Shown: positions 1 to 64,000 of the stretch, one piece after another
How the letters are laid out: every line of letters starts with the position of its first letter
How positions within the stretch are numbered: position 1 is the stretch's first letter
Position numbers and translations under genes: made by a program
From: Armatimonadota bacterium
Lineage (GTDB): Bacteria > Sysuimicrobiota > Sysuimicrobiia > Sysuimicrobiales > Humicultoraceae
DNA: 64,000 nucleotides
Direction: 5' to 3'
NCBI GenBank assembly: GCA_031081715.1
Contig: JAVHMA010000011.1
Location: forward strand, 1 to 64,000
Notes under the pieces: generated by a model
Database searches by the model: none
Told to the model about the DNA's origin: nothing
Seen by the model: the letters and a program-made list of their open reading frames with translations, nothing else

Positions 1-47
1 CGCCGGGGGTTGGGGCGCCGCCCCTGCGTGTGCGCCTGGCAGGACGC

Positions 48-602
48 TCAGTACAGCACGTTGAGGAGCAGGTACACCATGACCCCCAGGACCAGGCTCG
101 TGGACCACAGGGCCACGGCGTACCGTCCGACGCTCGGATGCCGCGTGGCCGCGACGGCGCCCGCGGGGTGCTTCAGGCCCGTGAGCAGGTTGTAGACCAC
201 CAGCGGCACCGAGACGATGGACAGCACGATGTGCACGGCCAGTATGGGCAGGTAGACGAACGCCCGCACGGCCGTCGGTCCGGGGAACGCCTTCGTGCCG
301 CCGAGGGCGACCCGGGTGACGTAGAGGACGAGGAACAACGAGATCAGCGCCGCCGAGGCGATCATGAACCGCCGGTGACGGTGGATGCGCCTGGCCAGGA
401 CTGCGCGCCAGCCTGCGATCAGGCACGCCAGGGCCAGGGTGTTCACGATCGCGATCAGCGTCGGCAGGGCGGCCAGCGCCGCGATCACGGCCGGCGGGAG
501 CACCGCGGGCGGCCGCATCGCGAGCGCGACGCCCAGCGCCGCGTAGACGGCGACGGTCAAAACGAGCGTCCAGCGCAGCGAGGCGGGATCCCACCGCGGC
601 AT
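48..602 (-). CDS. DUF420 family membrane protein
   Basis: About 184 residues with four hydrophobic segments and two conserved histidine-containing stretches (RHRRFM after the second segment, LKHPAG between the third and fourth). This is the layout of the DUF420/YozB family, often found near cytochrome oxidase or haem assembly genes; its biochemical role is not established. Length matches the family (about 150-190 residues). Three in-frame ATGs at 620, 608 and 602 are possible starts. I chose 602 because it sits after a purine-rich stretch, but none has a clear ribosome binding site. It is divergent from the cyclophilin relic and MATE-like gene. No oxidase genes are visible next to it, although the left flank is cut off. 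Confidence 0.8.
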
Positions 603-675
603 GCCCATCTCATCAAGCATGCTACAATCGAGTGGTTTCATCCCGCAACGTACGGCCACGCCAGGAGGAGGAGAC

Positions 676-850
676 ATGACGGCCAGGCAGTGGGCGGCGC
701 TACCGCCGTTCAGCAGCGACACCACGCACTCGCCGCAGCCGCACCTCAATGGCAGGCACACCGTCCTCGGGAGGGTCGTCGAGGGGCAGGAGGTGGTGGA
801 CGCCATCCGCCAGTGGGACCGCATCGCGCGCGCTCGTGGAGGAGCACTAG
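676..850 (+). pseudogene. cyclophilin (peptidyl-prolyl isomerase) C-terminal relic
   Basis: A short open frame starting at ATG 676 behind a near-perfect ribosome binding site (AGGAGGAGGAGAC) encodes residues matching only the last third of cyclophilin-type prolyl isomerases: [22 protein letters not shown] is almost the family consensus (LDGRHTVFGRVVEGMDVVDAI). The N-terminal two thirds, including the catalytic arginine region, are absent. Near the end the frame drifts. Shifting one base after about 835 restores VEEH and a stop at 848-850, a natural-looking cyclophilin end, so a frameshift is also likely. I read it as a deletion-plus-frameshift relic that kept its translation start. The conceptual frame without the shift stops at 867. 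Confidence 0.7.
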
Positions 851-860
851 CCGTCCCTTT

Positions 861-2189
861 GTGCTGACGATCCGATCCCAGGAGCGCCCGGCGCCGCAGG
901 CTGCCCCCGGCTGGACGACCGGCGCGCTGGTTGCCTTCTGGGTGCCGCTTGCCCTGTCGTGGACGATGATGATCGTCGCGCAGCCGATCGCGGCGATCGC
1001 CATCAGCCGCTTGGCGGATCCCGAAGTCCAGCTCGCCGCCTACGGGGTCACGTTCGACCTGGCGTTCCTGCTCGAGAGCCCCATCATCATGCTGCTCAGT
1101 GTCTCCGTGGCGCTGACACGCGACCAGGCGTCCTTCCGGCTGCTGCGGCGCGTCACCGGCTGGGTCGCCGGGGTCGCAACCGCGATCTTCCTGGTGGTGG
1201 CGTTCACCCCGGCCTACGACCTGGTGGTGCGCGGCGCGATGGGCGTGCCCGAGGCGGTCGCCGCCGAGGCGCGGCCCGCCCTGCGGCTCCTGCTGCCGTG
1301 GATCGGCGCGATCGCCTGGCGCCGCTTCCTCCAGGGGCCGCTGATCTCTGCGGGCCACACGCGCGTGATCACCCTGGGCACGCTGATCCGGCTCGTGGTG
1401 CTCGCGGTTGTGTTGGGCGCGGGCGTGGCCTTCCCGGTGCTGCCCGGCGCGATGCTGGGCGCGCTGGCGCTGTCGGTGAGCGTGGTCGCGGAGTCGATCG
1501 CGAACACCCTGTGGGCGCTGCCGGTGGTGCGCCGGCTGCCCGCGGCCGCGGAGGCGTCGCTGTCGGTCGGTGCCGTCTTCCGATTCTGCGCCCCGCTGAT
1601 GGCCACCGACGTGATGCGGACCATCGTCCGCCCCGCGGTGACCGCTGGCGTCGCGCGGGCCGCGCTAGCGCCGGTCTCCCTTGCCGCGTGGCCGGTCGCC
1701 GCGAGCCTCATCACGCTCGTGAGCGCGCCGGCCATGTCGTTCCAGGAGGTCACGGTCGCGGTCATCCACGGCCGCGACGCCTATCGCCGGGTGCGGCGGT
1801 TCATCGCCGCCGTCGGTCTGATCCTGATCACCCTGACCGCGCTGGCCACCTGGAGCCCGCTCCTGCGGGCCTACCTGGTGACGGTCGTGGACCTGCCGGG
1901 CGCGCTGCTCGATCCGGTCATCGCGGGGATGCGGATCATGCTGCCGCTCCCGTTGCTGATGGCGCTGCGCAACCTGTTCCGCGGGGTGCTGATCCGGCGG
2001 CGGTTCACGGTCCCGATCCAGCTCGCGATGGGCGCGAACGCCGTCGTGCTCTTCGGCGCGCTGGCGGTCGGGGTCCGGGCGCAGTGGACGGGCATCGTGG
2101 TCGCGGGCACGGCGTCCGTCGCGGCCCAGGTGGCCGAGGTCGTGGTCCTCTATCTGTTCTCGCGGATGGCGGAGCGCGAGCTGACCTGA
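861..2189 (+). CDS. MATE/ANKH-like polytopic transporter
   Basis: A 442-residue protein with about twelve hydrophobic segments in two halves, the size and layout of the MOP flippase superfamily (MATE, MVF, ANKH). The N-terminal pattern, with a helix rich in W, M and V followed by [21 protein letters not shown], resembles bacterial ANKH/MATE-like proteins more than classical drug exporters. It differs clearly from the true MATE gene at 16288-17697. The substrate cannot be read from sequence. The GTG at 861 is the first plausible start; GGAGGAG lies about 13 bases upstream, inside the cyclophilin relic. It precedes the large regulator gene by about 95 bases on the same strand. Confidence 0.65.
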
Positions 2190-2283
2190 CCCGGGCTGCC
2201 GTCACGCACTCCGGTTGGCATCGGAGGGAATCCTGGGCCAGCGCGGAATCCGTACACGTCATCGCGCCGGCCGGAGCGGTGCT

Positions 2284-5200
2284 GTGTTAGAAGATGCGTC
2301 GACGAGCTCGCTGAGCGTCCAGCTACTGGGCGGATTCCGCCTGACCAACCGAGACGGATCGGTCCGGCGCCTGGACTCCGCCCGCCTACAGTCCCTCCTT
2401 GCCTACCTGGTGCTCCATCGCGGTCCGCAGCCACGGTCGCGGCTCGCCGCGGTGTTCTGGCCGGAGTCGCCCGAGGGTCAGGCCCGCACCAATCTGCGCA
2501 AGCTCATCCTCGAGCTCCGGCGCGGCCTGCCCGAGGTAGACCGGTACGTGCTGGTCGACGAGCGTGCATTGCAGTGGCGCGGCGAGGGGGCGACGGTGGA
2601 TGTCGTCGAGTTCGAGCGGGCGCTCGAGGGCACGACGACGGTTGCCTCTCTGGAGCGCGCGATCGGGTTGTACCGCGGCGAGCTGCTTCCGGATTGCTAC
2701 GAGGACTGGGTCGTGGCGCCGCGGGAGCGCATCCGTCAGGCGTACATGGACGGCCTGGAGCGCTTGATCGCTGCGCTCGAGGCGCGGCGCGACTACGGGG
2801 CGGCGATCCGCCATGCCCGCGGGCTGCTCGACCTCGACCCGCTGCAGGAGCGGATCGCGCGGTTGCTCATGCGCCTGCACGCGCTGACCGGCGACCGCAC
2901 CGGCGCCGTCCGGGTCTATCACGCGTGCGCGAGCGTCCTCCAGCGCGAGCTTGGCACGGCGCCGAGTCTGGAGACACGGGAGGCCTATGAGCGGCTGTTG
3001 GCGGCCACGCACGTGCGGCCCGCCGCCCAGCCGCTCGCCGCGCCGCCGTTGGTGGGGCGCGACGCCGAGTGGGAGCGCCTGCAGGCCGCCTGGAGGACTG
3101 CGGCGGCCGGGAGGCCGCGGGTAGTGCTGCTGCGCGGCGAGGCCGGCATCGGGAAGTCGCGGCTGGCCGAAGACCTGCTCGAGTGGGCGGCGCGTCAGGG
3201 TTTCACCGTTCGCGCTGCGCGCTGCTACGCCGCCGAGGACGGGCTCGCCTACGCGCCCATCACGGCGTTGCTGCGGGCGCGGCCGATTCACTCCTCCACG
3301 CCCCTTGCCAGGCGCGAGCTCTCGCGGTTGCTCCCTGAGCTCCTGACCGATCCGGGGCTGTCGCCGCCCGGCCCGCTCTCGGAGGTCTGGCAGCGGCAGC
3401 ACCTGTTCGAAACCGTTGCGCAGGTTCTCCTGGCCGATCAGCCGGTGCTCGTCGTCATCGACGACTTCCAGTGGTGCGACGAGGAGAGTCTGGCGTTCCT
3501 GCACTACCTCAGCCACTGCGACCCGCACGCGCGGCTCCTGCTCGTCGGCGCGCTGCGCCCGGACGACATCGAGCGGGGGCACCCCCTCCAGCGCGTCCTG
3601 GCCTCCTGGCGCCACGCCGGGGTGGTGGACGAGATCGATCTCCGACCACTCGAGGAGGGACCGACCGAGCGATTGGCCGCGTCCGTCGTCGGGATGGCGC
3701 TGGACCGAGCCGCAGCAGCGCGCGTGTTCCGCGAGACCGGCGGCAACCCTCTGTTTGTCGTCGAGCTCGCGCGCGCCGGGCTCATCGGCGCGGACAACCC
3801 CTCGCCGCTGCCCCCGCAGATCCAGCAGGTCGTTCGCACGCGCCTCGAGCGCCTCTCACCCCCGGCGCACGACCTGGCCGCGGTCGCGGCCGTGGTCGGC
3901 CGGTCGTTCACCTTCGCGCTCCTCGCGGAGGTCACCGGCATGGAGGAAGACGCGCTCATCCGCGGCCTCGACGAGCTGTGGCAGCGTCGCATCATCCGCG
4001 AGCACGGCACCGACGCCTACGACTTCAGCCACGACCTGCTGCGTGACGCGGCGTACGCGGTGATGAGCGGGACGCGACGGCGGTGGCTGCACCGGCAGGT
4101 CGCCCGGGCGTTGGAGATCGCCGCCGCGGACGAGCCCGGCGAGGCCAGCGGGCAGATCGGCATGCACTACGAGCAGGCGGGCCTGGTGGACCGCGCGGTG
4201 CCGGCGTACATGCGGGCGGCCGACGCGGCGCGGCGCGTGTACGCGTACGAGGCTGCCCTCAACTACTATCACCGACTGCTCGCGCTGGAGGTCGGGGTCG
4301 ATCGCATCACGGTCATGTGCCGTATCGGTGAGATCTGGCAGCGGACCGGCCGATGGGCCGATGCGGAACACGTGTACCGGCAGGCCCTCATGGTGGCCAC
4401 GGAGGCTTCGGACGCCGAGGCGGAGGCCGAGTGCCAGCTCAGACTCGGGTTCATCCTGCGCCTGCGGGGCGCCTACGACGAGGCCGGCGCGTGGTTCGAG
4501 CGCGCGCAGGCCGCGTTCGAGCGGCTGGGCCTGGCGCGCGGCATCAGCCGCGCCACCGGGCACCTGGGCGTCGTCCACTTCGAACGGGCGGACTACGCCC
4601 TCGCGCTGACCTGCTTCGAGCGCCAGCGCGAGATCGCCGAGCGGCTGGGCGATACCGCGGAGGTCAGCAACGCGCTACGCGACACCGGGTTGGTCCACTG
4701 GGCCAGGGGTGACTACGCCCAGGCCCTGGAAGCGCACCGGCACCAGCTCGAGCTGGCGGTTGAGCGCGGCGAGGCCTTGGGGGTGGAGGGAATGAACGCC
4801 CTCAACAACCTGGGCCTGGTGTACCGGTCGATGGGCGACTACGCGCGCGCCATCGAGCACCACCGGAAGAGCCTGGAGATCGCCCGCAGGATCGGCGACC
4901 GCCGCGGTATCGCGGTCGCCCTGGGCAACATCGGCATCGACCGTGAGGAAGAGGGCGCCTACGCCCACGCCCTCGTGCACCTCATCCAGCAATACGAGAT
5001 CGCCTCGCAGATCGGCGACCCCCGCGGCCGGGGTCATGCCGTCTGGCACATCGGCAACGTCTGCGAGGCGCTCGGGCATGGGGCCGAGGCCCTGCGGTGC
5101 TTCACCGAGCAGCTACGCATCGGCCTGGCGATCAACGATCGGGTGGTCGCGGCCACGGCGCTCGCGAACGTGGCGCGCGTCTACGCCGCGCAGGCGCGCG

Positions 5201-5769
5201 GGGGCGAGGCCGAGCGGCTCTACCGGGCGAGCCTCGCACTGCTGGAGACTGCCGGTGTGCCGCACCACCAATGCGAGGTCCGCTACCGGCTCGCCGCCTT
5301 CTACGCGGAGGCGGGCCGGTACCGGGAAGCCCTCGACGCGGCGGCCGGGGCGCGTCACGTGGCGGCGCAGCTCAAACGGACGTCGATGCAGTTCGCTGCC
5401 GAGCGGCTCTGCGTCGAGGTGCGTCTCCGGTCAGGCGCGATCTCCGATGCGCAGGCGTGCGAGGAGCTGCGGGCGCTCCTGACCCGGTTTCCCGACGCGC
5501 GTAGCCATGCCGCCGTATCCTACGACCTGTGGCGCATCACGGCCGCCGAGGAGCATCGCCGCGCCGCGGTGGACCACTACCGACGCCTGGCTGCGGAGCA
5601 CGGGCGGGTCGAGTACCGCCGGAGGATCGAGGCGCTCACCGGGGAGCCACCGCCCGAGGCCCCGGCGCCATTACCGCTCCCCGCGGACCTGACGGGCGAG
5701 CCAGCGGACTTGGATGGGCTCCTCCGGGAGGTCGAGCGGCGGTTGCCGCAACTCACCGCGTCGTTGTAG
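2284..5769 (+). CDS. SARP/BTAD-AAA-TPR large transcriptional regulator
   Basis: About 1161 residues. The first 100 form a SARP winged-helix DNA-binding domain (start VQLLGGFRL, then FWPESPEGQARTNLRKLILELR). A bacterial transcriptional activation (BTAD) helical domain runs to about 250. A STAND/AAA ATPase follows, with Walker A GEAGIGKSRL and Walker B VLVVIDDFQWCDEESL. The last 500 residues are tetratricopeptide repeats, many with a GDYAxALxxxxxxLxIAxxxGD pattern. Such proteins are signal-integrating activators whose TPR part senses partner proteins or ligands. I chose GTG 2284, just after CGGAGCGG and directly before the conserved domain; an earlier TTG at 2215 adds a low-complexity leader. 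It lies upstream of the PrsW cluster on the same strand, so it could regulate it; that is inference only. Confidence 0.9.
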   Translation: MLEDASTSSLSVQLLGGFRLTNRDGSVRRLDSARLQSLLAYLVLHRGPQPRSRLAAVFWPESPEGQARTNLRKLILELRRGLPEVDRYVLVDERALQWRGEGATVDVVEFERALEGTTTVASLERAIGLYRGELLPDCYEDWVVAPRERIRQAYMDGLERLIAALEARRDYGAAIRHARGLLDLDPLQERIARLLMRLHALTGDRTGAVRVYHACASVLQRELGTAPSLETREAYERLLAATHVRPAAQPLAAPPLVGRDAEWERLQAAWRTAAAGRPRVVLLRGEAGIGKSRLAEDLLEWAARQGFTVRAARCYAAEDGLAYAPITALLRARPIHSSTPLARRELSRLLPELLTDPGLSPPGPLSEVWQRQHLFETVAQVLLADQPVLVVIDDFQWCDEESLAFLHYLSHCDPHARLLLVGALRPDDIERGHPLQRVLASWRHAGVVDEIDLRPLEEGPTERLAASVVGMALDRAAAARVFRETGGNPLFVVELARAGLIGADNPSPLPPQIQQVVRTRLERLSPPAHDLAAVAAVVGRSFTFALLAEVTGMEEDALIRGLDELWQRRIIREHGTDAYDFSHDLLRDAAYAVMSGTRRRWLHRQVARALEIAAADEPGEASGQIGMHYEQAGLVDRAVPAYMRAADAARRVYAYEAALNYYHRLLALEVGVDRITVMCRIGEIWQRTGRWADAEHVYRQALMVATEASDAEAEAECQLRLGFILRLRGAYDEAGAWFERAQAAFERLGLARGISRATGHLGVVHFERADYALALTCFERQREIAERLGDTAEVSNALRDTGLVHWARGDYAQALEAHRHQLELAVERGEALGVEGMNALNNLGLVYRSMGDYARAIEHHRKSLEIARRIGDRRGIAVALGNIGIDREEEGAYAHALVHLIQQYEIASQIGDPRGRGHAVWHIGNVCEALGHGAEALRCFTEQLRIGLAINDRVVAATALANVARVYAAQARGGEAERLYRASLALLETAGVPHHQCEVRYRLAAFYAEAGRYREALDAAAGARHVAAQLKRTSMQFAAERLCVEVRLRSGAISDAQACEELRALLTRFPDARSHAAVSYDLWRITAAEEHRRAAVDHYRRLAAEHGRVEYRRRIEALTGEPPPEAPAPLPLPADLTGEPADLDGLLREVERRLPQLTASL

Positions 5770-5811
5770 GGCGGAACGCTTCCGGAACGGTCGGTCGCGT
5801 ACGCACGAAGC

Positions 5812-6402
5812 GTGCGCGGGTTCACACGCATCCTCTCGCTGGCATGGGTGCCGCTGGCGACCTCGGCGGTCTCCCTCGTCCTGTCCGTGAGCAGCATCGT
5901 CGTCTCGACCCGGGAGCCCGAGATCGTGCTGATCCTTCCCGACCAGGTGCGCGTGGCGCAAGGCGACGACTTCGGGTTCGCCTACATGTACGTCCAGCCG
6001 GCCTTCGTGAACACGGGCATCAACGACCGCGTGGAGGTCCTGCGCACGATGACGATCGAGGTTCAGGCGCCGGCCGGGGGCGGGCCCACCATTTTCGAGT
6101 GGGACGAGCGCGGCGAACTCGTCTACAACGCCGACGGCTCGCTGAGCTACCGCTACCTCGCCGACGCGGTGCCGCTCCTGGTCAGTCCCCGCGACGCGCA
6201 GGTGCCGTTCGCGGTCTTCAATGGCCCGAAGGGATGGTACTTCGGCGAGGGGACCTACCGCATGCGGCTGCTCGCGCATCGGGTGGTGAGCCGACGCCCG
6301 CTGGAGGGGACGTTCGAGATCACCTTCGCGCAGCGGGACGTTGACTTCCTGATCACCGGCCGCGGCCGCCGGTTCCTGACGTTTCCGTCGAGGAAGCTTT
6401 GA
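5812..6402 (+). CDS. single-pass membrane-anchored hypothetical protein
   Basis: 196 residues: a short basic N-terminus, one hydrophobic segment (about residues 8-30), then a beta-rich extracytoplasmic domain of about 165 residues with no recognised motif. The topology (N-in, one helix, sandwich-like domain) is shared with the products at 7504 and 9386 in the same cluster. The start is GTG 5812, 42 bases after the regulator stop, without a strong ribosome binding site. No enzyme motif is visible. It is the first gene of the plus-strand run that includes three PrsW-family proteins, so a role as envelope partner or substrate of those proteases is a hypothesis. Confidence 0.65.
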   Translation: MRGFTRILSLAWVPLATSAVSLVLSVSSIVVSTREPEIVLILPDQVRVAQGDDFGFAYMYVQPAFVNTGINDRVEVLRTMTIEVQAPAGGGPTIFEWDERGELVYNADGSLSYRYLADAVPLLVSPRDAQVPFAVFNGPKGWYFGEGTYRMRLLAHRVVSRRPLEGTFEITFAQRDVDFLITGRGRRFLTFPSRKL

Positions 6403-6529
6403 CGGGTGGCCCGCGGCCGGACGGGTCGGGGGAACGCCTGCGAAACGTCTGCCCCGTACCATGGGGTGCGTCGAGGCCCCGTGCCGCGCGACGGTGCCGG
6501 CGCGGGCGCCCGTCCGGCGAGGTGAGCCG

Positions 6530-7507
6530 ATGTCTGGAACCGGCCTTCTGGTCACCGCCGTGCTGGTCACGGTCGTGCCCGTCCTCATCTACCTCTGGAT
6601 CTTGTGGCGGGTGGATCGGTACGAGAAGGAACCGGTCACGCTGCTAGCCGTGGCGCTCGCGGGTGGGGCCGTGGTGGCGCCGCTGCTGACCGCCCTGGCC
6701 CAGAGCGTGCTGGGAATCCCCACCTCGATCTTCCCCGCGCTCTTCCAGATCTATCCGTTCGCCCATCCCAACCTGGCCGGGGCGGTTGTCGAGGAGCTCG
6801 CCAAGGGTGCCGTGATCCTCACGGTCTACGTCCTCGTGCCGCACGAGTTCGACAACACGCTCGACGGCGTCGTCTACGGCGCCACCGTCGGTGCCGGCTT
6901 CGCGCTCGCCGAGTCGGTGGTCTACCTGAGCGACTTGGCGTCGCTGGCCGCCGCGGCCAACCTCGAGGCCGGGTTTTTCGGTGCCATCCTGGTCTCAGGG
7001 CTCACCCACTGTGTCTTTGGTGCGATTTTCGGCGCGGCGCTCGGCTACGTGCGTGAGGCGTCGCCGTCAGGCGGCGCGCGGTGGTGGATTCCTATCGCCG
7101 GCCTGGCAGCGGCGGCCCTCTATCACGCCGGGTACGTCGCGGTGGGCGCAGCGGGCCTGGCGGGTGTGGGCGGGCTCACGGGCCTCCTGCTCGGCGTCGG
7201 CCGTCGCCTGGCGGACGTGGGTGGTCTGGTCCTGGTCGGCGTGATTGTGGCCTGGGCCTGGTCGCGCGAACGCGGCGTGCTGCGGTGGGCGCTCGCCACC
7301 GAGGCGCCGGAGGTGATCGCGCCCGACGAACTTGAGGCCCTGGCGCAGGGCCGCATGACCGGCGACCCGCGATTGCGCGAGGCGCTCGCCGAGCTGGCTT
7401 TCGCGAAGTGGCGGCTCGCGCGCGGGTTTGGCACGCAGGAGGGCGTCACGCGGCAGCGCGAGCGCGTCCGGCAGGTCCGCTTGGCACAGGGGGGGAGCCG
7501 CGGGTGA
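6530..7507 (+). CDS. PrsW family intramembrane metalloprotease (copy 1)
   Basis: 325 residues with about nine hydrophobic segments. PrsW hallmarks are all present: the N-terminal cytosolic motif DRYEKEP (29-35), the EExxK motif VVEELAK with glutamates 88 and 89, HEFDNTLDGVVYG (histidine 105), ALAES (glutamate 128) and GLTHCVFG (histidine 160). In Bacillus, PrsW cleaves a single-pass anti-sigma factor outside the membrane; family members are membrane-embedded zinc proteases. A cytosolic tail of about 75 charged residues follows the last helix and recurs in copy 2 (FxKWxxxRG pattern). ATG 6530 follows GGCGAGGTGAGCCG. The stop overlaps the next gene's GTG (GTGA). No sigma/anti-sigma pair is in the window, so the substrate is unknown. 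Confidence 0.88.
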   Translation: MSGTGLLVTAVLVTVVPVLIYLWILWRVDRYEKEPVTLLAVALAGGAVVAPLLTALAQSVLGIPTSIFPALFQIYPFAHPNLAGAVVEELAKGAVILTVYVLVPHEFDNTLDGVVYGATVGAGFALAESVVYLSDLASLAAAANLEAGFFGAILVSGLTHCVFGAIFGAALGYVREASPSGGARWWIPIAGLAAAALYHAGYVAVGAAGLAGVGGLTGLLLGVGRRLADVGGLVLVGVIVAWAWSRERGVLRWALATEAPEVIAPDELEALAQGRMTGDPRLREALAELAFAKWRLARGFGTQEGVTRQRERVRQVRLAQGGSRG

Positions 7508-8109
7508 GTGCGCCTCCGTCGCCCGGTCCGAATCGCACCCTGCTCTACGGCGTGGGCGCCGGGTGCGGCTGCCTGTCGCTCATCATCGGGATCGTCGCGG
7601 TCGTGCTGGTCGTTGGGGCGCTCTCCCGCGCCACGTCTGGCCCGTCTCCGCAGCCCGCACCGCAGCCCCAACCCGGCCCGGGGCCAATCCAGCCCCGGCC
7701 CCAGCCCCCCGAGCCCCAGCCCGGTGGTGACGTCGAGGGTACTGACGACCTCAAGATCGGCGGCGCGCATACGCTCCGGATCGTAGGGCAGCCGCCCAAC
7801 ATCACACCGGGCGAGCCGGCCACGACCTTCACGCGCGGCGAGGCGGTCGGGTTCCGCGGTGTCGTGGCCCTGATCCGGGGGACGCACGAAATCCGGATCC
7901 TCTGGGTGAAGCTCGAGGGCGGCACCCGCGTCACGCCGGTGGCTCAGGGCAAGTTCAGCTGGTCGGAGGCCACCCACCAGGGCAAGCCGTTCCTGGCCTT
8001 CGTCCACGGCACCGAGCAGGCCCCGCCGGGCGACTACGCGGTCGGCGTCATCAAAGTCGTCGGCGAGCAAAACGTCCTGATCGTCCGGCGCGGGTTCACG
8101 TTCCGGTAG
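7504..8109 (+). CDS. single-pass protein with proline-rich stalk
   Basis: 201 residues: a short N-terminus, one hydrophobic helix (about 13-38), a proline/glutamine-rich stalk (about 43-78) and a C-terminal beta-rich domain of about 120 residues. The start GTG overlaps the stop of PrsW copy 1 by GTGA, so translation is probably coupled and the two products are likely partners. A type II single-pass protein with an extended stalk is the shape of known site-1-cleaved membrane proteins, so it is a candidate PrsW substrate or adaptor. I recognise no family in the C-terminal domain. A conserved-looking pattern there includes an RIVGQPP motif and an ending FTFR. Confidence 0.65.
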   Translation: MSAPPSPGPNRTLLYGVGAGCGCLSLIIGIVAVVLVVGALSRATSGPSPQPAPQPQPGPGPIQPRPQPPEPQPGGDVEGTDDLKIGGAHTLRIVGQPPNITPGEPATTFTRGEAVGFRGVVALIRGTHEIRILWVKLEGGTRVTPVAQGKFSWSEATHQGKPFLAFVHGTEQAPPGDYAVGVIKVVGEQNVLIVRRGFTFR

Positions 8110-8144
8110 GCACGCGCCGCCCAGGTCGTCGGGAGGTGAGGACG

Positions 8145-9356
8145 GTGAGCCAATCGCGCGGGTCCGCGCTCCCCGAGATCGCGCTGCCCAAGGGCGACAT
8201 CTCGGACCGGGGGCTCCGCTACCTCATCATCGGAGGGTTCGGCCTGCTCTTCTTCCTGTTTGGCACGGCCACGCTGCTCTACTTCCTGGCTCGCGTGCCC
8301 TTCGGCGCCCTCGTGGTCTCGACCGTCGCGGCGGTGCTGCCGGTGCCGCTCTACGGAGCGCTGATCCTCTGGCTCGACCGGCACGAGAAGGAACCCGCGC
8401 TGCTGCTGGCGGCCGCGTTCTTCTGGGGCGCTGTCGTCGCGACGCTGGTCTCGCTGTTTCTGAACACCGGGGCGACGGTCGTCATCAACGCCATCCTCGG
8501 TCCCCGGTGGGCCGGGGCGCTGGGCGCCTCGATGGTCGCCCCGATCGTGGAGGAGACGTCCAAGGGCGCGGCGCTGCTGTTGCTCTTCTTCCTGGCGCGC
8601 CATGAGTTCAACAACGTCGTTGACGGCATCGTGTACGGCAGCCTCGTGGGGCTTGGCTTCGCGATGACCGAGAACATCCTGTACTTTTCCCGGGCGCACG
8701 CGGCCGGTGGGCTGGCGGGCGTTGGCATCTTGTTCCTCATGCGGGTCGTGCTCAGCGGGTTCAACCATTCGCTGTTCACCGGGGTGATCGGCGCCGGACT
8801 CGGGTACGCCCGCGAGGCGCCCGGCACGGTCGTCAAGGTCGCGGCGCCCGTCGCGGGCTACGTGGCTGGCATCATGCTGCACGCCCTGTGGAACGGCACC
8901 GCCGTGCTGCTGAATATCACGGGAATCCGTGTCGCGCCGGTCGTCCAGCTGCTCGTGATCGTGCCCGGCATGGCGCTGGTCCTGGCGCTGCCCGGACTCG
9001 CGACGCTTGTCTGGCTCGCCGCCGCCGGGTGGCGGCGGGAGGTGCGCATCATCAATGAGTTTCTGAAAGACGAAGTCAAGCGCAGGGTCGTCACCGAGGA
9101 CGAGCTGGAGACCCTGGGGAGTCCCCGCCGCCGCTTTGGGCGACTGATGCGGGCGCTGACGCAGCAGGGGCCACAAGCCTGGCTCGGGCTGCGCCAGCTC
9201 TACGAGCTCCAGGTAGATCTCGCCTTCCGCAAGTGGCATGCATCGCGGGGGGAGCGCCTGATGTCGTTCCAGCAGGTGATGACCGACGATGGGTACCGCG
9301 AGCGGATCGCGCAGATCCGAGAGCGACTGGCCGCGATGGGGGTCGAGACCGCTTGA
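8145..9356 (+). CDS. PrsW family intramembrane metalloprotease (copy 2)
   Basis: 403 residues, longer than copy 1 at the N-terminus (extra helix at about 25-48). The catalytic set is intact: LDRHEKEP at about 77-84, VEETSKG with glutamates 136-137, RHEFNNVVDGIVYG (histidine 153), AMTEN (glutamate 176) and GFNHSLFTG (histidine 208). A cytosolic tail of about 100 charged residues ends with an arginine-rich repeat similar to that of copy 1. The GTG at 8145 is preceded at good spacing by GGGAGGTGAGG, so I prefer it over the GTG at 8136. It lies 35 bases after the stalk protein and 29 bases before another stalk protein, so the locus alternates protease and stalk protein twice. Confidence 0.88.
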   Translation: MSQSRGSALPEIALPKGDISDRGLRYLIIGGFGLLFFLFGTATLLYFLARVPFGALVVSTVAAVLPVPLYGALILWLDRHEKEPALLLAAAFFWGAVVATLVSLFLNTGATVVINAILGPRWAGALGASMVAPIVEETSKGAALLLLFFLARHEFNNVVDGIVYGSLVGLGFAMTENILYFSRAHAAGGLAGVGILFLMRVVLSGFNHSLFTGVIGAGLGYAREAPGTVVKVAAPVAGYVAGIMLHALWNGTAVLLNITGIRVAPVVQLLVIVPGMALVLALPGLATLVWLAAAGWRREVRIINEFLKDEVKRRVVTEDELETLGSPRRRFGRLMRALTQQGPQAWLGLRQLYELQVDLAFRKWHASRGERLMSFQQVMTDDGYRERIAQIRERLAAMGVETA

Positions 9357-9385
9357 CGCCCCAACCGAGGAAGGAGCAGAGGCCG

Positions 9386-11026
9386 ATGTCCGAGCGGGGC
9401 GTGAGCACAGTCACCCTGGTAGTCGCGCTGGCGGTCGTGATGGTGTTCGTGCTGGCTGCCGCGGGCGTCGGGGCCTTCCTGATCGTGCGGAACCTCCCCG
9501 CGGCCAGACCAGCGGCCGCGCCGGTGCCGGTCCAGCCCAATCCGGCGCCGTCACCCGCTGGCCCGCCCGTGCAGCCACACCAGCCGGCACAGCCGCCCGC
9601 GCCGCCCGCGGCCGCGGACGCCGTCGCGCAGTTCGCGATCGCCGCGGTCTCGCCGACGGAGGTCGGGCCGAGCGAGCCGGTCAAGTTGAAGATGACGTTC
9701 GTGTTCAACGGCCGCGAGAAGACCAAGCTGCCGATGCAGCTGGCCTGGCGCGGCCCCGACAACGAGCTCACGTACGGCAAGGTCTACGAGGAGGACGTCT
9801 CGCCGGGGCCCAACACGAGTGAAGGCTGGAGCTTCCGCTCCGGGGCCACCGCGCTGGCCGGCACGCGCTTCAGGCTTTACGGCGTCGCCCGCGTGGATGG
9901 GAAGTCGTTCATCACGGAGTCGCCCGTCGTGGTGACGGTCACCGGGACGGGCGCGCAGCCGGCGCCTCCGTCTGGCGCCGAGGCGATCACGCAGTTCGCC
10001 ATCATCGCGGCGTCGCCCACCGAGGTCCCGCCGGGCGAGGCGGTCCGGTTCAGGATGACCTTCGTGTTCAACGGACGCGAGAAGACCAAGCTCCAGATGC
10101 AGCTAGCGTGGCGCAAGGGCGGCGGCGACCTCACGTACGGCAAGGTCTACGAGGAGGACATCTCGCCGGGGCCCAACACGAGCCAGGGGTGGAGTTTCCG
10201 CTCGGCGGCCGACACGCCCGCTGGGACGACCTTTCAGATCTTCGGTGTCATCCACGCCGGCGGGAAGACGTTCGTAACCGAAGCCCCTGCCGCCATGAGC
10301 GTGACCGGGGCGGCCGCGCAACCGGCACCTGCGCCGCAGCCGGGCCCCGGCCCGCTCCCGGCGCCGCAACCGGCGCCGGCGCCACAGCCAGCCCCGGCGC
10401 CGCAGCCAGCTCCTGCGCCACAACCTGCTCCTGCGCCACAGCCAGGGCCCGGCCCGCTCCCGGCGCCGCAACCCGTGCCCGGGATTCCGAGGACGGGTCC
10501 CCCGATCGATCCCGCGGTCGAGATGAACCAGTACACCGACCCCGGGCGGCGGTTCACGATGAACTACCCGGCCGGCTGGCGCGTCCAGACGATTGAGGGC
10601 GGGTTCGTCGCGTTCTTCAAAGACCATCCCGACGAGGGCACCAGCTTCCTGGTGCATCCCTGGGCCACCATGCAGGGTACGCAGGGAGGCCGCCAGGTAG
10701 CGCAGATGATGCTGAGGACGTTCCAGAGGCGCTATCCCGACGTCCAGGTCATCGGGCAGGACCACCGCGCCCTGGGCCAGGGCGGTGTGCGGGTCGATGT
10801 CGCGATTCTCGAGATCGTGTGGACGAACGTGCGCGGCGAGCGCATGCGCGGCCGCACGGCGATCGTCGCGGCGTTCGTCACGCTCCCGGGTATCCAGACC
10901 AACCAGACGACGATTCACTTCTGGCACTATCAGGCCCCCGAGGTTGCGTGGGAGGCTATGACCCCGGTGTTCACGCAGATGTACCAGAGCTACTCCGGGC
11001 TCGCATACGTGACGTCGCCGCCGTAG
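9386..11026 (+). CDS. membrane-anchored protein with two tandem domains, proline-rich stalk and PsbP-like C-terminus
   Basis: 546 residues. A hydrophobic helix at about 8-34 is followed by a proline-rich linker (36-75). Two copies of a domain of about 108 residues (80-187 and 199-309) follow, sharing MTFVFNGREKTKL, MQLAWR and LTYGKVYEED. Next is a PQPAPAPQ-type repeat (311-365), then a C-terminal domain (380-546) with the pattern DPGRRFTMNYPAGWR seen in PsbP/Mog1-fold-like extracytoplasmic proteins. ATG 9386 follows AGGAAGGAGCAGAGG. No catalytic motif is visible; it looks like an adhesive or sensory envelope protein. A related C-terminal domain occurs in the PrsW-like protein at 12407, tying the two together. 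The two repeats are very similar at DNA level. Confidence 0.75.
   Translation: MSERGVSTVTLVVALAVVMVFVLAAAGVGAFLIVRNLPAARPAAAPVPVQPNPAPSPAGPPVQPHQPAQPPAPPAAADAVAQFAIAAVSPTEVGPSEPVKLKMTFVFNGREKTKLPMQLAWRGPDNELTYGKVYEEDVSPGPNTSEGWSFRSGATALAGTRFRLYGVARVDGKSFITESPVVVTVTGTGAQPAPPSGAEAITQFAIIAASPTEVPPGEAVRFRMTFVFNGREKTKLQMQLAWRKGGGDLTYGKVYEEDISPGPNTSQGWSFRSAADTPAGTTFQIFGVIHAGGKTFVTEAPAAMSVTGAAAQPAPAPQPGPGPLPAPQPAPAPQPAPAPQPAPAPQPAPAPQPGPGPLPAPQPVPGIPRTGPPIDPAVEMNQYTDPGRRFTMNYPAGWRVQTIEGGFVAFFKDHPDEGTSFLVHPWATMQGTQGGRQVAQMMLRTFQRRYPDVQVIGQDHRALGQGGVRVDVAILEIVWTNVRGERMRGRTAIVAAFVTLPGIQTNQTTIHFWHYQAPEVAWEAMTPVFTQMYQSYSGLAYVTSPP
9689..10205 (+). repeat. intragenic tandem domain duplication (two arms)
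   Basis: Two arms of the gene at 9386 match closely at nucleotide level. A block around 9692-9732 recurs at about 10054-10094, and a block at about 9769-9832 recurs at about 10131-10194 with very few differences, including many identical third positions. The spacing of about 362 bases equals one domain plus linker. Flanking parts of the domains are more diverged, so the conserved blocks are either recent or maintained by gene conversion. Confidence 0.8.
10320..10480 (+). repeat. proline-rich low-complexity repeat in coding sequence
   Basis: In-frame tandem repeats encode PQPAPAPQPAPA units, bounded on each side by a PGPGPLPAPQP unit. At DNA level the units are GC-rich imperfect 6-12 base repeats (cagccagccccggcgccg type). 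They form the extended stalk between the tandem domains and the C-terminal domain of the host protein. Copy number may vary between strains. Confidence 0.8.
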
Positions 11027-11058
11027 GCGGACGCCAGCGCCGGGCGTGGGTGCGCCAT

Positions 11059-11244
11059 ATGGAGCGAGACGACGAACGAGGCCGGCCGGCGCAGCTGTTC
11101 ACCCTTCGGGTGTGGACCGAGGCGGTCGGCGAGAACAAGAAGGAGTGGCGCGGGAAGGTCCAACACATTCCGACCGGCGAGACCCGGTACTTCCGCAGCT
11201 GGGAGGCGCTGGTCGAGTTCCTGGAACGTTTGAGCCCCGCATGA
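11059..11244 (+). CDS. small hypothetical protein (61 residues)
   Basis: A 61-residue protein with a charged start (MERDDERGRP) and a compact core: FTLRVWTEAVGENKKEWRGK, then a TGETRYFRSWEALVEFLERL ending. The pattern (two beta strands with W and R, a TGExRxF turn, a C-terminal helix) looks like a genuine small conserved protein family, but I cannot name it. ATG 11059 is used; GTG 11047 in frame would add four residues. Its stop overlaps the next gene's ATG (ATGA), so it is translationally coupled to the exported protease. It has no signal peptide or membrane segment and is probably cytosolic. Confidence 0.65.
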   Translation: MERDDERGRPAQLFTLRVWTEAVGENKKEWRGKVQHIPTGETRYFRSWEALVEFLERLSPA

Positions 11245-12410
11245 TGCGGCGTGCGATGGTGCTCGCGCGCGCGGCCGTCCTGGCCGCCCTGCTTGTCGGT
11301 GCTGGCTCGCCTGCGTTGCACGCACAGATCTCGTCGGCCCTGATTGAGTACGGGCTGGCCCGCAGCGTGATGCTGGGCATTTTGGTCCGGGACACCCAGG
11401 GCGGCCTTCGGGAGATCTCTCACTGCTCCGCGTCGCTCGTCAGCCCGCGCGGGATGCTGCTGACTGCGTCGCACTGCGTGCGTGCCGACCAGGAGGTCGC
11501 CAGGTACGGTATCGGCAAGGGACAACTCTACAACGCCGAAGGCCTGGCGACGGTGTACCTGAACCTCCCCAATCAGGTCAGGCCGATCCTGATGCTGTTC
11601 GCCCGGCTGGTGGCGGACATCCGTGTGCCACTGGACCTGGCGCTGCTGCGCACGGACCGGTTGACCGGCTCGGCCGGCGAGCGGGCGCTCCCGCCGGACT
11701 TCAGTGTCCCCCACCTGGCGCTCGGCGATGGCGAGACAGTGCGGCACGGCGATCCCATCGTGCTGATCGGATTCCCCAGCGTCGGCGGTGACACCGTGAC
11801 GGTCGCGCGAGGTCACGTGACGGGCTTTACCGCGGACGCCGGTGGGCGGCGGATCGAGCTCAAGACCGACGTGGGCGCGCCCGGGTTCAGCGGGGCGCCG
11901 GTCATCAACGAGCGCGGCGAGCAGATCGCCGTGCACACGAGCTCGAGGGTCGAGGCCGATCGTGCCGCGCGCTCGGGCCGGGCGACGCTGCTCAGCCGGC
12001 TTCCGGCCGAGTGGAGCGCGCACCTGGGGGTGCAGGCGCAGGCGACGCCACAGCAGTCCGCTGGCGGGCCGCTGCCACCGGGCGGCACGTCCCCCGTGTT
12101 CCTGCAGGGCCGGGTCGCGGACGCCAGCCTGGGCATTCCCGTCGCCGGCGCGAGCCTCTGGGTGCTGGCGCCCGGCACCGCGTTCGGGGACGCCACCAAC
12201 GAGAGTGTCGTGGCGTCGGCTCTCACGGACGCCGCCGGCGCGTTCGTCACGCGGCCGGCCGTCGCGCGCGGCTTCACCTATCCCATCGTCGTGATGGCCG
12301 TCGGCTACCGTCGTCTGAACGGGTTCGTGAGCGTTCCTGCCGCGTCGCCGGGCGGCGTGGGGACGAACCAGGTATTCGCGGCGGGTACCATCGCCCTGGC
12401 CCGCCAGTGA
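11241..12410 (+). CDS. exported trypsin-like serine protease with carboxypeptidase-regulatory-like tail
   Basis: 389 residues. A signal peptide of about 28 residues (MMRRAMVLARAAVLAALLVG, cleavage near ALHAQ) precedes a chymotrypsin-fold domain. The triad is visible: LTASHCV (His78), VPLDLALL (Asp132) and GAPGFSGAPV (Ser217; the usual GNSGGP reads GFSGAP). Residues of about 285-389 form a domain like carboxypeptidase-regulatory (CarboxypepD_reg) units, with GRVADASLGIPVAGASLWV and later DAAGAFVTRP. No PDZ domain is present, so it is not a standard DegP. The ATG overlaps the upstream stop and its own stop overlaps the next GTG. It sits inside the PrsW cluster, so a proteolytic cascade across the envelope is conceivable. 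Confidence 0.8.
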   Translation: MMRRAMVLARAAVLAALLVGAGSPALHAQISSALIEYGLARSVMLGILVRDTQGGLREISHCSASLVSPRGMLLTASHCVRADQEVARYGIGKGQLYNAEGLATVYLNLPNQVRPILMLFARLVADIRVPLDLALLRTDRLTGSAGERALPPDFSVPHLALGDGETVRHGDPIVLIGFPSVGGDTVTVARGHVTGFTADAGGRRIELKTDVGAPGFSGAPVINERGEQIAVHTSSRVEADRAARSGRATLLSRLPAEWSAHLGVQAQATPQQSAGGPLPPGGTSPVFLQGRVADASLGIPVAGASLWVLAPGTAFGDATNESVVASALTDAAGAFVTRPAVARGFTYPIVVMAVGYRRLNGFVSVPAASPGGVGTNQVFAAGTIALARQ

Positions 12411-13807
12411 CGGTGCGCCGCAGTGTCTGGGTCGCACAGCCGCTAGCCATCGCGGCGCTGATTCTCTACGTCCTGGCGGTCGCGGCCCTCGCGCCGGCGC
12501 TGCAGGAGGTCGCGCGTGCAGCGCCGGCCATGGTTGGCGCGCTCCTGGCCCTCGCGCCGGCGCTGCTGTGGTTCGTCCTGTTCTACGTGCAAGACCACCG
12601 CGAGCCCGAGCCGCTGGTGTACGTGCTCCGCGTCGGCGCTGCTGGCGCGGTTCTCGCGGCTGGCGTCGCGATGCCGGTCATGCACCGAACGTCGGTTTCC
12701 ACCGTCCTGGCCACGGCTGATCCGCTCGCCGCCGTGGCGGTGGCCGTGCTGCTGGTCGGGGCGCTCCAGCAGTTCTGCCTCTACCTGGCCGTGCGCTACC
12801 TGGTCGTGGATGTGCCCGAGTTCGACGAGGTCGCCGACGGGTTCGTCTACGGCACCGCCGCCGGGCTGGGGCTGGCCACGGCGCTCACCCTCGACGTCGT
12901 GGCGCGAGGTGGGGGCCTCGATCCTGTGCCGGCCGCGCTGGCCGCGGTCGTGACCGCGCTCGCCCTGGCAGCCTCCGGCGGTGTACTCGGATACTGGATG
13001 GGCCGCGCGAAGCTGCGAGGGGAGCCCTTCGCCGCGTCGACCGGCTTCCTGCTCTCCGCCATGCTGAATGGGATCGTGGCCTACGCGCTCCGCGAGGTAT
13101 CCTATGCGGGTCTCACGCACCGCCCGTGGACCGGCCTGGTCGTCGCCGCGGCGGTCGCCGGGGCGGTCACGGTGGTGCTGTTCCGCGCCGTGCGAGCGGC
13201 GGGTCCGGAAGCGGTGCAGGGGGCGGATGTGGATGCGCACCCGCCCGAGGCGGGCCGCGCGGCCCCCTTTGTGTGGATGACGGTCGCCGTGATGGTGGGC
13301 GCCGGGTGGGCGCTGGCCGGCGCGGTCGAGGCGCGGACCGTCTTATTCGCCGATCCGCAGGGGCCGCTTCGCCTGCGGTACCCGGCCGCCTGGTTCGCGG
13401 TGCCCGGCTCGCCGAACCTGCTCGAGGTGCAGGATCCGCTTTCGGGCGCCGCGTTCCCCGCCGGGCTGATCGTGACGCGCGAGCCGAGGCCACCGGACCG
13501 AACCCTCGATCAGATCGTTCGGGACGGCGTGCTGGCCCGCGTGGAGCGGCTGGCGATGTACCGCGTGCTGCGTGAGCGGCCGGTGCGGGTCGCGGGGCAG
13601 GAGAGCGTTGCCGTCGAGTACGCGTTCGTGGCCGATCCGCACCACGCGGTCGTCGCAGCCGAGCGGGTACCGGTGGTCGTGTGGGGCAAGGAGGTCGTCG
13701 TGCCCGCCGGAGGTGTCGTCTACCGCATCGACCTGCGCGCGGTCGTCCACCAGGAGGATCGCGCGCGCATGCTGCTGACCCGCGTCCTGCGCACGGCACA
13801 GTTTTGA
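12407..13807 (+). CDS. catalytically degenerate PrsW homologue with extracytoplasmic C-terminal domain
   Basis: 466 residues. The membrane part (about 1-310) aligns with PrsW: DHREPEP (63-69) matches the D-x-x-EKEP motif and PEFDEVADGFVYG matches HEFDNxxDGxVYG. Every catalytic position is changed: the EE pair is Gln121-Gln122 (GALQQFCLYLA), the HEF histidine is Pro, the following glutamate is Leu, and no later membrane histidine is apparent. After the last helix, residues of about 315-466 form a domain starting DPQGPLRLRYPAAW, related in pattern to the C-terminal domain of the protein at 9386. It is therefore probably a pseudoprotease, perhaps a scaffold or sensor for the two active copies. 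The start GTG overlaps the upstream stop (GTGA). Confidence 0.75.
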   Translation: MTVRRSVWVAQPLAIAALILYVLAVAALAPALQEVARAAPAMVGALLALAPALLWFVLFYVQDHREPEPLVYVLRVGAAGAVLAAGVAMPVMHRTSVSTVLATADPLAAVAVAVLLVGALQQFCLYLAVRYLVVDVPEFDEVADGFVYGTAAGLGLATALTLDVVARGGGLDPVPAALAAVVTALALAASGGVLGYWMGRAKLRGEPFAASTGFLLSAMLNGIVAYALREVSYAGLTHRPWTGLVVAAAVAGAVTVVLFRAVRAAGPEAVQGADVDAHPPEAGRAAPFVWMTVAVMVGAGWALAGAVEARTVLFADPQGPLRLRYPAAWFAVPGSPNLLEVQDPLSGAAFPAGLIVTREPRPPDRTLDQIVRDGVLARVERLAMYRVLRERPVRVAGQESVAVEYAFVADPHHAVVAAERVPVVVWGKEVVVPAGGVVYRIDLRAVVHQEDRARMLLTRVLRTAQF

Positions 13808-13826
13808 GACCCGGCGTCCTACCCAC

Positions 13827-15713
13827 GTGCTGCCCCGGCTGATCGGTCGGGTGCTTGCGCCGGCGGAGCATCTCCAGCCGCTCCTCGCCGCGTACGTCCG
13901 CTTCCAGTACACTGACGGCTACCTCAAGCTCTTCAAGCATGTGCGCACGCTCCCGCGTGCCGACGCGCGGGTCGCGACGGCCGGTCTGCTGGGCGCCGCC
14001 GTGGCGACCGGTGCGACGCCGCTCCTCTCGACCCTGGGGCAGCAACTGCCTGTGATCCCCTTCGAGGACGTGGCGGGCGTGATGCGGTCCGTGCCGGCGC
14101 CCGCGTTCGCGCTCGCGCTCGCCACTTTCGTGGTGGGGCTCGGGTTCCTCGTGGTCGGTGCGGCGCTCGGTCCGGGCGCGCTCTGGATCGTGGTCGCCCT
14201 CCAGTACGTCTACCAGGCCGTGCTCATCGGGCTCGCCGCGGGACGTACCTGGCTCCATGTGGTGCCACTCGCGCTGCCCGTGGCGGTCGGCGCGCTGACC
14301 CCCGGCCACCGCCCCTGGGCGCAGGTGGCGGTCGCGGTGATCGTCGCCAGTATCGCGGTCCGGCTGAGCCCGCTCCCGGCGGCGTGGCGCGCGTCGTGGT
14401 ATCTGTTGTGGCCGCCGGCCGCGGCCGTCTTCGTCGGCCTGTATGTGGTCCTCGCGCGCCGGCCATGGTCCGTCGCGGGGGCCCGCCTGGGCCTGGCCGT
14501 GGGCGGCACGATCGTCTACCTGGCGGCGACCGGCTACGGCCGCAGTCCACGCGCGCTGGCCGAGGCGTTCCACGTCGTGCTGAACAACAGTATCACCCTG
14601 CTCGAGTTGACATGGTTCCTGCTGGGCGTCTCATTCGTGGCCGGGGCCATCGCGCTGGGGCAGTTCGCCGCGCGAGCGCTCCGTCACCTCGCGCCCGCGC
14701 CGGTGCCGCTGTGGGGGCTGGTCGCAGGCTGGAGCGCGGTCGTGGCATGGCTCGCGGTGCCCGAGGGTGGGGTCGGAGCCCCTGGCGCGGCCTGGGAGCT
14801 CGTGGCCGTCGGGCTTGGCCTGGCGGTCCTCGCCGCGCGCTGGCGGATGCGTGGTATGACGCGCGAGTGGTTGACAGGATGGATCGTCGCGACGGTCGCC
14901 GTGATCGGTGTGGTGCATGCGGCCTTACGCATCGACGTCGCCGAGGTCATCACGCGCGAGGCCGGGCTGCTGAGCATCGCGGGGTTCACGTACGCGGTCG
15001 TCTGGGAGATCGCCAGCCGCGTTCCCGAGGTCCCTCTCGCGACGCCGCGGTTCGGCCGGCCGTCGCCGCTCCTGCTCTATCTCGGCGTGACGCTGGTGGT
15101 CGGCGCTGCGGCGCTGTTCGGCCTGTCGGCGAACCTCAAGTTCTTCCAGCAGGTGGTCGTCCTGTCCCAATACCGCGGAGCACTCGCGTTGTGGATGGCG
15201 GTCGGCCTGCGCGAGCTGTTGCTTGCCTGGCCGGCGTTCTCGGCCGACGCCCACCGCAAGGCGGTAGACGCCTTCCTTGGCGGCGCGCTCCTCGCCGTGC
15301 CCGTCTTCCTCCTGCGGGCCGCGGCCGGAGAGCCCGCCGGGCACACTGGCGCAGTGGCAGCCGTGCTGGCCGGCGCAACGCTGGCGGCCATGCGGGGGCC
15401 CGAGGCGGGCCGCCCGTTCTTAGCGGCGGTCGTCGGCCTCGCCGCGGCGCTGGGGTTCGCCGCCAGCCTGTCGTCGCGAGTGCTCGTCGCGCTGGCGCAC
15501 CCGCTGCTGTACATGCTCTCGGCGCTGGGCGGCCCGCTCGCGCTGCGGCGGGCCGCGGACGTGATCTTCGCCTGGCAGAACGACATCCCATGGCGACCGG
15601 CGGACCAGTGGCTGTACTACGGGGTCGTCCCGGCGCTGGCAGCGTCGTGCGCCGCGACCGTGGCCTGGTTGCGCGGCCGCTGGGCGGCGGCGCCAGCCCC
15701 GGGCGGCGTGTGA
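13827..15713 (+). CDS. large polytopic membrane protein of unknown function
   Basis: 628 residues with about sixteen hydrophobic helices and short loops. The first 50 residues are amphipathic and carry YVRFQYTDGYLKLFKHVRTL. A long run of helix pairs follows, with a conserved-looking LNNSITLLELTWFLLG stretch near the middle and ANLKFFQQVVVLSQYRGAL in the third quarter. I recognise no transporter or enzyme signature. GTG 13827 starts 20 bases after the PrsW-like gene, so it is in the same transcription unit. The N-terminal soluble segment followed by many helices could suit a channel or scaffold, but nothing in the sequence decides it. Confidence 0.7.
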   Translation: MLPRLIGRVLAPAEHLQPLLAAYVRFQYTDGYLKLFKHVRTLPRADARVATAGLLGAAVATGATPLLSTLGQQLPVIPFEDVAGVMRSVPAPAFALALATFVVGLGFLVVGAALGPGALWIVVALQYVYQAVLIGLAAGRTWLHVVPLALPVAVGALTPGHRPWAQVAVAVIVASIAVRLSPLPAAWRASWYLLWPPAAAVFVGLYVVLARRPWSVAGARLGLAVGGTIVYLAATGYGRSPRALAEAFHVVLNNSITLLELTWFLLGVSFVAGAIALGQFAARALRHLAPAPVPLWGLVAGWSAVVAWLAVPEGGVGAPGAAWELVAVGLGLAVLAARWRMRGMTREWLTGWIVATVAVIGVVHAALRIDVAEVITREAGLLSIAGFTYAVVWEIASRVPEVPLATPRFGRPSPLLLYLGVTLVVGAAALFGLSANLKFFQQVVVLSQYRGALALWMAVGLRELLLAWPAFSADAHRKAVDAFLGGALLAVPVFLLRAAAGEPAGHTGAVAAVLAGATLAAMRGPEAGRPFLAAVVGLAAALGFAASLSSRVLVALAHPLLYMLSALGGPLALRRAADVIFAWQNDIPWRPADQWLYYGVVPALAASCAATVAWLRGRWAAAPAPGGV

Positions 15714-15729
15714 GGGAGGGGGAGGAGAC

Positions 15730-16266
15730 GTGAACCGGTCACTCGCGTACCCGACCGCGGTGCTCGCCGCGGTCCTGGCGTGCGCGCTCGCAGCAGCAGC
15801 CGCGCCCGTGCCGTCACCGTCACCCGACCCGCGGATCGCGGAGATCCGGCGGCGGATCGAGCACCTCGGGCTACGCGTGACCGACGCCGGCCACGCGCCC
15901 GCTACTTCGTCGGCGCCCCCCGTCTGGCTGGCGATCACGCCGGCGCAGTACCGCGAGCCGAGCTGGGCCCGCGTCACGGATCAGGCGCTCACCGTCTGGG
16001 CTGTCATGTTCCACGTGCTCAAGAGCGCACCGGATCGGACGCTGCTCATCTCGGCGCAGGACTGGCGGACGTTCCGGCTGTTCGTCTCGACGCCGTTCGG
16101 GAGCGTCGCGGCGTTCGATCGCGGCGTGCGCACCGCGCGTACGGACACCGACCGTCAGAAGACCCACGAGGCGCTCTACGCGGGCGCCACGCTGCGCGTC
16201 TTTGACCTGCGCCAGGAGAAGTGGCTCGAGACGACCGAGTTCGTCAGGCAGTGGTTCACGAAGTAG
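15730..16266 (+). CDS. small exported protein of unknown function
   Basis: 178 residues. GTG 15730 follows GAGGGAGGGGGAGGAGAC, one of the best ribosome binding sites in the region. A signal peptide of about 25 residues ends in an alanine run (ALAAAAAPV); a cysteine at 18 is not in a clear lipobox. The mature part (about 150 residues) has alternating helices and strands (RIAEIRRRIEHLG, then a VWAVMFHVLKSAPD helix) and no known motif. It is the last gene of the plus-strand cluster and converges on the MATE gene. A stand-alone periplasmic partner of the polytopic protein upstream is the simplest reading. Confidence 0.7.
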   Translation: MNRSLAYPTAVLAAVLACALAAAAAPVPSPSPDPRIAEIRRRIEHLGLRVTDAGHAPATSSAPPVWLAITPAQYREPSWARVTDQALTVWAVMFHVLKSAPDRTLLISAQDWRTFRLFVSTPFGSVAAFDRGVRTARTDTDRQKTHEALYAGATLRVFDLRQEKWLETTEFVRQWFTK

Positions 16267-16287
16267 GCTTGCAGCCGCGGTCGGGCG

Positions 16288-17697
16288 CTACGTGAGCCGG
16301 CCGCCCGTCAGGTCGATCCGCCGCCACGCGCCGCTGTTGAAGCGCAGCGCCAGGACCACGGCCAGCAGAGCCAGGTAGGCGACCAGCCACAGCGTGGCGG
16401 CGGTGTAGCCGCCGCCGAGCACCCGCAGCGAGACGTACGTGCCCGGGACGAAGATCGCCCACGCGATCGCCACGCGCGCCCACATGGGAAACGCCGTGTC
16501 ACCGGCGGCGCGCAGCGCCTCCGACAGGGTCATCCCGACCGAGTCGAAGAGCTGCCACCCTGCGGACAGCATCAGCACGCCGGTGCCGATCGCGAGCAGC
16601 TCCGGTGTGGCCACGCGGCCGTCCACGAACGGCGCCATGAACAGCCCCGGGGCCAGCAGGTAGCCGAGGCCGACCGTGCCCTGCCAGGCGCCGGCCACGC
16701 CCGCCGTCAGTCGCACAATTTGCGGCACCGTCCGGTACTGCTGCGCGCCGAGCGCCTGACCGACCAGGATCGCGCCCGCGCTCGCAATGCCGAACGCCGG
16801 CATGAACGAGACCGCGTTGATCTGGATGACGATCATCAGCGCGGCCAGCGTCGTGGTGCCGAGCCCGGCCACCAGCACGTTGATGAAGAAGCTGAACGCC
16901 AGGAACTCGACGAACCAGTTCACGCCGACGGGAAACCCGAAGCGCAGCGTGCGGCCAAACTCCGCCCAGACCAGGTGGATGCGGGTGGCCACGCGCGGCG
17001 TGCCCACGCCGCCGAGGAAGAGGCCGAGGAACAGCGCGAACCCGGCGGCGGTGGCCAGCGCGCTCGCCAGCGCGGCGCCGCGCACGCCCAGCGCCGGCGC
17101 GCCCAGGTGGCCGTAGATGAAGACCCAGTTGCCGAAGACGTTGAGCGCCATCGCGCTCAGGCTTACCGCCATTGGCAGCCGCGTGTTGCCGAGCCCGCCG
17201 TAGTAAGCGGCGAGGGCCTCGATGCCGATCGCGGCCCCGCCGGTCAGCAGTCTGATCTGCAGGTAGCCGCTCATCAGTCGGTAGACCTCGCCGCGGTAGC
17301 CGATCGCCTGCAGCGCGCCCGGTACCCCGGCGATCGCCGCCAGGCAGGCGGCCTGCGCGAGCAGCGCCACGCCGAGCCCGTACCACCCGTACCGCCGCGC
17401 ACCGGCCGGATCGCCCTCGCCCGTGAACTGCGACGAGAAGCTCGCGACGATGAACACCAGCCCCATGGGCAGGATGAGCAGGTTGAACGCATTCGCGGCA
17501 CCGGTCGTGGTGGCCGCGATGGCGACCTCGCCCAGGTGGGCCACCATGATCGCGTCGGTGACGCCGACGACCACCTGGCTGGCGCGCGAGATGACCACGG
17601 GCCAGGCGAGGCGGACGAGGCCGCGCACGGTGGGCGCGGGCACGGCCGCGTCGGCCGGGGGCGTGTGGGCGCTGTCGCGCATGACGGTTGCGTCCAT
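16288..17697 (-). CDS. MATE family multidrug/metabolite exporter
   Basis: 469 residues with twelve predicted helices in two six-helix halves, the normal MATE size. The first helices read VRLAWPVVISRASQVVVGVTDAIMVAHLG, the typical family N-terminus, followed by VFIVASFSSQFTGEGDP. MATE proteins export cationic or organic compounds using a sodium or proton gradient; the substrate cannot be inferred. ATG 17697 is the annotated start, with ATG 17682 as an alternative. It is downstream of the prepilin operon on the same strand, separated by about 180 bases that carry an inverted repeat. Confidence 0.92.
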   Translation of the reverse strand: MDATVMRDSAHTPPADAAVPAPTVRGLVRLAWPVVISRASQVVVGVTDAIMVAHLGEVAIAATTTGAANAFNLLILPMGLVFIVASFSSQFTGEGDPAGARRYGWYGLGVALLAQAACLAAIAGVPGALQAIGYRGEVYRLMSGYLQIRLLTGGAAIGIEALAAYYGGLGNTRLPMAVSLSAMALNVFGNWVFIYGHLGAPALGVRGAALASALATAAGFALFLGLFLGGVGTPRVATRIHLVWAEFGRTLRFGFPVGVNWFVEFLAFSFFINVLVAGLGTTTLAALMIVIQINAVSFMPAFGIASAGAILVGQALGAQQYRTVPQIVRLTAGVAGAWQGTVGLGYLLAPGLFMAPFVDGRVATPELLAIGTGVLMLSAGWQLFDSVGMTLSEALRAAGDTAFPMWARVAIAWAIFVPGTYVSLRVLGGGYTAATLWLVAYLALLAVVLALRFNSGAWRRIDLTGGRLT

Positions 17698-17750
17698 GGG
17701 GTGAACCGGGTGATGCGAGTCGTTCCGTTTGGGGCTCGCTGGGAGAGAAC

Positions 17751-17768
17751 GATCCGGGGCGCCGGATC
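17751..17768. repeat. inverted repeat between prepilin operon and MATE gene
   Basis: GATCCGG-GGCG-CCGGATC is a perfect 7-bp inverted repeat with a four-base loop in the 181-base gap between the two minus-strand genes. No T-run follows on the minus strand, so a classical intrinsic terminator is not supported. It could be a terminator without a U-tract or an operator for the MATE gene. The rest of the gap shows nothing clear. Confidence 0.4.
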
Positions 17769-17878
17769 ATTCCTGCGGTGCCGGGCGCAGGAGGCGGCGT
17801 AAACACCGTAGGCGCGCGGACGGAGACTCAGTCGAGATGTCGGACGAGGGCTGGGGCGGTCCGTTCTCCGCTTCGGCT

Positions 17879-19687
17879 TTAGAAGATCTCGCGCCACCTG
17901 AAGGCGAGCGTGCCGAACGCGGGCCGCGCGGCGTCCGCGATGCCCGGCGGGAAGTTGGCCCGCAACCCTGCCACGGGCCGGATCGTCGGGTTGTTGTCCC
18001 AATCGAGCAGCCCGGCGATGAAGAACCCCCGCCACTCCTGGGGGTTGTCGTTTTTGATGGTCCCGTGCGCGACCAGCACGGCGTTGAGCTCCAGGCCCGC
18101 GCCCCGCACGTAGATGCCGCCGCCGGGCGTGACCGGGTTCGACGGGCCGACCGCGAATGCGAGCGTCTCGCCGGCCGGGCTGCCGCCCGGGGGCTGGCCG
18201 AAGGTCTGCGTGCACGCGCTCTCCTGGCTCGCCCGGCAGAGCGGGGTGAAGCTGCCCCTGATCTCCACAGCCGGCGTCGCCGTGGTGGCGTCGTCGCTGT
18301 TCTCCACGATGAAGGTCGTGAACCCGCTGTAGGTCACCGTGCCCACGAAGCGTAGGTGCGCGCGTGTGTGGATGAACGCGCCCCGCTGCGCGTAGAGGTT
18401 CACGGCACCCGTGCTCTGGAAGCCGTTGTAGACGAGGGAGAAGTCGTCGGCCCCGTCCACGTCGTCGGCGGTGCCGGTGGCGGCGTTGCACGTCGGCGCG
18501 TGCCGCGCGGTGGTGCAGTCGATCAGCGGCAGCCCGGTGGGGTCGCGGTCGGGGATGAGCACGCGCGCCACCGTGGGGTTGTTCGCTGACAGCGTCAGCG
18601 TGGCGGCGGGGTCGCTGAGGTCCACCCGCTGCCATTGCGCCGCGGTGCACCCGCCGGCGTTCGGGCAGGTATAGGCGACCAACGCGTTCGCCGGCACGAT
18701 CCGATCCGGGTCGCCGTCGGGCAGGTAGATCCGGTTGATCAGGCAGGTCCTCGGCGACGGCCCCGCGCAGGCAGCCGACGGATCCGGGAACGGCACCAGC
18801 GGCACCGAGTGGTCCGACTGGTAGGCGATGATCTGATTGTCGTACACTGGGTTCCAGCCGAACGCGTGGACGCCCCACATCGGCTGCGCGGTGGCGCCGA
18901 TCCGCCAGGAGTTCCCCTGGCCGACGATGTGCCCGCGCACGTAGACCCGGTTGTGGTAGGGCGGGGCGGTGTCGCCCGGGAACGGGACGTCGTTGAGGAT
19001 GGCGCCGTTCCCCTGCATGGACAGCCCGATGCAAGGCTGCGCGCCACCGCCGTCGGGGTCCGTGCACGACGCGATGTAGAGCGACCCATGGAAGTTGAAC
19101 TCACCGTTCCCGCCGCCGCCCGCGCCGACGTTGACTGGGCTCGCCGAGTAGGCGTCGAAGTCGACGCCCGGGCCGATTTTGCCGAGCAGCACCTCGAGCC
19201 GACGCGACGCGGACGCGAAGCGCCCGGCGGCGCGGATCCAGATACACGTGGATGGTGTGCACGCCGGGATGACCGGACTGACGACGCCCGGGCAGAAAGA
19301 GGAGGCGTCGTACCGGCACAGCTCCACGGTGATGCGGCCAAGCGGGGCGGCCGCCGGGAAGTCGCGATTGACGACGTCAGCCGCGCCGTCCCACAGCGGC
19401 CGCCACTGGCCCGGGACCGTCACGTTCCGCGTGGCGCCCGCGGCGTCGTCCCACTCGGCGTCCCGCTTGAGCTCGTAGATGGTCTTTTCCACCGCGGCCT
19501 CGGCCACCTGGAACGCCTGGCGCGACGACTGGGCCGTGCCCGCGGTCTGGTACTCTTGCATGGCCAGGCTGATGAGCGCCGCGGAGACCAGAGAGACGAG
19601 GAGGGTCACGAAGAGCACCAGCGCCATCGCGATGCCCGACTCGCCGGCGACCAGGCGACGCCGCGCCTGTGTGATCCTCATCCGCAC
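17879..19687 (-). CDS. PilX-type pilus assembly protein (large)
   Basis: 602 residues. The N-terminus carries a PilX-type segment: basic residues, GESGIAMALVLFVTLLVSLVSAALISLAMQE as the prepilin-like hydrophobic helix, then a long amphipathic helix (FQVAEAAVEKTIYELKRDAEW). The remaining 500 residues are a large extracellular domain rich in glycine, beta turns and paired cysteines (for example CRYDASSFC, CTPSTC, CPNAGGC). Standard PilX is about 170-200 residues, so this is an extended form with a probable tip or adhesive head. GTG 19687 follows GGGAGGGAT. It is the last gene of the riboswitch-controlled prepilin operon, 16 bases from the PilW-like gene. Confidence 0.82.
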   Translation of the reverse strand: MRMRITQARRRLVAGESGIAMALVLFVTLLVSLVSAALISLAMQEYQTAGTAQSSRQAFQVAEAAVEKTIYELKRDAEWDDAAGATRNVTVPGQWRPLWDGAADVVNRDFPAAAPLGRITVELCRYDASSFCPGVVSPVIPACTPSTCIWIRAAGRFASASRRLEVLLGKIGPGVDFDAYSASPVNVGAGGGGNGEFNFHGSLYIASCTDPDGGGAQPCIGLSMQGNGAILNDVPFPGDTAPPYHNRVYVRGHIVGQGNSWRIGATAQPMWGVHAFGWNPVYDNQIIAYQSDHSVPLVPFPDPSAACAGPSPRTCLINRIYLPDGDPDRIVPANALVAYTCPNAGGCTAAQWQRVDLSDPAATLTLSANNPTVARVLIPDRDPTGLPLIDCTTARHAPTCNAATGTADDVDGADDFSLVYNGFQSTGAVNLYAQRGAFIHTRAHLRFVGTVTYSGFTTFIVENSDDATTATPAVEIRGSFTPLCRASQESACTQTFGQPPGGSPAGETLAFAVGPSNPVTPGGGIYVRGAGLELNAVLVAHGTIKNDNPQEWRGFFIAGLLDWDNNPTIRPVAGLRANFPPGIADAARPAFGTLAFRWREIF

Positions 19688-19703
19688 ATCCCTCCCGGCT
19701 CCC

Positions 19704-20321
19704 TCAGCCCCCGTAGTTCCTGACGATCGCGTCCATGGTGATGGTTAGGTCGCCGGCATCCAGCGCGCCCGATCGGTTGGAGTCGATCCGCAGCGTGACG
19801 CGCACCCGGGCGATGCCCGGACGCTGCTGGGCGGTCAGCGGCAGCGGCGCGAGCGCGCTCTGTCGACCGTCGTAGTAGGCGAACTGCAGGGCCAGAACCC
19901 GCGGCGGGCGCAGGCCACGGGAGGTGACGGGCGCGCCCGTGGCGGTCGTGCACCCCGGGGAGATGGCGCCGGTCTCCACCCGGACGACGCCCTCCGTGGG
20001 CTCCAGGCAGAAGCGGTGCCACTCGGGCGTGCCGTCGCCGTCGACGTCGGCCAGGAACGCCATCGAGGAGGCGGCGGCCTCGCCGAAGTACTCGGCCGTG
20101 GACGTCACGTTGAAGCCGGCCAGGCGGATCCGGCGCACCATCCACTCCAGGACGAGGCGCGCGTTCTGCTGCTCGTCCGCAAGATCGCGCCCAGCGATCC
20201 ACGCCCGGAACGTCGCGGAGAAGACGTACGAGCCGGCCAGTGCGACGACCGCGAAGAGCGAGAGGGCGACGAGCACCTCGAGGACCGTCGCCCCACGCTG
20301 GGTGCCCCGGACGGCTCGCAT
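19704..20321 (-). CDS. PilW-like prepilin
   Basis: 205 residues. A short leader with RGATVLEVLVALSLFAVVALAGSYVF is a type IV prepilin N-terminus (G before the processed residue, glutamate at +5 of the mature helix). The rest fits PilW-like minor pilins: an ARLVLEWMVRRIRLAGFN helix, then beta strands ending with a calcium-like D-rich turn (DSNRSGALDAGDLTITMD). Minor pilins prime pilus assembly or form the tip complex. ATG 20321 is 22 bases from the upstream gene. An extended upstream frame reading to 20552 is a shadow of the neighbouring gene. Confidence 0.85.
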   Translation of the reverse strand: MRAVRGTQRGATVLEVLVALSLFAVVALAGSYVFSATFRAWIAGRDLADEQQNARLVLEWMVRRIRLAGFNVTSTAEYFGEAAASSMAFLADVDGDGTPEWHRFCLEPTEGVVRVETGAISPGCTTATGAPVTSRGLRPPRVLALQFAYYDGRQSALAPLPLTAQQRPGIARVRVTLRIDSNRSGALDAGDLTITMDAIVRNYGG

Positions 20322-20343
20322 CGTCCCCGCTCTCGACCCCGCT

Positions 20344-20877
20344 CTAGCGCAGCGCCCGAACCGCGACGCTCTCGAGGAACACGACCCCGCCGCTGCCCCC
20401 GGGGGTGGCGGGCGCGTCGCCCTGGTACAGGTATACGCGCACCGTGATGCGCCTGGGCCGGCAGTCATTGGGCGCGGCCCGCGGGTTGACAACGGGCTCG
20501 CTTCCCACCAGGATGTCGGCGCTGTTGAACAGGGTCGGCAGCCGCGGTTCATCAGCGGTCAGGTAGCCGTTCGGGACGCGGCGGACGGCGGCGAAGGGCG
20601 TGGGGAGACCGGGCGAGGGGTTGCAGGCGACCGCGTCGCGGAAGCGGTCGTACGACCAGTTTCGCAGGTACTCGAGCTCGGCCTGAGCATACTCCATGGC
20701 CAGCGTCCGCAGCCGGGCCGGCCGGTCGTCGCGCCCCTGCGAGAACTGCACGACCCCCAGCATGCCGAGCGAGCGGATCACCGACCCGCCGGAGAGCGCG
20801 ACGATGCTGAGCAACATGAGGGAGACCATGACTTCGAGAATCGAGAGGCCTCGTTGCGAGGTCGGACGCGGCCTCAC
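20344..20877 (-). CDS. PilV-like prepilin
   Basis: 177 residues. The leader RPRPTSQRG is followed by LSILEVMVSLMLLSIVALSGG, a type IV prepilin signal with glutamate at the conserved position. The remainder is a short globular head with AMEYAQAELEYLRNWSYDRF, as in PilV/GspI-like minor pilins. GTG 20877 overlaps the stop of the FimT-like gene (GTGA), indicating translational coupling. Together with FimT-, PilW- and PilX-like products it forms the usual minor-pilin set. Confidence 0.85.
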   Translation of the reverse strand: MRPRPTSQRGLSILEVMVSLMLLSIVALSGGSVIRSLGMLGVVQFSQGRDDRPARLRTLAMEYAQAELEYLRNWSYDRFRDAVACNPSPGLPTPFAAVRRVPNGYLTADEPRLPTLFNSADILVGSEPVVNPRAAPNDCRPRRITVRVYLYQGDAPATPGGSGGVVFLESVAVRALR

Positions 20878-21377
20878 GGCACGATCTGCACGGCGCCCGT
20901 GCACGGCTCCACGCGCACCGTCCGTGTCCGCGCGCCCGAGGCGACGATGATCTGCACCGCCGGGTTGCCGCACGTCGCCAGCGCGCCGGTGCTGGCGAAC
21001 TCCACCACGAGCGGCGTCGCGGTTGTGCCCGCCTCGAAGGGATCCGTGACCCGCACCCTGGTCAGGCTCTCCGGCGAGGCGCACGCGCCCGCGCTCGGGT
21101 CGCGCGCGACCTTGACCGCCTCCGCCCGCGTGGCGAGCACTACGGCCCGATAGGCGCACGCGTCGGCCGCGTCCGCGACCGCCGCCTGCTGCGCGTAGCG
21201 CAGGAGCGAGGCGATATCGTCCGCGGCGCGCATCACCCGGCGGTCGCGGACGAACCCGTCCCACACCGGAAACGCGAGGCCGATCATCAGGCCGATGAGT
21301 GCGACGACGAGGAGGACTTCGACGAGGCTGAATCCGGAAGGACGCGGCGACGAGCGGCACACCCTGCCTGTCCTCAT
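20874..21377 (-). CDS. GspH/FimT-like prepilin
   Basis: 167 residues. After a short basic leader, PSGFSLVEVLLVVALIGLMIGLAFP is a textbook prepilin peptidase site and helix (G-FSLVE). The head contains ADDIASLLRYAQQAA, typical of GspH/FimT pseudopilins, and two cysteine pairs. ATG 21377 follows GAGGGAGAGCC, which overlaps the 3' arm of a hairpin belonging to the riboswitch expression platform, so its translation may be directly switched. It is the first gene of the four-gene minor-pilin operon. Confidence 0.88.
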   Translation of the reverse strand: MRTGRVCRSSPRPSGFSLVEVLLVVALIGLMIGLAFPVWDGFVRDRRVMRAADDIASLLRYAQQAAVADAADACAYRAVVLATRAEAVKVARDPSAGACASPESLTRVRVTDPFEAGTTATPLVVEFASTGALATCGNPAVQIIVASGARTRTVRVEPCTGAVQIVP

Positions 21378-21385
21378 GGCTCTCC

Positions 21386-21432
21386 CTCGCCTTCGAAGGA
21401 AAGCGAGAACGCCCTCCGGGAGGAAGGCGTTC
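21386..21432 (-). promoter_or_regulatory. riboswitch expression platform hairpins
   Basis: Read on the minus strand between the aptamer and the FimT-like ATG there are two stems. The first pairs GAACGCC with GGCGTTC (21407-21432). The second pairs CTCGC with GCGAG (21386-21407) and ends inside the GAGGGAG ribosome binding site. No U-tract follows either stem, so control by hiding the ribosome binding site is more likely than transcription termination. Confidence 0.55.
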
Positions 21433-21441
21433 CGACCTCCC

Positions 21442-21518
21442 CGTTCGGCAACCCGGCTGACTGGCCTTGCCAGTCCCGTGGCTTTGCGGACCGCCCTCAC
21501 GGGCGGGGTGCCGTTGTC
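21442..21518 (-). promoter_or_regulatory. cyclic-di-GMP-I (GEMM-I) riboswitch aptamer
   Basis: On the minus strand the segment matches the GEMM-I consensus in order. A P1 strand CGGCA pairs with TGCCG at the far end. P2 is CCGCCC-GTGA-GGGCGG, capped by a GNRA tetraloop. The diagnostic GCAAAGCC follows nine bases after the tetraloop, as in the Vibrio Vc2 aptamer. A P3 stem ACTGGC/GCCAGT comes next, then CAGCCGGGTTGCCG. Counting from the tetraloop, the base equivalent to G20 of Vc2 is G, which favours c-di-GMP over cGAMP. It lies about 65 bases upstream of a minor-pilin operon, a classic target of these riboswitches. Confidence 0.88.
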
Positions 21519-21801
21519 GCGGCTCGCGTGCCGTATCGAGTTCTCCGGTAGGTTACTGCCCAACCGACAGCGGGCGTAGACCTGCTCGCGCCCGGTCGGC
21601 AGCGTTGGGGCGTATGCGCGTGGCGGGCCGCGAGGGAGGAGCCGGGCGAGGGCGCCTGGCCCCTCCCGTCATTCTCACCCGCGCTGCCTGCGGGAGGGCG
21701 GCCCGCTCTCGGCGTACGTTAGATGATGAAGGCACCGACGGGCCGACGTGACGGACAACCTCGGCGACGGGTGCGTGAAGGCATAAGGAGGTGAGCGACC
21801 G
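21519..21801. other. divergent intergenic region
   Basis: About 280 bases between the riboswitch and the Rieske gene. It must hold the promoter of the minus-strand riboswitch transcript and that of the plus-strand Rieske-reductase pair. I see no unambiguous -35/-10 pair on either strand. The only clear signal is the ribosome binding site AAGGAGGTGAGCG at about 21786-21797 for the Rieske gene. Confidence 0.5.
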
Positions 21802-22110
21802 GTGGCACTGGTGAGGGTAGCTCGAGTGGACGAGATCGCGCCCGGGACCGGCAAGGTCGTGCGCGCAGGCGAGACCGCCGTGGCCCTGTTCAATCTTGGC
21901 GGAGTCTTCCACGCGATCGACAACCGGTGCACGCACGTGGGCGGTCCGTTGGGGGAGGGAGGCGTGCAAGGGAACGTAGTGATCTGCCCCTGGCACGGGA
22001 GCGAGTTCGACGTGCAGACCGGGGCCGTGCTCAAGCCCCCGGCCCGCCGCCCGGTGGCGACCTACGCCGTGAGCATTCAGGGCGAGGACGTGTTCGTGGA
22101 CGTTCCGTAG
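21802..22110 (+). CDS. Rieske [2Fe-2S] ferredoxin
   Basis: 102 residues, the size of a stand-alone Rieske ferredoxin. Both cluster motifs are present: CTHVGGPLG (Cys43, His45) and CPWHGSEFD (Cys62, His65). There is no membrane anchor, so it is a soluble electron carrier like the NirD/biphenyl-dioxygenase ferredoxin group. GTG 21802 follows AAGGAGGTGAGCGACC, a near-perfect ribosome binding site. It is 21 bases upstream of the flavoprotein reductase, which probably reduces it. No oxygenase component is nearby, so the final acceptor is unknown. Confidence 0.93.
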   Translation: MALVRVARVDEIAPGTGKVVRAGETAVALFNLGGVFHAIDNRCTHVGGPLGEGGVQGNVVICPWHGSEFDVQTGAVLKPPARRPVATYAVSIQGEDVFVDVP

Positions 22111-22131
22111 AGGAGAGCCCGGAGGCGAGGG

Positions 22132-23310
22132 GTGCCCCACTACCGCTATCTCGTCGTCGGAGGCGGTATGACCGCGGCCTCCGCACTCAGCGGCATCCGC
22201 GAGGCCGACTCCGCGGGCACCGCAGGCGTGATTTGCGCCGAGCCGCACCCCCCCTACGACCGGCCGCCGCTATCCAAGCAACTCTGGAAGGGTACCCCGG
22301 TCGAGACGATCTGGCGCAAGGGCGGTGACCTGGGCGCCGACCTGTACCTCGGTCGAAGCGCCCGGGGGCTCGACTTGAAGGAGAAGCGGGTAACGGACGA
22401 CCGGGGGACGGCCTACACGTTCGAGCGGCTGCTGCTCGCGACGGGCGGGACGCCACGCCGGCTGGCATTTGGGGGCGACGAGATCATCTACTTCAGGACC
22501 ATCGACGACTACCGGCGGTTGCGCAGCCTGGTGGACAGCGGTCGGCGGTTCGCCGTGATCGGGGGTGGGTTCATCGGGTCGGAGATCGCCGCGGCCCTGG
22601 CGCTGAACGGGAAGCAGGTCGTCATGCTGTTCCCCGGTGCTGGGGTCGGCAGCCGCGCGTTCCCGCCGGGTCTTTCGAGGTTTCTTACCGAGTACTATCG
22701 GCAACGCGGGGTCGAGGTGCTCGCCGGCGAGGTGGCCACGGGGCTTGCGCCTCGATCCGGCGGCGCGGTCGTCGAGACCAAGAGCGGCCGGCGCCTGGAT
22801 GTCGACGGCGTCGTCGCAGGGATCGGGATCGAGCCCAACGTCGGGCTGGCGCACGCCGCGGGGCTCCAGGTCGAGAATGGGATCGTCGTCGATGAGATGC
22901 TACGGACGGCGGACCCGGATGTGTTTGCGGCGGGAGATGTTGCCGCATTCTACAACCCTGCGCTGGGGGCCCGCCTGCGTGTTGAGCACGAAGACAACGC
23001 GAACGTCATGGGCCGGCAGGCGGGGCGGAATATGGCCGGCGTCGACGCACCCTACCATCACCTGCCGTTCTTCTACTCGGACCTGTTCGACCTCGCGTAC
23101 GAGGCGGTGGGGGATCTCGACCCGCGGCTGCTTGTCGTCGAAGACTGGAAGGACCCATACCGCGAGGGCGTGGTGTACTATCTCCGGGGCGGCCGTGTTC
23201 GAGGTGTGCTCTTGTGGAACGTGTGGGACCAAGTCGACGCGGCGCGGGCGCTCATCGCGGAGCCCGGTCCGTTCAGTCCGGGGGACCTCACCGGTCGGCT
23301 GCCGGGTTAG
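22132..23310 (+). CDS. FAD-dependent ferredoxin reductase / AIF-like oxidoreductase
   Basis: 392 residues with two Rossmann folds: FAD binding at VVGGGMTAASAL (near the N-terminus) and NAD(P) binding at AVIGGGFIGSEIAAAL (about residue 140). The distal FAD motif is DVFAAGDVAAF. The size and the C-terminal domain with EHEDNANVMGRQAGRNM fit the ferredoxin reductase/apoptosis-inducing-factor family that passes electrons from NAD(P)H to a Rieske or 2Fe-2S ferredoxin. GTG 22132 starts 21 bases after the Rieske stop, so the two form an operon and a probable redox pair. Confidence 0.9.
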   Translation: MPHYRYLVVGGGMTAASALSGIREADSAGTAGVICAEPHPPYDRPPLSKQLWKGTPVETIWRKGGDLGADLYLGRSARGLDLKEKRVTDDRGTAYTFERLLLATGGTPRRLAFGGDEIIYFRTIDDYRRLRSLVDSGRRFAVIGGGFIGSEIAAALALNGKQVVMLFPGAGVGSRAFPPGLSRFLTEYYRQRGVEVLAGEVATGLAPRSGGAVVETKSGRRLDVDGVVAGIGIEPNVGLAHAAGLQVENGIVVDEMLRTADPDVFAAGDVAAFYNPALGARLRVEHEDNANVMGRQAGRNMAGVDAPYHHLPFFYSDLFDLAYEAVGDLDPRLLVVEDWKDPYREGVVYYLRGGRVRGVLLWNVWDQVDAARALIAEPGPFSPGDLTGRLPG

Positions 23311-23344
23311 CCTCCACGGGGGTCGAACTCCGGCCTGACGGCAT

Positions 23345-23420
23345 TGGCGGGCCCGGAGGGAATCGAACCCCCGACCAGAGGCTTAGGAGTCCCCTGCTCT
23401 ATCCACTGAGCTACGGGCCC
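23345..23420 (-). tRNA. tRNA-Arg(CCT)
   Basis: A 76-base cloverleaf on the minus strand. The acceptor GGGCCCG/CGGGCCC has discriminator G and an encoded CCA. The D-arm is GCTC-AGTGGATA-GAGC, the anticodon loop CTCCTAA (anticodon CCT) and the T-arm GGGGG-TTCGATT-CCCTC. The A31-G39 pair at the top of the anticodon stem is a mismatch also seen in other tRNA-Arg(CCT) genes. Confidence 0.95.
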
Positions 23421-23567
23421 GCGCCGGGATGCGCAGCCCCATTCTACCCCAAGATCCTGGCGTGTGTGCAGGGAGCCGGCGCCGCCCAACGGACCGTCGC
23501 GCGGAGGGGATGTGGCGCAGCGAAGACGAACTCACCGGCAGGACCCACGACAGAAGGGAGGCAGCCC

Positions 23568-24188
23568 GTGAGGCTCCTGCGCCTGCTGCCGCGCGAGGAG
23601 AGCTTCTTCGACCTGTTCAACCACGCGGCGGAGAACGCGCTCGAGGCCGCCAGGGCGCTCGCGGCGCTCATGGACGACCTGCGCGGCGCCGACCCGCGCG
23701 CCGCGGCGATCAAGGGCCTCGAGGACCGCGGCGACGAGCTCACCCACGCCATCATCGACCGCCTCAACCGCACGTTCGTCACCCCGTTCGATCGCGAGGA
23801 CATCCTGGGCCTGGCCACCCAGATCGACAACATCGTGGACTGGATCGAGGCCGCGGCGGCGCGCCTGGTCGACTACGGCGTGACCGAGATCCGGCCCGAG
23901 GCCCGTGAGCTCGCCCACATCATCGTGAGCATCTGCGAGGCGGTGGTGGAGGCGGTGGCGGCGCTGCGGAAGAGCAACCGGATCTCGGGCGCGTCCCGCG
24001 AGATCAACCGACTCGAGAACCTGGCGGACCGGGTGCAGCGGCAGGCCGTCAGCCGGCTGTTCCGCGAGGAGACGAACCCCATTGAGGTCATGAAGTGGAA
24101 GGAGATCATCGAGACCCTTGAGGAGGCGACCGATCAGGGCGAGGACGTCGCCAACGTCCTCGAGACCATCCACACCAAGAACCTCTGA
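23568..24188 (+). CDS. DUF47 family PhoU-like phosphate transport accessory protein
   Basis: 206 residues, almost entirely helical. It carries the DUF47/UPF0111 pattern: LLPREESFFDLFNHAAENALEAA at the start, RLNRTFVTPFDREDILGLATQIDNIVDWIE in the middle and NPIEVMKWKEIIETLEEATDQGEDVANVLE at the end. These PhoU-like cytosolic proteins are coded next to PiT phosphate permeases and modulate them. GTG 23568 follows AAGGGAGGCAGCCC. The permease begins 33 bases downstream. Confidence 0.93.
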   Translation: MRLLRLLPREESFFDLFNHAAENALEAARALAALMDDLRGADPRAAAIKGLEDRGDELTHAIIDRLNRTFVTPFDREDILGLATQIDNIVDWIEAAAARLVDYGVTEIRPEARELAHIIVSICEAVVEAVAALRKSNRISGASREINRLENLADRVQRQAVSRLFREETNPIEVMKWKEIIETLEEATDQGEDVANVLETIHTKNL

Positions 24189-24221
24189 TGCGATGATGCA
24201 CCCTCCCGCGTAGCCCCCGCC

Positions 24222-25216
24222 GTGTCCCCGCTCGCGTTCGTCGTCGTGGTCGTGGTCGTCGCTTGGACGTACGACTTCTTCAACGGCATGAACGACGCCG
24301 CCAACGCCATTGCCACCACGGTCTCGACGCGGGCGCTGACACCGCGGCAGGCCATCCTGCTCGCGCGCACGATGAACTTCCTCGGGGCGTTCCTGACGAC
24401 CGAGGTCGCGCGCACGATCGGCAAGGGCATCGTCGCGCCCGAGGCGCTAACGCAGACGATCGTGCTGACCGGCGTGGCCGGGCGGCGGCCTGGGCGGGCA
24501 TCCGCACGCGCTTCGGGATCCCGATCAGCATCACGCACTCGCTCGTCGCGGGCCTGATGGGGGCGGGGTGGGCCTCGGGAGGCCTGGGGGCACTGAACCT
24601 GCAGCGCCTGACCGGCATCGGCTACGGCATGGTCTTCTCGCCGCTGGGCGGCTTCCTGGGCGGCTTCGCGCTGATGCTGGCGTGCTACTGGCTGCTGCGC
24701 CGCATGCTGCCCGGGACGGTGAACGCGGTCTTCCGGCACGGGCAGGTCGTCTCCGCGGCCTACGTCTCCCTGGCGCACGGGGCCAACGACACGCAGAACG
24801 CGATGGGCGTCATCACCGCCGCCCTGCTGGCAGGGGGCTTCATCCCGGAGTTTGAGGTCCCGCTGTGGGTCATCGTCGGGTCGGCGTTCTTCATGGCGCT
24901 CGGGACGTCGGTGGGCGGCTGGCGGGTGATTCGCACCCTGGGCATGCGCCTGGTGAAGCTGCAGCCCGTTCAGGGGTTCAGCGCCGAGGTCAGCGCGGCG
25001 ACCACCATCTCTGCCGCGACACTGCTGGGGATCCCGATCAGTACAACGCACGTCATCTCGACCGCGATCATGGGCGTGGGCGCGACGCGACGTCTCTCGG
25101 CGGTCCGCTGGGGCGTGGCAGGGCACATCGTCGCCGCCTGGGTCTTCACGTTCCCCGGCGCGGCCGCGATCGCCGCGGCGGCCTACGGCTTCCTGACGAT
25201 GATCCTCGGCCGCTAA
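24222..25216 (+). pseudogene. PiT family inorganic phosphate permease, frameshifted
   Basis: Two adjacent frames together make one PiT permease of about 330 residues. The first (GTG 24222 to about 24483) carries the YDFFNGMNDAANAIATTVSTRAL signature. The second (from about 24484 to 25216) continues with the FGIPISITHSL helix, the second signature AHGANDTQNAMGV and IPISTTHVIS. The switch falls in a GGGCGGCGGCC stretch at about 24478-24490. Adding one G restores GVAGAAAWAGIRTRFGIP, so a single-base deletion is the simplest explanation. The rest is intact, including both repeats of the PiT fold, so a recent mutation or a sequencing error is likely. It pairs with the DUF47 gene upstream. Confidence 0.88.
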
Positions 25217-25228
25217 CCCCGCCCGCGG

Positions 25229-26014
25229 CTATCCGCGCTCCGCCTCCGCCAGGCTGGCCTGCAGCCGGTCGCGGTACTCGAGGACCGGGTGAGGGCTCAC
25301 GTCCGCGCTCGCGCCCTCCCGGTAGCCGCGCGCGTACTCGAACGGGTCGTCCAGGTCGCGGATCAGGCGGAGCAGGTACAGGTAGATCAGCGACAGCGTG
25401 CCCACCACCAGGAACTGCACCTGCGCGTTGCGGAAGTTCGAGAACACCAGCAGCAGGATCGTGGTCGCCACGAAGAGCTGGAGCAGCGCGTAGCCGGTCT
25501 GGATGAACTGCGTCCTGCGGATGACGTCGATGCGGATGACGAGCTTGCGCAGCGCGTGCTGCTCGGTCAGGCATCGCCCCAGGAATGGCGTCGGCATCCC
25601 GGCGCGCTCCAGGTCGGCGATCAGCCGGTTCATGTCGGAGAGCGCGGCCAGGCACCGGGCCAGCGGGGCGCGGTTGGTGAACCAGTCGGTCACGGTGCCT
25701 GCGATCTCCGCGTAGCGTCGGCGGAACGGTGCGGGCTCGAAGGTCTTCCCCGCGCGAGCCCCGGCGGCGATGGCGTCGTCAATCGTCTCCAGCGTCGCCG
25801 CCAGCTCGCCGGGCAGCTTCTCGCTCTCCTTGTAGTCGCCGATCACGCCGGCCAGCATGAAGCCGATGATGAGCGCGGCGCCGGTGAGCACCGCGCCGAT
25901 GTCGCCGAAGTCCACGAGCGAACGGATGTCCAGGATCTCCTGGCGCAGGTAGGTGACGCCCAGGATCCCCGCCACCCACGGGAGGGTGCTGATGAGCAGC
26001 CGCCACTTGGTCAT
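25229..26014 (-). CDS. membrane protein, bestrophin-like/DUF4239-type
   Basis: 261 residues. Two hydrophobic helices lie near the N-terminus (about 7-22 and 38-60), followed by a soluble helical segment with an arginine-rich middle (about 95-165), then two more helices (about 175-220) and IYLYLLRLIRDLDDPFEYARG. The last motif (RDLDxPF) and the 2+2 helix layout resemble DUF4239/bestrophin-like proteins; a channel role is possible but not shown. The start codon is at 26014. It converges on the phosphate permease, 12 bases apart. Confidence 0.6.
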   Translation of the reverse strand: MTKWRLLISTLPWVAGILGVTYLRQEILDIRSLVDFGDIGAVLTGAALIIGFMLAGVIGDYKESEKLPGELAATLETIDDAIAAGARAGKTFEPAPFRRRYAEIAGTVTDWFTNRAPLARCLAALSDMNRLIADLERAGMPTPFLGRCLTEQHALRKLVIRIDVIRRTQFIQTGYALLQLFVATTILLLVFSNFRNAQVQFLVVGTLSLIYLYLLRLIRDLDDPFEYARGYREGASADVSPHPVLEYRDRLQASLAEAERG

Positions 26015-26068
26015 GAGTCCACCTCGACGGAGATGCGCGGCGCGCGCGGCGTATCGTACCGAAAGGGT

Positions 26069-27211
26069 TCAGGACGAGGCCGCCGGGTTCCCTGCCGGCC
26101 TCCAGGGCCCGGCCGACCGAAGGCGCAGCGCGCCCTCGGGCGTGGTGGCGACCTCGGTGTCGAACATGCCGGACAGCACACCCGCGATCCACGCCGCGTC
26201 CGCGGCCGGCGCGCGCACCAGCCGCATACGGCGCGCCAGCAGCGGCACCATCTCGAGCGCCACGAGCTCGCCGGTCCGAGCATGCAGGGTCGCGACGTAG
26301 AGCAGCCGCAGGTCACCCCTCAACGATTCGTGGCCCCCGATGCCCTCGTAGTCGTTGATCAGGTCCCCGCAGCCGTAGAGCACGAGCCGCCGTCGGTAGA
26401 CCTCCAGCGGCCGCGGGTGGTGGGACGAGTGGCCGCAGACGACGTCCGCCCCGGCGTCCACCATCCGATGGGCGAAGCGGACCTGGTCAGCTTCGACCGC
26501 GTAGCCCCAGTTGCTTCCCCAGTGGATCGACAGCACCACGAGGGCGCCGCCCGCCCTGGCGCCGCGCACCCGCGCCGCGACCTCATCGGCGGCGCTGTCG
26601 GAGAGGTCGGGGAGGAAGTCCACCCCGGGCCGCACCGGGGTCGCCGCCCATTCCGCCGGGATACCGCTCGACGCCGCGCCCAGGGCGAGCACTGCCAGCC
26701 GGCCGCCGGGGAAGGGTACAACCGCGGGGCGGCGCGCCTCGTCCAGGTCGGCGCCGGCACCCGCGGTCCGCAAGCCGGCGCCGCGCAGCGTCGCCAGCGT
26801 CTCCAGCAGGGTCGCCCGGCCGTAGTCGAGCACGTGGTTGTTGGCGAGGGTGCAGACGTCGAGCCGCGCCGCCGTCAGGCAGGCCACGTTCGCGGGCGCC
26901 ATGCGGTAGTTGATGCCTTTCGGCCAGTGGTCGTCGCTGAGCGTGACGCTGGTCTCCAGGTTGACGATCCGGGCGTGAGGCGCCCGGTGCTCGAGCTCGG
27001 CCAGCGCGTCGCCCCAGATGTAGTCGGGCGCGACCGGCGCTGGCACCGGGCCGTACGCCTGCTCGGCGAGCGCCACATAGGCGCGGGCGTCCTGAATCCA
27101 CGACTCGTAGATGCGCGGGTCGGCCGGATGCGGGAGGATCTGGTCGACGCCCCGGCCGGTCATCACGTCACCGGCCAGGAACACGCGCACGGTGTCCGTG
27201 CCGGCACGCAT
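26069..27211 (-). CDS. CapA family (poly-gamma-glutamate synthesis-like) metallophosphatase-fold protein
   Basis: About 380 residues of the CapA/PgsA fold. The motifs in order are FLAGDVMTGRGVDQI at the N-terminus, VNLETSVT, LANNHVLDYG, VVLSIHWGSNWGY and VCGHSSHHPRPLEVYRRRLVLYGCGDLIND. These residues bind metals in the calcineurin-like superfamily. There is no signal peptide or membrane anchor, unlike the CapA of capsule operons, so it is probably a cytosolic enzyme of unknown substrate. ATG 27211 (MRAGTDTVRVFLAG) is the best start; ATG 27223 adds four residues. No CapB or CapC gene is nearby. Confidence 0.88.
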   Translation of the reverse strand: MRAGTDTVRVFLAGDVMTGRGVDQILPHPADPRIYESWIQDARAYVALAEQAYGPVPAPVAPDYIWGDALAELEHRAPHARIVNLETSVTLSDDHWPKGINYRMAPANVACLTAARLDVCTLANNHVLDYGRATLLETLATLRGAGLRTAGAGADLDEARRPAVVPFPGGRLAVLALGAASSGIPAEWAATPVRPGVDFLPDLSDSAADEVAARVRGARAGGALVVLSIHWGSNWGYAVEADQVRFAHRMVDAGADVVCGHSSHHPRPLEVYRRRLVLYGCGDLINDYEGIGGHESLRGDLRLLYVATLHARTGELVALEMVPLLARRMRLVRAPAADAAWIAGVLSGMFDTEVATTPEGALRLRSAGPWRPAGNPAASS

Positions 27212-27233
27212 AGGGGGCGGCATCCCCCGGCGG

Positions 27234-27437
27234 CTACTTCCGGAAGTCGTCCTGCTGGCGTCCGACCGGCCGCACCGGCTCCCAGGTCCGGCCCGTGACC
27301 AGTCGGGCCTCGCCCGTCCATCGGTGGACCAGGTAGACGGTCTCGGGCCCCGCGGCGGTCGCCTGCCAGACGCCGCCCTGCGCGGCCAGGCCGGCCGCGA
27401 CGATGAGCGCCGCGGCGACGAGCCAGATGGGACGCAT
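27234..27437 (-). CDS. small exported hypothetical protein (67 residues)
   Basis: 67 residues: a signal peptide or anchor (MRPIWLVAAALIVAAGLAAQ), then a compact beta hairpin-like mature part with VYLVHRWTGEARLVTGRTWEPVRP. ATG 27437 sits after GGGAGGTCGGGC, a good ribosome binding site. I do not recognise the family. It lies between the aldehyde dehydrogenase stop and CapA on the same strand and may be co-transcribed with either. Confidence 0.6.
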   Translation of the reverse strand: MRPIWLVAAALIVAAGLAAQGGVWQATAAGPETVYLVHRWTGEARLVTGRTWEPVRPVGRQQDDFRK

Positions 27438-27469
27438 GCCCGACCTCCCGAGTGCTCCGCGCCGCCGCG

Positions 27470-28936
<1,467 letters not shown>

Positions 28937-29051
28937 CCTTCGACCCTCCGTATCCTGGTTCTCTCTCACTATTCTATGCCCCGATACGGCGGGTGGCATC
29001 GGGTGCGCGCCCGGGCCAGGGGCTGCTCTGGCAGCGCCGAACCGATTCCCC

Positions 29052-30209
29052 ATGACGACCGATTCTGATGCCCGGCTGCCGGAGCTGACCGCCCGGCGGC
29101 TCCCCGAGGCCACCGCCCTGCTGGAGACCCTGGTCAACCTGGACACGTGCTCTCGTGCGCCCGCCGCGCTGGCCGCGGCGGCGGACTGGCTGGAGGCTCA
29201 GCTGCGCGACCTGGGGCTCGAGGTGGAACGGCGCGACGCCCCCTCCGGCCCCACGTTGATCGGCCGCGCCGCGGGCCGCGGCGGCCGGCGGTTGCTCCTG
29301 CTCGGCCACTACGATACGGTCTTCGAGCCCGGGGAGCCGCAACGACGGCCGTTCCGGACGCACGGCGACCGGGCGTACGGTCCCGGGGTCGCCGACATGA
29401 AGGGCGGCCTGGTCGTGCTCTGGGAGGCGCTGCGCGCCCTACGCGCGATCGGGTGGGACGACTACGGCGCGCTGACCGTCATCCACAACCACGACGAGGA
29501 GGTCGGCTCGCTCTCGTCGCGGCCTCACATCGAGGCTGCGGCGCGCGAGGCCGACGTGTGTTTGGTGCTCGAGCCCGGCCGGCCGGATGGGTCGATTGTC
29601 GCGGCGCGCAAGGGGGTGGCGCGGTTCGTGCTCGCCGTCCACGGCAAGGCCGCGCACGCGGGCGTGGCGCCGCAGGACGGCGCGAGCGCGGTGGTGGCGC
29701 TGGCGCACAAGATCGTGGCGCTGCACGCGCTCAACGACCACGCCGGAGGGGTCAGCGTGAATGCGATCGTCACCCGCGGCGGCACGCGGGCCAACGTCGT
29801 GCCCGACCTGGCCGAGGCCGAGATCGACGTGCGCGTCCCCACACCCGCGGCGGGCGAGGCGGTGGCGGCGCGCATCGGCGCGATCGCCGCGGTCCAGGAC
29901 CTGCCCGGCACACGCGCGGAGCTCGCGGGCGGTGCGGAGCGGCCGCCGTTCGAGCGCACCGCGGCGGTCGAGGCCCTGGTGGCGCTGGCCCGAGGGGAGG
30001 CCGCCCGGCTGGGCGTCGAGCTGCGCGCGACCGCGACCGGCGGCGGCTCGGACGGCAACTTCGTGGCGGCGCTCGGCGTGCCCGTGCTCGACGGGCTCGG
30101 CGCCGTGGGCGGCGCCTACCACAGCCCGGAGGAGTACCTGTTGCTCCACACCGTTCCGGAGCGTGCGGCGTTGCTCGCGCTGCTGCTGCGACGACTGGGC
30201 CGTCGCTGA
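29052..30209 (+). CDS. M20 family metallopeptidase (glutamate carboxypeptidase-like)
   Basis: 385 residues of the M20/CPDG2 fold. Zinc ligands and catalytic residues appear in order: LLLLGHYDTVFEPG (His-x-Asp), YGPGVADMKGGL (Asp), IHNHDEEVGS (Glu-Glu), VLEPGRPDG and the final YHSPEEYLL (His). The dimerisation domain (about 175-290) begins ARFVLAVHGKAAHAGVAPQDG. Enzymes of this group remove C-terminal glutamate or related residues from peptides or folates; specificity is not readable. ATG 29052 is the start. It is convergent with the CBS-GGDEF gene with no gap. Confidence 0.9.
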   Translation: MTTDSDARLPELTARRLPEATALLETLVNLDTCSRAPAALAAAADWLEAQLRDLGLEVERRDAPSGPTLIGRAAGRGGRRLLLLGHYDTVFEPGEPQRRPFRTHGDRAYGPGVADMKGGLVVLWEALRALRAIGWDDYGALTVIHNHDEEVGSLSSRPHIEAAAREADVCLVLEPGRPDGSIVAARKGVARFVLAVHGKAAHAGVAPQDGASAVVALAHKIVALHALNDHAGGVSVNAIVTRGGTRANVVPDLAEAEIDVRVPTPAAGEAVAARIGAIAAVQDLPGTRAELAGGAERPPFERTAAVEALVALARGEAARLGVELRATATGGGSDGNFVAALGVPVLDGLGAVGGAYHSPEEYLLLHTVPERAALLALLLRRLGRR

Positions 30210-31487
30210 CTACTTCAGAATCTGACCGAGCCGGCGGTTGACCGCGTGGAGGGCCGCGCGCGCGGCCGCCGCGCTGTGGTCGGGGCCGGTCACCACCGCG
30301 CCGGTGTAGCGCTCGGGCGGGGCCTCGGTGCCGCCCAGCAGCACCGTGACGACGACGAGCACGTCCGGAGGCGAGGGGATCAGGCGGACCTCGTCCGCGG
30401 CCGCCACCCAGCCCTCCGGCAGCGCCTGGCTCACCGCCTGCACGGTGGCCTCGGCGACTAGCCGCACCGGCACCGACCCGATGGCCGGACCGCGCGCCTG
30501 GCCGGCGAAGCGCCGGCCGCGCCATCGCAGCTCGACGCGGGCCTCGGCCCAGACGCCCTCCATCGATACATCCACCCGGACCAGCCGCATCCGGCCCGGC
30601 GGTGGCGGGGCGGACGGCGTGGCCACGTGCGCGAGCTGCCGCGTCTTCTCGATCTTGGCCTGGGTTGACTGGAGGCTGGCGATCGTGATCAGATCGTCGA
30701 CCGTGGCCGCGAAGTGCACGTCCTGCCGCTCGCCCGTGCGCTTGCCACCGGCGATGCCGGTGGACGCCGCGAGCGCGAACTCGCCGTGGCCCTCCGGCAC
30801 GTGGATGCTGGCGACGGCGTCCAGCATGCGCCGCGCCAGCGCCTCGGCCTCCGGCCGCGGCCGCGTGGTCAGGATCGCGAACTCGTCGCCGCCGTAGCGA
30901 CACAGTAGGTCGCGTGAGGGGTCCACGCCCGCCTGCAGGGCAGCCGCCACGTTCTTGATGAGCTGGTCGCCGACCACGTGCCCCAGGTGCTTGTTCACCA
31001 GCCCGAAGTTGTCCAGGTCGAGGAAGATCAGGGCGATCTCCTGCCCGTCCTTGAGCAGTTGCTCGGCGCGCTCGCGCAGCGCGGTCGCCCACGGCAGCCC
31101 GGTCAGGGGATCGATCGGCCGCCCGAGTTCCCGCAGCACGTCCTCGATCGTGATCATGCCAATCAGGCGCCCATCGTCCACGACCGGGAGCTGGCTGATG
31201 CCGCGCTCCTCCATCAGCGTGTACGCGCCGGCGAGCGGCATCTGGCGGGCCGCGGTCAATGTGTTGCGGGTCATGATCTCCGCGACCGGCCGGTAGGGGA
31301 GGGCGCGCAGCAGGTCGCGCAGCGTCAGCAGCCCCACCAGGCGCTCACCGTCGACCACCGGGAGCGCGCTGACCTCGCTGTCGCAGACGAGGGCGACCGC
31401 GTCGGCGACGGTGCTGGCCGGGCCGATCGTCGGCACGTCGCGGCGCATGACCTGCTCGACGGTCTTCACTGTGGTCAGCATGCCCAC
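30210..31487 (-). CDS. CBS-pair diguanylate cyclase (CBS-GGDEF)
   Basis: 425 residues: two CBS motifs (about 8-62 and 68-122) that usually bind adenine nucleotides, then a GGDEF domain (about 125-265) with DPLTGL at its start and an intact RYGGDEF (199-203). The inhibitory I-site that should read RxxD just before reads PSRD, so product inhibition is probably lost. Residues of about 280-425 form an extra alpha-beta domain (VRVDVSMEGVWAEARVELRWRG, then a repeat-like VVVTVLLGG part) that I cannot name. A cytosolic c-di-GMP synthase tuned by nucleotide charge is the likely role; it could feed the riboswitch at 21.4 kb. Confidence 0.9.
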   Translation of the reverse strand: MGMLTTVKTVEQVMRRDVPTIGPASTVADAVALVCDSEVSALPVVDGERLVGLLTLRDLLRALPYRPVAEIMTRNTLTAARQMPLAGAYTLMEERGISQLPVVDDGRLIGMITIEDVLRELGRPIDPLTGLPWATALRERAEQLLKDGQEIALIFLDLDNFGLVNKHLGHVVGDQLIKNVAAALQAGVDPSRDLLCRYGGDEFAILTTRPRPEAEALARRMLDAVASIHVPEGHGEFALAASTGIAGGKRTGERQDVHFAATVDDLITIASLQSTQAKIEKTRQLAHVATPSAPPPPGRMRLVRVDVSMEGVWAEARVELRWRGRRFAGQARGPAIGSVPVRLVAEATVQAVSQALPEGWVAAADEVRLIPSPPDVLVVVTVLLGGTEAPPERYTGAVVTGPDHSAAAARAALHAVNRRLGQILK

Positions 31488-31781
31488 CTTGACCGCCGGT
31501 GACCCGCGGGGCGGGAGGGGGCGTGGGCCAACCCGGCCGACGCCGCGCGCACGCCTGACCCAAGATCCTGGGAAGTCACCCTTGCCGTCCTCCGGCGACG
31601 GCTCGATGACCCGGACCGATGCGGAGCGCCGGGTGCCGATCCGTGACGGCGCGCAGTTCGCCTCCGGCGCGCGCGACTCCTCCGCGGTACGGAAGGAGCC
31701 GGGCTTGCGCCGTCGAGAATCTGATACCCGAAGTGGTGAAGGGCGACGATCCCCAGCGCGATCACTGGAGGGATGGGTGCG
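31488..31781. other. divergent intergenic region of about 290 bases
   Basis: This gap separates the minus-strand CBS-GGDEF gene from the plus-strand H1-like gene and should contain both promoters. I see no good -35/-10 pair, no tRNA and no convincing small gene. A GGAGGG at about 31767 serves the downstream gene. Open frames through the gap are arginine-rich shadows typical of GC-rich DNA. Confidence 0.5.
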
Positions 31782-32318
31782 ATGCGCAGGCCGTACGAAA
31801 TCATGGCAGACTGCGAGCTGGGCGGGTTCCCGACGAGCGGCGACGTGGGGCGCGTCGGCGACGCCCTCGAGCGCGCGCGCCGGGCGTACACGCAGGTCGT
31901 AAGGGCGACCGTCGTGCCTCCTGCGGCGTTCCGCGACGGTCGTTACATCCTGCCGGCCCGGTTCCTGGTCTGGGCGGAGGACGCCTCCGCGGCCACGCGA
32001 TCGGTCGAGCAGGTCATCGCGGAGGCGGGCCTGTCGAGCCGGGTGGTCCTCCCCACCGGTAGGGCCCTCGCCGAGAGCGACGTCCCCCCCGCGCCCGAGG
32101 CGCGGGGGCCGGCAACGAAGCGGCGCGCGGCCTCGACGCGTGGTGCGGCACGGGCCAAGGCGCCGGCGGCCGGGAAGGCCAAGCCGAGGCGCCGGACCGC
32201 CGCGACACCCGCCGCGAAGGGCCGGCGGGCAGCCGCGCCCGCCGTGAAGGCGCGCAGGCCGGGGAAGCCGGCGGCGCGGAGCGCGGCGAAGTCCAGAGGA
32301 AAGGCGCGGGGGAGGTGA
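31782..32318 (+). CDS. protein with histone-H1-like lysine/alanine/proline tail
   Basis: 178 residues. The first 95 are a small mixed alpha-beta domain of unknown type (ELGGFPTSGDVGRVGDALERARRAY, then RYILPARFLVWAEDAS). From about 110 to the end the sequence is almost only K, R, A, P, T and G, with AAKGRRAAAPAVKARR-like units, as in bacterial H1-like or AlgP tails. Such tails bind DNA non-specifically. The N-terminus does not look like HU or another nucleoid protein, so the fusion is unusual. I prefer ATG 31782 over ATG 31773 because the ribosome binding site GGAGGG would touch the earlier codon. Confidence 0.65.
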   Translation: MRRPYEIMADCELGGFPTSGDVGRVGDALERARRAYTQVVRATVVPPAAFRDGRYILPARFLVWAEDASAATRSVEQVIAEAGLSSRVVLPTGRALAESDVPPAPEARGPATKRRAASTRGAARAKAPAAGKAKPRRRTAATPAAKGRRAAAPAVKARRPGKPAARSAAKSRGKARGR

Positions 32319-32355
32319 CAGCCGCCCCGTCAGTCAGGGCGGGAGCCAGCGGGTT

Positions 32356-32796
32356 TTACCCGGGCGCGGCTCTCCGCCGGAAGTGCTGGAGCGCGAACCG
32401 GTCGCACGCGGTCTCCGCGGCGCCCTTCCGACCTAGCACGTCGTGCAGGTAGTAGTGGTAGTACTCGTGACAGTACAGGAAGCGAATGACCTCGGTCTTC
32501 GTGCGGAAGCGGACGGTCCGGTAGAACCACCGGAAGGCGAACGGGTGACCGCGCGCGGCCCGGCCCCGAAGGCGCTTCGCGCGGTAGGGGATGCGGTCCC
32601 TCCACGGCCGGAACGGCTCGGGCACCTGCACGGTGATCGTGCGCCGGTCGTAGTCGCACAGGGCCGCCAGGTGCGGACGGGTGCGGTAGCGGAGTGGCTT
32701 CACCACCAGGCGGTAGCCGCGAGCGGCCGGCAGGTCCGCCAGGATTGCGCGGAGACGGGCGGGCGGGAAGTCGCTCAGGCGGGACTCGATGATCAT
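32356..32796 (-). CDS. putative zinc metalloprotein with HEYYH motif
   Basis: 146 residues. The C-terminal half contains RFLYCHEYYHYYLHDVLGRK followed by ETACDRFALQHF: an HExxH zinc motif (His110, Glu111, His114) and a downstream E-x-x-x-D-x-F-A segment, the spacing seen in ImmA/IrrE- and SprT-like minigluzincins. The N-terminal half is basic and has beta strands (YRLVVKPLRYRTRPHLAALCDYDRRTITVQ). It could be a cytosolic peptidase or a metal-binding relative. ATG 32796 lies 23 bases after the stop of the BMP-type permease, so it is the last gene of that operon-like run. Function is not assigned. Confidence 0.6.
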   Translation of the reverse strand: MIIESRLSDFPPARLRAILADLPAARGYRLVVKPLRYRTRPHLAALCDYDRRTITVQVPEPFRPWRDRIPYRAKRLRGRAARGHPFAFRWFYRTVRFRTKTEVIRFLYCHEYYHYYLHDVLGRKGAAETACDRFALQHFRRRAAPG

Positions 32797-32819
32797 GGAT
32801 GCCGCGGGGCTCGCGCCCG

Positions 32820-33755
32820 TCAGAGCAGCATGCGCCGCTCCCGGTCGTAGTTCTTCCCCAGGAACGCCGGGATTTGCAGCCGCCGGAAGGTCGGCATCAT
32901 CACCGCCATCGTCGCCAGGTAGGGCAGCATCAGGATCACCTGGTAGGGCACGCCGATGCCGGTCACCTGGACGCGAAACGCCAGCACCTCCACCGCGGCG
33001 AAGAACAGCGCCCCGAAGAAGATCAGGTGCGGGCTCCAGCCCCCGAAGAAGGTGAGCGCGATCGACAGCCACCCGCGGCCGCGCACGATGCCGTCGGTGA
33101 AGGTCGCCGTGTACACCATCGGGAGGTAGGCACCGGCCAGGCCGATCAACATCCCCCCGACGACGGTCGCGACGTAGCGGACCACCGGTACGTTGACGCC
33201 CAGGCTGTCGGCGGCCATCGGGTGCTCGCCCACGGCCCGCAGGGCGAGTCCAGGCCCCGACGTGTAGAGGAAGAGATAGAGGATCAGCGAGAGCACGATG
33301 GCGCCGTAGACCAGCACGTTCTGCCGGAAGACGATCTCGCCTACGACGGGAATGTGGCTCAGCCCCGGCAGCGCGATCTCGCGCAGCGTGGGGATGAGCG
33401 GCGGGGTCAGCGTGACACCGACCGCCAGACGGTACAGCAGCGTGGAGATCGCCAGGCCGATGAAGAAGAGGGCCAGGCCCACGACGAACTGATCCATTTT
33501 CAGCGTGGTGGTGAAGTAGGCGAGCGCCAATCCGAAGAGCGCGCCCGTGACCGTCGCCAGCACCAGGCCCTGCAGCAGGTTTCCCCCCGAGAGGTAGGCG
33601 CCGAGAAAGCCCACCGAGGCGCCGGCCAGCATGATCCCTTCCTGCGAGACGTTGAAGATGCCCGCTCGGCCCGCCAGCATGGTCCCCTGGCTGGCCAGCA
33701 CGTAGGGCACCAGCGTCAGCATGACGAGCCGCGCGAACGTCTCCAGCGCGTCCAG
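32820..33755 (-). CDS. BMP-type ABC transporter permease (second, NupQ-like)
   Basis: About 311 residues with eight to nine helices, of the RbsC-like permease family paired with BMP lipoprotein receptors. Marker segments are AGRAGIFNVSQEGIMLAGA and GLALRAVGEHPMAADSLGVNV. The first ATG is at 33722, but homologous permeases start about eleven residues earlier. In frame, CTG 33755 follows GGAGGTAGGGCC and adds the expected LDALETFARLV helix start, so I extended to this CTG; the rare start codon is uncertain. It forms the channel with the permease upstream, which ends five bases away. Confidence 0.88.
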   Translation of the reverse strand: MDALETFARLVMLTLVPYVLASQGTMLAGRAGIFNVSQEGIMLAGASVGFLGAYLSGGNLLQGLVLATVTGALFGLALAYFTTTLKMDQFVVGLALFFIGLAISTLLYRLAVGVTLTPPLIPTLREIALPGLSHIPVVGEIVFRQNVLVYGAIVLSLILYLFLYTSGPGLALRAVGEHPMAADSLGVNVPVVRYVATVVGGMLIGLAGAYLPMVYTATFTDGIVRGRGWLSIALTFFGGWSPHLIFFGALFFAAVEVLAFRVQVTGIGVPYQVILMLPYLATMAVMMPTFRRLQIPAFLGKNYDRERRMLL

Positions 33756-33759
33756 GGCC

Positions 33760-34803
33760 CTACCTCCGTCGTACGACGTCGGAGAGCAGCACGAAGATCA
33801 GGATCAAGCCTTCTACCACGAACACGACCTCGACCGGGATCTGCATGGTACGCTGCATGGCCCGCGCGCCCACATCGAGGACCGCGATGGCGAAGGCCAC
33901 CGGCGGCACCGCGATCAAGTTGCCCTTGGCGATGAGGCCGATCAGGATGCTCAGCAGCAGGTAGTTCGACTGCACGCCCTCGATCAGGCGGTGGTGCACG
34001 CCGGCCACCTCGAGCGCGCCGGCCAGCCCGGCCAGCGCGCCCCCGAGCACGAGCGCGAGCAAGGAGAGCCGGCGGACCGCGATGCCGTGCAGCAGGGCGG
34101 CCCGTGGGTTGGCCCCCACCGCCCGGAGCTCATAGCCCCCGGTGGTGCGGTTCACGTAGACGTGCGTGGCCGCGGCGACCGCCAGCGCTACCACCAGACC
34201 CGCGTGCAGCGGCGGGCTCGCCAGCAGCAGCGGCAGCCGCGCGCCGACGGCGATGGGCACGCTCGTCGGGTGCCCGGCGGCCGGGTCCGGCCAGACCTCG
34301 GTGGTCACGTAGTCCAGCGCGCCGAAGGACACGAAGTTCATCAGCACCGTCGTGAGGATCTCGTTGATGCCGAACCGGTAGAGGAGCCAGGCCGGCAGCG
34401 CGGCCCACAGCGCGCCGCCGGCAATTCCCGCCAGCATCCCAAGCGGGATCAGCGCGATGGCCGGGAGGCCCGGCAGGACGATGCCCGCGGCCCCGGCGCC
34501 GATCGCGCCGGCGATGAGCTGGCCCTCGCCGCCGATGTTGAACTTCCAGGCCGCCAGCGGCACGACGAACGCCAGCGTTAGCAGCAGCAGGGGCACGAAC
34601 TTGAGCAGGGTCTGCGCGAAGCCGTTGGCGGTGCGGAATGACGTGAACAGGATCGTGCCGTACGCGCGGGGCACGTCGAACCCCATGGCGGCCAGGAAGA
34701 CGCCGACCGCCGCGAAGGCGACCGCGACGCTGACCGCGTAGGAGAGCGCGGCGTCGACGCCGGCCCGCCGCGGGCGTGCGGGGCCCAGGGCGCGCTCAGC
34801 CAC
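33760..34803 (-). CDS. BMP-type ABC transporter permease (first, NupP-like)
   Basis: 347 residues with about ten helices. Family features include LLLTLAFVVPLAAWKFNIGGEGQL, FGINEILTTVLMNFVSFGALDYV and GYELRAVGANPRAALLHGIAV, as in the first permease of nucleoside-type BMP importers. The gene overlaps the ATPase stop by eight bases. Together with the other permease, ATPase and receptor it makes a complete importer for a purine nucleoside or similar molecule; the substrate is inferred from family only. Confidence 0.92.
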   Translation of the reverse strand: MAERALGPARPRRAGVDAALSYAVSVAVAFAAVGVFLAAMGFDVPRAYGTILFTSFRTANGFAQTLLKFVPLLLLTLAFVVPLAAWKFNIGGEGQLIAGAIGAGAAGIVLPGLPAIALIPLGMLAGIAGGALWAALPAWLLYRFGINEILTTVLMNFVSFGALDYVTTEVWPDPAAGHPTSVPIAVGARLPLLLASPPLHAGLVVALAVAAATHVYVNRTTGGYELRAVGANPRAALLHGIAVRRLSLLALVLGGALAGLAGALEVAGVHHRLIEGVQSNYLLLSILIGLIAKGNLIAVPPVAFAIAVLDVGARAMQRTMQIPVEVVFVVEGLILIFVLLSDVVRRR

Positions 34804-36358
34804 CGTCGGCGACCCCGCTCATCAGCCGTCCGAGCGCGTAGCGGTCGAACGCGGGCCGCGGCAGCGTGCCTACGATCTGTCCCCGGTAGACGACCGCGAT
34901 TCGGTCGCTGAGCAGCAGCAGCTCGTCCAGGTCCTCGGAGATCAACAGGATGCCCGCGCCCGCCTCCCGCAGCTCCAGCAGTTTTGTGTACACGAACTCC
35001 GTGGACGGCACGTCCAGGCCCCGCGTGGGGTTGTGGGCGATGAGCACGCGGCACGGATGGGAGAACGCCCGCGCCAGCATCACGCGCTGGATATTGCCGC
35101 CTGACAGGTTGACCGCCGCCTCGTGCGGACCGGGCGTACGGATCCGGTACTCGGCGATGAGCCGGCGCGCCGCGTCGTAGACCGCCGGCCAGTCCAGCCA
35201 GGGGCCCCGGCCGTAGGGCGGCCGGCGGTGGAAGCCCAGGATGAGGTTCTGCGCCACGTCGGCCTTCGGCAGGAAGCCGTCCTGCAAGCGGTCCTCGGGG
35301 ATATAGGCCACGCCGGCAGCGAGCACGCGCGCGGCCTCCGCGCCGGTGAGCTCGGTGCCGTCGAGCCAGACGCGCCCGCCCGCGGCGGCGCGCACGCCCA
35401 TCAGCGCCTCCACCAGCTCGCGCTGGCCGTTGCCGGCGACGCCGGCGATGCCCAGCACCTCGCCCTCGCGCACGACCAGGCTACAGTCCCGTAGCGCCGG
35501 CGCACCCTGCGGGCTGGTCACCGACAGGCCTTCTACTCGTAGCGCCGGCCGTCCGGCCGGCGTCGGCCGCGCGGCGCGCTCGTCGGAGAACAGCAGGCTG
35601 CGCCGCACGTCCACGTCCTCGCCCACCAGCGCCCGCACGAGAACTTCGTCGGAGGCCTCGCGCCCCTCCACGCTGAGGACGCGCCGGCCCGCCCGCATCA
35701 CGGACACGCGGTCGCATACGTTGAGGGCCTCGCGGATCTTGTGGGTGATGAAGACCACGCTGATGCCCTCGTCCACCATGGCCCGCAGCGAGCCGAAGAG
35801 CGCGTCCACCTCCTGAGGGGTCAGGTTGGTCGTGGGCTCGTCGAGGATGAGGATGCGCGCGTCGCGGTAGAGGGCCTTGAGGATCTCCACCCGCTGGCGG
35901 GCACCGATGGGCAACTCCGCGACGAGCGCCCGCGGGTCCACGTCGAGCCCGAACCGCGCCGCTAGCGTCCGGATGCGCTCCTCGGCACCGGAGAGGTCGA
36001 GGCGCAGCCCGCGCGACGAGGGTGTGCCGAGTACCACGTTGTGGGCCACGGTGAAGCTCTCGATCTGGAGGAAGTGCTGGTGGACCATGCCGATGCCGTG
36101 CCCCAGCGCGTCACGCGGCGAGCGGATCTGTGCGGGCCGGCCGCCGACCAGCACCTCGCCGGCGTCCGGTCGGTAGAGGCCGTAGAGGATGTTCATCAGC
36201 GTGGTCTTGCCGGCGCCGTTGCCCCCGAGCAGCCCGTGGATCTCGCGCTCGCGGAGGTGGAAGTCCGCTGCGTCGAGGGCGACGACCGGGCCGAACGCCT
36301 TGCGCACACCCCGCATCTCCAGCGGGGGCGCGCCCCCCGGTTGACCGGCGCGGAGCAT
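34796..36358 (-). CDS. BMP-type ABC transporter ATPase with two nucleotide-binding domains
   Basis: 520 residues with two ABC domains in tandem, as in RbsA/NupO. The first has Walker A GGNGAGKTT, a divergent signature ELPIGARQRVEI and Walker B ILILDEPT. The second has a degenerate Walker A (GVAGNGQREL), the signature LSGGNIQRV and HNPTRGLD in place of the Walker B glutamate, a normal asymmetry for this family. ATG 36358 lies eight bases after the receptor stop without a strong ribosome binding site, so coupled translation is likely. It energises import through the two downstream permeases. Confidence 0.93.
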   Translation of the reverse strand: MLRAGQPGGAPPLEMRGVRKAFGPVVALDAADFHLREREIHGLLGGNGAGKTTLMNILYGLYRPDAGEVLVGGRPAQIRSPRDALGHGIGMVHQHFLQIESFTVAHNVVLGTPSSRGLRLDLSGAEERIRTLAARFGLDVDPRALVAELPIGARQRVEILKALYRDARILILDEPTTNLTPQEVDALFGSLRAMVDEGISVVFITHKIREALNVCDRVSVMRAGRRVLSVEGREASDEVLVRALVGEDVDVRRSLLFSDERAARPTPAGRPALRVEGLSVTSPQGAPALRDCSLVVREGEVLGIAGVAGNGQRELVEALMGVRAAAGGRVWLDGTELTGAEAARVLAAGVAYIPEDRLQDGFLPKADVAQNLILGFHRRPPYGRGPWLDWPAVYDAARRLIAEYRIRTPGPHEAAVNLSGGNIQRVMLARAFSHPCRVLIAHNPTRGLDVPSTEFVYTKLLELREAGAGILLISEDLDELLLLSDRIAVVYRGQIVGTLPRPAFDRYALGRLMSGVADGG

Positions 36359-36366
36359 GCGGCGCG

Positions 36367-37380
36367 CTACCGGATCGGCGTCACGTCCTTGGTGACCTTG
36401 ATCCGTCCTGCCACCAGGTCGCCCACGATCCGCCGCATCGAGGCGCTTACTGGCTCGGGGACGTTGCGCAGCGGGAACTGCAGGGCGACGCCCGTGTCGA
36501 AGCCGAGCGGGTAGTAGCCGGCGGTCTCCCCCCGGCCGATCCGCCGGACGATCGTGCGCATCGGGCCGGCGAAGTCGTAGAGCACAGACGTGACGTAGTG
36601 CTGCGGGGCGAACGAGAGCTTGTCCGTGTACTTGGCCGTCACCCACACCCGCCGGGGCGTCGCCTTCACCGCCTCGAACACGCCCAGCATGCCCAGGTTG
36701 AGCGAGCCCATGATCACGTCGTGGCCCTCCGCGATCAGCGCGTCGGTCACCTGGCGAGCGCGCGCCGGGTCGTTGAAGTCACCGACCCACACCATCTTCA
36801 GCTCCACCCGCCGCTGCTGGGCCGCCAGCGCCTGGCGGATGGCGTGCACCTCCGAGTAGGAGAACGGTAGCGTCAGCCCACCGACATAGGCGATCTTGCC
36901 ACTCTGCGTGAGCATGGCCGCGAGCGCGCCGATGGGGTAGAACCCCACGTGGAAGTTGCGGTCGATCACCCACAGGTTGGTCGGACGGGTCTGCAGCGGC
37001 GCGTCGGCCTCGCCGATGAAGACCACGTGGCGGAACTCGCCCGCCAGCTTCTCGGTCTGCGAGATGAACTGGCCACCGTGGGTCCAGATGATGTTGTAAC
37101 GGAGGTCGATGTACTCGCGCATCACGCGCTCGACGTCGGGAACCGGCACGCTCTCGGAGTAGGCGGTCTCCACGCCGAGCTCGGTCTGCACCGACCGGAG
37201 CGCGACGAATCCGAGCGCGTTGTAGTCGGCGTCGGTGACGACGCCGGGCAGGACCGTGGCCAGCCGGAGTCGCTGCGCCGGGGCGGCCTGCAGCCCCGGG
37301 GTGGCGGGGAGGACGACGGTCGAGAGCGCGACCGCCGCCAGCACGAGCAACGCCATCACGCCTGTGCGGCGAACCTGCAT
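36367..37380 (-). CDS. BMP family substrate-binding protein
   Basis: 337 residues. A signal peptide (MQVRRTGVMALLVLAAVALS, cleavage near GLQAAPA) precedes a type I periplasmic binding fold. BMP markers include YNALGFVALRSV, YNIIWTHGGQF, FIGEADAPLQ and FYPIGALAAMLTQSGKIAYVGG. No lipobox cysteine is visible, so it is released or anchored by its signal. ATG 37380 follows AGGGAGGGTGCTCC. It heads the operon receptor-ATPase-permease-permease. Purine nucleosides are the usual cargo of the family. Confidence 0.93.
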   Translation of the reverse strand: MQVRRTGVMALLVLAAVALSTVVLPATPGLQAAPAQRLRLATVLPGVVTDADYNALGFVALRSVQTELGVETAYSESVPVPDVERVMREYIDLRYNIIWTHGGQFISQTEKLAGEFRHVVFIGEADAPLQTRPTNLWVIDRNFHVGFYPIGALAAMLTQSGKIAYVGGLTLPFSYSEVHAIRQALAAQQRRVELKMVWVGDFNDPARARQVTDALIAEGHDVIMGSLNLGMLGVFEAVKATPRRVWVTAKYTDKLSFAPQHYVTSVLYDFAGPMRTIVRRIGRGETAGYYPLGFDTGVALQFPLRNVPEPVSASMRRIVGDLVAGRIKVTKDVTPIR

Positions 37381-37637
37381 GGAGCACCCTCCCTGCGCGA
37401 TCGGTGTGATGGGTTTCGGCAGCCCTTTCGGCGGTGCGGCCGGGTCCCCCTGCGGCCAATGGTGGCCGACGAACCTATGGAGCGTCCGCCCGTTCGGCGC
37501 CGGCCTGCGGGGCGTCAGGACGGGAAGTCGCCGGGGACCGTGATCACGCCGAGGCCCTCGCATCCCAGACTCCTTACTACTCTGATTCCTTACCCTCTGC
37601 CGCGTAATGCGGATCGGCGTCAAGCCGGGCGGGCACG

Positions 37638-39161
37638 TCAATCGGGCTTTCTGATGCGGGACGGCGGCACCCATTCGTCCCAGGAGCGGCCGAAGCCCTC
37701 GTAGTGTACGAGGACGCGGCCGTCCGCGACGTCGAGGATCGTCGCCTTCCACCACTTCCCCCGCCACTCCACCTCGACGCGATCGCCTCGCTGCCATGCC
37801 GGGATCGCGGCGGTCGCCGGCTGCCGGCGCAGGTGGGCGGCGATCGTGCCGTCGGCCACGACGCCCGCGAGGCCCAGCACACCGACCGCGACCGCTGCGG
37901 CGACGCAGGCCCCGGCCAGGCTCGGACGCGTCGCGACGTCGGCGGGCAGCCACACGCGCTGCCAGTGCGGCGCGAGGCGGGGCCACAGGAGCAGGAACGC
38001 GGCCATCGGAAGCCAGACCCGGCCGATTGCGGCGACGTAGCCGCGGACGTTTCCCTGCAGCCAGGTCCCCAGGTCTATGGCGCCTCCAAGAAGGGGAAAC
38101 GCCGCCAGGGCCCAGCAGACGAGTAACGCGAGCCGGACGACGTACGCCACGGGCAGCAGCAGGAGCAGCAGCAGCGCGCCACGGCCCCTCGCCGCGAGCG
38201 CCGCCGCAAAGCGCCGCAGCCGGATCGGCGGGTGCGACATGCGGGAGAGCAGCCACTGGCGGGTCGAGCCAGCGGCTGGGAGGGCTGCGAGGGCGCGGTC
38301 GAGATCGGCCGCCCCGCCGGCGTCTGCGGCGTAGCGGTCCGCGTTCAACTCTGCGCTCCAGATGGCGGCCAGCGGGAGGACGATGACGCTCGCCGTCCAG
38401 AGCATGAGCGCCGCGCCAATCAGCATGACGGCCGGGAGCGTTGTGCCGACGACCTGCCGGGTGAGGTGGATGCCGATCTCGAACGGCGAGAACGGAACCC
38501 CGGCGGCGTTCAGCGCCAGGAGACTCCGCACCGCCGTGACCCGGTCGATCAGGCCGACGACGACCAGCGGGATCACCACCAGGGCCAGGTAGAGGACGAG
38601 CCAGCGCGCTGTCAGCGTGCCAAGCAGGTTGCCCGCGCCGACCGCCAGGACGTCGCCGTGCCGGTAGTGCGCGATTTCGTGGAGCAGGACGGCTCGCGCC
38701 GCAGCCGGGTCGGTCCCCCAGAGCGTGACGATCCCACCGAAGATCGCCAGCGCCGCCTTCCGGTAAGTCAGCGGGTAGACGAACGCCAGCTGATCGGTCC
38801 GGAGTAGGTTGGCGCGCACGCGCAGCCCCGGCGCGTGCCGCGCGACGAAGGTCTGAATCTCCAGGACCGTCGGAAGCGGGGCGGGGTCGGTCAGACCGAA
38901 CCGACGCTCGAGCCAGACGGCGCGCAGCCGCGGGACGAAGACCGCCGCGACCCCCAGGAGGACGGCGAGAAGCGGCACCCCCTCCAGGACGGCCGCGGCG
39001 TTGATCAGCGAGTCCGGCCGGCCGAGCCCGAATCCGGCGGCGCGCGCGACGATCGGCCGCCAGAGGGCCATTTGCTGCGGCAGCGTCACCAGGTAGATGA
39101 CCAGCCAGAACCAGATCCATGGCGGGAAGGGTTCGGGGGGCCGGTCAGGATCGCGCGCCAT
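37638..39161 (-). CDS. M48-like integral membrane zinc protease with Tudor-knot-like tail
   Basis: 507 residues. Several hydrophobic helices flank a zinc motif VLLHEIAHYRHGD (His161, Glu162, His165) and a later glutamate ligand in ELNADRYAAD, as in M48/HtpX/Ste24 proteases. After the last helix, residues of about 455-507 contain GDRVEVEWRGKWWKATILD and VHYEGFGRSWDEWV, which closely follow the Tudor-knot/chromo-barrel pattern known from eukaryotic chromatin and bacterial envelope proteins. I do not know this pairing as standard. ATG 39161 overlaps the stop of the upstream gene (ATGA). Confidence 0.82.
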   Translation of the reverse strand: MARDPDRPPEPFPPWIWFWLVIYLVTLPQQMALWRPIVARAAGFGLGRPDSLINAAAVLEGVPLLAVLLGVAAVFVPRLRAVWLERRFGLTDPAPLPTVLEIQTFVARHAPGLRVRANLLRTDQLAFVYPLTYRKAALAIFGGIVTLWGTDPAAARAVLLHEIAHYRHGDVLAVGAGNLLGTLTARWLVLYLALVVIPLVVVGLIDRVTAVRSLLALNAAGVPFSPFEIGIHLTRQVVGTTLPAVMLIGAALMLWTASVIVLPLAAIWSAELNADRYAADAGGAADLDRALAALPAAGSTRQWLLSRMSHPPIRLRRFAAALAARGRGALLLLLLLPVAYVVRLALLVCWALAAFPLLGGAIDLGTWLQGNVRGYVAAIGRVWLPMAAFLLLWPRLAPHWQRVWLPADVATRPSLAGACVAAAVAVGVLGLAGVVADGTIAAHLRRQPATAAIPAWQRGDRVEVEWRGKWWKATILDVADGRVLVHYEGFGRSWDEWVPPSRIRKPD

Positions 39162-39691
39162 CACCGCACCGCGGCCACGTGCTGCACGAACCGCGCTGCC
39201 TCCGCCGGTTCCTCCAGCATGGCCCGCAGCACGCGATAGGCGATGACTTCCGACTGTTCCCGCGAGAGGTTCGCGGCCTGCAGCTCCCGAGTCAAGGTGT
39301 CCATGAAGTCCTTGACGGGTGCGAGCGGACTCGCCGGGGCGGCCTTACCGCTGCTGCTCTTGCTACCCTTGGACGCCAGGCTGTCGCGGATGCCGAGCAG
39401 ATCGCGGATGACCCGCACCGCGCGTTCGGCGTACCCCGAGCTCAGGACCACGAGCAGCCCAGGGGCGTAGTCCTGCACCGCCTGGAGGACCAGCGGTGTC
39501 AACGCCGGCACGCCCGCAGGGCCGAACGCGCCGGGCGGTCCGCCCGGGGCCCGCCGAAAGAGGTCCGCCCGCCGCGATCCGCCGGCGACGAACGCATGCG
39601 CGTACATTGCCGCCAGCTCGGCCTCGCCAGGCGCGACCTCGAGGGCGATCTTCTCGGCCCACAGCTCGACGATCTGGACGTCGAACGTCAC
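39161..39691 (-). CDS. hypothetical helical protein (176 residues)
   Basis: 176 residues, mostly helical and apparently soluble. A glycine- and proline-rich middle (APGGPPGAFGPAG) and a serine/lysine linker (SKGSKSSSGKAAPAS) separate an N-terminal region from a C-terminal helix bundle ending in an FVQHVAAVR helix. No recognised domain. GTG 39691 follows GGAGATGGCGCA. Its stop overlaps the start of the M48-like protease, so the two are translationally coupled and probably work together. Confidence 0.6.
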   Translation of the reverse strand: MTFDVQIVELWAEKIALEVAPGEAELAAMYAHAFVAGGSRRADLFRRAPGGPPGAFGPAGVPALTPLVLQAVQDYAPGLLVVLSSGYAERAVRVIRDLLGIRDSLASKGSKSSSGKAAPASPLAPVKDFMDTLTRELQAANLSREQSEVIAYRVLRAMLEEPAEAARFVQHVAAVR

Positions 39692-39956
39692 TGCGCCATC
39701 TCCGTCTGCCCGGGGTGATCGAGCGTGACGTCTCTTGCGAGACTGTCAAGGTCTTGGAAAGGCGGGGCGGGATTCCCTGCTCGGCGGGGCGGTCGCGCGC
39801 GGTAGCGCAGGTGTCCGCTGCGAGAACCTGGATCGTGATGTGGGCCTGGCGACGTCAGCAGAGACGCCTCGACGGCCTCGCGGAGGGGGTGAGCGTCGGC
39901 TTTTTCGCCCGGTTTGGGAAGGACCTCAACGCCTGAAACGCAGTCCTGGTGGCAGT
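39692..39956. other. intergenic region upstream of the M48 operon
   Basis: About 265 bases between the minus-strand 176-residue gene and tRNA-Arg. The only structured element I see is a small hairpin GTCTC-TTGC-GAGAC at 39730-39743. The plus-strand frame through it ends in a plausible-looking GVSVGFFARFGKDLNA, but with no start or homologue I would trust. Promoters were not clear. Confidence 0.45.
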
Positions 39957-40032
39957 TGGCGCGCCCGGCGGGACTTGAACCCACGACCTTTGGCTCCGCA
40001 GGCCAACGCTCTATCCGCTGAGCTACGGGCGC
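39957..40032 (-). tRNA. tRNA-Arg(GCG)
   Basis: A 76-base cloverleaf on the minus strand. The acceptor GCGCCCG/CGGGCGC has discriminator G and an encoded CCA. The D-arm is GCTC-AGCGGATA-GAGC, the anticodon stem TTGGC/GCCAA with loop CTGCGGA (anticodon GCG), and the T-arm CGTGGGTTCAAGTCCCG-like. It is the second arginine tRNA in the window. Confidence 0.95.
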
Positions 40033-40099
40033 GCGGCAAACGCGGCCACCTGCGGAACCGGTGGCCCCCCGTATTCTACCAGGGTGCTGGTCGGCCTGC

Positions 40100-40261
40100 C
40101 TACCCTGCCTTCGGCCGCTCGCGCGACCGGCACACCCCGACCAACGCGCCCATGAGCACCGGGGCGAGCAGGTGGTACCCGGTGTTGATCGCGTGGAGTT
40201 GCAACGGCCGACCCTCGAACAGGTAGTTCGCGCCCTGCGCGGTAGCGACGAACCCAATCAA
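40100..40261 (-). CDS. small membrane protein or C-terminal gene remnant
   Basis: Between two tRNA genes the minus strand reads, in one frame, LLALIGFVATAQGANYLFEG, then PLQLHAINTGYHLLAPVLMG and a basic end before a stop at 40100-40102. The composition (two hydrophobic stretches, a polar loop, a basic tail) looks like real protein rather than a shadow. TTG 40261 would give 53 residues; the readable similarity starts a few codons earlier, right after the tRNA-Ser 3' end. It may be the tail of a larger membrane gene cut off at the tRNA, or a small intact gene. No ribosome binding site is seen. Confidence 0.4.
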   Translation of the reverse strand: MIGFVATAQGANYLFEGRPLQLHAINTGYHLLAPVLMGALVGVCRSRERPKAG

Positions 40262-40284
40262 GGCCAGCAGCCCGATCGAGGAAG

Positions 40285-40379
40285 TGGCGGAGGAGGCGGG
40301 ATTTGAACCCGCGAGACGGGCTCATCACCCGTCCACCCGCTTAGCAGGCGGGCCGGTTACCGGGCTACCGTACTCCTCC
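40285..40379 (-). tRNA. tRNA-Ser(GCT)
   Basis: A 95-base class II tRNA on the minus strand. The acceptor GGAGGAG/CTCCTCC has discriminator G and an encoded CCA. The anticodon stem is CCCGC/GCGGG with loop CTGCTAA (anticodon GCT). A long variable arm (ACGGG...CCCGT) is typical of serine tRNAs, and the T-arm is GCGGG-TTCAAAT-CCCGC. Confidence 0.95.
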
Positions 40380-40491
40380 GGGAACCTCCTGAACCGTAGC
40401 ATACCGCGGCGGCGGCGGCAACCGACCGGCGTCGTCTCCCGCGCCTGCCCCGCGTCGCACCCGCTCCGCGTCGCACCCGCCCGCGCCGCGA

Positions 40492-41838
40492 CTACCCCAG
40501 CCGCTCCAGGATCAGCGCGATGTGCTTGATCCCCTGGATGTAGTCCGCCAGCCGCACGTTCTCGTCGGGCCCGTGGGCGTTGCCCCGCGCGTGCCCCACG
40601 CCGGTGCCGACCGCGGGCATGCGCGACGGCCCGCACACCACCGCCATGGGGCCGGTCCCGGCCATGGTCGGCAGGATGAGCGGTGGGGTGTCGTAGACCT
40701 CCTCGGCGGTCTCGGCTACGACCTCGACGATGGGCGCGTCGTAGGGCGTCTTGTACGGCTCCGCGCCGTGCGCTTCGACCGCGACATCGCCGTAGGCCGC
40801 TGCCCGCAGGTGCTCGCGCAGCTGGGCCAGGACTTCGTCCGGCCGCTGGTCGGGCACGAGCCGGAAGTCCACTTTCGCAGCGGCCCGGCGCGGGAGCACG
40901 GTCTTCGAGCCCGGGCCCTGATAGCCGGTGGCAATCCCGCAGATGTTGCAGGTGGGCTCGAAGAACAGCCGCCGCACCAGCGCCACGCCGGTGAGGTCGC
41001 GGACGAACATGGGGATGCCGAGCTCGTGGCGGATCGCCGCGTCGTCGCGGCCAGCGGCGATGCGCTCGAGCTGCGCCATCTCCGCCGGGGTGGGCGCGAG
41101 CACGCGGTCGTAGAACCCGGGGATGCGCACGCGCTCGTCGGGCCCTTTCAGCGTGGCCAGCGCCCAGACCAGCCGCCAGGCCGGGCTCGGGACGATCGCC
41201 GCGGTGGCCGAGTGCAGGTCGCGGCGGGCGCCCTGCGCCGACAGATGAGCGTAGAGCATGCCTTTGACGCCCAGGTAGATGTTGAGGACGTCGCGGTGGT
41301 CCTTGGCGCCCGACTCCCACAGGCAGGCGTCGGCGGAGGCGAGTTCGGGCCGCCGGCGCAGCGTCTCTGCCAGGTGCGGGCTGCCGATCTCCTCTTCACC
41401 TTCGATCAGGAACTTCACGGTCACGGGCACGCGGCCGCGCACCCGCAGCAACGCCTCCACCGCGGCGACGCGCGCCATAATGTTGCCCTTGGTGTCCTGC
41501 GCGCCGCGCGCGTAGAGCGCGCCGCCGCGGATGTTGGCCGCGAAGGGGTCGGAGGTCCACTCGTCGGTCGGGTCGGTGGGCTGCACGTCGTAGTGGTCGT
41601 AGACGAGCAGGCTGCGCGGGCCGTCGCCGATCTCGGCCACGACCAGGGGCGGGCCGCCGGCCGTGGGCTCGAGCCGGGCCGGGATGCCCTTCGCCTGCAT
41701 CTGGGCGACGAGCAGGTCGGCGCACGCTTCGAGGCCCTCGCCCCGCGCGGAGATCGAGGGCTGCCGGCAGAGGCGCTGGAGGTCGCGCACAAACGCATCC
41801 GCGTTGGCGTCGATGAACCGGAACAGGTCGCTGCTCAT
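40492..41838 (-). CDS. M20 family dipeptidase
   Basis: 448 residues, typical for the carnosinase-like/CNDP-type dipeptidases. Motifs: LLVYDHYDVQPTDP (metal-binding His-x-Asp), YARGAQDTKGNIMARVAAVEALL (bridging Asp), FLIEGEEEIGSPHL (Glu-Glu) and a final metal histidine in GVGHARGNAHGPDENVRL. The dimerisation domain lies at about 190-310. It hydrolyses dipeptides or N-acyl amino acids in the cytosol. ATG 41838 overlaps the stop of the DUF309 gene (ATGA). It is the last gene of the TAXI-TRAP operon, hinting that the transporter supplies an acyl or peptide-like substrate; that link is inference. Confidence 0.92.
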   Translation of the reverse strand: MSSDLFRFIDANADAFVRDLQRLCRQPSISARGEGLEACADLLVAQMQAKGIPARLEPTAGGPPLVVAEIGDGPRSLLVYDHYDVQPTDPTDEWTSDPFAANIRGGALYARGAQDTKGNIMARVAAVEALLRVRGRVPVTVKFLIEGEEEIGSPHLAETLRRRPELASADACLWESGAKDHRDVLNIYLGVKGMLYAHLSAQGARRDLHSATAAIVPSPAWRLVWALATLKGPDERVRIPGFYDRVLAPTPAEMAQLERIAAGRDDAAIRHELGIPMFVRDLTGVALVRRLFFEPTCNICGIATGYQGPGSKTVLPRRAAAKVDFRLVPDQRPDEVLAQLREHLRAAAYGDVAVEAHGAEPYKTPYDAPIVEVVAETAEEVYDTPPLILPTMAGTGPMAVVCGPSRMPAVGTGVGHARGNAHGPDENVRLADYIQGIKHIALILERLG

Positions 41839-42578
41839 CGGGGGTAGCCGAGCGGCAGGCGCGGGATGTCCGCCGGGCGCAGCGGGCCGGCGGCGATACC
41901 AGAGGCGGCCCGCGCCCTCCACGGCGTCAGTCGCCGCAGCCACCGGTCCACCAGCACGCCGCGGTAGACGGGCCGGTAGCCGTCCAGCCGCGCGAAGCCG
42001 CCGGCGAGCTTCGAGCGCACCCCGTGGGCGTTTCCTTTCTCGTAGTGGTAGAAGGCGGCGGCCACCAGGATAATCCCCTGGTAGAATGGCCGATCGCGCG
42101 CCGCGGCCCGCCGCCAGATGCCTTCCAGGTACTCGTGGCACTCGAAGAACAGGCCCGCGTCGAACAGGGCTGCGGCTCGGGCCATGTGCACGGGAACCCC
42201 CCTCGGCGCCGGCCGCCTGAGCCAGCGCAGCGCCGCCGTCAGGCGGTGTGCGTGCCGACGCAGGTATGGGAAGTGGTCACGGTAGGGCTCCGGGAGGCGC
42301 ACCACCGGGCCGTCGCGCTCGAGCAGGCCGCGCGCGAGCAGCCAGCGGGGAAGGGAGGTGCCGCCACCCGCCCGCCGCGCCCGGGTGGCGACCGTGCGCA
42401 GCGGCACGTCGAGCCCTGCCTCCGGCCGGGCGCTCGTGCCGGCCTCCGGGGTTGTCTCCCCCTCATGGGCCGCGAGCTCGCAGTAGGCGCGCAGCCAGAC
42501 CGCCGCCCGGCGCGCGGGAGGCGCACCGAGCGCGCGCAGCGCCAGCTCGCTCAGCGTGTGTTTGAGCCGGACGTACAC
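41835..42578 (-). CDS. DUF309 family protein with N-terminal extension
   Basis: 247 residues. The core (about 125-200) shows the DUF309 signature AALFDAGLFFECHEYLEGIWR and QGIILVAAAFYHYEKGNAHGVRSKLAGG. Typical members are 100-170 residues, so about 110 extra N-terminal residues, arginine-rich with FPYLRRHAHRLTAALRWLRR, are unusual. Function of the family is unknown; it is a helical protein. GTG 42578 starts four bases after the DUF1844 stop. Its stop overlaps the dipeptidase start. Confidence 0.85.
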   Translation of the reverse strand: MYVRLKHTLSELALRALGAPPARRAAVWLRAYCELAAHEGETTPEAGTSARPEAGLDVPLRTVATRARRAGGGTSLPRWLLARGLLERDGPVVRLPEPYRDHFPYLRRHAHRLTAALRWLRRPAPRGVPVHMARAAALFDAGLFFECHEYLEGIWRRAAARDRPFYQGIILVAAAFYHYEKGNAHGVRSKLAGGFARLDGYRPVYRGVLVDRWLRRLTPWRARAASGIAAGPLRPADIPRLPLGYPR

Positions 42579-42581
42579 CGG

Positions 42582-42938
42582 TTATCCCGGCCGGCTCTTC
42601 TGCTCGACGAAGTTCAAGCGCAGGTCGGCGAGCACGCGCTCGAGCTCGCGACGCTCCGCGTCACCGACGCGCGGCCGCAATACGTCGGCGAGCGCGCCGG
42701 CCGCGTCGATGGCGAGCTGCGCGTGGTCGAGGTTCCGCTCCACTCTGCCGGTGACCGGGTCGGCGATCAGGCCCATCGCCGCCCAGGCGCGGGCGGCGAG
42801 CAGGCTGAAGCAGGTCGCCACCAGTGCCGGCACATCGGGCGGGGCCGTCGCCTCGGGCTGCCCGCCCACTTCGGACCGTTCGGCCGCTTCCGGCGCCTCA
42901 GCGCCCCGCGACTCCGGTGCCGCCGGGTTCTCCTGCAT
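42582..42938 (-). CDS. DUF1844 family protein
   Basis: 118 residues. An acidic, alanine/proline-rich leader (1-36) precedes the DUF1844 helical domain: VPALVATCFSLLAARAWAAMGL, then RNLDHAQLAIDAAGALADVLRP and LERVLADLRLNFVEQ. The family is widespread, often coded near translation or membrane genes, with unknown function. ATG 42938 overlaps the end of the TRAP permease gene by about 41 bases, in a different frame. Confidence 0.88.
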   Translation of the reverse strand: MQENPAAPESRGAEAPEAAERSEVGGQPEATAPPDVPALVATCFSLLAARAWAAMGLIADPVTGRVERNLDHAQLAIDAAGALADVLRPRVGDAERRELERVLADLRLNFVEQKSRPG

Positions 42939-44961
42939 GTGGGCTCACCATCCCCGTCCGGGTGTACCACTGGAAGATCGCCACCGCGACGATCGCGGCG
43001 ATCGCTGGCACGTCCTGCAGGCCCGCCGGGTACAGCAGGAACAGCGCCGCGACCGCCAGGATCGCGCGCTCGACGACCGTGCACTGGCGGACCAGCCAGC
43101 CCGTGACTGCGGACGCCGCAGCCACGAGCCCGAGCAGCGCGATCGCGGTGACCTGGGCCACGGTCGGCCACGGCGCCTGGAGCAGCAGCCCGAGGCCCGA
43201 GGGGTGCGTCGTGAACATGAACGGCACCACGAACGCCGGCAGCGTGTACTTCCACGCCATCATCATCGTGCGGAACGGCCGCCCGCCGGTCAAGGCGGCC
43301 GCGGCGAGCGGCGCCAGGCCCACGGGCGGCGAGACCTCGGAGAGGATGGCGTAGTAGAAGATGAACAGGTGCGCGGCCAGCTCCGAGACCCCGAGTTTGG
43401 TCAGCGCCGGCGCCACGATCACGGCGGCGATGATGTAGGTGGCGGTGATCGGCAAGGCCAGCCCGAGCACCCACAGGGCGATGGCCGCGAAGACGAGCGT
43501 GGGCAGGAGCTGCCCGCCGGCGTAGGCGATGATCACGTCGGAGAGCTTCAGCCCCAGGCCGGTCAGGTTCACGACGCCGACCACGATGCCGGCCGCGGCG
43601 CAGGTCACGCCCACGTTGAGCACCTGGCGGCTGCCGTCCTCGAGCGCCTTGAGCAACCCCGCGGGGCGCACCACCACCCCGTCCACTCTGAGCCCGCCGT
43701 CTGCGGCGAGCAACCCGCGCTCGTCCGCCGCGGCCCGTCGGGCGGTCACCAGCGCCGTCTCCCGCCGCAGGAGGCTCGTGGCGACCGCGACAACCGACGC
43801 CCAGAACACGGCCTTGATCGCGGTAAACCCGACGATCATGAAGATCGGGATGAGCACCAGCGACGAGAGCAGGTACCAGTACCGCAGTGCCAGCTCGCGC
43901 GCGTTGCCCGCGGCGATCTCGACGCGCCGCAGCGCCATCCGCCGCGCGTCGAACTCGATCATCAGCAGGATCGAGAAGTAGTACAGGACGGTCGGGATGG
44001 ACACCATGATCAGGACCTGGAGGTAGGAGATGCGCAGAATCTCCGCGATGATGAACGCGGCCGCCCCCAAAATCGGCGGCGAGATCACGGCGCCGATGCC
44101 CCCGGCCGACAGCAGCCCGCCGGCGGACTCGCGGTCGTAGCCCGCGCGCCGCAGCATCGGGTAGGTGATCGCGCCGACCGTGACGGTGGTGGCGACGCCG
44201 CTGCCCGACGGGCCGCCGAGCAGGAACGAGGCGACCGTGACCGCCTGGCCGGGTCCGGTGCGACGGTGGCCCGTCAGCGCGAGCGCCAGGTCCACGAAGA
44301 ACTTCCCGGCGCCCGAGGCGTCCAGGATGGCGCCGTAGATCGTGAAGAGGATGATGAACGTCGCGGCCACCTCGAGCGGCACGCCGAAGATCCCCTCGAG
44401 CGTGATGTAGAGCTGGCCGACCACGCGCTGCAGGTCGTAGCCGCGGTGCGCCCAGGGCTCGGGCAGCACCTGGCCGACGAAGGCGTAGGCCAGGAAGCCG
44501 CAGACCACGAGCAGCAGCGCGTTGCCCACGGCGCGACGCGTTGCCTCCAGGACCAGGAGGATCGTCGCGGTGCCCAGGACGAGGTCCGGGGTGGTCGGGA
44601 TGTACGACCGGTAGATGAACCGCTCGAAGTCCCACAGGACGTAGCCCAGGCTGACGATCGAGGCCAGCGCGAGGGCGACGTCCCACCACGTGGGCGTCTG
44701 CCGCTGGAGCGACCGGCGCGTCCCCGGGTAGAGCAGGAACGTGAGCACGAGCGTAAAGATCAGGAACCGTACCAGGTGGACCTGACGGACGAAGGTCGCC
44801 TGGCCAGCGTAGAGGTGATACAGCGACATCAGGACGAGCAGCGCGGCGACCAGCAGGCCCCAGTGGCCGGCCAGCCGACGCGTCTTGCCCTCGTACTCCT
44901 CGACGATCTCGGCGAGTGCCGCCTGGGAGGGCGTGGGGGCCGTGTCGTCGCGGGGCTCCAT
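42898..44961 (-). CDS. TRAP transporter fused permease (4TM/12TM)
   Basis: 687 residues with about eighteen hydrophobic helices: a DctQ-like four-helix part fused to the DctM-like large subunit, the form normally paired with TAXI receptors. Signatures include GAISYPMLRRAGYDRE-like ITYPMLRRAGYDRESAGGLLSAGG, GAVISPPILGAAAFIIAEIL, and EVSPPVGLAPLAAAALTGG near the end. It moves an organic acid or related solute with a sodium or proton gradient. ATG 44961 is nine bases after the DUF1850 stop. It belongs to the TAXI-DUF1850-TRAP unit. Confidence 0.94.
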   Translation of the reverse strand: MEPRDDTAPTPSQAALAEIVEEYEGKTRRLAGHWGLLVAALLVLMSLYHLYAGQATFVRQVHLVRFLIFTLVLTFLLYPGTRRSLQRQTPTWWDVALALASIVSLGYVLWDFERFIYRSYIPTTPDLVLGTATILLVLEATRRAVGNALLLVVCGFLAYAFVGQVLPEPWAHRGYDLQRVVGQLYITLEGIFGVPLEVAATFIILFTIYGAILDASGAGKFFVDLALALTGHRRTGPGQAVTVASFLLGGPSGSGVATTVTVGAITYPMLRRAGYDRESAGGLLSAGGIGAVISPPILGAAAFIIAEILRISYLQVLIMVSIPTVLYYFSILLMIEFDARRMALRRVEIAAGNARELALRYWYLLSSLVLIPIFMIVGFTAIKAVFWASVVAVATSLLRRETALVTARRAAADERGLLAADGGLRVDGVVVRPAGLLKALEDGSRQVLNVGVTCAAAGIVVGVVNLTGLGLKLSDVIIAYAGGQLLPTLVFAAIALWVLGLALPITATYIIAAVIVAPALTKLGVSELAAHLFIFYYAILSEVSPPVGLAPLAAAALTGGRPFRTMMMAWKYTLPAFVVPFMFTTHPSGLGLLLQAPWPTVAQVTAIALLGLVAAASAVTGWLVRQCTVVERAILAVAALFLLYPAGLQDVPAIAAIVAVAIFQWYTRTGMVSPHAGEPGGTGVAGR

Positions 44962-44969
44962 CGCGATAC

Positions 44970-45401
44970 CTAAGGGGCGTTCCGCGCCAGCGCACGGAGC
45001 CGGGGGATGCGCGTCACCGTCACCCTGACCGCCTCACCCACGCCGACTTCATGGATCGGTACCGTCCGACCGTCCACCACTAGCCGCTGCCGACCGGCCT
45101 GCCCGATGCGGATGGTCAGTTCGGCGAACATCGGGCCGGGCCTCTCGACGACCAGCCGGTCCCCCCGCCGCCGGTACGGCGGGTCGAGGGCCAGGTAGTG
45201 CAGCACGGCCTCGCTGGTGGTGCTTACCTCGACCAGGCGCAGCAGGGCGCCGGTGACCACGAATCGCTCGGTCACCGGCGCGCGGTAGATGGAGTTGGTG
45301 TAGTCGAGGTCAACCACGGTACCCGGGCGCGCGGGGATGCGCCACAGCGGCTGGGCCGACTCCGGGGCCGTCACCACCACCACCGGTACCGGTAGCAGCA
45401 A
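44970..45401 (-). CDS. DUF1850 family protein
   Basis: 143 residues from TTG 45401. The core PARPGTVVDLDYTNSIYRAPVTERFVV matches the DUF1850 pattern (strand, Y-T-x-S-I/V, P-V-x-E). DUF1850 genes commonly sit between TAXI receptors and fused TRAP permeases, exactly as here. The TTG start falls inside a hydrophobic segment whose likely beginning (RQVALVAAAAAGAVAAVYLLLP) lies upstream in frame without ATG, GTG or TTG. CTG near 45438 is a candidate start that would overlap nothing essential. The true N-terminus is probably a signal peptide or anchor. Confidence 0.82.
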   Translation of the reverse strand: MLLPVPVVVVTAPESAQPLWRIPARPGTVVDLDYTNSIYRAPVTERFVVTGALLRLVEVSTTSEAVLHYLALDPPYRRRGDRLVVERPGPMFAELTIRIGQAGRQRLVVDGRTVPIHEVGVGEAVRVTVTRIPRLRALARNAP

Positions 45402-45453
45402 GTAGACGGCCGCGACCGCACCGGCGGCCGCGGCCGCGACCAGCGCGACCTGC

Positions 45454-46428
45454 CTAGAACCCTTCGACGCCGCGCTCCCGGTAGTAGCGGATGGCGCCCG
45501 GATGGTAGGGTACCGGCGACTTGGTCGCCGCGCCGATCAGCGTGATGTTGGTCGCCTCCTTGTGCACCTGCGCGAGGTCGCCGCGCCGCTCGAAGACCAG
45601 CTTTGTGATCTGGTAAGCCAGCTCGGCGTTGAAGTCCTGGTGGACGACCAGCAGGTTGGCCACACCGATGGTCGGCGCGTCGGCGGCCATGCCCGGGTAG
45701 AACTCCTTCTGGATCACCGCGCGGAAGTAGAGGTTGCCGTACTTGCGGGCGAGCGCCGGCACCAGGGCATCCAACGGGATCAGCTTGATGCGCACGCCCG
45801 GCGAGGCCGCCAGGTCCAGCACGCCGGCGGTCGGCAGTCCGCCGCTCCAGAAGAACGCGTCGATCTTGCGGTCCTTGAGCGCGTCCACCGAGGGCGCGAC
45901 ACCCAGCCGCTCGCGCCGGATGTCGCGGTCGGGGTGCAGCCCCGCCGCCTCGAGGATGCGCAGCGCCGTCACCTCGGTGCCGCTGCCCGGCGCGCCGACC
46001 GACACGCGCTTGCCGCGCAGGTCGGCGATGGTGTTGATGCCGGTGCCCTCGATGGTGACCAGGTGGTTGAAGTTGTTGTACAGCGGCACGAGCGTGCGGA
46101 TCGGAACCGGCGAGCCGCGGAAGTCGTGCTCGCCCCGGTACGCGTCGGCCGCGGTGTCGGCCAGCGTGAAGGCGAGGTCGGCCCGCTTGGCCGCGATCAG
46201 CCGCATGTTGTCCACGGACGCCGGCGTGACCTCGGCCGTGGCGGTGACGCCCGAGAGGGTGCGGGAGATCAGGGAGGCCAGCCCGCCGCCCAGCGGGAAG
46301 TAGACGCCGCCCGTGCCGCCGGTGGCGATGGCCAGCCGGACCGCGGGGGCCGCGGCCGCCGGCCCCAGGCTGCCGGCGGCGAGCGCGGTGACGACCAGAG
46401 CCGCCAGGACCAGTCTGCTCACGCTCAT
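45454..46428 (-). CDS. TAXI family TRAP transporter solute receptor
   Basis: 324 residues. A signal peptide (MSVSRLVLAALVVTALAAGS, cleavage near AAAAPAV) is followed by the TAXI motif LAIATGGTGGVYFPLGGGLA and a DctP-independent binding fold: LRGKRVSVGAPGSGTEVTALRILEAAG and DAFFWSGGLPTAGVLDLA. These receptors deliver glutamate-like or other organic acids to the fused permease. ATG 46428 follows CAGGGGAGTTG, a better start than the TTG at 46431. It heads the operon TAXI-DUF1850-TRAP-DUF1844-DUF309-M20. Confidence 0.93.
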   Translation of the reverse strand: MSVSRLVLAALVVTALAAGSLGPAAAAPAVRLAIATGGTGGVYFPLGGGLASLISRTLSGVTATAEVTPASVDNMRLIAAKRADLAFTLADTAADAYRGEHDFRGSPVPIRTLVPLYNNFNHLVTIEGTGINTIADLRGKRVSVGAPGSGTEVTALRILEAAGLHPDRDIRRERLGVAPSVDALKDRKIDAFFWSGGLPTAGVLDLAASPGVRIKLIPLDALVPALARKYGNLYFRAVIQKEFYPGMAADAPTIGVANLLVVHQDFNAELAYQITKLVFERRGDLAQVHKEATNITLIGAATKSPVPYHPGAIRYYRERGVEGF

Positions 46429-46497
46429 CAACTCCCCTGTCGCGGATTTGATCGGAGTGCCGGCCGTATTCGCCCCCCTCCGGGCGACTCCTGTCGG

Positions 46498-46776
46498 TCA
46501 GCGGCCGGCGAACGCGACCCCGGGCAGGGGCGCGGCGGCGCCGCGCGCGGCGTAACGCAGCACGCGCCACAGCCAGACGAAGTACCGCATCACCAGGGGC
46601 CGGCCGGCCAGGTCGGCGTCCAGCGCGCGCAGGTCGTCCAGCCAGGGCGGGTCGCCGATGAGCGCGAGGGCCGGGTCGCCCTCCGGCAGGTGGACGAAGG
46701 CGTAGAGCACCATGGTGACGATGAGGAGTCCGGTCACCGCCAGGGCCAGCGTGCGCCACACCGCCGCCATCGGCAT
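46498..46776 (-). CDS. truncated DppB-like permease N-terminal domain
   Basis: 92 residues. A hydrophobic helix (LALAVTGLLIVTMVLYAFVHL) is followed by PEGDPALALIG and RPLVMRYFVWLWRVLRYAARGA. This mirrors the first 75 residues of DppB-type permeases (helix, PGDPALVF, RPLVVRYAIWLGHVLRGDLG in the gene at 47708), and then stops where the rest of the permease should begin. It lies just downstream of dppC in the same operon. It is either a relic of a second dppB or a stand-alone domain; the frame is intact, with ATG 46776 or 46770. Confidence 0.6.
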   Translation of the reverse strand: MPMAAVWRTLALAVTGLLIVTMVLYAFVHLPEGDPALALIGDPPWLDDLRALDADLAGRPLVMRYFVWLWRVLRYAARGAAAPLPGVAFAGR

Positions 46777-46815
46777 GGAGGTTCCGGGCGCAGCGCGCGG
46801 CTCCTCCTCCGGCGC

Positions 46816-47706
46816 CTAGCGCAGCCGCGGGTCCAGGACCTCGCGCAGCCCGTCGCCGACCAGGTTGAGTGACAGTACCGTCAGGAAGATCGCCAGCCCC
46901 GGCCACAGCGCCAGCCACGGCGCGCGTCCCAGATAGGCCTGGGCGATGTTGAGCATCGACCCCCACGAGGGCGTCGGCGGCTGGGTGCCCAGCCCGAGGA
47001 AGCTGAGCGTCGCCTCGGCGGTGATCGCCGCGGCCATGGCCAGCGACGCCTGGACCAGCACCGGGGACAGCGTGTTGGGCAGGATGTGCCTCCACAGGAT
47101 GCGGCCGTCGCGCGCGCCCAGCGCCCGGGCAGCCTCGACGTAGGTGCGCTCGCGCTCGCTCAGCACCTGACCGCGCGCGAGCCGGATGAAGCCCGGGGTG
47201 AACACGATGCCGATGGCGATCATGGCCTTGACGAGCCCGGTGCCGAGCACGGCGGCGATGGCCAGCGCCAGCACCAGGAAGGGAAAGGAGAGGAGCGCAT
47301 CGGTCAGGCGCATCAGGAAGTTGTCGAGGGGGCCGCGGTAGTACCCGGACACCAGCCCGAGCGGGAGGCCGACCAGCACCGCCAGGCCCACCGACACGCA
47401 CCCGGCGAGCAGCGAGGTCCGTGCCCCGTAGATGACGCGGCTGAGGATGTCGCGGCCCAAGTCGTCGGTGCCGAGCAGGTGCGCCCGCGAGGGCGATTGC
47501 AGGAGGTTCGTGAAGTCGGGCTTCGCCGGATCCGCGGGCGCGACCACCGGGGCCAGCAGCGCGGCTCCCACGACCAGCCCGACGACCCACAGCCCGGCCA
47601 GCGCCAGGCGGTTGCGGGCGTACCGATGGAGGACGTAGCGCAGTCCCACAGCCTCGGACCGCGGCGTGCGGGTGGGCAGGGCCAGCGTGCTCTCGCCGGC
47701 GGCCAC
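46816..47706 (-). CDS. dipeptide/oligopeptide ABC transporter permease (DppC-like)
   Basis: 296 residues with six helices. The N-terminal RYARNRLALAGLWVVGLVVGAALLAPVVAP and HLLGTDDLGRDILSRVIYGARTSL are the standard DppC start. The cytosolic EAA-loop reads EAARALGARDGRILWRHILPN, and the end is LNLVGDGLREVLDPRLR. It forms the channel with the DppB-like permease. GTG 47706 immediately follows the dppB stop. No dedicated ATPase genes (DppD/DppF) lie in this operon, so it must share ATPases coded elsewhere. Confidence 0.94.
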   Translation of the reverse strand: MAAGESTLALPTRTPRSEAVGLRYVLHRYARNRLALAGLWVVGLVVGAALLAPVVAPADPAKPDFTNLLQSPSRAHLLGTDDLGRDILSRVIYGARTSLLAGCVSVGLAVLVGLPLGLVSGYYRGPLDNFLMRLTDALLSFPFLVLALAIAAVLGTGLVKAMIAIGIVFTPGFIRLARGQVLSERERTYVEAARALGARDGRILWRHILPNTLSPVLVQASLAMAAAITAEATLSFLGLGTQPPTPSWGSMLNIAQAYLGRAPWLALWPGLAIFLTVLSLNLVGDGLREVLDPRLR

Positions 47707-47707
47707 G

Positions 47708-48664
47708 CTAGCGCCGCTCCTCCACGAGCCGGATGCGCGGGTCGAGGAACGAGTAGCTGACGTCGACCGCGAAGTTCACGAAGACGATGGCCACCGCGCT
47801 GAACAGTACCACGCCCTGCACCATCGGGTAGTCGCGGGTCAGAATCGACTCCACCGCCAGCCGGCCGATCCCGGGCACGGCGAAGATCGTCTCGGTGATC
47901 ACGGCGCCGCCGAGCAGGCCGCCGAGCTGGAGCCCCATCACCGTCGCCACCGGGATCATCGCGTTCTTGAGGGCATGACGCACCAGCACCACCCGGTCCC
48001 GCAGCCCCTTGGCCTGCGCGGTGCGAATGTACTCGGTGCCCAGCACCTCGAGCATGCTGCTCCGCAGCAGGCGCATCACGAGCGCCGCGAGCGCGGTCCC
48101 CAGCACGGTGGCCGGCATGACCATCATCTGGAGGTTGCGCGCGGGATCGATCCAGGGCTCGACGTAGCCTGACGGCGGCAGCCAGCGGAGGTTGACCGCG
48201 AGCAGGTAGATGAGCATGATGCCCAGCCAGAAGTTGGGGATCGAGATGCCCGCCAGCGCCACCGTCGTGGCGGCGTAGTCGAGCACGGACCGTCGCTTCC
48301 ACGCGGCCAGCACGCCGGCCGGCACCGCGATCGCCCACGAGACCACGAGCGACAGCACCGCGAGCTCCACGGTCACCGGCAGCTTCAACAGCAGCACCTC
48401 GCGGACCGGCCGACCGTCGCGCACCGACTTGCCCAGGTCGCCCCGCAACACGTGGCCGAGCCAGATCGCGTAGCGGACCACCAGCGGCCGGTCCAGGCCC
48501 AGGTGGCGGCGGAGCGCCTCGATGGCCTCGGGGTCGGCCTCGCCGCCGGCGAAGACCAGCGCCGGATCGCCGGGGATCAGCGCGATCAGCGTGAACACCA
48601 CCATGCTGACGAGCAGCAGGACCGGGATCGTCAGCAGCAGGCGGCGCGTGATGTAGCGGGTCAC
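47708..48664 (-). CDS. dipeptide/oligopeptide ABC transporter permease (DppB-like)
   Basis: 318 residues with six helices: MTRYITRRLLLTIPVLLLVS and IPGDPALVFAGG at the N-terminus, the EAA-loop EYIRTAQAKGLRDRVVLVRHALKNAMIPV and the end DVSYSFLDPRIRL. All are typical of DppB/OppB. GTG 48664 is the start, about 48 bases after the receptor stop. It works with the DppC-like permease. Confidence 0.94.
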   Translation of the reverse strand: MTRYITRRLLLTIPVLLLVSMVVFTLIALIPGDPALVFAGGEADPEAIEALRRHLGLDRPLVVRYAIWLGHVLRGDLGKSVRDGRPVREVLLLKLPVTVELAVLSLVVSWAIAVPAGVLAAWKRRSVLDYAATTVALAGISIPNFWLGIMLIYLLAVNLRWLPPSGYVEPWIDPARNLQMMVMPATVLGTALAALVMRLLRSSMLEVLGTEYIRTAQAKGLRDRVVLVRHALKNAMIPVATVMGLQLGGLLGGAVITETIFAVPGIGRLAVESILTRDYPMVQGVVLFSAVAIVFVNFAVDVSYSFLDPRIRLVEERR

Positions 48665-48712
48665 CGGCCGCGCGTCCGCCTACGGGCTCAGCCACGCGGT
48701 GCGCAGGCGCAC

Positions 48713-50230
48713 CTACGGGTTCAGCCAGACATTCCGGAACCGCATCATGCCGTCGGAGATGTGGACGAAGCCCTGGAGGTTGGGCCGCATCGCCTTGTAC
48801 TCCTTCGGCCACCACAGGTAGATGTAGGGCAGGTCGTCGTTGAGGATCTCCAGGATCTCGCCGTAGGCGCGCTTGCGGTGGTCGGCGCTCGTCAGGATGC
48901 GCGCCGCGTCCAGCAGCGAGTCCACCTTCGGGTTGCTGTAAGGGCCGTAATTCAGGCCGCCGCCGGTCACGAAGAACGCGTAGATGTTGCCGTCGGGGTC
49001 GGGCCGGCCGCTCCAGCCGATCTGGATGGCCTGGAACTGCCGCGAGCTGAGCTGGCTGAGCAGCGCGCCGAACTCCACGATCTCCAAATTCACGCGGATG
49101 CCGGCCTCGCCGGCCATGGACTGGATGACCTGGACCACCTGCTGCTGGATGCGGCCGGGCGCGGTCTTCATGGTGAAGGCGAAGCCACCGGCCTGCCCGC
49201 CCTCGCGGAGCTTCTGGCGCGCCAGCTCCAGGTTGCGTTCGGGGATGCGGGCGTTAGGGCCGGCGTCCGAGGCCAGCATGCCCGTCGGGAAGGGGCCGTT
49301 CGCCGGCGCCACAGTCTCGCCGAAGACCACCCGCGCCAGCGTCCGGCGGTCGATGGCGGCGTTCAGCGCCTGGCGGAGCGCCTTGTTGTTGAACGGGGGC
49401 GACTCGATCTGCAGCCAGATCCCCTGGTAGGCCAGGCCCGCGCGCTCGAGCAGGCGGACGCGGGCGTCGGTCTTCAGGGCCGGCACCTCGGTCGCCGGGA
49501 CCATGTTGATGATCTCGAGTTCGCCCGCGCGCAGGTTGGCGACCCGCGCCTGCTCGTCGGGGAAGGGCCGGTAGACGATTCGGTCCACGAACGCGGCGTT
49601 GCGATCCCAGTACCGGTCGAACCGCTCCAGGACGATGCGCTCCTGGGGCCGCTTCTCGACGAACCGGTAGGGACCGGTGCCCACCGGCTCGCGCGCGAAG
49701 TCGCGGCCCAGCCGCCGCGCGGCGGCGGGCGAGACCATCATGCCGGCGCGGTCGCTGAGCACCGAGAGGAACGGGCTGAAAGGCTTCTCCAGGTCGATCT
49801 GGACGGTGAGCGGGTCCACCACGGTCACCCGCTCCACCAGGACGATCTCGCTGCGCCGGGGCGAGCCAAACGCCCGGTCGAGCATCCGCTCAAAGTTGTA
49901 GCGGACGGCCTCGGCGTTGAAGGGGGTACCGTCGTGGAAGACGACGTTGGGCCGCAGGCGGAAGGTGTAGGTGCGGCCATTGTTGGCGATCGTCCACGAG
50001 GTGGCCAGCATCGGGACGATTTCGAGGTTCTGGTTGACGTCCACCAGCTTGTCGTAGAGGTTCTGGAAGACCTGGCGGTCGACGGCGGCGATGGACTGAT
50101 GCGGGTCCATGTTGGGCGGGTCGGCGTCCAGCCCGGCCCGCAGCGTGCCGCCGCGTCGCGGGGACTGGGCCGACGCCAGACCGGCGAGCAGGATCACGAT
50201 CACGGCCACAGCAAGAAGCGTGCGTCTCAC
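48713..50230 (-). CDS. ABC transporter substrate-binding protein (SBP family 5)
   Basis: 505 residues. The signal peptide reads RRTLLAVAVIVILLAGLASAQS, and SPRRGGTLRAGLDADPPNMDPHQS is the family 5 hallmark. Further markers are NLYDKLVDVNQNLEIVPMLATSW, VVFHDGTPFNAEAVRYNFERM and EPVGTGPYRFVEK. It captures peptides or similar solutes for the DppB/C-like permeases. The GTG at 50230 is the best start since GGAGGTGATC ends about five bases before it; GTG 50239 would lie inside that site. It is downstream of a FadR-type regulator on the same strand. Confidence 0.93.
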   Translation of the reverse strand: MRRTLLAVAVIVILLAGLASAQSPRRGGTLRAGLDADPPNMDPHQSIAAVDRQVFQNLYDKLVDVNQNLEIVPMLATSWTIANNGRTYTFRLRPNVVFHDGTPFNAEAVRYNFERMLDRAFGSPRRSEIVLVERVTVVDPLTVQIDLEKPFSPFLSVLSDRAGMMVSPAAARRLGRDFAREPVGTGPYRFVEKRPQERIVLERFDRYWDRNAAFVDRIVYRPFPDEQARVANLRAGELEIINMVPATEVPALKTDARVRLLERAGLAYQGIWLQIESPPFNNKALRQALNAAIDRRTLARVVFGETVAPANGPFPTGMLASDAGPNARIPERNLELARQKLREGGQAGGFAFTMKTAPGRIQQQVVQVIQSMAGEAGIRVNLEIVEFGALLSQLSSRQFQAIQIGWSGRPDPDGNIYAFFVTGGGLNYGPYSNPKVDSLLDAARILTSADHRKRAYGEILEILNDDLPYIYLWWPKEYKAMRPNLQGFVHISDGMMRFRNVWLNP

Positions 50231-50265
50231 CCCGATCACCTCCGTGGCGTCGTGCCCCGCCCGCG

Positions 50266-50994
50266 CTACGCGCGGAGCGAGGCCTCGATCAGGTCGAAGT
50301 GCCGGTCCATGGCCCCGGCGGCGCGCGAGGCGTCGCCGGCGTGCAGCGCGTCGTAGATCTCCCGGTGGGTGGCGTAGACGGCGTCGAAGAACGCGCCGTC
50401 GAGCAAGTACTCGCGCCGGCGGAGCTCCTGCGCGAGCCGCTGGCCCATTACGTCGATCAGCGGGCGGACCGCGCGCTCGAGCACCGGGTTGCCCGTTGCG
50501 TGGAGGAGCGCCACGTGGAAGGGGCCGTTCGCCTCGGCGAAGGCGTCGAAGTCGCGCGAGGTGGCCGCCCGACGCATCGCCTCCAGCGCCCCGGCCAGCG
50601 CGGCGAGCGCGGCGGGCGTGATGCGCGCGGCCGCCGCCTGCGCGACGCCGCGCTCGAGGATGCGGCGGGCCTCGAGGGTCTCGACCGGACTGTCCTCGCT
50701 CTCCAGGAGCGCGACCGCCGCGTCCGGCGGCTCCGGCGTCCGGACGACGTAGGTGCCGTCGCCGGGCCGGCTCTCGAGCACGCCGACGATCTGCAGCGCG
50801 CTCAGCGCCTCGCGCACCGAGGGACGGCTCACGCCCATCTCGTCGGCGAGCACGCGCTCCGGCGGCAGCCGGTCGCCGACACGGTAGGCCGCGCGCCGTA
50901 TCGCCTCGGTGATCTGCTCGGCGACCTGCGCGCTCTTCCGCCTGGTGGCAATCTTCTGGAAGGGCACGGTTGCTTCCACTCTAGCGACCCGCAC
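50266..50994 (-). CDS. FadR-type GntR family transcriptional regulator
   Basis: 242 residues. The winged helix (about 15-80) carries VAEQITEAIRRAAYRVGDRLPPERVLADEMGVSRPSVREALSALQIVGVLESRPGDGTYVV, the GntR pattern. The C-terminal all-helical FCD domain (about 100-235) has histidines and an aspartate that can bind a metal and a carboxylate ligand (FHVALLHATGNPVLERA). It probably represses the adjacent peptide-type importer. GTG 50994 is the longest start; a GTG 15 bases later (50979) is also possible. No palindromic operator was obvious. Confidence 0.92.
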   Translation of the reverse strand: MRVARVEATVPFQKIATRRKSAQVAEQITEAIRRAAYRVGDRLPPERVLADEMGVSRPSVREALSALQIVGVLESRPGDGTYVVRTPEPPDAAVALLESEDSPVETLEARRILERGVAQAAAARITPAALAALAGALEAMRRAATSRDFDAFAEANGPFHVALLHATGNPVLERAVRPLIDVMGQRLAQELRRREYLLDGAFFDAVYATHREIYDALHAGDASRAAGAMDRHFDLIEASLRA

Positions 50995-51063
50995 CGCCGG
51001 CCTGTCAAGTGGTCAGACCGCCGTCGTCACCGACCCGTTACACGCGGCAACACGGGTCCGGGG

Positions 51064-52038
51064 CTAGGCACCCACCGCCTGGCGCACCGCGCGCAGGTTG
51101 GCCTCGGGTGCGTCGATCGGGATGACGCACCCGGCGGTGGCGATGAACCGCGTCCCCCCGGTCTGGGCGATGGCGTCCCGGACCTCGGCCGTCACCTGCT
51201 CCGGGGTTCCCTTGCCGATCGTATCCATCGCGTCGATGCCGCCCGCCAGCGTGCCCGAGAACTGCGCGCGCGCCTCCTTGAGGGTGGGGGTCGTCCGGCG
51301 ATCGTGCCAGTTGATGATCTGCACCGGGTAGTCGGTGAGCTGCTCGAACATGATGCGCTCGCCGTGGATGTGCAGCATGATGATCTCCGCGTGCCGGGCG
51401 GCGTCCAGCACACGCAGGTCGTAGGGCCGCGCGAACTCCTCGTACTCCTCGATGGTCATGTACGCCGTGGAGGCGCACTGCGTCGCGAAGAACAGGCCGT
51501 CGGCGCCCGCGGCCAGGCACTCCTCGGCGAACTTTGCGGTGGCCTCCGTGATGATGTCGAGACCCTCGTGCATCTCGTCCACCGAGTCGCGGAGGTAGCG
51601 CAGCAGCGCGGTCTCGCCGGCCAGCGTCCGCGCGATGCTGAGCGGGCTGAAGACGGTCGCCAGGACGATCTCTTCCGGGAGCTCCTTGCGGATCAGGCGC
51701 AGCGTGCGCAGCTCACGGCCGTGGGCGCCGGCGGTGACGTCGATGCGCTTGAGCTTGGGCCAGTCCGTGTCGCGCTTGATCGGCCGGTCTGTGTAGTGCC
51801 GGGTGCCCTCACGGTTGGGCCGATAGGTGGACCGCAGGCCCCAGTCGTCGCCGTAGAACCCGCTCGCCGAGGTGACCTTGAGGAAGTCCCAGTCGTACGC
51901 CCGGAAGAAGGCCACGTGGGCCGCCGCCAGCGGCTCCGCACGCTGGTCCTCCTGCGGGAAGTGTCGCCACAGCGCAACCGGCGGCCTGTCCACGGGCCGG
52001 CCGTCGATCGCGGCGTACACCCGCTCGCGCTTCGTCAC
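51064..52038 (-). CDS. uroporphyrinogen decarboxylase family protein (non-HemE type)
   Basis: 324 residues with a URO-D-like TIM barrel. It opens with MTKRERVYAAIDGRPVDRPPVALWRHFPQED, where HemE would have an arginine-rich substrate motif. VFSPLSIARTL, EEYEEFARPYDLRVLDAA, IIMLHIHGE, INWHDRRTTP and a late TGGTRFIATAGCVIPIDAPEANL follow. The pattern matches the URO-D/corrinoid methyltransferase-like group rather than HemE, so a role in methyl transfer or C1 metabolism is possible. GTG 52038 follows GGAGCGGTGATC. It lies next to a PLP dehydratase. Confidence 0.88.
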   Translation of the reverse strand: MTKRERVYAAIDGRPVDRPPVALWRHFPQEDQRAEPLAAAHVAFFRAYDWDFLKVTSASGFYGDDWGLRSTYRPNREGTRHYTDRPIKRDTDWPKLKRIDVTAGAHGRELRTLRLIRKELPEEIVLATVFSPLSIARTLAGETALLRYLRDSVDEMHEGLDIITEATAKFAEECLAAGADGLFFATQCASTAYMTIEEYEEFARPYDLRVLDAARHAEIIMLHIHGERIMFEQLTDYPVQIINWHDRRTTPTLKEARAQFSGTLAGGIDAMDTIGKGTPEQVTAEVRDAIAQTGGTRFIATAGCVIPIDAPEANLRAVRQAVGA

Positions 52039-52066
52039 CGATCACCGCTCCCTTCCATGGCCAGCA

Positions 52067-53059
52067 TCAGGCCGGCGCGCGCTGCCCGCCGCAGCCGGCG
52101 AGGATCGCGCGCAGGTCCTCCATCGTCATGTTGCCACCACTGAGGATCAGTCCGACCCGGCGATTGGCCACGCGGTCCCGCAGCCGCAGCGCGGCGGCCA
52201 CGGGCGACGCCCCGGCCAGCTCTGCGAGCTGGCCGGTCGTTTGGAGGAGGATTCGCACGCCGTCGGCCATCTCCTCGTCGCCGACCAGCACCATCTCGTC
52301 CAGGTGCTCCCACAGCATCGCCAGCGTGAGCGCGAACGGCGCCCGGGTCGCCAGGCCCTCGGCACGGGTGGAGAGCGCGTCGAACGCTACCCACCGCCGC
52401 TCGCGCCACGAGCGGGCCACGGCCGGGGCGCCCTCGGCCTGGACGCCGATCAGCACCAGGCGCGGGTTGAGGGTCTTGGCGGCGATCGCGTGTCCGCACG
52501 CGCCCGAGCCGCCGCCCACCGGGACGATCACTATCTCGAGGTCGGGGACCTCTTCGATGAGCTCGAGGCTCGCCGTAGCGACGCCGGCGATCAGGTGCGG
52601 CTCGTTGCCGGAGTGCACATACCGGTAGCCCTCGGCCGCGGCGGTGCGCTCCACCCACTCGCGTGCGTCGTCGAAGTCGGCTCCGACCTCCACGATCTCC
52701 GCGCCCAACTCGCGCATCGCCGCCAGCTTGACCGGGTTCGCGTCCCGCGGGACGCCGATGATCGCCCGCACGCCGAATAGCCGCGCGGCGAAGGCGATCG
52801 ACTGGCCGTGGTTGCCGGTGGAGGCCGAGATCACCCCGCGCCGGCGCTCCTCCGCCGGCAGCCGCGAGATCAAGTTGACGCCCCCGCGCACCTTGAAGGC
52901 GCGCGTCGGGTTCAGGTTCTCGCACTTCACGTACGCGCGGCAGCCCAGCATGCGGTCCAGCGCTGGCGAGGTCACCACGGGCGTAGGTCGGAGGTGCGGC
53001 GCGATGGCGCGACGCGCCGCCAGGACGTCGGTGAACTCCGGCCACCCTCGCGCGTCCAT
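52067..53059 (-). CDS. threonine/serine dehydratase-like PLP enzyme
   Basis: 330 residues, fold type II PLP family. The lysine that holds PLP lies in PTRAFKVRGGVNLI. SASTGNHGQSIAFAARLFG, VPVGGGSGACG (phosphate loop) and SGGNMTM are the remaining signatures. There is no ACT domain, so it is a catabolic-type dehydratase or a relative such as a hydroxy-amino-acid dehydratase. ATG 53059 is the start. It is 28 bases upstream of the URO-D family gene on the same strand, so the two are probably co-transcribed. Confidence 0.9.
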   Translation of the reverse strand: MDARGWPEFTDVLAARRAIAPHLRPTPVVTSPALDRMLGCRAYVKCENLNPTRAFKVRGGVNLISRLPAEERRRGVISASTGNHGQSIAFAARLFGVRAIIGVPRDANPVKLAAMRELGAEIVEVGADFDDAREWVERTAAAEGYRYVHSGNEPHLIAGVATASLELIEEVPDLEIVIVPVGGGSGACGHAIAAKTLNPRLVLIGVQAEGAPAVARSWRERRWVAFDALSTRAEGLATRAPFALTLAMLWEHLDEMVLVGDEEMADGVRILLQTTGQLAELAGASPVAAALRLRDRVANRRVGLILSGGNMTMEDLRAILAGCGGQRAPA

Positions 53060-53077
53060 GCCTGCGTCCTCGTGTGG

Positions 53078-53671
53078 CTACGGCACGAGCCGCATCGGGA
53101 AGTCCTCCACCAGGTAGAACCGACCCTCCAGGTAGTCCACGACCGACAGCGCCAGCTCCGGGAGCGCGTCCACCTGCTCGCGCGACGCCGCGACCTGCAG
53201 CAACGACGCCCGAAACGCGGAGAGGACCACGGGGTGACTGACCACCAGCGTCGTCCGGCCGTAGAACCGGTCGCCCACGGCCCGCAGCGCCGCCTCGAAC
53301 CGCGCCACCCCCTCGGCGAGCGACTCGCCGTCGGCGCTTGTGGTGTACGACTCGTACAGCCGGTCGAGCCACTCGTCGCGCTCCGCGGCGCCGCGCAGCA
53401 TTGCGGCCGTGCGCAGCTCGTCCAGGCCGTCGCGCTCATAGAGCGCGCTCGGCCGGGCCGCGGCGATCGCGGTGGCGGTGTCCAGGCACGCCCGCTGGGG
53501 GCTCGCGACGATGGCGTCGAAGTGGGGCAACCCCGCGGCGGCCAGCGCGACGTCCGCCGCGGCGTCGGCGTGCAACGGCGGGTCGCCTTCGTCGGCCAGG
53601 GTCCAGTCGACCGGCCCCCGGCAGAGCAGGAGCAGCCGGGTACGGAGGGGCTGCGCGGCGGTGAGATCCAT
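53078..53671 (-). CDS. histidine-phosphatase-fold protein with altered active site
   Basis: 197 residues. The fold resembles phosphoglycerate mutase-like phosphatases: a first strand LLLLCRGPVDW, PQRACLDTATAIAAA in place of SPxxRAxxTA, and VVSHPVVLSAF for the second catalytic histidine. The nucleophile motif RHGE is replaced: aligned to LVRHGEVDW it reads LLCRGPVDW, so R becomes Cys17, the phosphorylated His becomes Arg18 and E becomes Pro20. It is therefore likely a pseudo-phosphatase, though the second histidine persists. It lies 18 bases upstream of the PLP dehydratase on the same strand. Confidence 0.75.
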   Translation of the reverse strand: MDLTAAQPLRTRLLLLCRGPVDWTLADEGDPPLHADAAADVALAAAGLPHFDAIVASPQRACLDTATAIAAARPSALYERDGLDELRTAAMLRGAAERDEWLDRLYESYTTSADGESLAEGVARFEAALRAVGDRFYGRTTLVVSHPVVLSAFRASLLQVAASREQVDALPELALSVVDYLEGRFYLVEDFPMRLVP

Positions 53672-53738
53672 CGCGGCTCAGGCCCGGACGACTGCGGTCA
53701 GGCGCTCCAGGCGGCTCATTGCTCGTCCGTGGAAACGG

Positions 53739-54248
53739 TCAATCCAGCGCGCGCTTCATGTGCACCATGTAGGTCGAGAAGCCCAGCCGCTCCCAGAACG
53801 CCACGGCCTCCGTGTTCCTGGTGGCGACGGTCAGCTCGATCAGCGTCACGCCCTGCCCGCGCATCCAGAGCAGCAGGCCCTCCACCAGCCGCCGGCCCAC
53901 GCCCCTCCGCCGGTGCGCCTCGCGGATGACCACATCGTGGATGTACCCGCGGCGGCGGTTGACGAAGAACGCCGGCAGTAGCGAGATGCGCCCCACCGCG
54001 TAGCCGACAAGCCGTGTCCCCTCGGCGCCCACCAGCGCGAGCGCGTCGTCCCGCCCGAGCAGCGAGCGCACGAAGTAGCGATACTCGTCCCGCCAGTCGC
54101 CCGACGGCGCGAACGCGGGGTCGAGTCGCGCGTGGTGGAGGGCCAGCTCACCCCAGATCGAGACGATCTCGGGGATGTCCTGGGCCGTCGCCGGTCGGAT
54201 CACGTATCCCGACGCGACGTCGGCCGGCATTCGTCTCGGCACCGCCAT
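53739..54248 (-). CDS. GNAT family N-acetyltransferase
   Basis: 169 residues. The GNAT acetyl-CoA loop appears in VIREAHRRRGVGRRLVEGLLLWM (R-R-G-V-G-R pattern), followed by ATRNTEAVAFWERLGF, the usual family end. The start of the domain has YVIRPATAQDIPEIVSIWGELALHHARLDP. The substrate is unknown; a small amine or a protein N-terminus. ATG 54248 follows GGGAGGCCGC; the GTG before it is the alternative. It is divergent from the bactofilin-like gene. Confidence 0.9.
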   Translation of the reverse strand: MAVPRRMPADVASGYVIRPATAQDIPEIVSIWGELALHHARLDPAFAPSGDWRDEYRYFVRSLLGRDDALALVGAEGTRLVGYAVGRISLLPAFFVNRRRGYIHDVVIREAHRRRGVGRRLVEGLLLWMRGQGVTLIELTVATRNTEAVAFWERLGFSTYMVHMKRALD

Positions 54249-54374
54249 CACGCGGCCTCCCGGGCTCTTGGGGAGGGGTTCTGCCGGATGGGGGTGACTC
54301 CTCTACCGGCCGGATGCCGGCTGCCCGCCGGGCTGGTATTGTCGTAGACAGCAGACGTCCCCGGAGGTGTCGCG

Positions 54375-55541
54375 ATGGGAGCCCGCTCTGCGCTCGCGGC
54401 GATGGCGCTGGTCCTGGTGGTTGGGGCCGTGCCAGCGGCCGCGATGGAGCTGCGCGTGGGGCCCGCGGCCCGTGTGGCCGCTGGCGAGACGGTCGCCGAC
54501 GACGTGTACGCGGCCGGGCCCTGGGTGGTCGTCGGCGGCCGTGTGCGCGGGGACCTGATCGCCGCCGGCGGGCACGTGGACCACGCCGGCCAGGTAGACG
54601 GCGACCTGGTCGCGGCTGCCGGCACGGTGACCGCCTCTGGCCGGGTCGGCGCCGCGATCCGGCTCGTCGGCGGGAACGTGATCCTGCGCGGCGCCGTGGG
54701 GGGCGACGTCGTGGCCGCCGCCGGCACCCTGCTGCTGGTCGAGACCGCCGAGGTCGCCCGCGACATGGCGGTCGTCGGGGGCACGATCACGCTCATGGGC
54801 ACCGTGGGGCGGCACGCCCGGCTCGCGGCGGAACGCGTGGAGATCGGCGGGACAATCGTCGGCGACCTCTCGGTCACCGCCGCCGAGATCGCCCTCGCTC
54901 CGACCGCGCTCGTGCGCGGGAACGTGCTCTACCGCAGCAACCGCCCCATCGTGATGGCGCCCGGCGCGCGGGTGCTGGGCCGCGTCGAACAGCTCACGTA
55001 CCCGCCGCGGCCGGCGCCGCCGCAGGGAACGCTGCGCGCGCTTCGCATCGGGCTCGGCATCGCCGACTTCGTCTGGATGCTCGTGGTGGCGCTGGTGCTG
55101 GTGGCGCTCGCGCCCTCAGTGGTCCAGGCCACGGCCGACGTGCTGCGCGCGCGGCCGTGGGCCTCGCTGGGGTGGGGCGCCCTGCTGCTGGTCGCCACGC
55201 CGGTGGCGGTCGTCGTGCTGTTCGTGATGGTGCTCGGCATCCCGGTGGGGATGCTGCTCGTCGTCGCCCAGGTGCTGGGGCTGTTCGTGAGCCACGCGGC
55301 CGCGGGCCTGGCGTTCGGGCAGGCCGTGGCGCCCCGGTTGGGGTCGCGGTACGCCGCGGTCGCGCTCGGCGTGGCCGTCGTCGCCGTGCTCACCAGCCTG
55401 CCCTTCGTCGGCTGGCTGCTGCGACTGGTCGTCGTCGCGCTGGGCTTCGGGGCGGTCGTCCTGACGCTCTGGCAGCGCCGTGCGCCGGCCCCGCCGGGCT
55501 CGCCGGCCCCGCTCCCGCCCGTCCCGAAGGCCGTCGCCTGA
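54375..55541 (+). CDS. bactofilin-like exported protein with membrane C-terminus
   Basis: 388 residues. A signal peptide (MGARSALAAMALVLVVGAVP, cleavage near AAAM) precedes a right-handed beta-helix-like region (about 25-200) of repeated GxVxGDLxAAGGxV units such as GGRVRGDLIAAGGHVDHAGQVDGDL, the bactofilin/polymer-forming pattern. The C-terminal half has about four hydrophobic helices (about 225-370), as in DUF8173-type polymer-forming membrane proteins. The beta-helix is probably outside the cytoplasm, which differs from cytosolic bactofilins. ATG 54375 follows CCGGAGGTGTCGC. Confidence 0.85.
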   Translation: MGARSALAAMALVLVVGAVPAAAMELRVGPAARVAAGETVADDVYAAGPWVVVGGRVRGDLIAAGGHVDHAGQVDGDLVAAAGTVTASGRVGAAIRLVGGNVILRGAVGGDVVAAAGTLLLVETAEVARDMAVVGGTITLMGTVGRHARLAAERVEIGGTIVGDLSVTAAEIALAPTALVRGNVLYRSNRPIVMAPGARVLGRVEQLTYPPRPAPPQGTLRALRIGLGIADFVWMLVVALVLVALAPSVVQATADVLRARPWASLGWGALLLVATPVAVVVLFVMVLGIPVGMLLVVAQVLGLFVSHAAAGLAFGQAVAPRLGSRYAAVALGVAVVAVLTSLPFVGWLLRLVVVALGFGAVVLTLWQRRAPAPPGSPAPLPPVPKAVA

Positions 55542-55642
55542 GGCCGGGCCCGGGCGGGCCCGCGGACTAAACGCGCCGCCCGCGCCGGCCGTCTATGCGG
55601 GTAAAGGTCGGGCGGCGCGGCCGCCCGGGCGTGAGGCGGACC

Positions 55643-57109
55643 ATGCAGCAGGCGCTCGCAAAGTTTGTGCCGTCGGCGTCGGAGCCGTGGGACCGCGCCA
55701 GGGCGGCGCACCTGCTCAACCGGGCCGGATTCGGCGGTCGGCCCGACGAGATCGACCGGATCGTCCGCATCGGCATGGACGCCGCGGTCGAGGAGCTCGT
55801 CGCCATCGACCGCGTCCCCGAGACGACGGCGCCGCCCGACTTCTCGGCGTTGCGCGCGGCATGGGCCGCCGCAGCCGCGCTCACCCCGGCGAACTCCACC
55901 GAGCGCCAGCGCTTCGAGGCCCGCGTCACCGCGCAGCGGCTGGACAACCAGAAGCTGCAGGAGCTGCGCGAGTGGTGGACCGCGCACATGCTCCGCACGC
56001 GGCGGCCGCTCCAGGAGCGCATGGTGTTGTTCTGGCACGGCCTGCTGGTCTCGGGACGGCCCGAAGTGCGCCTGGCCGAGACGCTCTACATCCAGAACGA
56101 GCTGTTCCGCCGGATGGCGCTCGGCAACTACAAGGCCCTCGTCCTGGCGATCTGTCGCGATCCAGCGATGCTCCAGTACCTGGACAACGAGAGCAACCGC
56201 AAGGGCCGACCGAACGAGAACTTCGCCCGCGAGCTGCTCGAGCTGTTCACGCTCGGCATCGGCAACTACACGGAGCAAGACGTGAAGGAGGCGGCCCGGG
56301 CCTTCACCGGCTGGACGCGGCGCGGCTACACGTTCTTCTTCGACGCCCGCCAGCACGACGACGGCCCCAAGACCTTCCTGGGGCGCACCGGCAACCTGGA
56401 CGGCGGCGACGTCGTGGAGATCATCTTCGCGCAGCCCGCGGCGGCACGGTTCCTGCCGCGGCGACTGTTCGAGGCGTTCGCCTACCTGCGGCCCGAGGAC
56501 GAGGTGATCGACGCGCTCGCCGAGGTCTTCCGGGCGTCGAACTTCGAGGTGGCGCCGGTGGTGCGCGCGATCTTGACCTCGCGTGTCTTCTACTCGCCGC
56601 GCGCGATGCGCACCCAGGTCAAGAGCCCGGTGCAGCTCGTCGTGGGCGCGGTCCGGCAGCTCGGGCTCGAGGATGCGCCACTGCCGCAGCTTGTCCGCGC
56701 GATGGACCTGATGGGTCAGGCGCTCTTCATCCCGCCCCACGTCGGCGGGTGGCCGCGCGGCGAGTCGTGGATTACCACCAGCACGCTGCTCGTGCGCTAC
56801 AACTTCTCCGGCTTGCTGCTGACCGGCGGCATGCCGGGCGTGGCGCGGCGCGCCGCGGTCCCCCCAGCCCTGCCGCCGGAGGCGGCGCGCGCGTGCGAGG
56901 CCGCCCGGACCGCGGGCGAGGTCACCGACCGGCTGGTCGACCGGCTCGTGGGACGCGCGCTGGGCGCCGACCGGCGCCGCGCGCTCGTCCGGGCCCTGGG
57001 CGCCTCGGACGCCGCATCGCCCTTCGCGCTGGACGGCGGCGAGAGCGAGCGGCGCGTGCGTAGCGCGCTGCACCTGCTGATGTCCACCCCCGAGTACCAG
57101 CTCGCCTGA
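55643..57109 (+). CDS. DUF1800 family protein
   Basis: About 488 residues. Family markers are AAHLLNRAGFGGRPDEIDRIVRIGMDAAVEELV at the N-terminus, ERMVLFWHGLLVSG, NENFARELLELFTLGIGNYTEQDVKEAARAFTGWT and the end MSTPEYQLA. DUF1800 proteins are regularly paired with DUF1501 proteins and are thought to be exported or envelope proteins of unknown activity. ATG 55643 has a GAGGCGG just before it and starts in the conserved region; ATG 55595 adds sixteen arginine-rich residues. The partner gene begins 13 bases after its stop. Confidence 0.9.
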   Translation: MQQALAKFVPSASEPWDRARAAHLLNRAGFGGRPDEIDRIVRIGMDAAVEELVAIDRVPETTAPPDFSALRAAWAAAAALTPANSTERQRFEARVTAQRLDNQKLQELREWWTAHMLRTRRPLQERMVLFWHGLLVSGRPEVRLAETLYIQNELFRRMALGNYKALVLAICRDPAMLQYLDNESNRKGRPNENFARELLELFTLGIGNYTEQDVKEAARAFTGWTRRGYTFFFDARQHDDGPKTFLGRTGNLDGGDVVEIIFAQPAAARFLPRRLFEAFAYLRPEDEVIDALAEVFRASNFEVAPVVRAILTSRVFYSPRAMRTQVKSPVQLVVGAVRQLGLEDAPLPQLVRAMDLMGQALFIPPHVGGWPRGESWITTSTLLVRYNFSGLLLTGGMPGVARRAAVPPALPPEAARACEAARTAGEVTDRLVDRLVGRALGADRRRALVRALGASDAASPFALDGGESERRVRSALHLLMSTPEYQLA

Positions 57110-57122
57110 GAGGAGCGCGACC

Positions 57123-58388
57123 GTGATCAGCGGGATGACGCGACGGGAGTTCATCCGCAAAGGGCTCACGATCGTGGCGATGGGCGCCACCGCGCCGTCG
57201 TTCCTGACCCGGACCGCGCTCGCGATGGGGCACCCCTTCGACCTGGCCCAGGTGACCAGCCGGCCGGGTGTGCCAGACGACCACGTGCTGGTCGTCGTGC
57301 AGATGGGCGGCGGGAACGACGGGTTGAACACGCTGGTGCCCTTCGCCGACGACGCGTACTACCGCGCGCGGCCGCGCCTGGCGGTCCCGCGCGGGCAGGT
57401 CATCCGGCTGAACGACGAGCTCGGCCTCCACCCGCGGATGACCGCGTTCAAGGAGCTCTACGACCGCGGCGCGGCGGCGATCATCCAGGGCGTCGGCTAT
57501 CCCAACCCCAGCCGGTCGCACTTCAAGTCCATGGAGATCTGGCAGTCGGCCGACCCCGATGGCCGCACGCTGCGTGTGGGCTGGATCGGGCGCTACTTCG
57601 ACAGCAAGTGCCCGACCTGTGAGGTACCCGCCGCCGGGGTGAACGTCGGCCCGACGATGCCGCTGGCGATGCGGTCTGACGGCGGCCAGGCCGTGAGTTT
57701 GGAGACCCCCGAGGCCTTCCAGTGGATGCCGAGCCTGGACGGCAGCGGCGCGCGCGAGGAGCTGGAGCTGTTCAAGATCCTCAACGCCCCTGCGCCCAAC
57801 GAGCCTGGTACCATCGACTTCCTGCGCCACACCGCGATGAACGCCGTCGTCGCCTCGGAGCAGGTCCGTGACGCCGTCCGGCGGTACCGCGGCGGCGCGG
57901 ACTACCCCAACACGCGGTTCGGGGCGAGCTTGCGCCTGATCGCGCAGATGATCGCTGGGGGGTTGCCGACGAAGGTGTACTACGCGCACATGACCGGCTT
58001 CGACACGCACGCCGCGCAGCAGGGCGCCCACGACGCGCTCCTCGAGCAGCTCTCCGCCGGCGTCGCCGCATTCCTCCGCGACCTGGAGGCGCAGGGCAAC
58101 GCCGAGCGCGTGCTCGTCGTGGCGTTTTCTGAGTTCGGCCGCCGCGTGGCGGAGAACGGCAGCGGCGGGACCGACCACGGCACCGCCGCTCCGATGTTCG
58201 CCTTCGGCCCGCGCGTACGGCCCGGGCTGCACGGCCGTCATCCCAGCCTGACCGACCTCGCCGACGGCGACCTGCGCCACCACGTGGACTTCCGCTCGGT
58301 GTACGCCACGATCTTGGAGCGCTGGCTGGGGGCCGACCCCGCGGCGATCCTCGGCGCGCCGTTCGAGCGGGTGCCCTTCCTGGCGTAG
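57123..58388 (+). CDS. DUF1501 family protein (Tat-exported)
   Basis: 421 residues. The N-terminus TRREFIRKGLTIVAMGATAPSFL is a twin-arginine signal (RR-x-F-I). The body has VVVQMGGGNDGLNTLVPFADDAYYRARPRLAV, HFKSMEIWQSA, MTGFDTHAAQQGAHDALLEQLS and EFGRRVAENGSGGTDHGTAAPMFAFG, all diagnostic of DUF1501, a sulfatase/alkaline phosphatase-like fold. It is coupled to DUF1800 upstream. Together they probably form an exported complex with an unknown substrate. Confidence 0.92.
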   Translation: MISGMTRREFIRKGLTIVAMGATAPSFLTRTALAMGHPFDLAQVTSRPGVPDDHVLVVVQMGGGNDGLNTLVPFADDAYYRARPRLAVPRGQVIRLNDELGLHPRMTAFKELYDRGAAAIIQGVGYPNPSRSHFKSMEIWQSADPDGRTLRVGWIGRYFDSKCPTCEVPAAGVNVGPTMPLAMRSDGGQAVSLETPEAFQWMPSLDGSGAREELELFKILNAPAPNEPGTIDFLRHTAMNAVVASEQVRDAVRRYRGGADYPNTRFGASLRLIAQMIAGGLPTKVYYAHMTGFDTHAAQQGAHDALLEQLSAGVAAFLRDLEAQGNAERVLVVAFSEFGRRVAENGSGGTDHGTAAPMFAFGPRVRPGLHGRHPSLTDLADGDLRHHVDFRSVYATILERWLGADPAAILGAPFERVPFLA

Positions 58389-58438
58389 CGCGTGCGACCG
58401 GCGGGGAGGCAGGCGGTCCACGCCGAACCCTCTCGCGT

Positions 58439-59389
58439 GTGGACCATATCGAGCCCCTGAGCGCGACCGCGGCCGCAGCGCTCGAGGTCGCCCGCGAGGC
58501 CGCGGCGCTCGCCGCCTCCGAGCTCGGCTCCTCGCGCGAACTGAAGGACGTCCGGCTCAAGACGCCCACGGACCTGGTCACCCGCACCGATCACGAGGTG
58601 GAGCGGCTCATCACCCGCCGCCTGCTCGCGCGCTTCCCGGGTCACGCGGTGCTCGGCGAGGAGGGCGGCGCCGCGCACGAGGCGGCCGCGGGCGCTCCTC
58701 GCTGGATCATCGACCCCATCGACGGCACGTCCAACTTCGCCCATGGCGTGCCGTGGTTTGGGATCTCGATCGCGCTCGAGGAGGCGGGTGTGGTGCGCTG
58801 CGGGGTCGTGGCGGTGCCGCCGCTCGGCGAGTTCTTCGTGGCCGAGCGCGACCGGGGCGCGTACCAGGTGGGGCCCGATGGTGCGTTTGTACGCCTGCGC
58901 GTGTCCCCGATCGAGACGATCAATCAGGCGCTCGTGGCGACCGGGTTGCCGCGCGAGCCCCTGCGGAGCTGGCACGTGCCCACGATTCTCAGGGTGGCGA
59001 TGCGCGCGCTCGAGGTGCGCATCATGGGCGCGGCGGCGGTCCACCTGGCCTATGTTGCCGCGGGCCGGCTCCACGCGTTCTGGGAGCCGGGGTTGTTCCC
59101 GTGGGACGTGGCCGCGGGCGTGCTCCTGGTCGAGGAGGCCGGCGGCCGTGTGACGGACTGGCGCGGCCGGCCGCTCCGGATGCCCGGGGGCCGGCTCCTG
59201 GCGTCCAACGGCCCGCTGCACGCGATGATGATGGCGCTGCTGATGGAGCCTAGCGAGGGCCCACGCGGCCAGCCGGCGCGGCCCGCCGTGCGCCCGGCCC
59301 GCCCACGAGCCCGCGTGCCACGAGCAGGAGCTGCCAGATCGCGGCGAGCGCCAGCACCGCGTACGCGGCGCCGTAGGCGGCCACGGTAA
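58439..59389 (+). CDS. inositol monophosphatase family protein
   Basis: 316 residues. The metal and substrate sites of the IMPase superfamily are clear: DLVTRTDHEVERLI, VLGEEGG (Glu), WIIDPIDGTSNFAHGVPWF (Asp-x-x-Asp-Gly) and the distal LFPWDVAAGVLLVEEAGG (Trp-Asp). It hydrolyses a phosphate from inositol phosphate, a sugar phosphate or PAP. From about residue 270 a proline/arginine-rich tail is added; the region it covers overlaps the opposite-strand gene, so this tail may be translation beyond the true function. GTG 58439 is the start. No ribosome binding site is obvious. Confidence 0.88.
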   Translation: MDHIEPLSATAAAALEVAREAAALAASELGSSRELKDVRLKTPTDLVTRTDHEVERLITRRLLARFPGHAVLGEEGGAAHEAAAGAPRWIIDPIDGTSNFAHGVPWFGISIALEEAGVVRCGVVAVPPLGEFFVAERDRGAYQVGPDGAFVRLRVSPIETINQALVATGLPREPLRSWHVPTILRVAMRALEVRIMGAAAVHLAYVAAGRLHAFWEPGLFPWDVAAGVLLVEEAGGRVTDWRGRPLRMPGGRLLASNGPLHAMMMALLMEPSEGPRGQPARPAVRPARPRARVPRAGAARSRRAPAPRTRRRRRPR

Positions 59390-60512
59390 CGAGGTCCGGC
59401 GCGCCGGTCGCGCCCGCGAAGAGCGCCCCGTCGTCGAGCGCCACCACCGCGGCGTGCGCGGTGGCCGCCACGGGGAGCGCGACGAGCACCAGCGCCCACC
59501 ACCGGCCGGGCGCCGTCGGCGGGCCGACCACCCACGACGGCGCCAGCACGTCCACGTCCGCGCCGGCCAGCGCGGTCCGCAGCAACAGGATGCGACGCAG
59601 GCGGAACAGCACGGTCAGCGCGAGCGCCCCGGCGATCATCGGGTAGAGGCGTAGCCAGCCGTCGGGTCCGGTCGGCAGCCAGGCCAGACGGGCGGCGAGC
59701 GCGGCCCGGCCGGCGTCGGCTTCGCGCTGGCGCGCGCGAAGCCGTTCGGCACGCGCCGCGGCCGCCTGGCCGCGCGCCGCCAGACCCCCGCGCGCCTCGG
59801 CCAGCCGCGCGTCGAGGCCGCGTAGCGTCTCGTCGATACCTCTGCTCCACTCCGCCGCGCCCGACGAAGCCGGGCCGAATCCGGCCGGTCCGCCGAGCCG
59901 TTCCCAGAACCTGGGGTCCGCCGCGAGCGCCTCCCGAAGCACGCTGTTGAGCGCGAGCACGCTGGGCCCCAGGCTCTGCGCGGCGAGCCTGACCGCTTCC
60001 CTGACCTCGGGTGGCGCCTCGCCCAGCGCGCGCAGAGGCTCCAGCGTACCGTCCGCGGCCAGGGCGAGTGCCTCGACCCGCTGGCCGATCTGCCGGCGGA
60101 TCGCTTCCTCGACCGTCTCCGAGACGGTCTGGCCCTCTGGGGTCTGTAGCGAGATCGTCGCCTTCAAAGGGTCGCCGCCGGCGGCTGATGCGAGTCCTCT
60201 GTCGAACAAATCCGCGACCGCACGGTGGAGTTGCGCGGGCGCCAGGGCGAGCTCGCGCCGCAATCGCCCCAGCCCGGCGGTGGCCTGCTCCACCGCGTGC
60301 CCGGCCGCGGCTGCCGTCTCCTGCTCGCGCTCTGCCGCCGCCAGCGCCGCGGCAAGCGGTCCGGCCGCGGCCCGCGCCTGGTGGATCGGGAGCAGCACCA
60401 GCAGGTGGAGCAGGGCGAGCGCGACCAGCACCGCGCCGAGGAAGGCCTGGAAGGCCCGCACCTCGGCCGCGTAGGCCGCGATGACTCGGTCACGATCGGA
60501 AGGGTTCGCCAC
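59250..60512 (-). CDS. coiled-coil membrane protein of unknown function
   Basis: 420 residues: one hydrophobic helix near the N-terminus (about 22-44), a long alpha-helical, probably coiled-coil, exposed part (about 50-270) with many alanine, arginine and glutamate residues, then three hydrophobic helices (about 285-405) and a basic tail. No enzymatic motif is present. GTG 60512 follows GGAGCGTGGC. The 3' end overlaps the inositol monophosphatase gene convergently by 140 bases. Its promoter region is shared with the TetR-menF-menD operon, from which it diverges. Confidence 0.68.
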   Translation of the reverse strand: MANPSDRDRVIAAYAAEVRAFQAFLGAVLVALALLHLLVLLPIHQARAAAGPLAAALAAAEREQETAAAAGHAVEQATAGLGRLRRELALAPAQLHRAVADLFDRGLASAAGGDPLKATISLQTPEGQTVSETVEEAIRRQIGQRVEALALAADGTLEPLRALGEAPPEVREAVRLAAQSLGPSVLALNSVLREALAADPRFWERLGGPAGFGPASSGAAEWSRGIDETLRGLDARLAEARGGLAARGQAAAARAERLRARQREADAGRAALAARLAWLPTGPDGWLRLYPMIAGALALTVLFRLRRILLLRTALAGADVDVLAPSWVVGPPTAPGRWWALVLVALPVAATAHAAVVALDDGALFAGATGAPDLVTVAAYGAAYAVLALAAIWQLLLVARGLVGGPGARRAAPAGRVGPR

Positions 60513-60644
60513 GCCACGCTCCGTCAGCCCGTGGGCCGGCTGCCGGCTAGTTTTGCCGCCTGGCCTGGCTATGCCTCCTGACCCCGCCACGGCGATCCTG
60601 GCAGTCAGCTCTCGAACCCAGGCCAGCGCCTCGACGCCGCCCCC

Positions 60645-60673
60645 TGGATTAGACCGACGCGTCGGTCTACAAT
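60645..60673 (+). promoter_or_regulatory. predicted promoter of the tetR-menF-menD operon
   Basis: A -10 element TACAAT (60668-60673) lies 17 bases after a weak -35-like TGGATT (60645-60650), with the palindrome filling the spacer. The expected transcription start falls about seven bases downstream, at or next to the GTG start of the regulator (60680), so the transcript may be leaderless or nearly so. Confidence 0.5.
60650..60669. promoter_or_regulatory. TetR-type operator palindrome
   Basis: TAGACCGACGCGTCGGTCTA is a perfect 20-bp palindrome just upstream of the TetR-family gene. It is followed at once by a TACAAT -10-like hexamer (60668-60673) that overlaps its end, so a bound repressor would block RNA polymerase. 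Length and symmetry are typical of TetR/AcrR operators, and autoregulation is the expected function. Confidence 0.8.
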
Positions 60674-60679
60674 TGGAGC

Positions 60680-61282
60680 GTGGCCAGAAGAGCGACCCTT
60701 GAGACCTCCACACGAGACCGTCTCTTGCAGGCGGCCATGGACGTCTTCGCCCGGCGTGGCTATCACGGCACCACCGTGGACGATATCGTGGCCTGGTCCT
60801 CGTCGTCGAAAGGTGCCTTCTATCATTACTTCCCGAGCAAGCAGGGGATCTTCCTCACGTTGCTCGACCGTCTGGCAGGACTCGTCGAGGCGGGCGTCGA
60901 GGCCGCGATCGCCGGTGAGGAGGGCGGGCTCGCCAAGGTGGAGGCGGCGCTGCGCGTCGTGCTCGATGTCGCCGTCGAGCACCGCGAGTTGACGCGCATC
61001 CTGCTCATCGAGGCGGCGGCGCTGGGGGCGGAGTTCGAGCAGGGCCGCCTGGGGATCCACCGCCGGTTCGCGGCGCTCATCCAGCGCCACCTCGACCGCG
61101 CGGTCGCCGACGGCGCGATCCCATCGCAGGACACGGCCCTGGCCGCAGCGGCGTGGATCGGCGCCATCAACGAAACCGTGACGCAGACGCTCGCGCAGGA
61201 CGGTGACCTGCGCGCCGTGCTGCCCGGGCTGCGCGCGTTCCTCCTGCGCAGCGTGGGCGCCGCGGCGGGTGAGACCGGGTGA
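60680..61282 (+). CDS. TetR/AcrR family transcriptional regulator
   Basis: 200 residues. The helix-turn-helix (about 10-55) reads TRDRLLQAAMDVFARRGYHGTTVDDIVAWSSSSKGAFYHYFPSKQGIF, a clean TetR pattern. The C-terminal part is helical, with an LTRILLIEAAALG stretch for ligand binding and dimerisation. GTG 60680 is only seven bases after the -10 hexamer. It should bind the palindrome at 60650-60669 and repress its own operon. The menF start is seven bases after its stop, so it probably controls menaquinone synthesis genes in response to an unknown ligand. Confidence 0.92.
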   Translation: MARRATLETSTRDRLLQAAMDVFARRGYHGTTVDDIVAWSSSSKGAFYHYFPSKQGIFLTLLDRLAGLVEAGVEAAIAGEEGGLAKVEAALRVVLDVAVEHRELTRILLIEAAALGAEFEQGRLGIHRRFAALIQRHLDRAVADGAIPSQDTALAAAAWIGAINETVTQTLAQDGDLRAVLPGLRAFLLRSVGAAAGETG

Positions 61283-61289
61283 GGTCGCA

Positions 61290-62828
61290 ATGCAGGCGGA
61301 TGCCCCGGTGAGCGCGCGCCAGGCGCCGGTCGCGGCCGAGACCGGCGCAGGAGCCGGCGCGCTCCACCGCTGGCGCGCCACCACGGCCACCGCGGCGTCG
61401 AAGGCGACCTCGCTCGGCAGGCCTGTGATCGCGTGGGCCACGCTGCCCGTTGCGGCGATGGACCCGATTGCCGCCTACGGTGCGCTCCGTACGCTCGACG
61501 CGTGGGTCACCCTGTGGGCGCGACCGGAAGACGACCTGACGCTGGTCGGCCTGGGTCGCGCCTGGGAGTTCTCCGGAGCCGGGGCAGACCGATTCACGAT
61601 GGCACGCGATGCCTGGACCGCGCTCATGCGTGACGCGCTGACCCCGGCGCAGGCGGGCATGCCGGCGCCCCGCGATCCTGGGAGCGGCACGGCATCCGCG
61701 GAGGCCTCGCTCCCCAGCGGTCCGATGGCGATGGGCGGGTTCGCCTTCTCCGCCGACCCGGGCCCCGGCGTGCTCTGGCGCGGATTCGCATCATCGTCGC
61801 TCGTGCTGCCCGAGCTGACGATCGTGGCGACGGCGGCTGGAGTCACGGTGACCCTCGCGGCGGTGCTCGCACCGGGCGCGACCGACGATCCTGGGCGGGC
61901 GGACCGGCCGCTGGCACTGCTGGCCGCGGTGGAGCGCGTCGCGCGAGAGATCGCCTCCCCAGGGACCCCCGCCGTCCGCGACCCCAGCGGCGCGCCCGCG
62001 GTCGTCCTCGAGGAGTTTCCTCCCGCAGCGGCGTGGAAGGCCGCGGTGGCCGCGGCCGCGGCGGCGGTGCGCGAGGGGCGGCTAGCCAAGGTAGTGCTGG
62101 CACGTGGCGTCCGCGTCCGCGGGCACGGCGTCGATCCGGCCGCGGCGCTGCGGCGGCTGCGAGCGGAGTACCCGTCGTGCACGCTGTTCGCGGTCGAGCG
62201 CGAGGGCCACTGCTTCCTCGGCGCGACGCCCGAGCGCCTGGCACGCGTGGCCGGGGGCCGCGTGCACACGATGGCGCTCGCGGGATCGGCGCCCCGCGGG
62301 ATCACGGACGAGGACGACCGGGCGATCGGCCGGGCGCTGCTGGGGAGCGCGAAGGACCGCCTCGAGCACGCCCTGGTCGTGGACGCGCTCCGCGAGGCGC
62401 TTGCGGGCATGTGCGAGACAATCGAGGTCCCCCCGCAGCCTTCGCTGCTGCGGGTCTCGAACGTACAGCACCTGTGCACACCCCTGGCCGGGGTACTCCG
62501 CGCGGGCGCCGGCGTGCTCGACGTGGCTGAGCGGCTGCACCCGACGCCGGCGGTCGGCGGGGTGCCGCGCGCGGCCGCGCTGCCCTGGATCGACGAGCAC
62601 GAGGGCTTCGACCGCGGCTGGTACGCCGGTCCGGTCGGCTGGGTAGATCGCCGGGGCGACGGCGAGTTCGCCGTGGCCCTGCGCTGCGCGCTGACCGGCG
62701 GTGACGAGGCGGTGCTGTTCGGCGGCTGCGGCATCGTCGCCGACTCGGACCCGGACGCCGAGTACGCGGAGGCCGGGCTCAAGCTCCGGCCGATGCTGTC
62801 GGCGCTGGGCGCCAACGGGACGCGTTGA
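61290..62828 (+). CDS. menF: isochorismate synthase (MenF-type)
   Basis: 512 residues. The chorismate-binding domain (about 240-510) contains KVVLARGVRVRG, FLGATPERLARV, TMALAGSAPRG, SAKDRLEHALVVDAL, LHPTPAVGGVP and RGWYAGPVGW, the standard isochorismate synthase motifs. It makes isochorismate from chorismate, the first step of menaquinone synthesis. The N-terminal 200 residues are alanine-rich and poorly conserved, as is common. ATG 61290 follows GTGAGGTCGCA and is seven bases after the TetR stop. menD follows, so this is the menaquinone branch rather than siderophore synthesis. Confidence 0.92.
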   Translation: MQADAPVSARQAPVAAETGAGAGALHRWRATTATAASKATSLGRPVIAWATLPVAAMDPIAAYGALRTLDAWVTLWARPEDDLTLVGLGRAWEFSGAGADRFTMARDAWTALMRDALTPAQAGMPAPRDPGSGTASAEASLPSGPMAMGGFAFSADPGPGVLWRGFASSSLVLPELTIVATAAGVTVTLAAVLAPGATDDPGRADRPLALLAAVERVAREIASPGTPAVRDPSGAPAVVLEEFPPAAAWKAAVAAAAAAVREGRLAKVVLARGVRVRGHGVDPAAALRRLRAEYPSCTLFAVEREGHCFLGATPERLARVAGGRVHTMALAGSAPRGITDEDDRAIGRALLGSAKDRLEHALVVDALREALAGMCETIEVPPQPSLLRVSNVQHLCTPLAGVLRAGAGVLDVAERLHPTPAVGGVPRAAALPWIDEHEGFDRGWYAGPVGWVDRRGDGEFAVALRCALTGGDEAVLFGGCGIVADSDPDAEYAEAGLKLRPMLSALGANGTR

Positions 62829-62856
62829 TGCCGCGCCCGGGCCTGAGGACTGCGCC

Positions 62857-64000
62857 GTGACCGCATCTCCCGAGAACGCGACCTACGCGTACGTCGGCGC
62901 GTTCGTGGACGAGCTGGTGCGCTGTGGCGTGCGCCACCTCTGCCTGTGTCCGGGCTCGCGCTCGACCCCGCTGGCGATCGCCGCGGCGCGGCACCCCGGC
63001 ATGCGGGCGTGGACGCTCATCGACGAGCGCTCGGCCGCGTTCTTCGCGCTCGGGCTGGCCCGGGGGCTGCGCGCTCCGGTCGCGGTGCTCTCGACCTCGG
63101 GCACGGCCGCGGCCAACTTCCACCCGGCGGTCGTCGAGGCGCGCTACGGCCGCGTGCCGCTGGTGGTGCTGACCGCGGACCGGCCACACGAGCTGCGCCA
63201 CGCCGGCGCCAACCAGACCATCGATCAGATCCGGCTCTACGGCGCGCACGCGAAGTGGGCGGCCGATGTCGCCCTGCCCGAGGCGACCGACGCCATGCTG
63301 CGCTATGTCCGCACGCTTTCGGCGCAGGCCGCGGCGATCGCGGAGGCCGAGCCCGCCGGGCCCGTCCACCTCAACTTCCCGCTGCGCGAGCCGCTGGTCC
63401 CCTACGCGGCGCCCGAGGAGCTGCCCTCGCGGGAGCAGCGGTCGGCCTCGGCCTGGGAAGGCCGCGGCGCGAACCGGCCCTACGCCGCGGTCTCGCCGGC
63501 GGTCCGCGCGCCCGCCTCCGACTTGGTCGACGCGTTGGCACGGGAGCTCACCGGGCAGCGGCGTGGCCTGATCGTCTGCGGGCCTGACGACCACCCGCAC
63601 CTGCCGACCGCGGTAACCGGGCTCGCCGCGGTGCTGGGCTACCCGATCCTCGCCGACCCGCTCTCGGGCGTGCGGTGCGGCGCGCACGACCGGCGCTACG
63701 TGATCGACGCCTACGACCCGGTTCTGCGGGTCGAGGCGGCCGCGGCGCGGCTTGTACCCGACGTCGTGATCCGGTTCGGTGCGTGGCCTGCCTCGAAGCC
63801 ACTTTGCGCGTACCTGCAGGCGCAGGCGGCCGCGCGCCAGATCGTGGTGGACCCCGGCGGCGAGTGGCGCGATCCGACGCGCGTCGCCTCGGCGTACGTG
63901 CACTGCGACCCGGCGCTCCTCTGCCAGGCCCTGGCGGCGGCGCTGCACGGCAAGACCCCGCCCGCCCTGGGCTGGTCGGCCACCTGGCGCCGGCTGGCGA
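62857..64000 (+). CDS. menD: SEPHCHC synthase MenD (partial, runs off the window)
   Basis: At least 381 codons from GTG 62857 with no stop before the window edge. The thiamine-diphosphate PYR domain is clear: HLCLCPGSRSTPLAIAAA, TLIDERSAAFFALGLARG (catalytic glutamate), VLSTSGTAAANFHPAVVEA and LTADRPHELRHAGANQTIDQIRLYG. It joins 2-oxoglutarate to isochorismate in menaquinone synthesis. A TGAGGAC sits before the GTG. It starts 28 bases after menF, so the order is TetR-menF-menD. The ThDP-binding C-terminal half lies outside the window. Confidence 0.93.
   Translation, partial: MTASPENATYAYVGAFVDELVRCGVRHLCLCPGSRSTPLAIAAARHPGMRAWTLIDERSAAFFALGLARGLRAPVAVLSTSGTAAANFHPAVVEARYGRVPLVVLTADRPHELRHAGANQTIDQIRLYGAHAKWAADVALPEATDAMLRYVRTLSAQAAAIAEAEPAGPVHLNFPLREPLVPYAAPEELPSREQRSASAWEGRGANRPYAAVSPAVRAPASDLVDALARELTGQRRGLIVCGPDDHPHLPTAVTGLAAVLGYPILADPLSGVRCGAHDRRYVIDAYDPVLRVEAAAARLVPDVVIRFGAWPASKPLCAYLQAQAAARQIVVDPGGEWRDPTRVASAYVHCDPALLCQALAAALHGKTPPALGWSATWRRLA

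Follow-up and report, generated by a model that had tools for sequence, protein, structure and literature searches.

An operon joining active PrsW proteases and single-pass partner proteins to a trypsin-like protease and a degenerate PrsW: a candidate cell-envelope protease machine in an Armatimonadota bacterium

A close-packed run of ten genes in the genome of an Armatimonadota bacterium looks like an undescribed cell-envelope protease machine. As judged from comparison with other genomes, the operon consists of two conserved modules that have been joined: a core (module A) in which genes for active-type PrsW intramembrane proteases alternate with genes for single-pass membrane proteins, here called stalks, and a pair (module B) that couples a trypsin-like exported protease with a catalytically dead PrsW (pseudo-PrsW). 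The reading that we favour, with slightly less than even confidence, is that of a BTAD-controlled envelope proteolysis operon in which PrsW cuts its partner stalks and the dead PrsW scaffolds the trypsin-like protease. Physical pairing, stalk cleavage, the scaffold role and the control of the operon by the BTAD protein are what we infer from sequence.

Results

The gene set

The window, i.e. the whole stretch of 64,000 nucleotides that was analysed, belongs to a high-GC draft genome of 3.0 Mb in 49 contigs (G000). Open reading frame listing and codon-based gene calling placed ten genes on the plus strand at 5812-16266. A preliminary description of the locus had located these genes correctly but counted nine, missing the 61-aa gene at 11059-11244; the overlaps that it reported at 7504, 11241 and 12407 are present, each of 4 bp, and so is the SARP-type regulator gene that it placed directly upstream. 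The features are as follows.

2284-5769 (+): BTAD (SARP-type) + AAA_16 + TPR transcriptional regulator, 1161-1184 aa (BTAD 69 bits, AAA_16 88 bits, TPR_12 129 bits)
5812-6402 (+): 196-aa protein with a single N-terminal hydrophobic segment and no family (gene calling, profile search)
6530-7507 (+): PrsW1, active-type intramembrane glutamyl protease with a C-terminal tail (PF13367 88 bits; motifs; tree)
7504-8109 (+): stalk1, single-pass, with a Pro-rich linker and an outer domain of ~110 aa (alignment; overlap with PrsW1)
7561-7575 (+): codons of the GCGCL motif of stalk1 (alignment)
8145-9356 (+): PrsW2, active-type, with a C-terminal tail of ~120 aa (PF13367 165 bits; motifs)
9386-11026 (+): stalk2, single-pass, with two ~110-aa repeats, a Pro-rich linker and a C-terminal PsbP-like domain (sequence comparison)
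10511-11017 (+): PsbP-like (Mog1/PsbP fold) domain of stalk2 (PsbP profile; kept in relatives)
11059-11244 (+): 61-aa cytosolic protein (relatives adjoin BTAD regulators)
11241-12410 (+): exported trypsin-like serine protease with a Pro-rich linker and a C-terminal carboxypeptidase-regulatory-like domain (Trypsin_2 63 bits; triad H78/D132/S217)
12407-13807 (+): pseudo-PrsW with a PsbP/DcrB-like domain, 13304-13807, fused at its C-terminus (catalytic residues lost; orthologues in G004 and G015; own clade; hhalign)
13827-15713 (+): 628-aa polytopic membrane protein without a family assignment (homologue adjoining a BTAD gene in G001; distant likeness to a protein of relatives)
15730-16266 (+): 178-aa exported protein (homologue in G020)

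Two active-type PrsW and one dead lineage

The EExxK and conserved His motifs are regarded as catalytic features of PrsW (PMC4602095). PrsW1 and PrsW2 both exceed the Pfam gathering cut-off of PF13367 (23.5 bits), and in the alignment EExxK, the TM3 Glu and the conserved His residues are all present, the motifs being EELAK, FALAE, THC and YHAGY in PrsW1, and EETSK, FAMTEN, NHS and LHALWN in PrsW2. The third protein falls below the cut-offs of both PF13367 (20.8 bits) and the NCBIfam PrsW profile, which nevertheless still matches it (53 bits); QQFCL stands in place of EExxK (EE to QQ), and the TM3 Glu and both His are absent. The preliminary description, with two active PrsW and a pseudo-PrsW, was therefore right on both counts.

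The relatives of the pseudo-PrsW in two other genomes read QEFAK (G004) and AETFAN (G015), with one His each; all three lack the last His as well as the TM3 Glu. Because the three form a clade of their own in the tree (100/99), apart from PrsW1 and PrsW2, the dead form is old and maintained, and the pseudo-PrsW is a separate ancient lineage with an outer domain rather than a decayed copy of a neighbouring PrsW.

The PrsW/stalk core in other genomes

PrsW is present in 72 of the 386 genomes sampled; the phylum set comprises 43 genomes. Several PrsW genes within 10 kb were found in only six of the 386, namely the window genome and five genomes of one family of the same phylum (f4; G018, G021, G024, G027 = JAVKKH010000013 and G030 = CALIMJ010000027), plus a fragmentary case on contig C497 of G015. 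Since all six carry the stalk1 family, chance gathering does not explain the clustered PrsW. Matches to stalk1 with E < 1e-10 are confined, within the sample, to the same six genomes; weak matches occur in G015 and G077, and near-threshold ones in three other genomes of the phylum.

The order BTAD-PrsW1-stalk1-PrsW2-stalk2 is common to the window genome and the five f4 genomes. The f4 clusters read BTAD - small 3-TM protein - PrsW1 - stalk1 - PrsW2 - stalk2 - PrsW2' - stalk2', some of them adding a PrsW2'' or a second stalk1, and carry the 3-TM protein (117 aa) at the position of the 196-aa protein of the window. Identity to the f4 proteins is 45-51% for PrsW1, which groups with f4 PrsW1 in the tree, and 42-47% for PrsW2; the f4 PrsW2 proteins form three clades, with extra stalk copies alongside. 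The 4-bp overlap of PrsW1 and stalk1 is kept in all six genomes. As the core order is kept in f4, the arrangement looks like a real cell-envelope protease machine and not a chance gathering, and that PrsW and stalks belong together is well supported by these sequence comparisons. DUF3137 proteins, a possible accessory part, are found among f4 PrsW/stalk genes (L041:15123-16265, L041:16796-17758, L102:8135-9247).

The preliminary description had treated scattered homologues as the outcome that would speak against a common system, and had named a shared order of PrsW, stalk and pseudo-PrsW as the check. The PrsW/stalk order proved conserved in the five f4 genomes, while the pseudo-PrsW belongs, in relatives, to a separate module. 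Its pairing of each PrsW with a single-pass protein holds in the window, where one follows each active PrsW, and generally in the five relatives, where the last PrsW2 copy does not always have a stalk next to it. Outside the phylum, a Cys-motif scan of the 1.5 kb around each of 23 PrsW genes revealed no stalks of this kind, and a search for carriage on plasmids gave weak PrsW matches at most.

The stalk proteins

Both stalks possess a single hydrophobic segment at the N-terminus, as expected of the single-pass proteins first described, and cytosolic tails of ~10-20 aa, because of which they cannot be anti-sigma factors. It is conceivable that signal peptidase could remove the hydrophobic segments, which would then not serve as anchors. 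In stalk1 the segment is headed by GCGCL, whose residues G-C-G-C-L are invariant in the alignment of eight sequences; the outer domain is probably all-beta (low-confidence model, pLDDT 47). Between the window protein and the first f4 copies, the N-terminus and membrane segment have 16-18 of 31 residues identical and the outer domain 33-35 of 116-118 (28-30%), and this stronger conservation of the membrane segment is what would be expected if PrsW reads it. The possibility that GCGCL is a genome-wide sorting tag was considered and rejected: its DNA pattern is no more frequent than in controls, and none of the other matches in the 30 loci examined heads a membrane segment. The motif is a feature of the stalk1 family.

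The C-terminal domain of stalk2, when scanned alone, matches PsbP with 24.2 bits (cut-off 23.5), and it is conserved in the f4 stalk2 copies. The two ~110-aa repeats, closely similar to each other, are absent from the f4 stalk2 proteins.

The trypsin/pseudo-PrsW module

The exported trypsin-like protease of the preliminary description was borne out by the Trypsin_2 match, and its His, Asp and Ser are kept in aligned relatives. The pseudo-PrsW has orthologues in G004 (47% identity) and G015 (41% and 44%, in two pieces), and the two genes adjoin in all three genomes. In G004 their order is reversed with respect to the window and they overlap again by 4 bp, so that the two opposite arrangements have the same overlap. 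In G015, trypsin genes flank both sides, and the PrsW-like and outer-domain parts lie in separate reading frames, a split that is either genuine or due to misassembly. Close trypsin homologues (E < 1e-30) were found only beside a pseudo-PrsW. That the two proteins belong together is accordingly well supported, as far as sequence and gene order can indicate. No intact PrsW/stalk core was seen next to the pair in G004 or G015, and the full gene set was seen in the window genome only; of the one system proposed earlier, both the core and the trypsin/pseudo-PrsW pair are conserved, each as a module of its own, and the single conserved block is not.

The two modules share a domain type. The likeness between the outer domain of the pseudo-PrsW and the PsbP-like domain of stalk2 emerged first from weak Pfam matches, and was later supported by profile comparison (hhalign probability 79.5, P 1.5e-5, 146 columns). 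A model of the pseudo-PrsW core, which leaves the outer domain outside, has pLDDT mostly 70-88 and pTM 0.51. In Foldseek, its best PDB matches are APH-1 from gamma-secretase structures (prob 0.99, TM by target 0.52-0.56, with a weak E of ~0.1) and chain 6 of 7tm3, probably TMEM147. An active PrsW would probably match APH-1 as well, being of the same superfamily; PrsW, CAAX proteases and APH-1 have been united in one superfamily (PMC4602095 and references therein).

Association with BTAD regulators

In nine loci, PrsW has a BTAD gene no more than 5 kb away; uniform placement would give 0.24, and the neighbourhood is therefore meaningful. The nine loci amount to about five lineages (f4, G000, G001, G004 and G020), as five of them come from the related f4 genomes. 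The BTAD protein of the window has no clear membrane anchor, and a consensus promoter scan found no promoter. A different type of PrsW operon was also observed beside BTAD regulators in G001, G004 and G020, consisting of PrsW and a 2-TM protein of ~97 aa, with a ~280-aa protein in two of them (L103:8630-10664, L107:8332-9980, L108:6150-7322).

Discussion

Proposed working

In the proposed scheme, the BTAD regulator would control the operon, and each active PrsW would be paired with a dedicated single-pass partner that is co-translated or encoded by the next gene: stalk1, with its GCGCL-headed membrane segment, or stalk2, with its PsbP-like outer domain. That the PrsW enzymes act on, or with, these dedicated partners is the most likely interpretation of the sequence data. 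PrsW would recognize the partner through the membrane segment and then cut it, so that the outer domain is freed or remodelled upon an envelope condition. The dead PrsW is most simply viewed as a membrane scaffold, as APH-1 is in gamma-secretase, that would position the serine protease or the protein on which it acts, possibly the released stalks.

While cutting guided by the membrane segment seems most likely, its main rival is a lasting complex in which the stalks, like nicastrin, are permanent subunits that gate substrate access to PrsW and remain uncut. We consider this somewhat unlikely, but it would account for the PrsW1/stalk1 overlap kept in every cluster and for the resemblance of the modelled pseudo-PrsW to APH-1, its nearest solved fold. 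Moreover, in the window and in G004 a PrsW that is unable to cut forms one chain with a stalk2-related outer domain, a fusion that fits a stable partner as well as a substrate. Against it, GCGCL, invariant and rich in Cys, lies where stalk1 meets the membrane and resembles a recognition signature, and myxosortase, a protease of related fold, requires an invariant Cys beside the membrane segment of its substrates (PMC11980579).

Classical regulated intramembrane proteolysis, in which a sensor stalk, once cleaved, would inform the BTAD regulator or some distant sigma factor, is suggested by the excess of BTAD genes near PrsW and by the founding PrsW, which performs the site-1 cleavage of RsiW (PMC4602095). 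It appears quite unlikely, however, considering that Pfam and NCBIfam matched no sigma or anti-sigma family among the ten proteins, in line with the preliminary description, and that the BTAD protein seems not to be membrane-anchored; a regulator would not fit into the short inner tails of the stalks, which makes anti-sigma control by the operon unlikely in particular.

That the locus is a loose gathering of membrane-protein genes, with no joint function and kept by the shared ancestry of the genomes, is improbable: most genomes of the window's own family lack the cluster, and only about seven genomes carry it, but the order is conserved at 42-51% protein identity, the PrsW1/stalk1 overlap has persisted, PrsW and stalks have multiplied jointly, and the trypsin/pseudo-PrsW pair has been rearranged with its overlap kept. 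A defence or toxin role was rejected, since no toxin family was matched in Pfam or NCBIfam and PADLOC gave weak RT-protease and generic TPR matches.

Comparison with known systems

The PrsW of Bacillus subtilis (PF13367, NF033739), the site-1 protease of RsiW, belongs to the same protease family, with EExxK and the conserved His. The present operon differs from it in having several PrsW with dedicated single-pass neighbours and no RsiW or sigma factor; none of the ten proteins is a linked anti-sigma substrate of the RsiW type with a cytosolic sigma-binding domain. With 51 bits against NF033739 (equivalog cut-off 225), the operon PrsW are not the same orthologue. The earlier view of PrsW as a lone protease of an anti-sigma factor was too narrow, because PrsW has also been found joined in one chain to toxin and signalling domains (PMC3482391). 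Those fusions likewise place PrsW outside anti-sigma control and tie it to a partner domain; here, in contrast, there is no toxin or immunity domain, the partners are separate, single-pass and beta or PsbP-like, and the fused PrsW is the dead one.

Myxosortase MrtX and its MYXO-CTERM substrates (PMC11980579) offer another parallel, that of a related-fold intramembrane protease with dedicated substrates marked by an invariant Cys beside the membrane segment. MrtX is a CPBP protein, however, and not a PrsW, its tag is C-terminal and not N-terminal, and it has dozens of substrates instead of one or two neighbours. A literature search, of incomplete coverage, for PrsW genes clustered with those of membrane partners returned nothing closer than the RsiW, toxin and signalling cases (PMC3482391, PMC4602095).

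A further parallel is the design of APH-1 and nicastrin in gamma-secretase, where a CAAX protease/PrsW superfamily protein without catalytic function has a single-pass partner with a large outer domain; here, a putative association is indicated by gene fusion and neighbourhood. The operon is bacterial, its outer domain is PsbP-like and fused, and there is no presenilin, so the relation is one of analogy and not of membership. A bacterial multi-subunit intramembrane protease complex of active PrsW, single-pass partners, dead PrsW scaffold and exported serine protease, as an independent counterpart of that design, is an unlikely, more far-reaching reading. For APH-1, an evolutionary step from protease to scaffold has been proposed, and the conserved dead PrsW with its outer domain would, if it is a scaffold, be a bacterial example of it. 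More generally, PrsW is widespread and few of its substrates are known, RsiW being the one established in the literature consulted; a conserved operon of PrsW and single-pass proteins provides direct, testable partner candidates.

Other genes of the operon and its surroundings

The 61-aa protein may be a small companion of the BTAD regulator class: in six of the eight other phylum genomes with a match, a BTAD gene lies within 6 kb. The 628-aa product is polytopic, as described before, and a homologue adjoins a BTAD gene in G001. Its distant homology to a 625-aa polytopic protein of f4 is tentative, hhalign giving a non-significant probability of 3 and pairwise comparison z values of 2.3 to 5.8 in 10/10 cases (for decoys, -1.2 to 0.9 with the f4 protein and no more than 1.4 with the window protein). 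The f4 protein adjoins a BTAD gene and a second, partly degenerate PrsW, which mostly keeps E/D-E-xxK and has lost the TM3 Glu; PrsW and 625-aa protein lie on the opposite strand (L039:3286-6023 (-), likewise L040, L041, L042 and L043). A homologue of the 178-aa exported protein (E 8e-25) is encoded by the first gene of another PrsW operon in G020, divergent from a BTAD gene. Convergent to the operon are a MATE-family transporter gene (16288-17697, -) and a run of genes with pilin-like N-termini (17879-21362, -).
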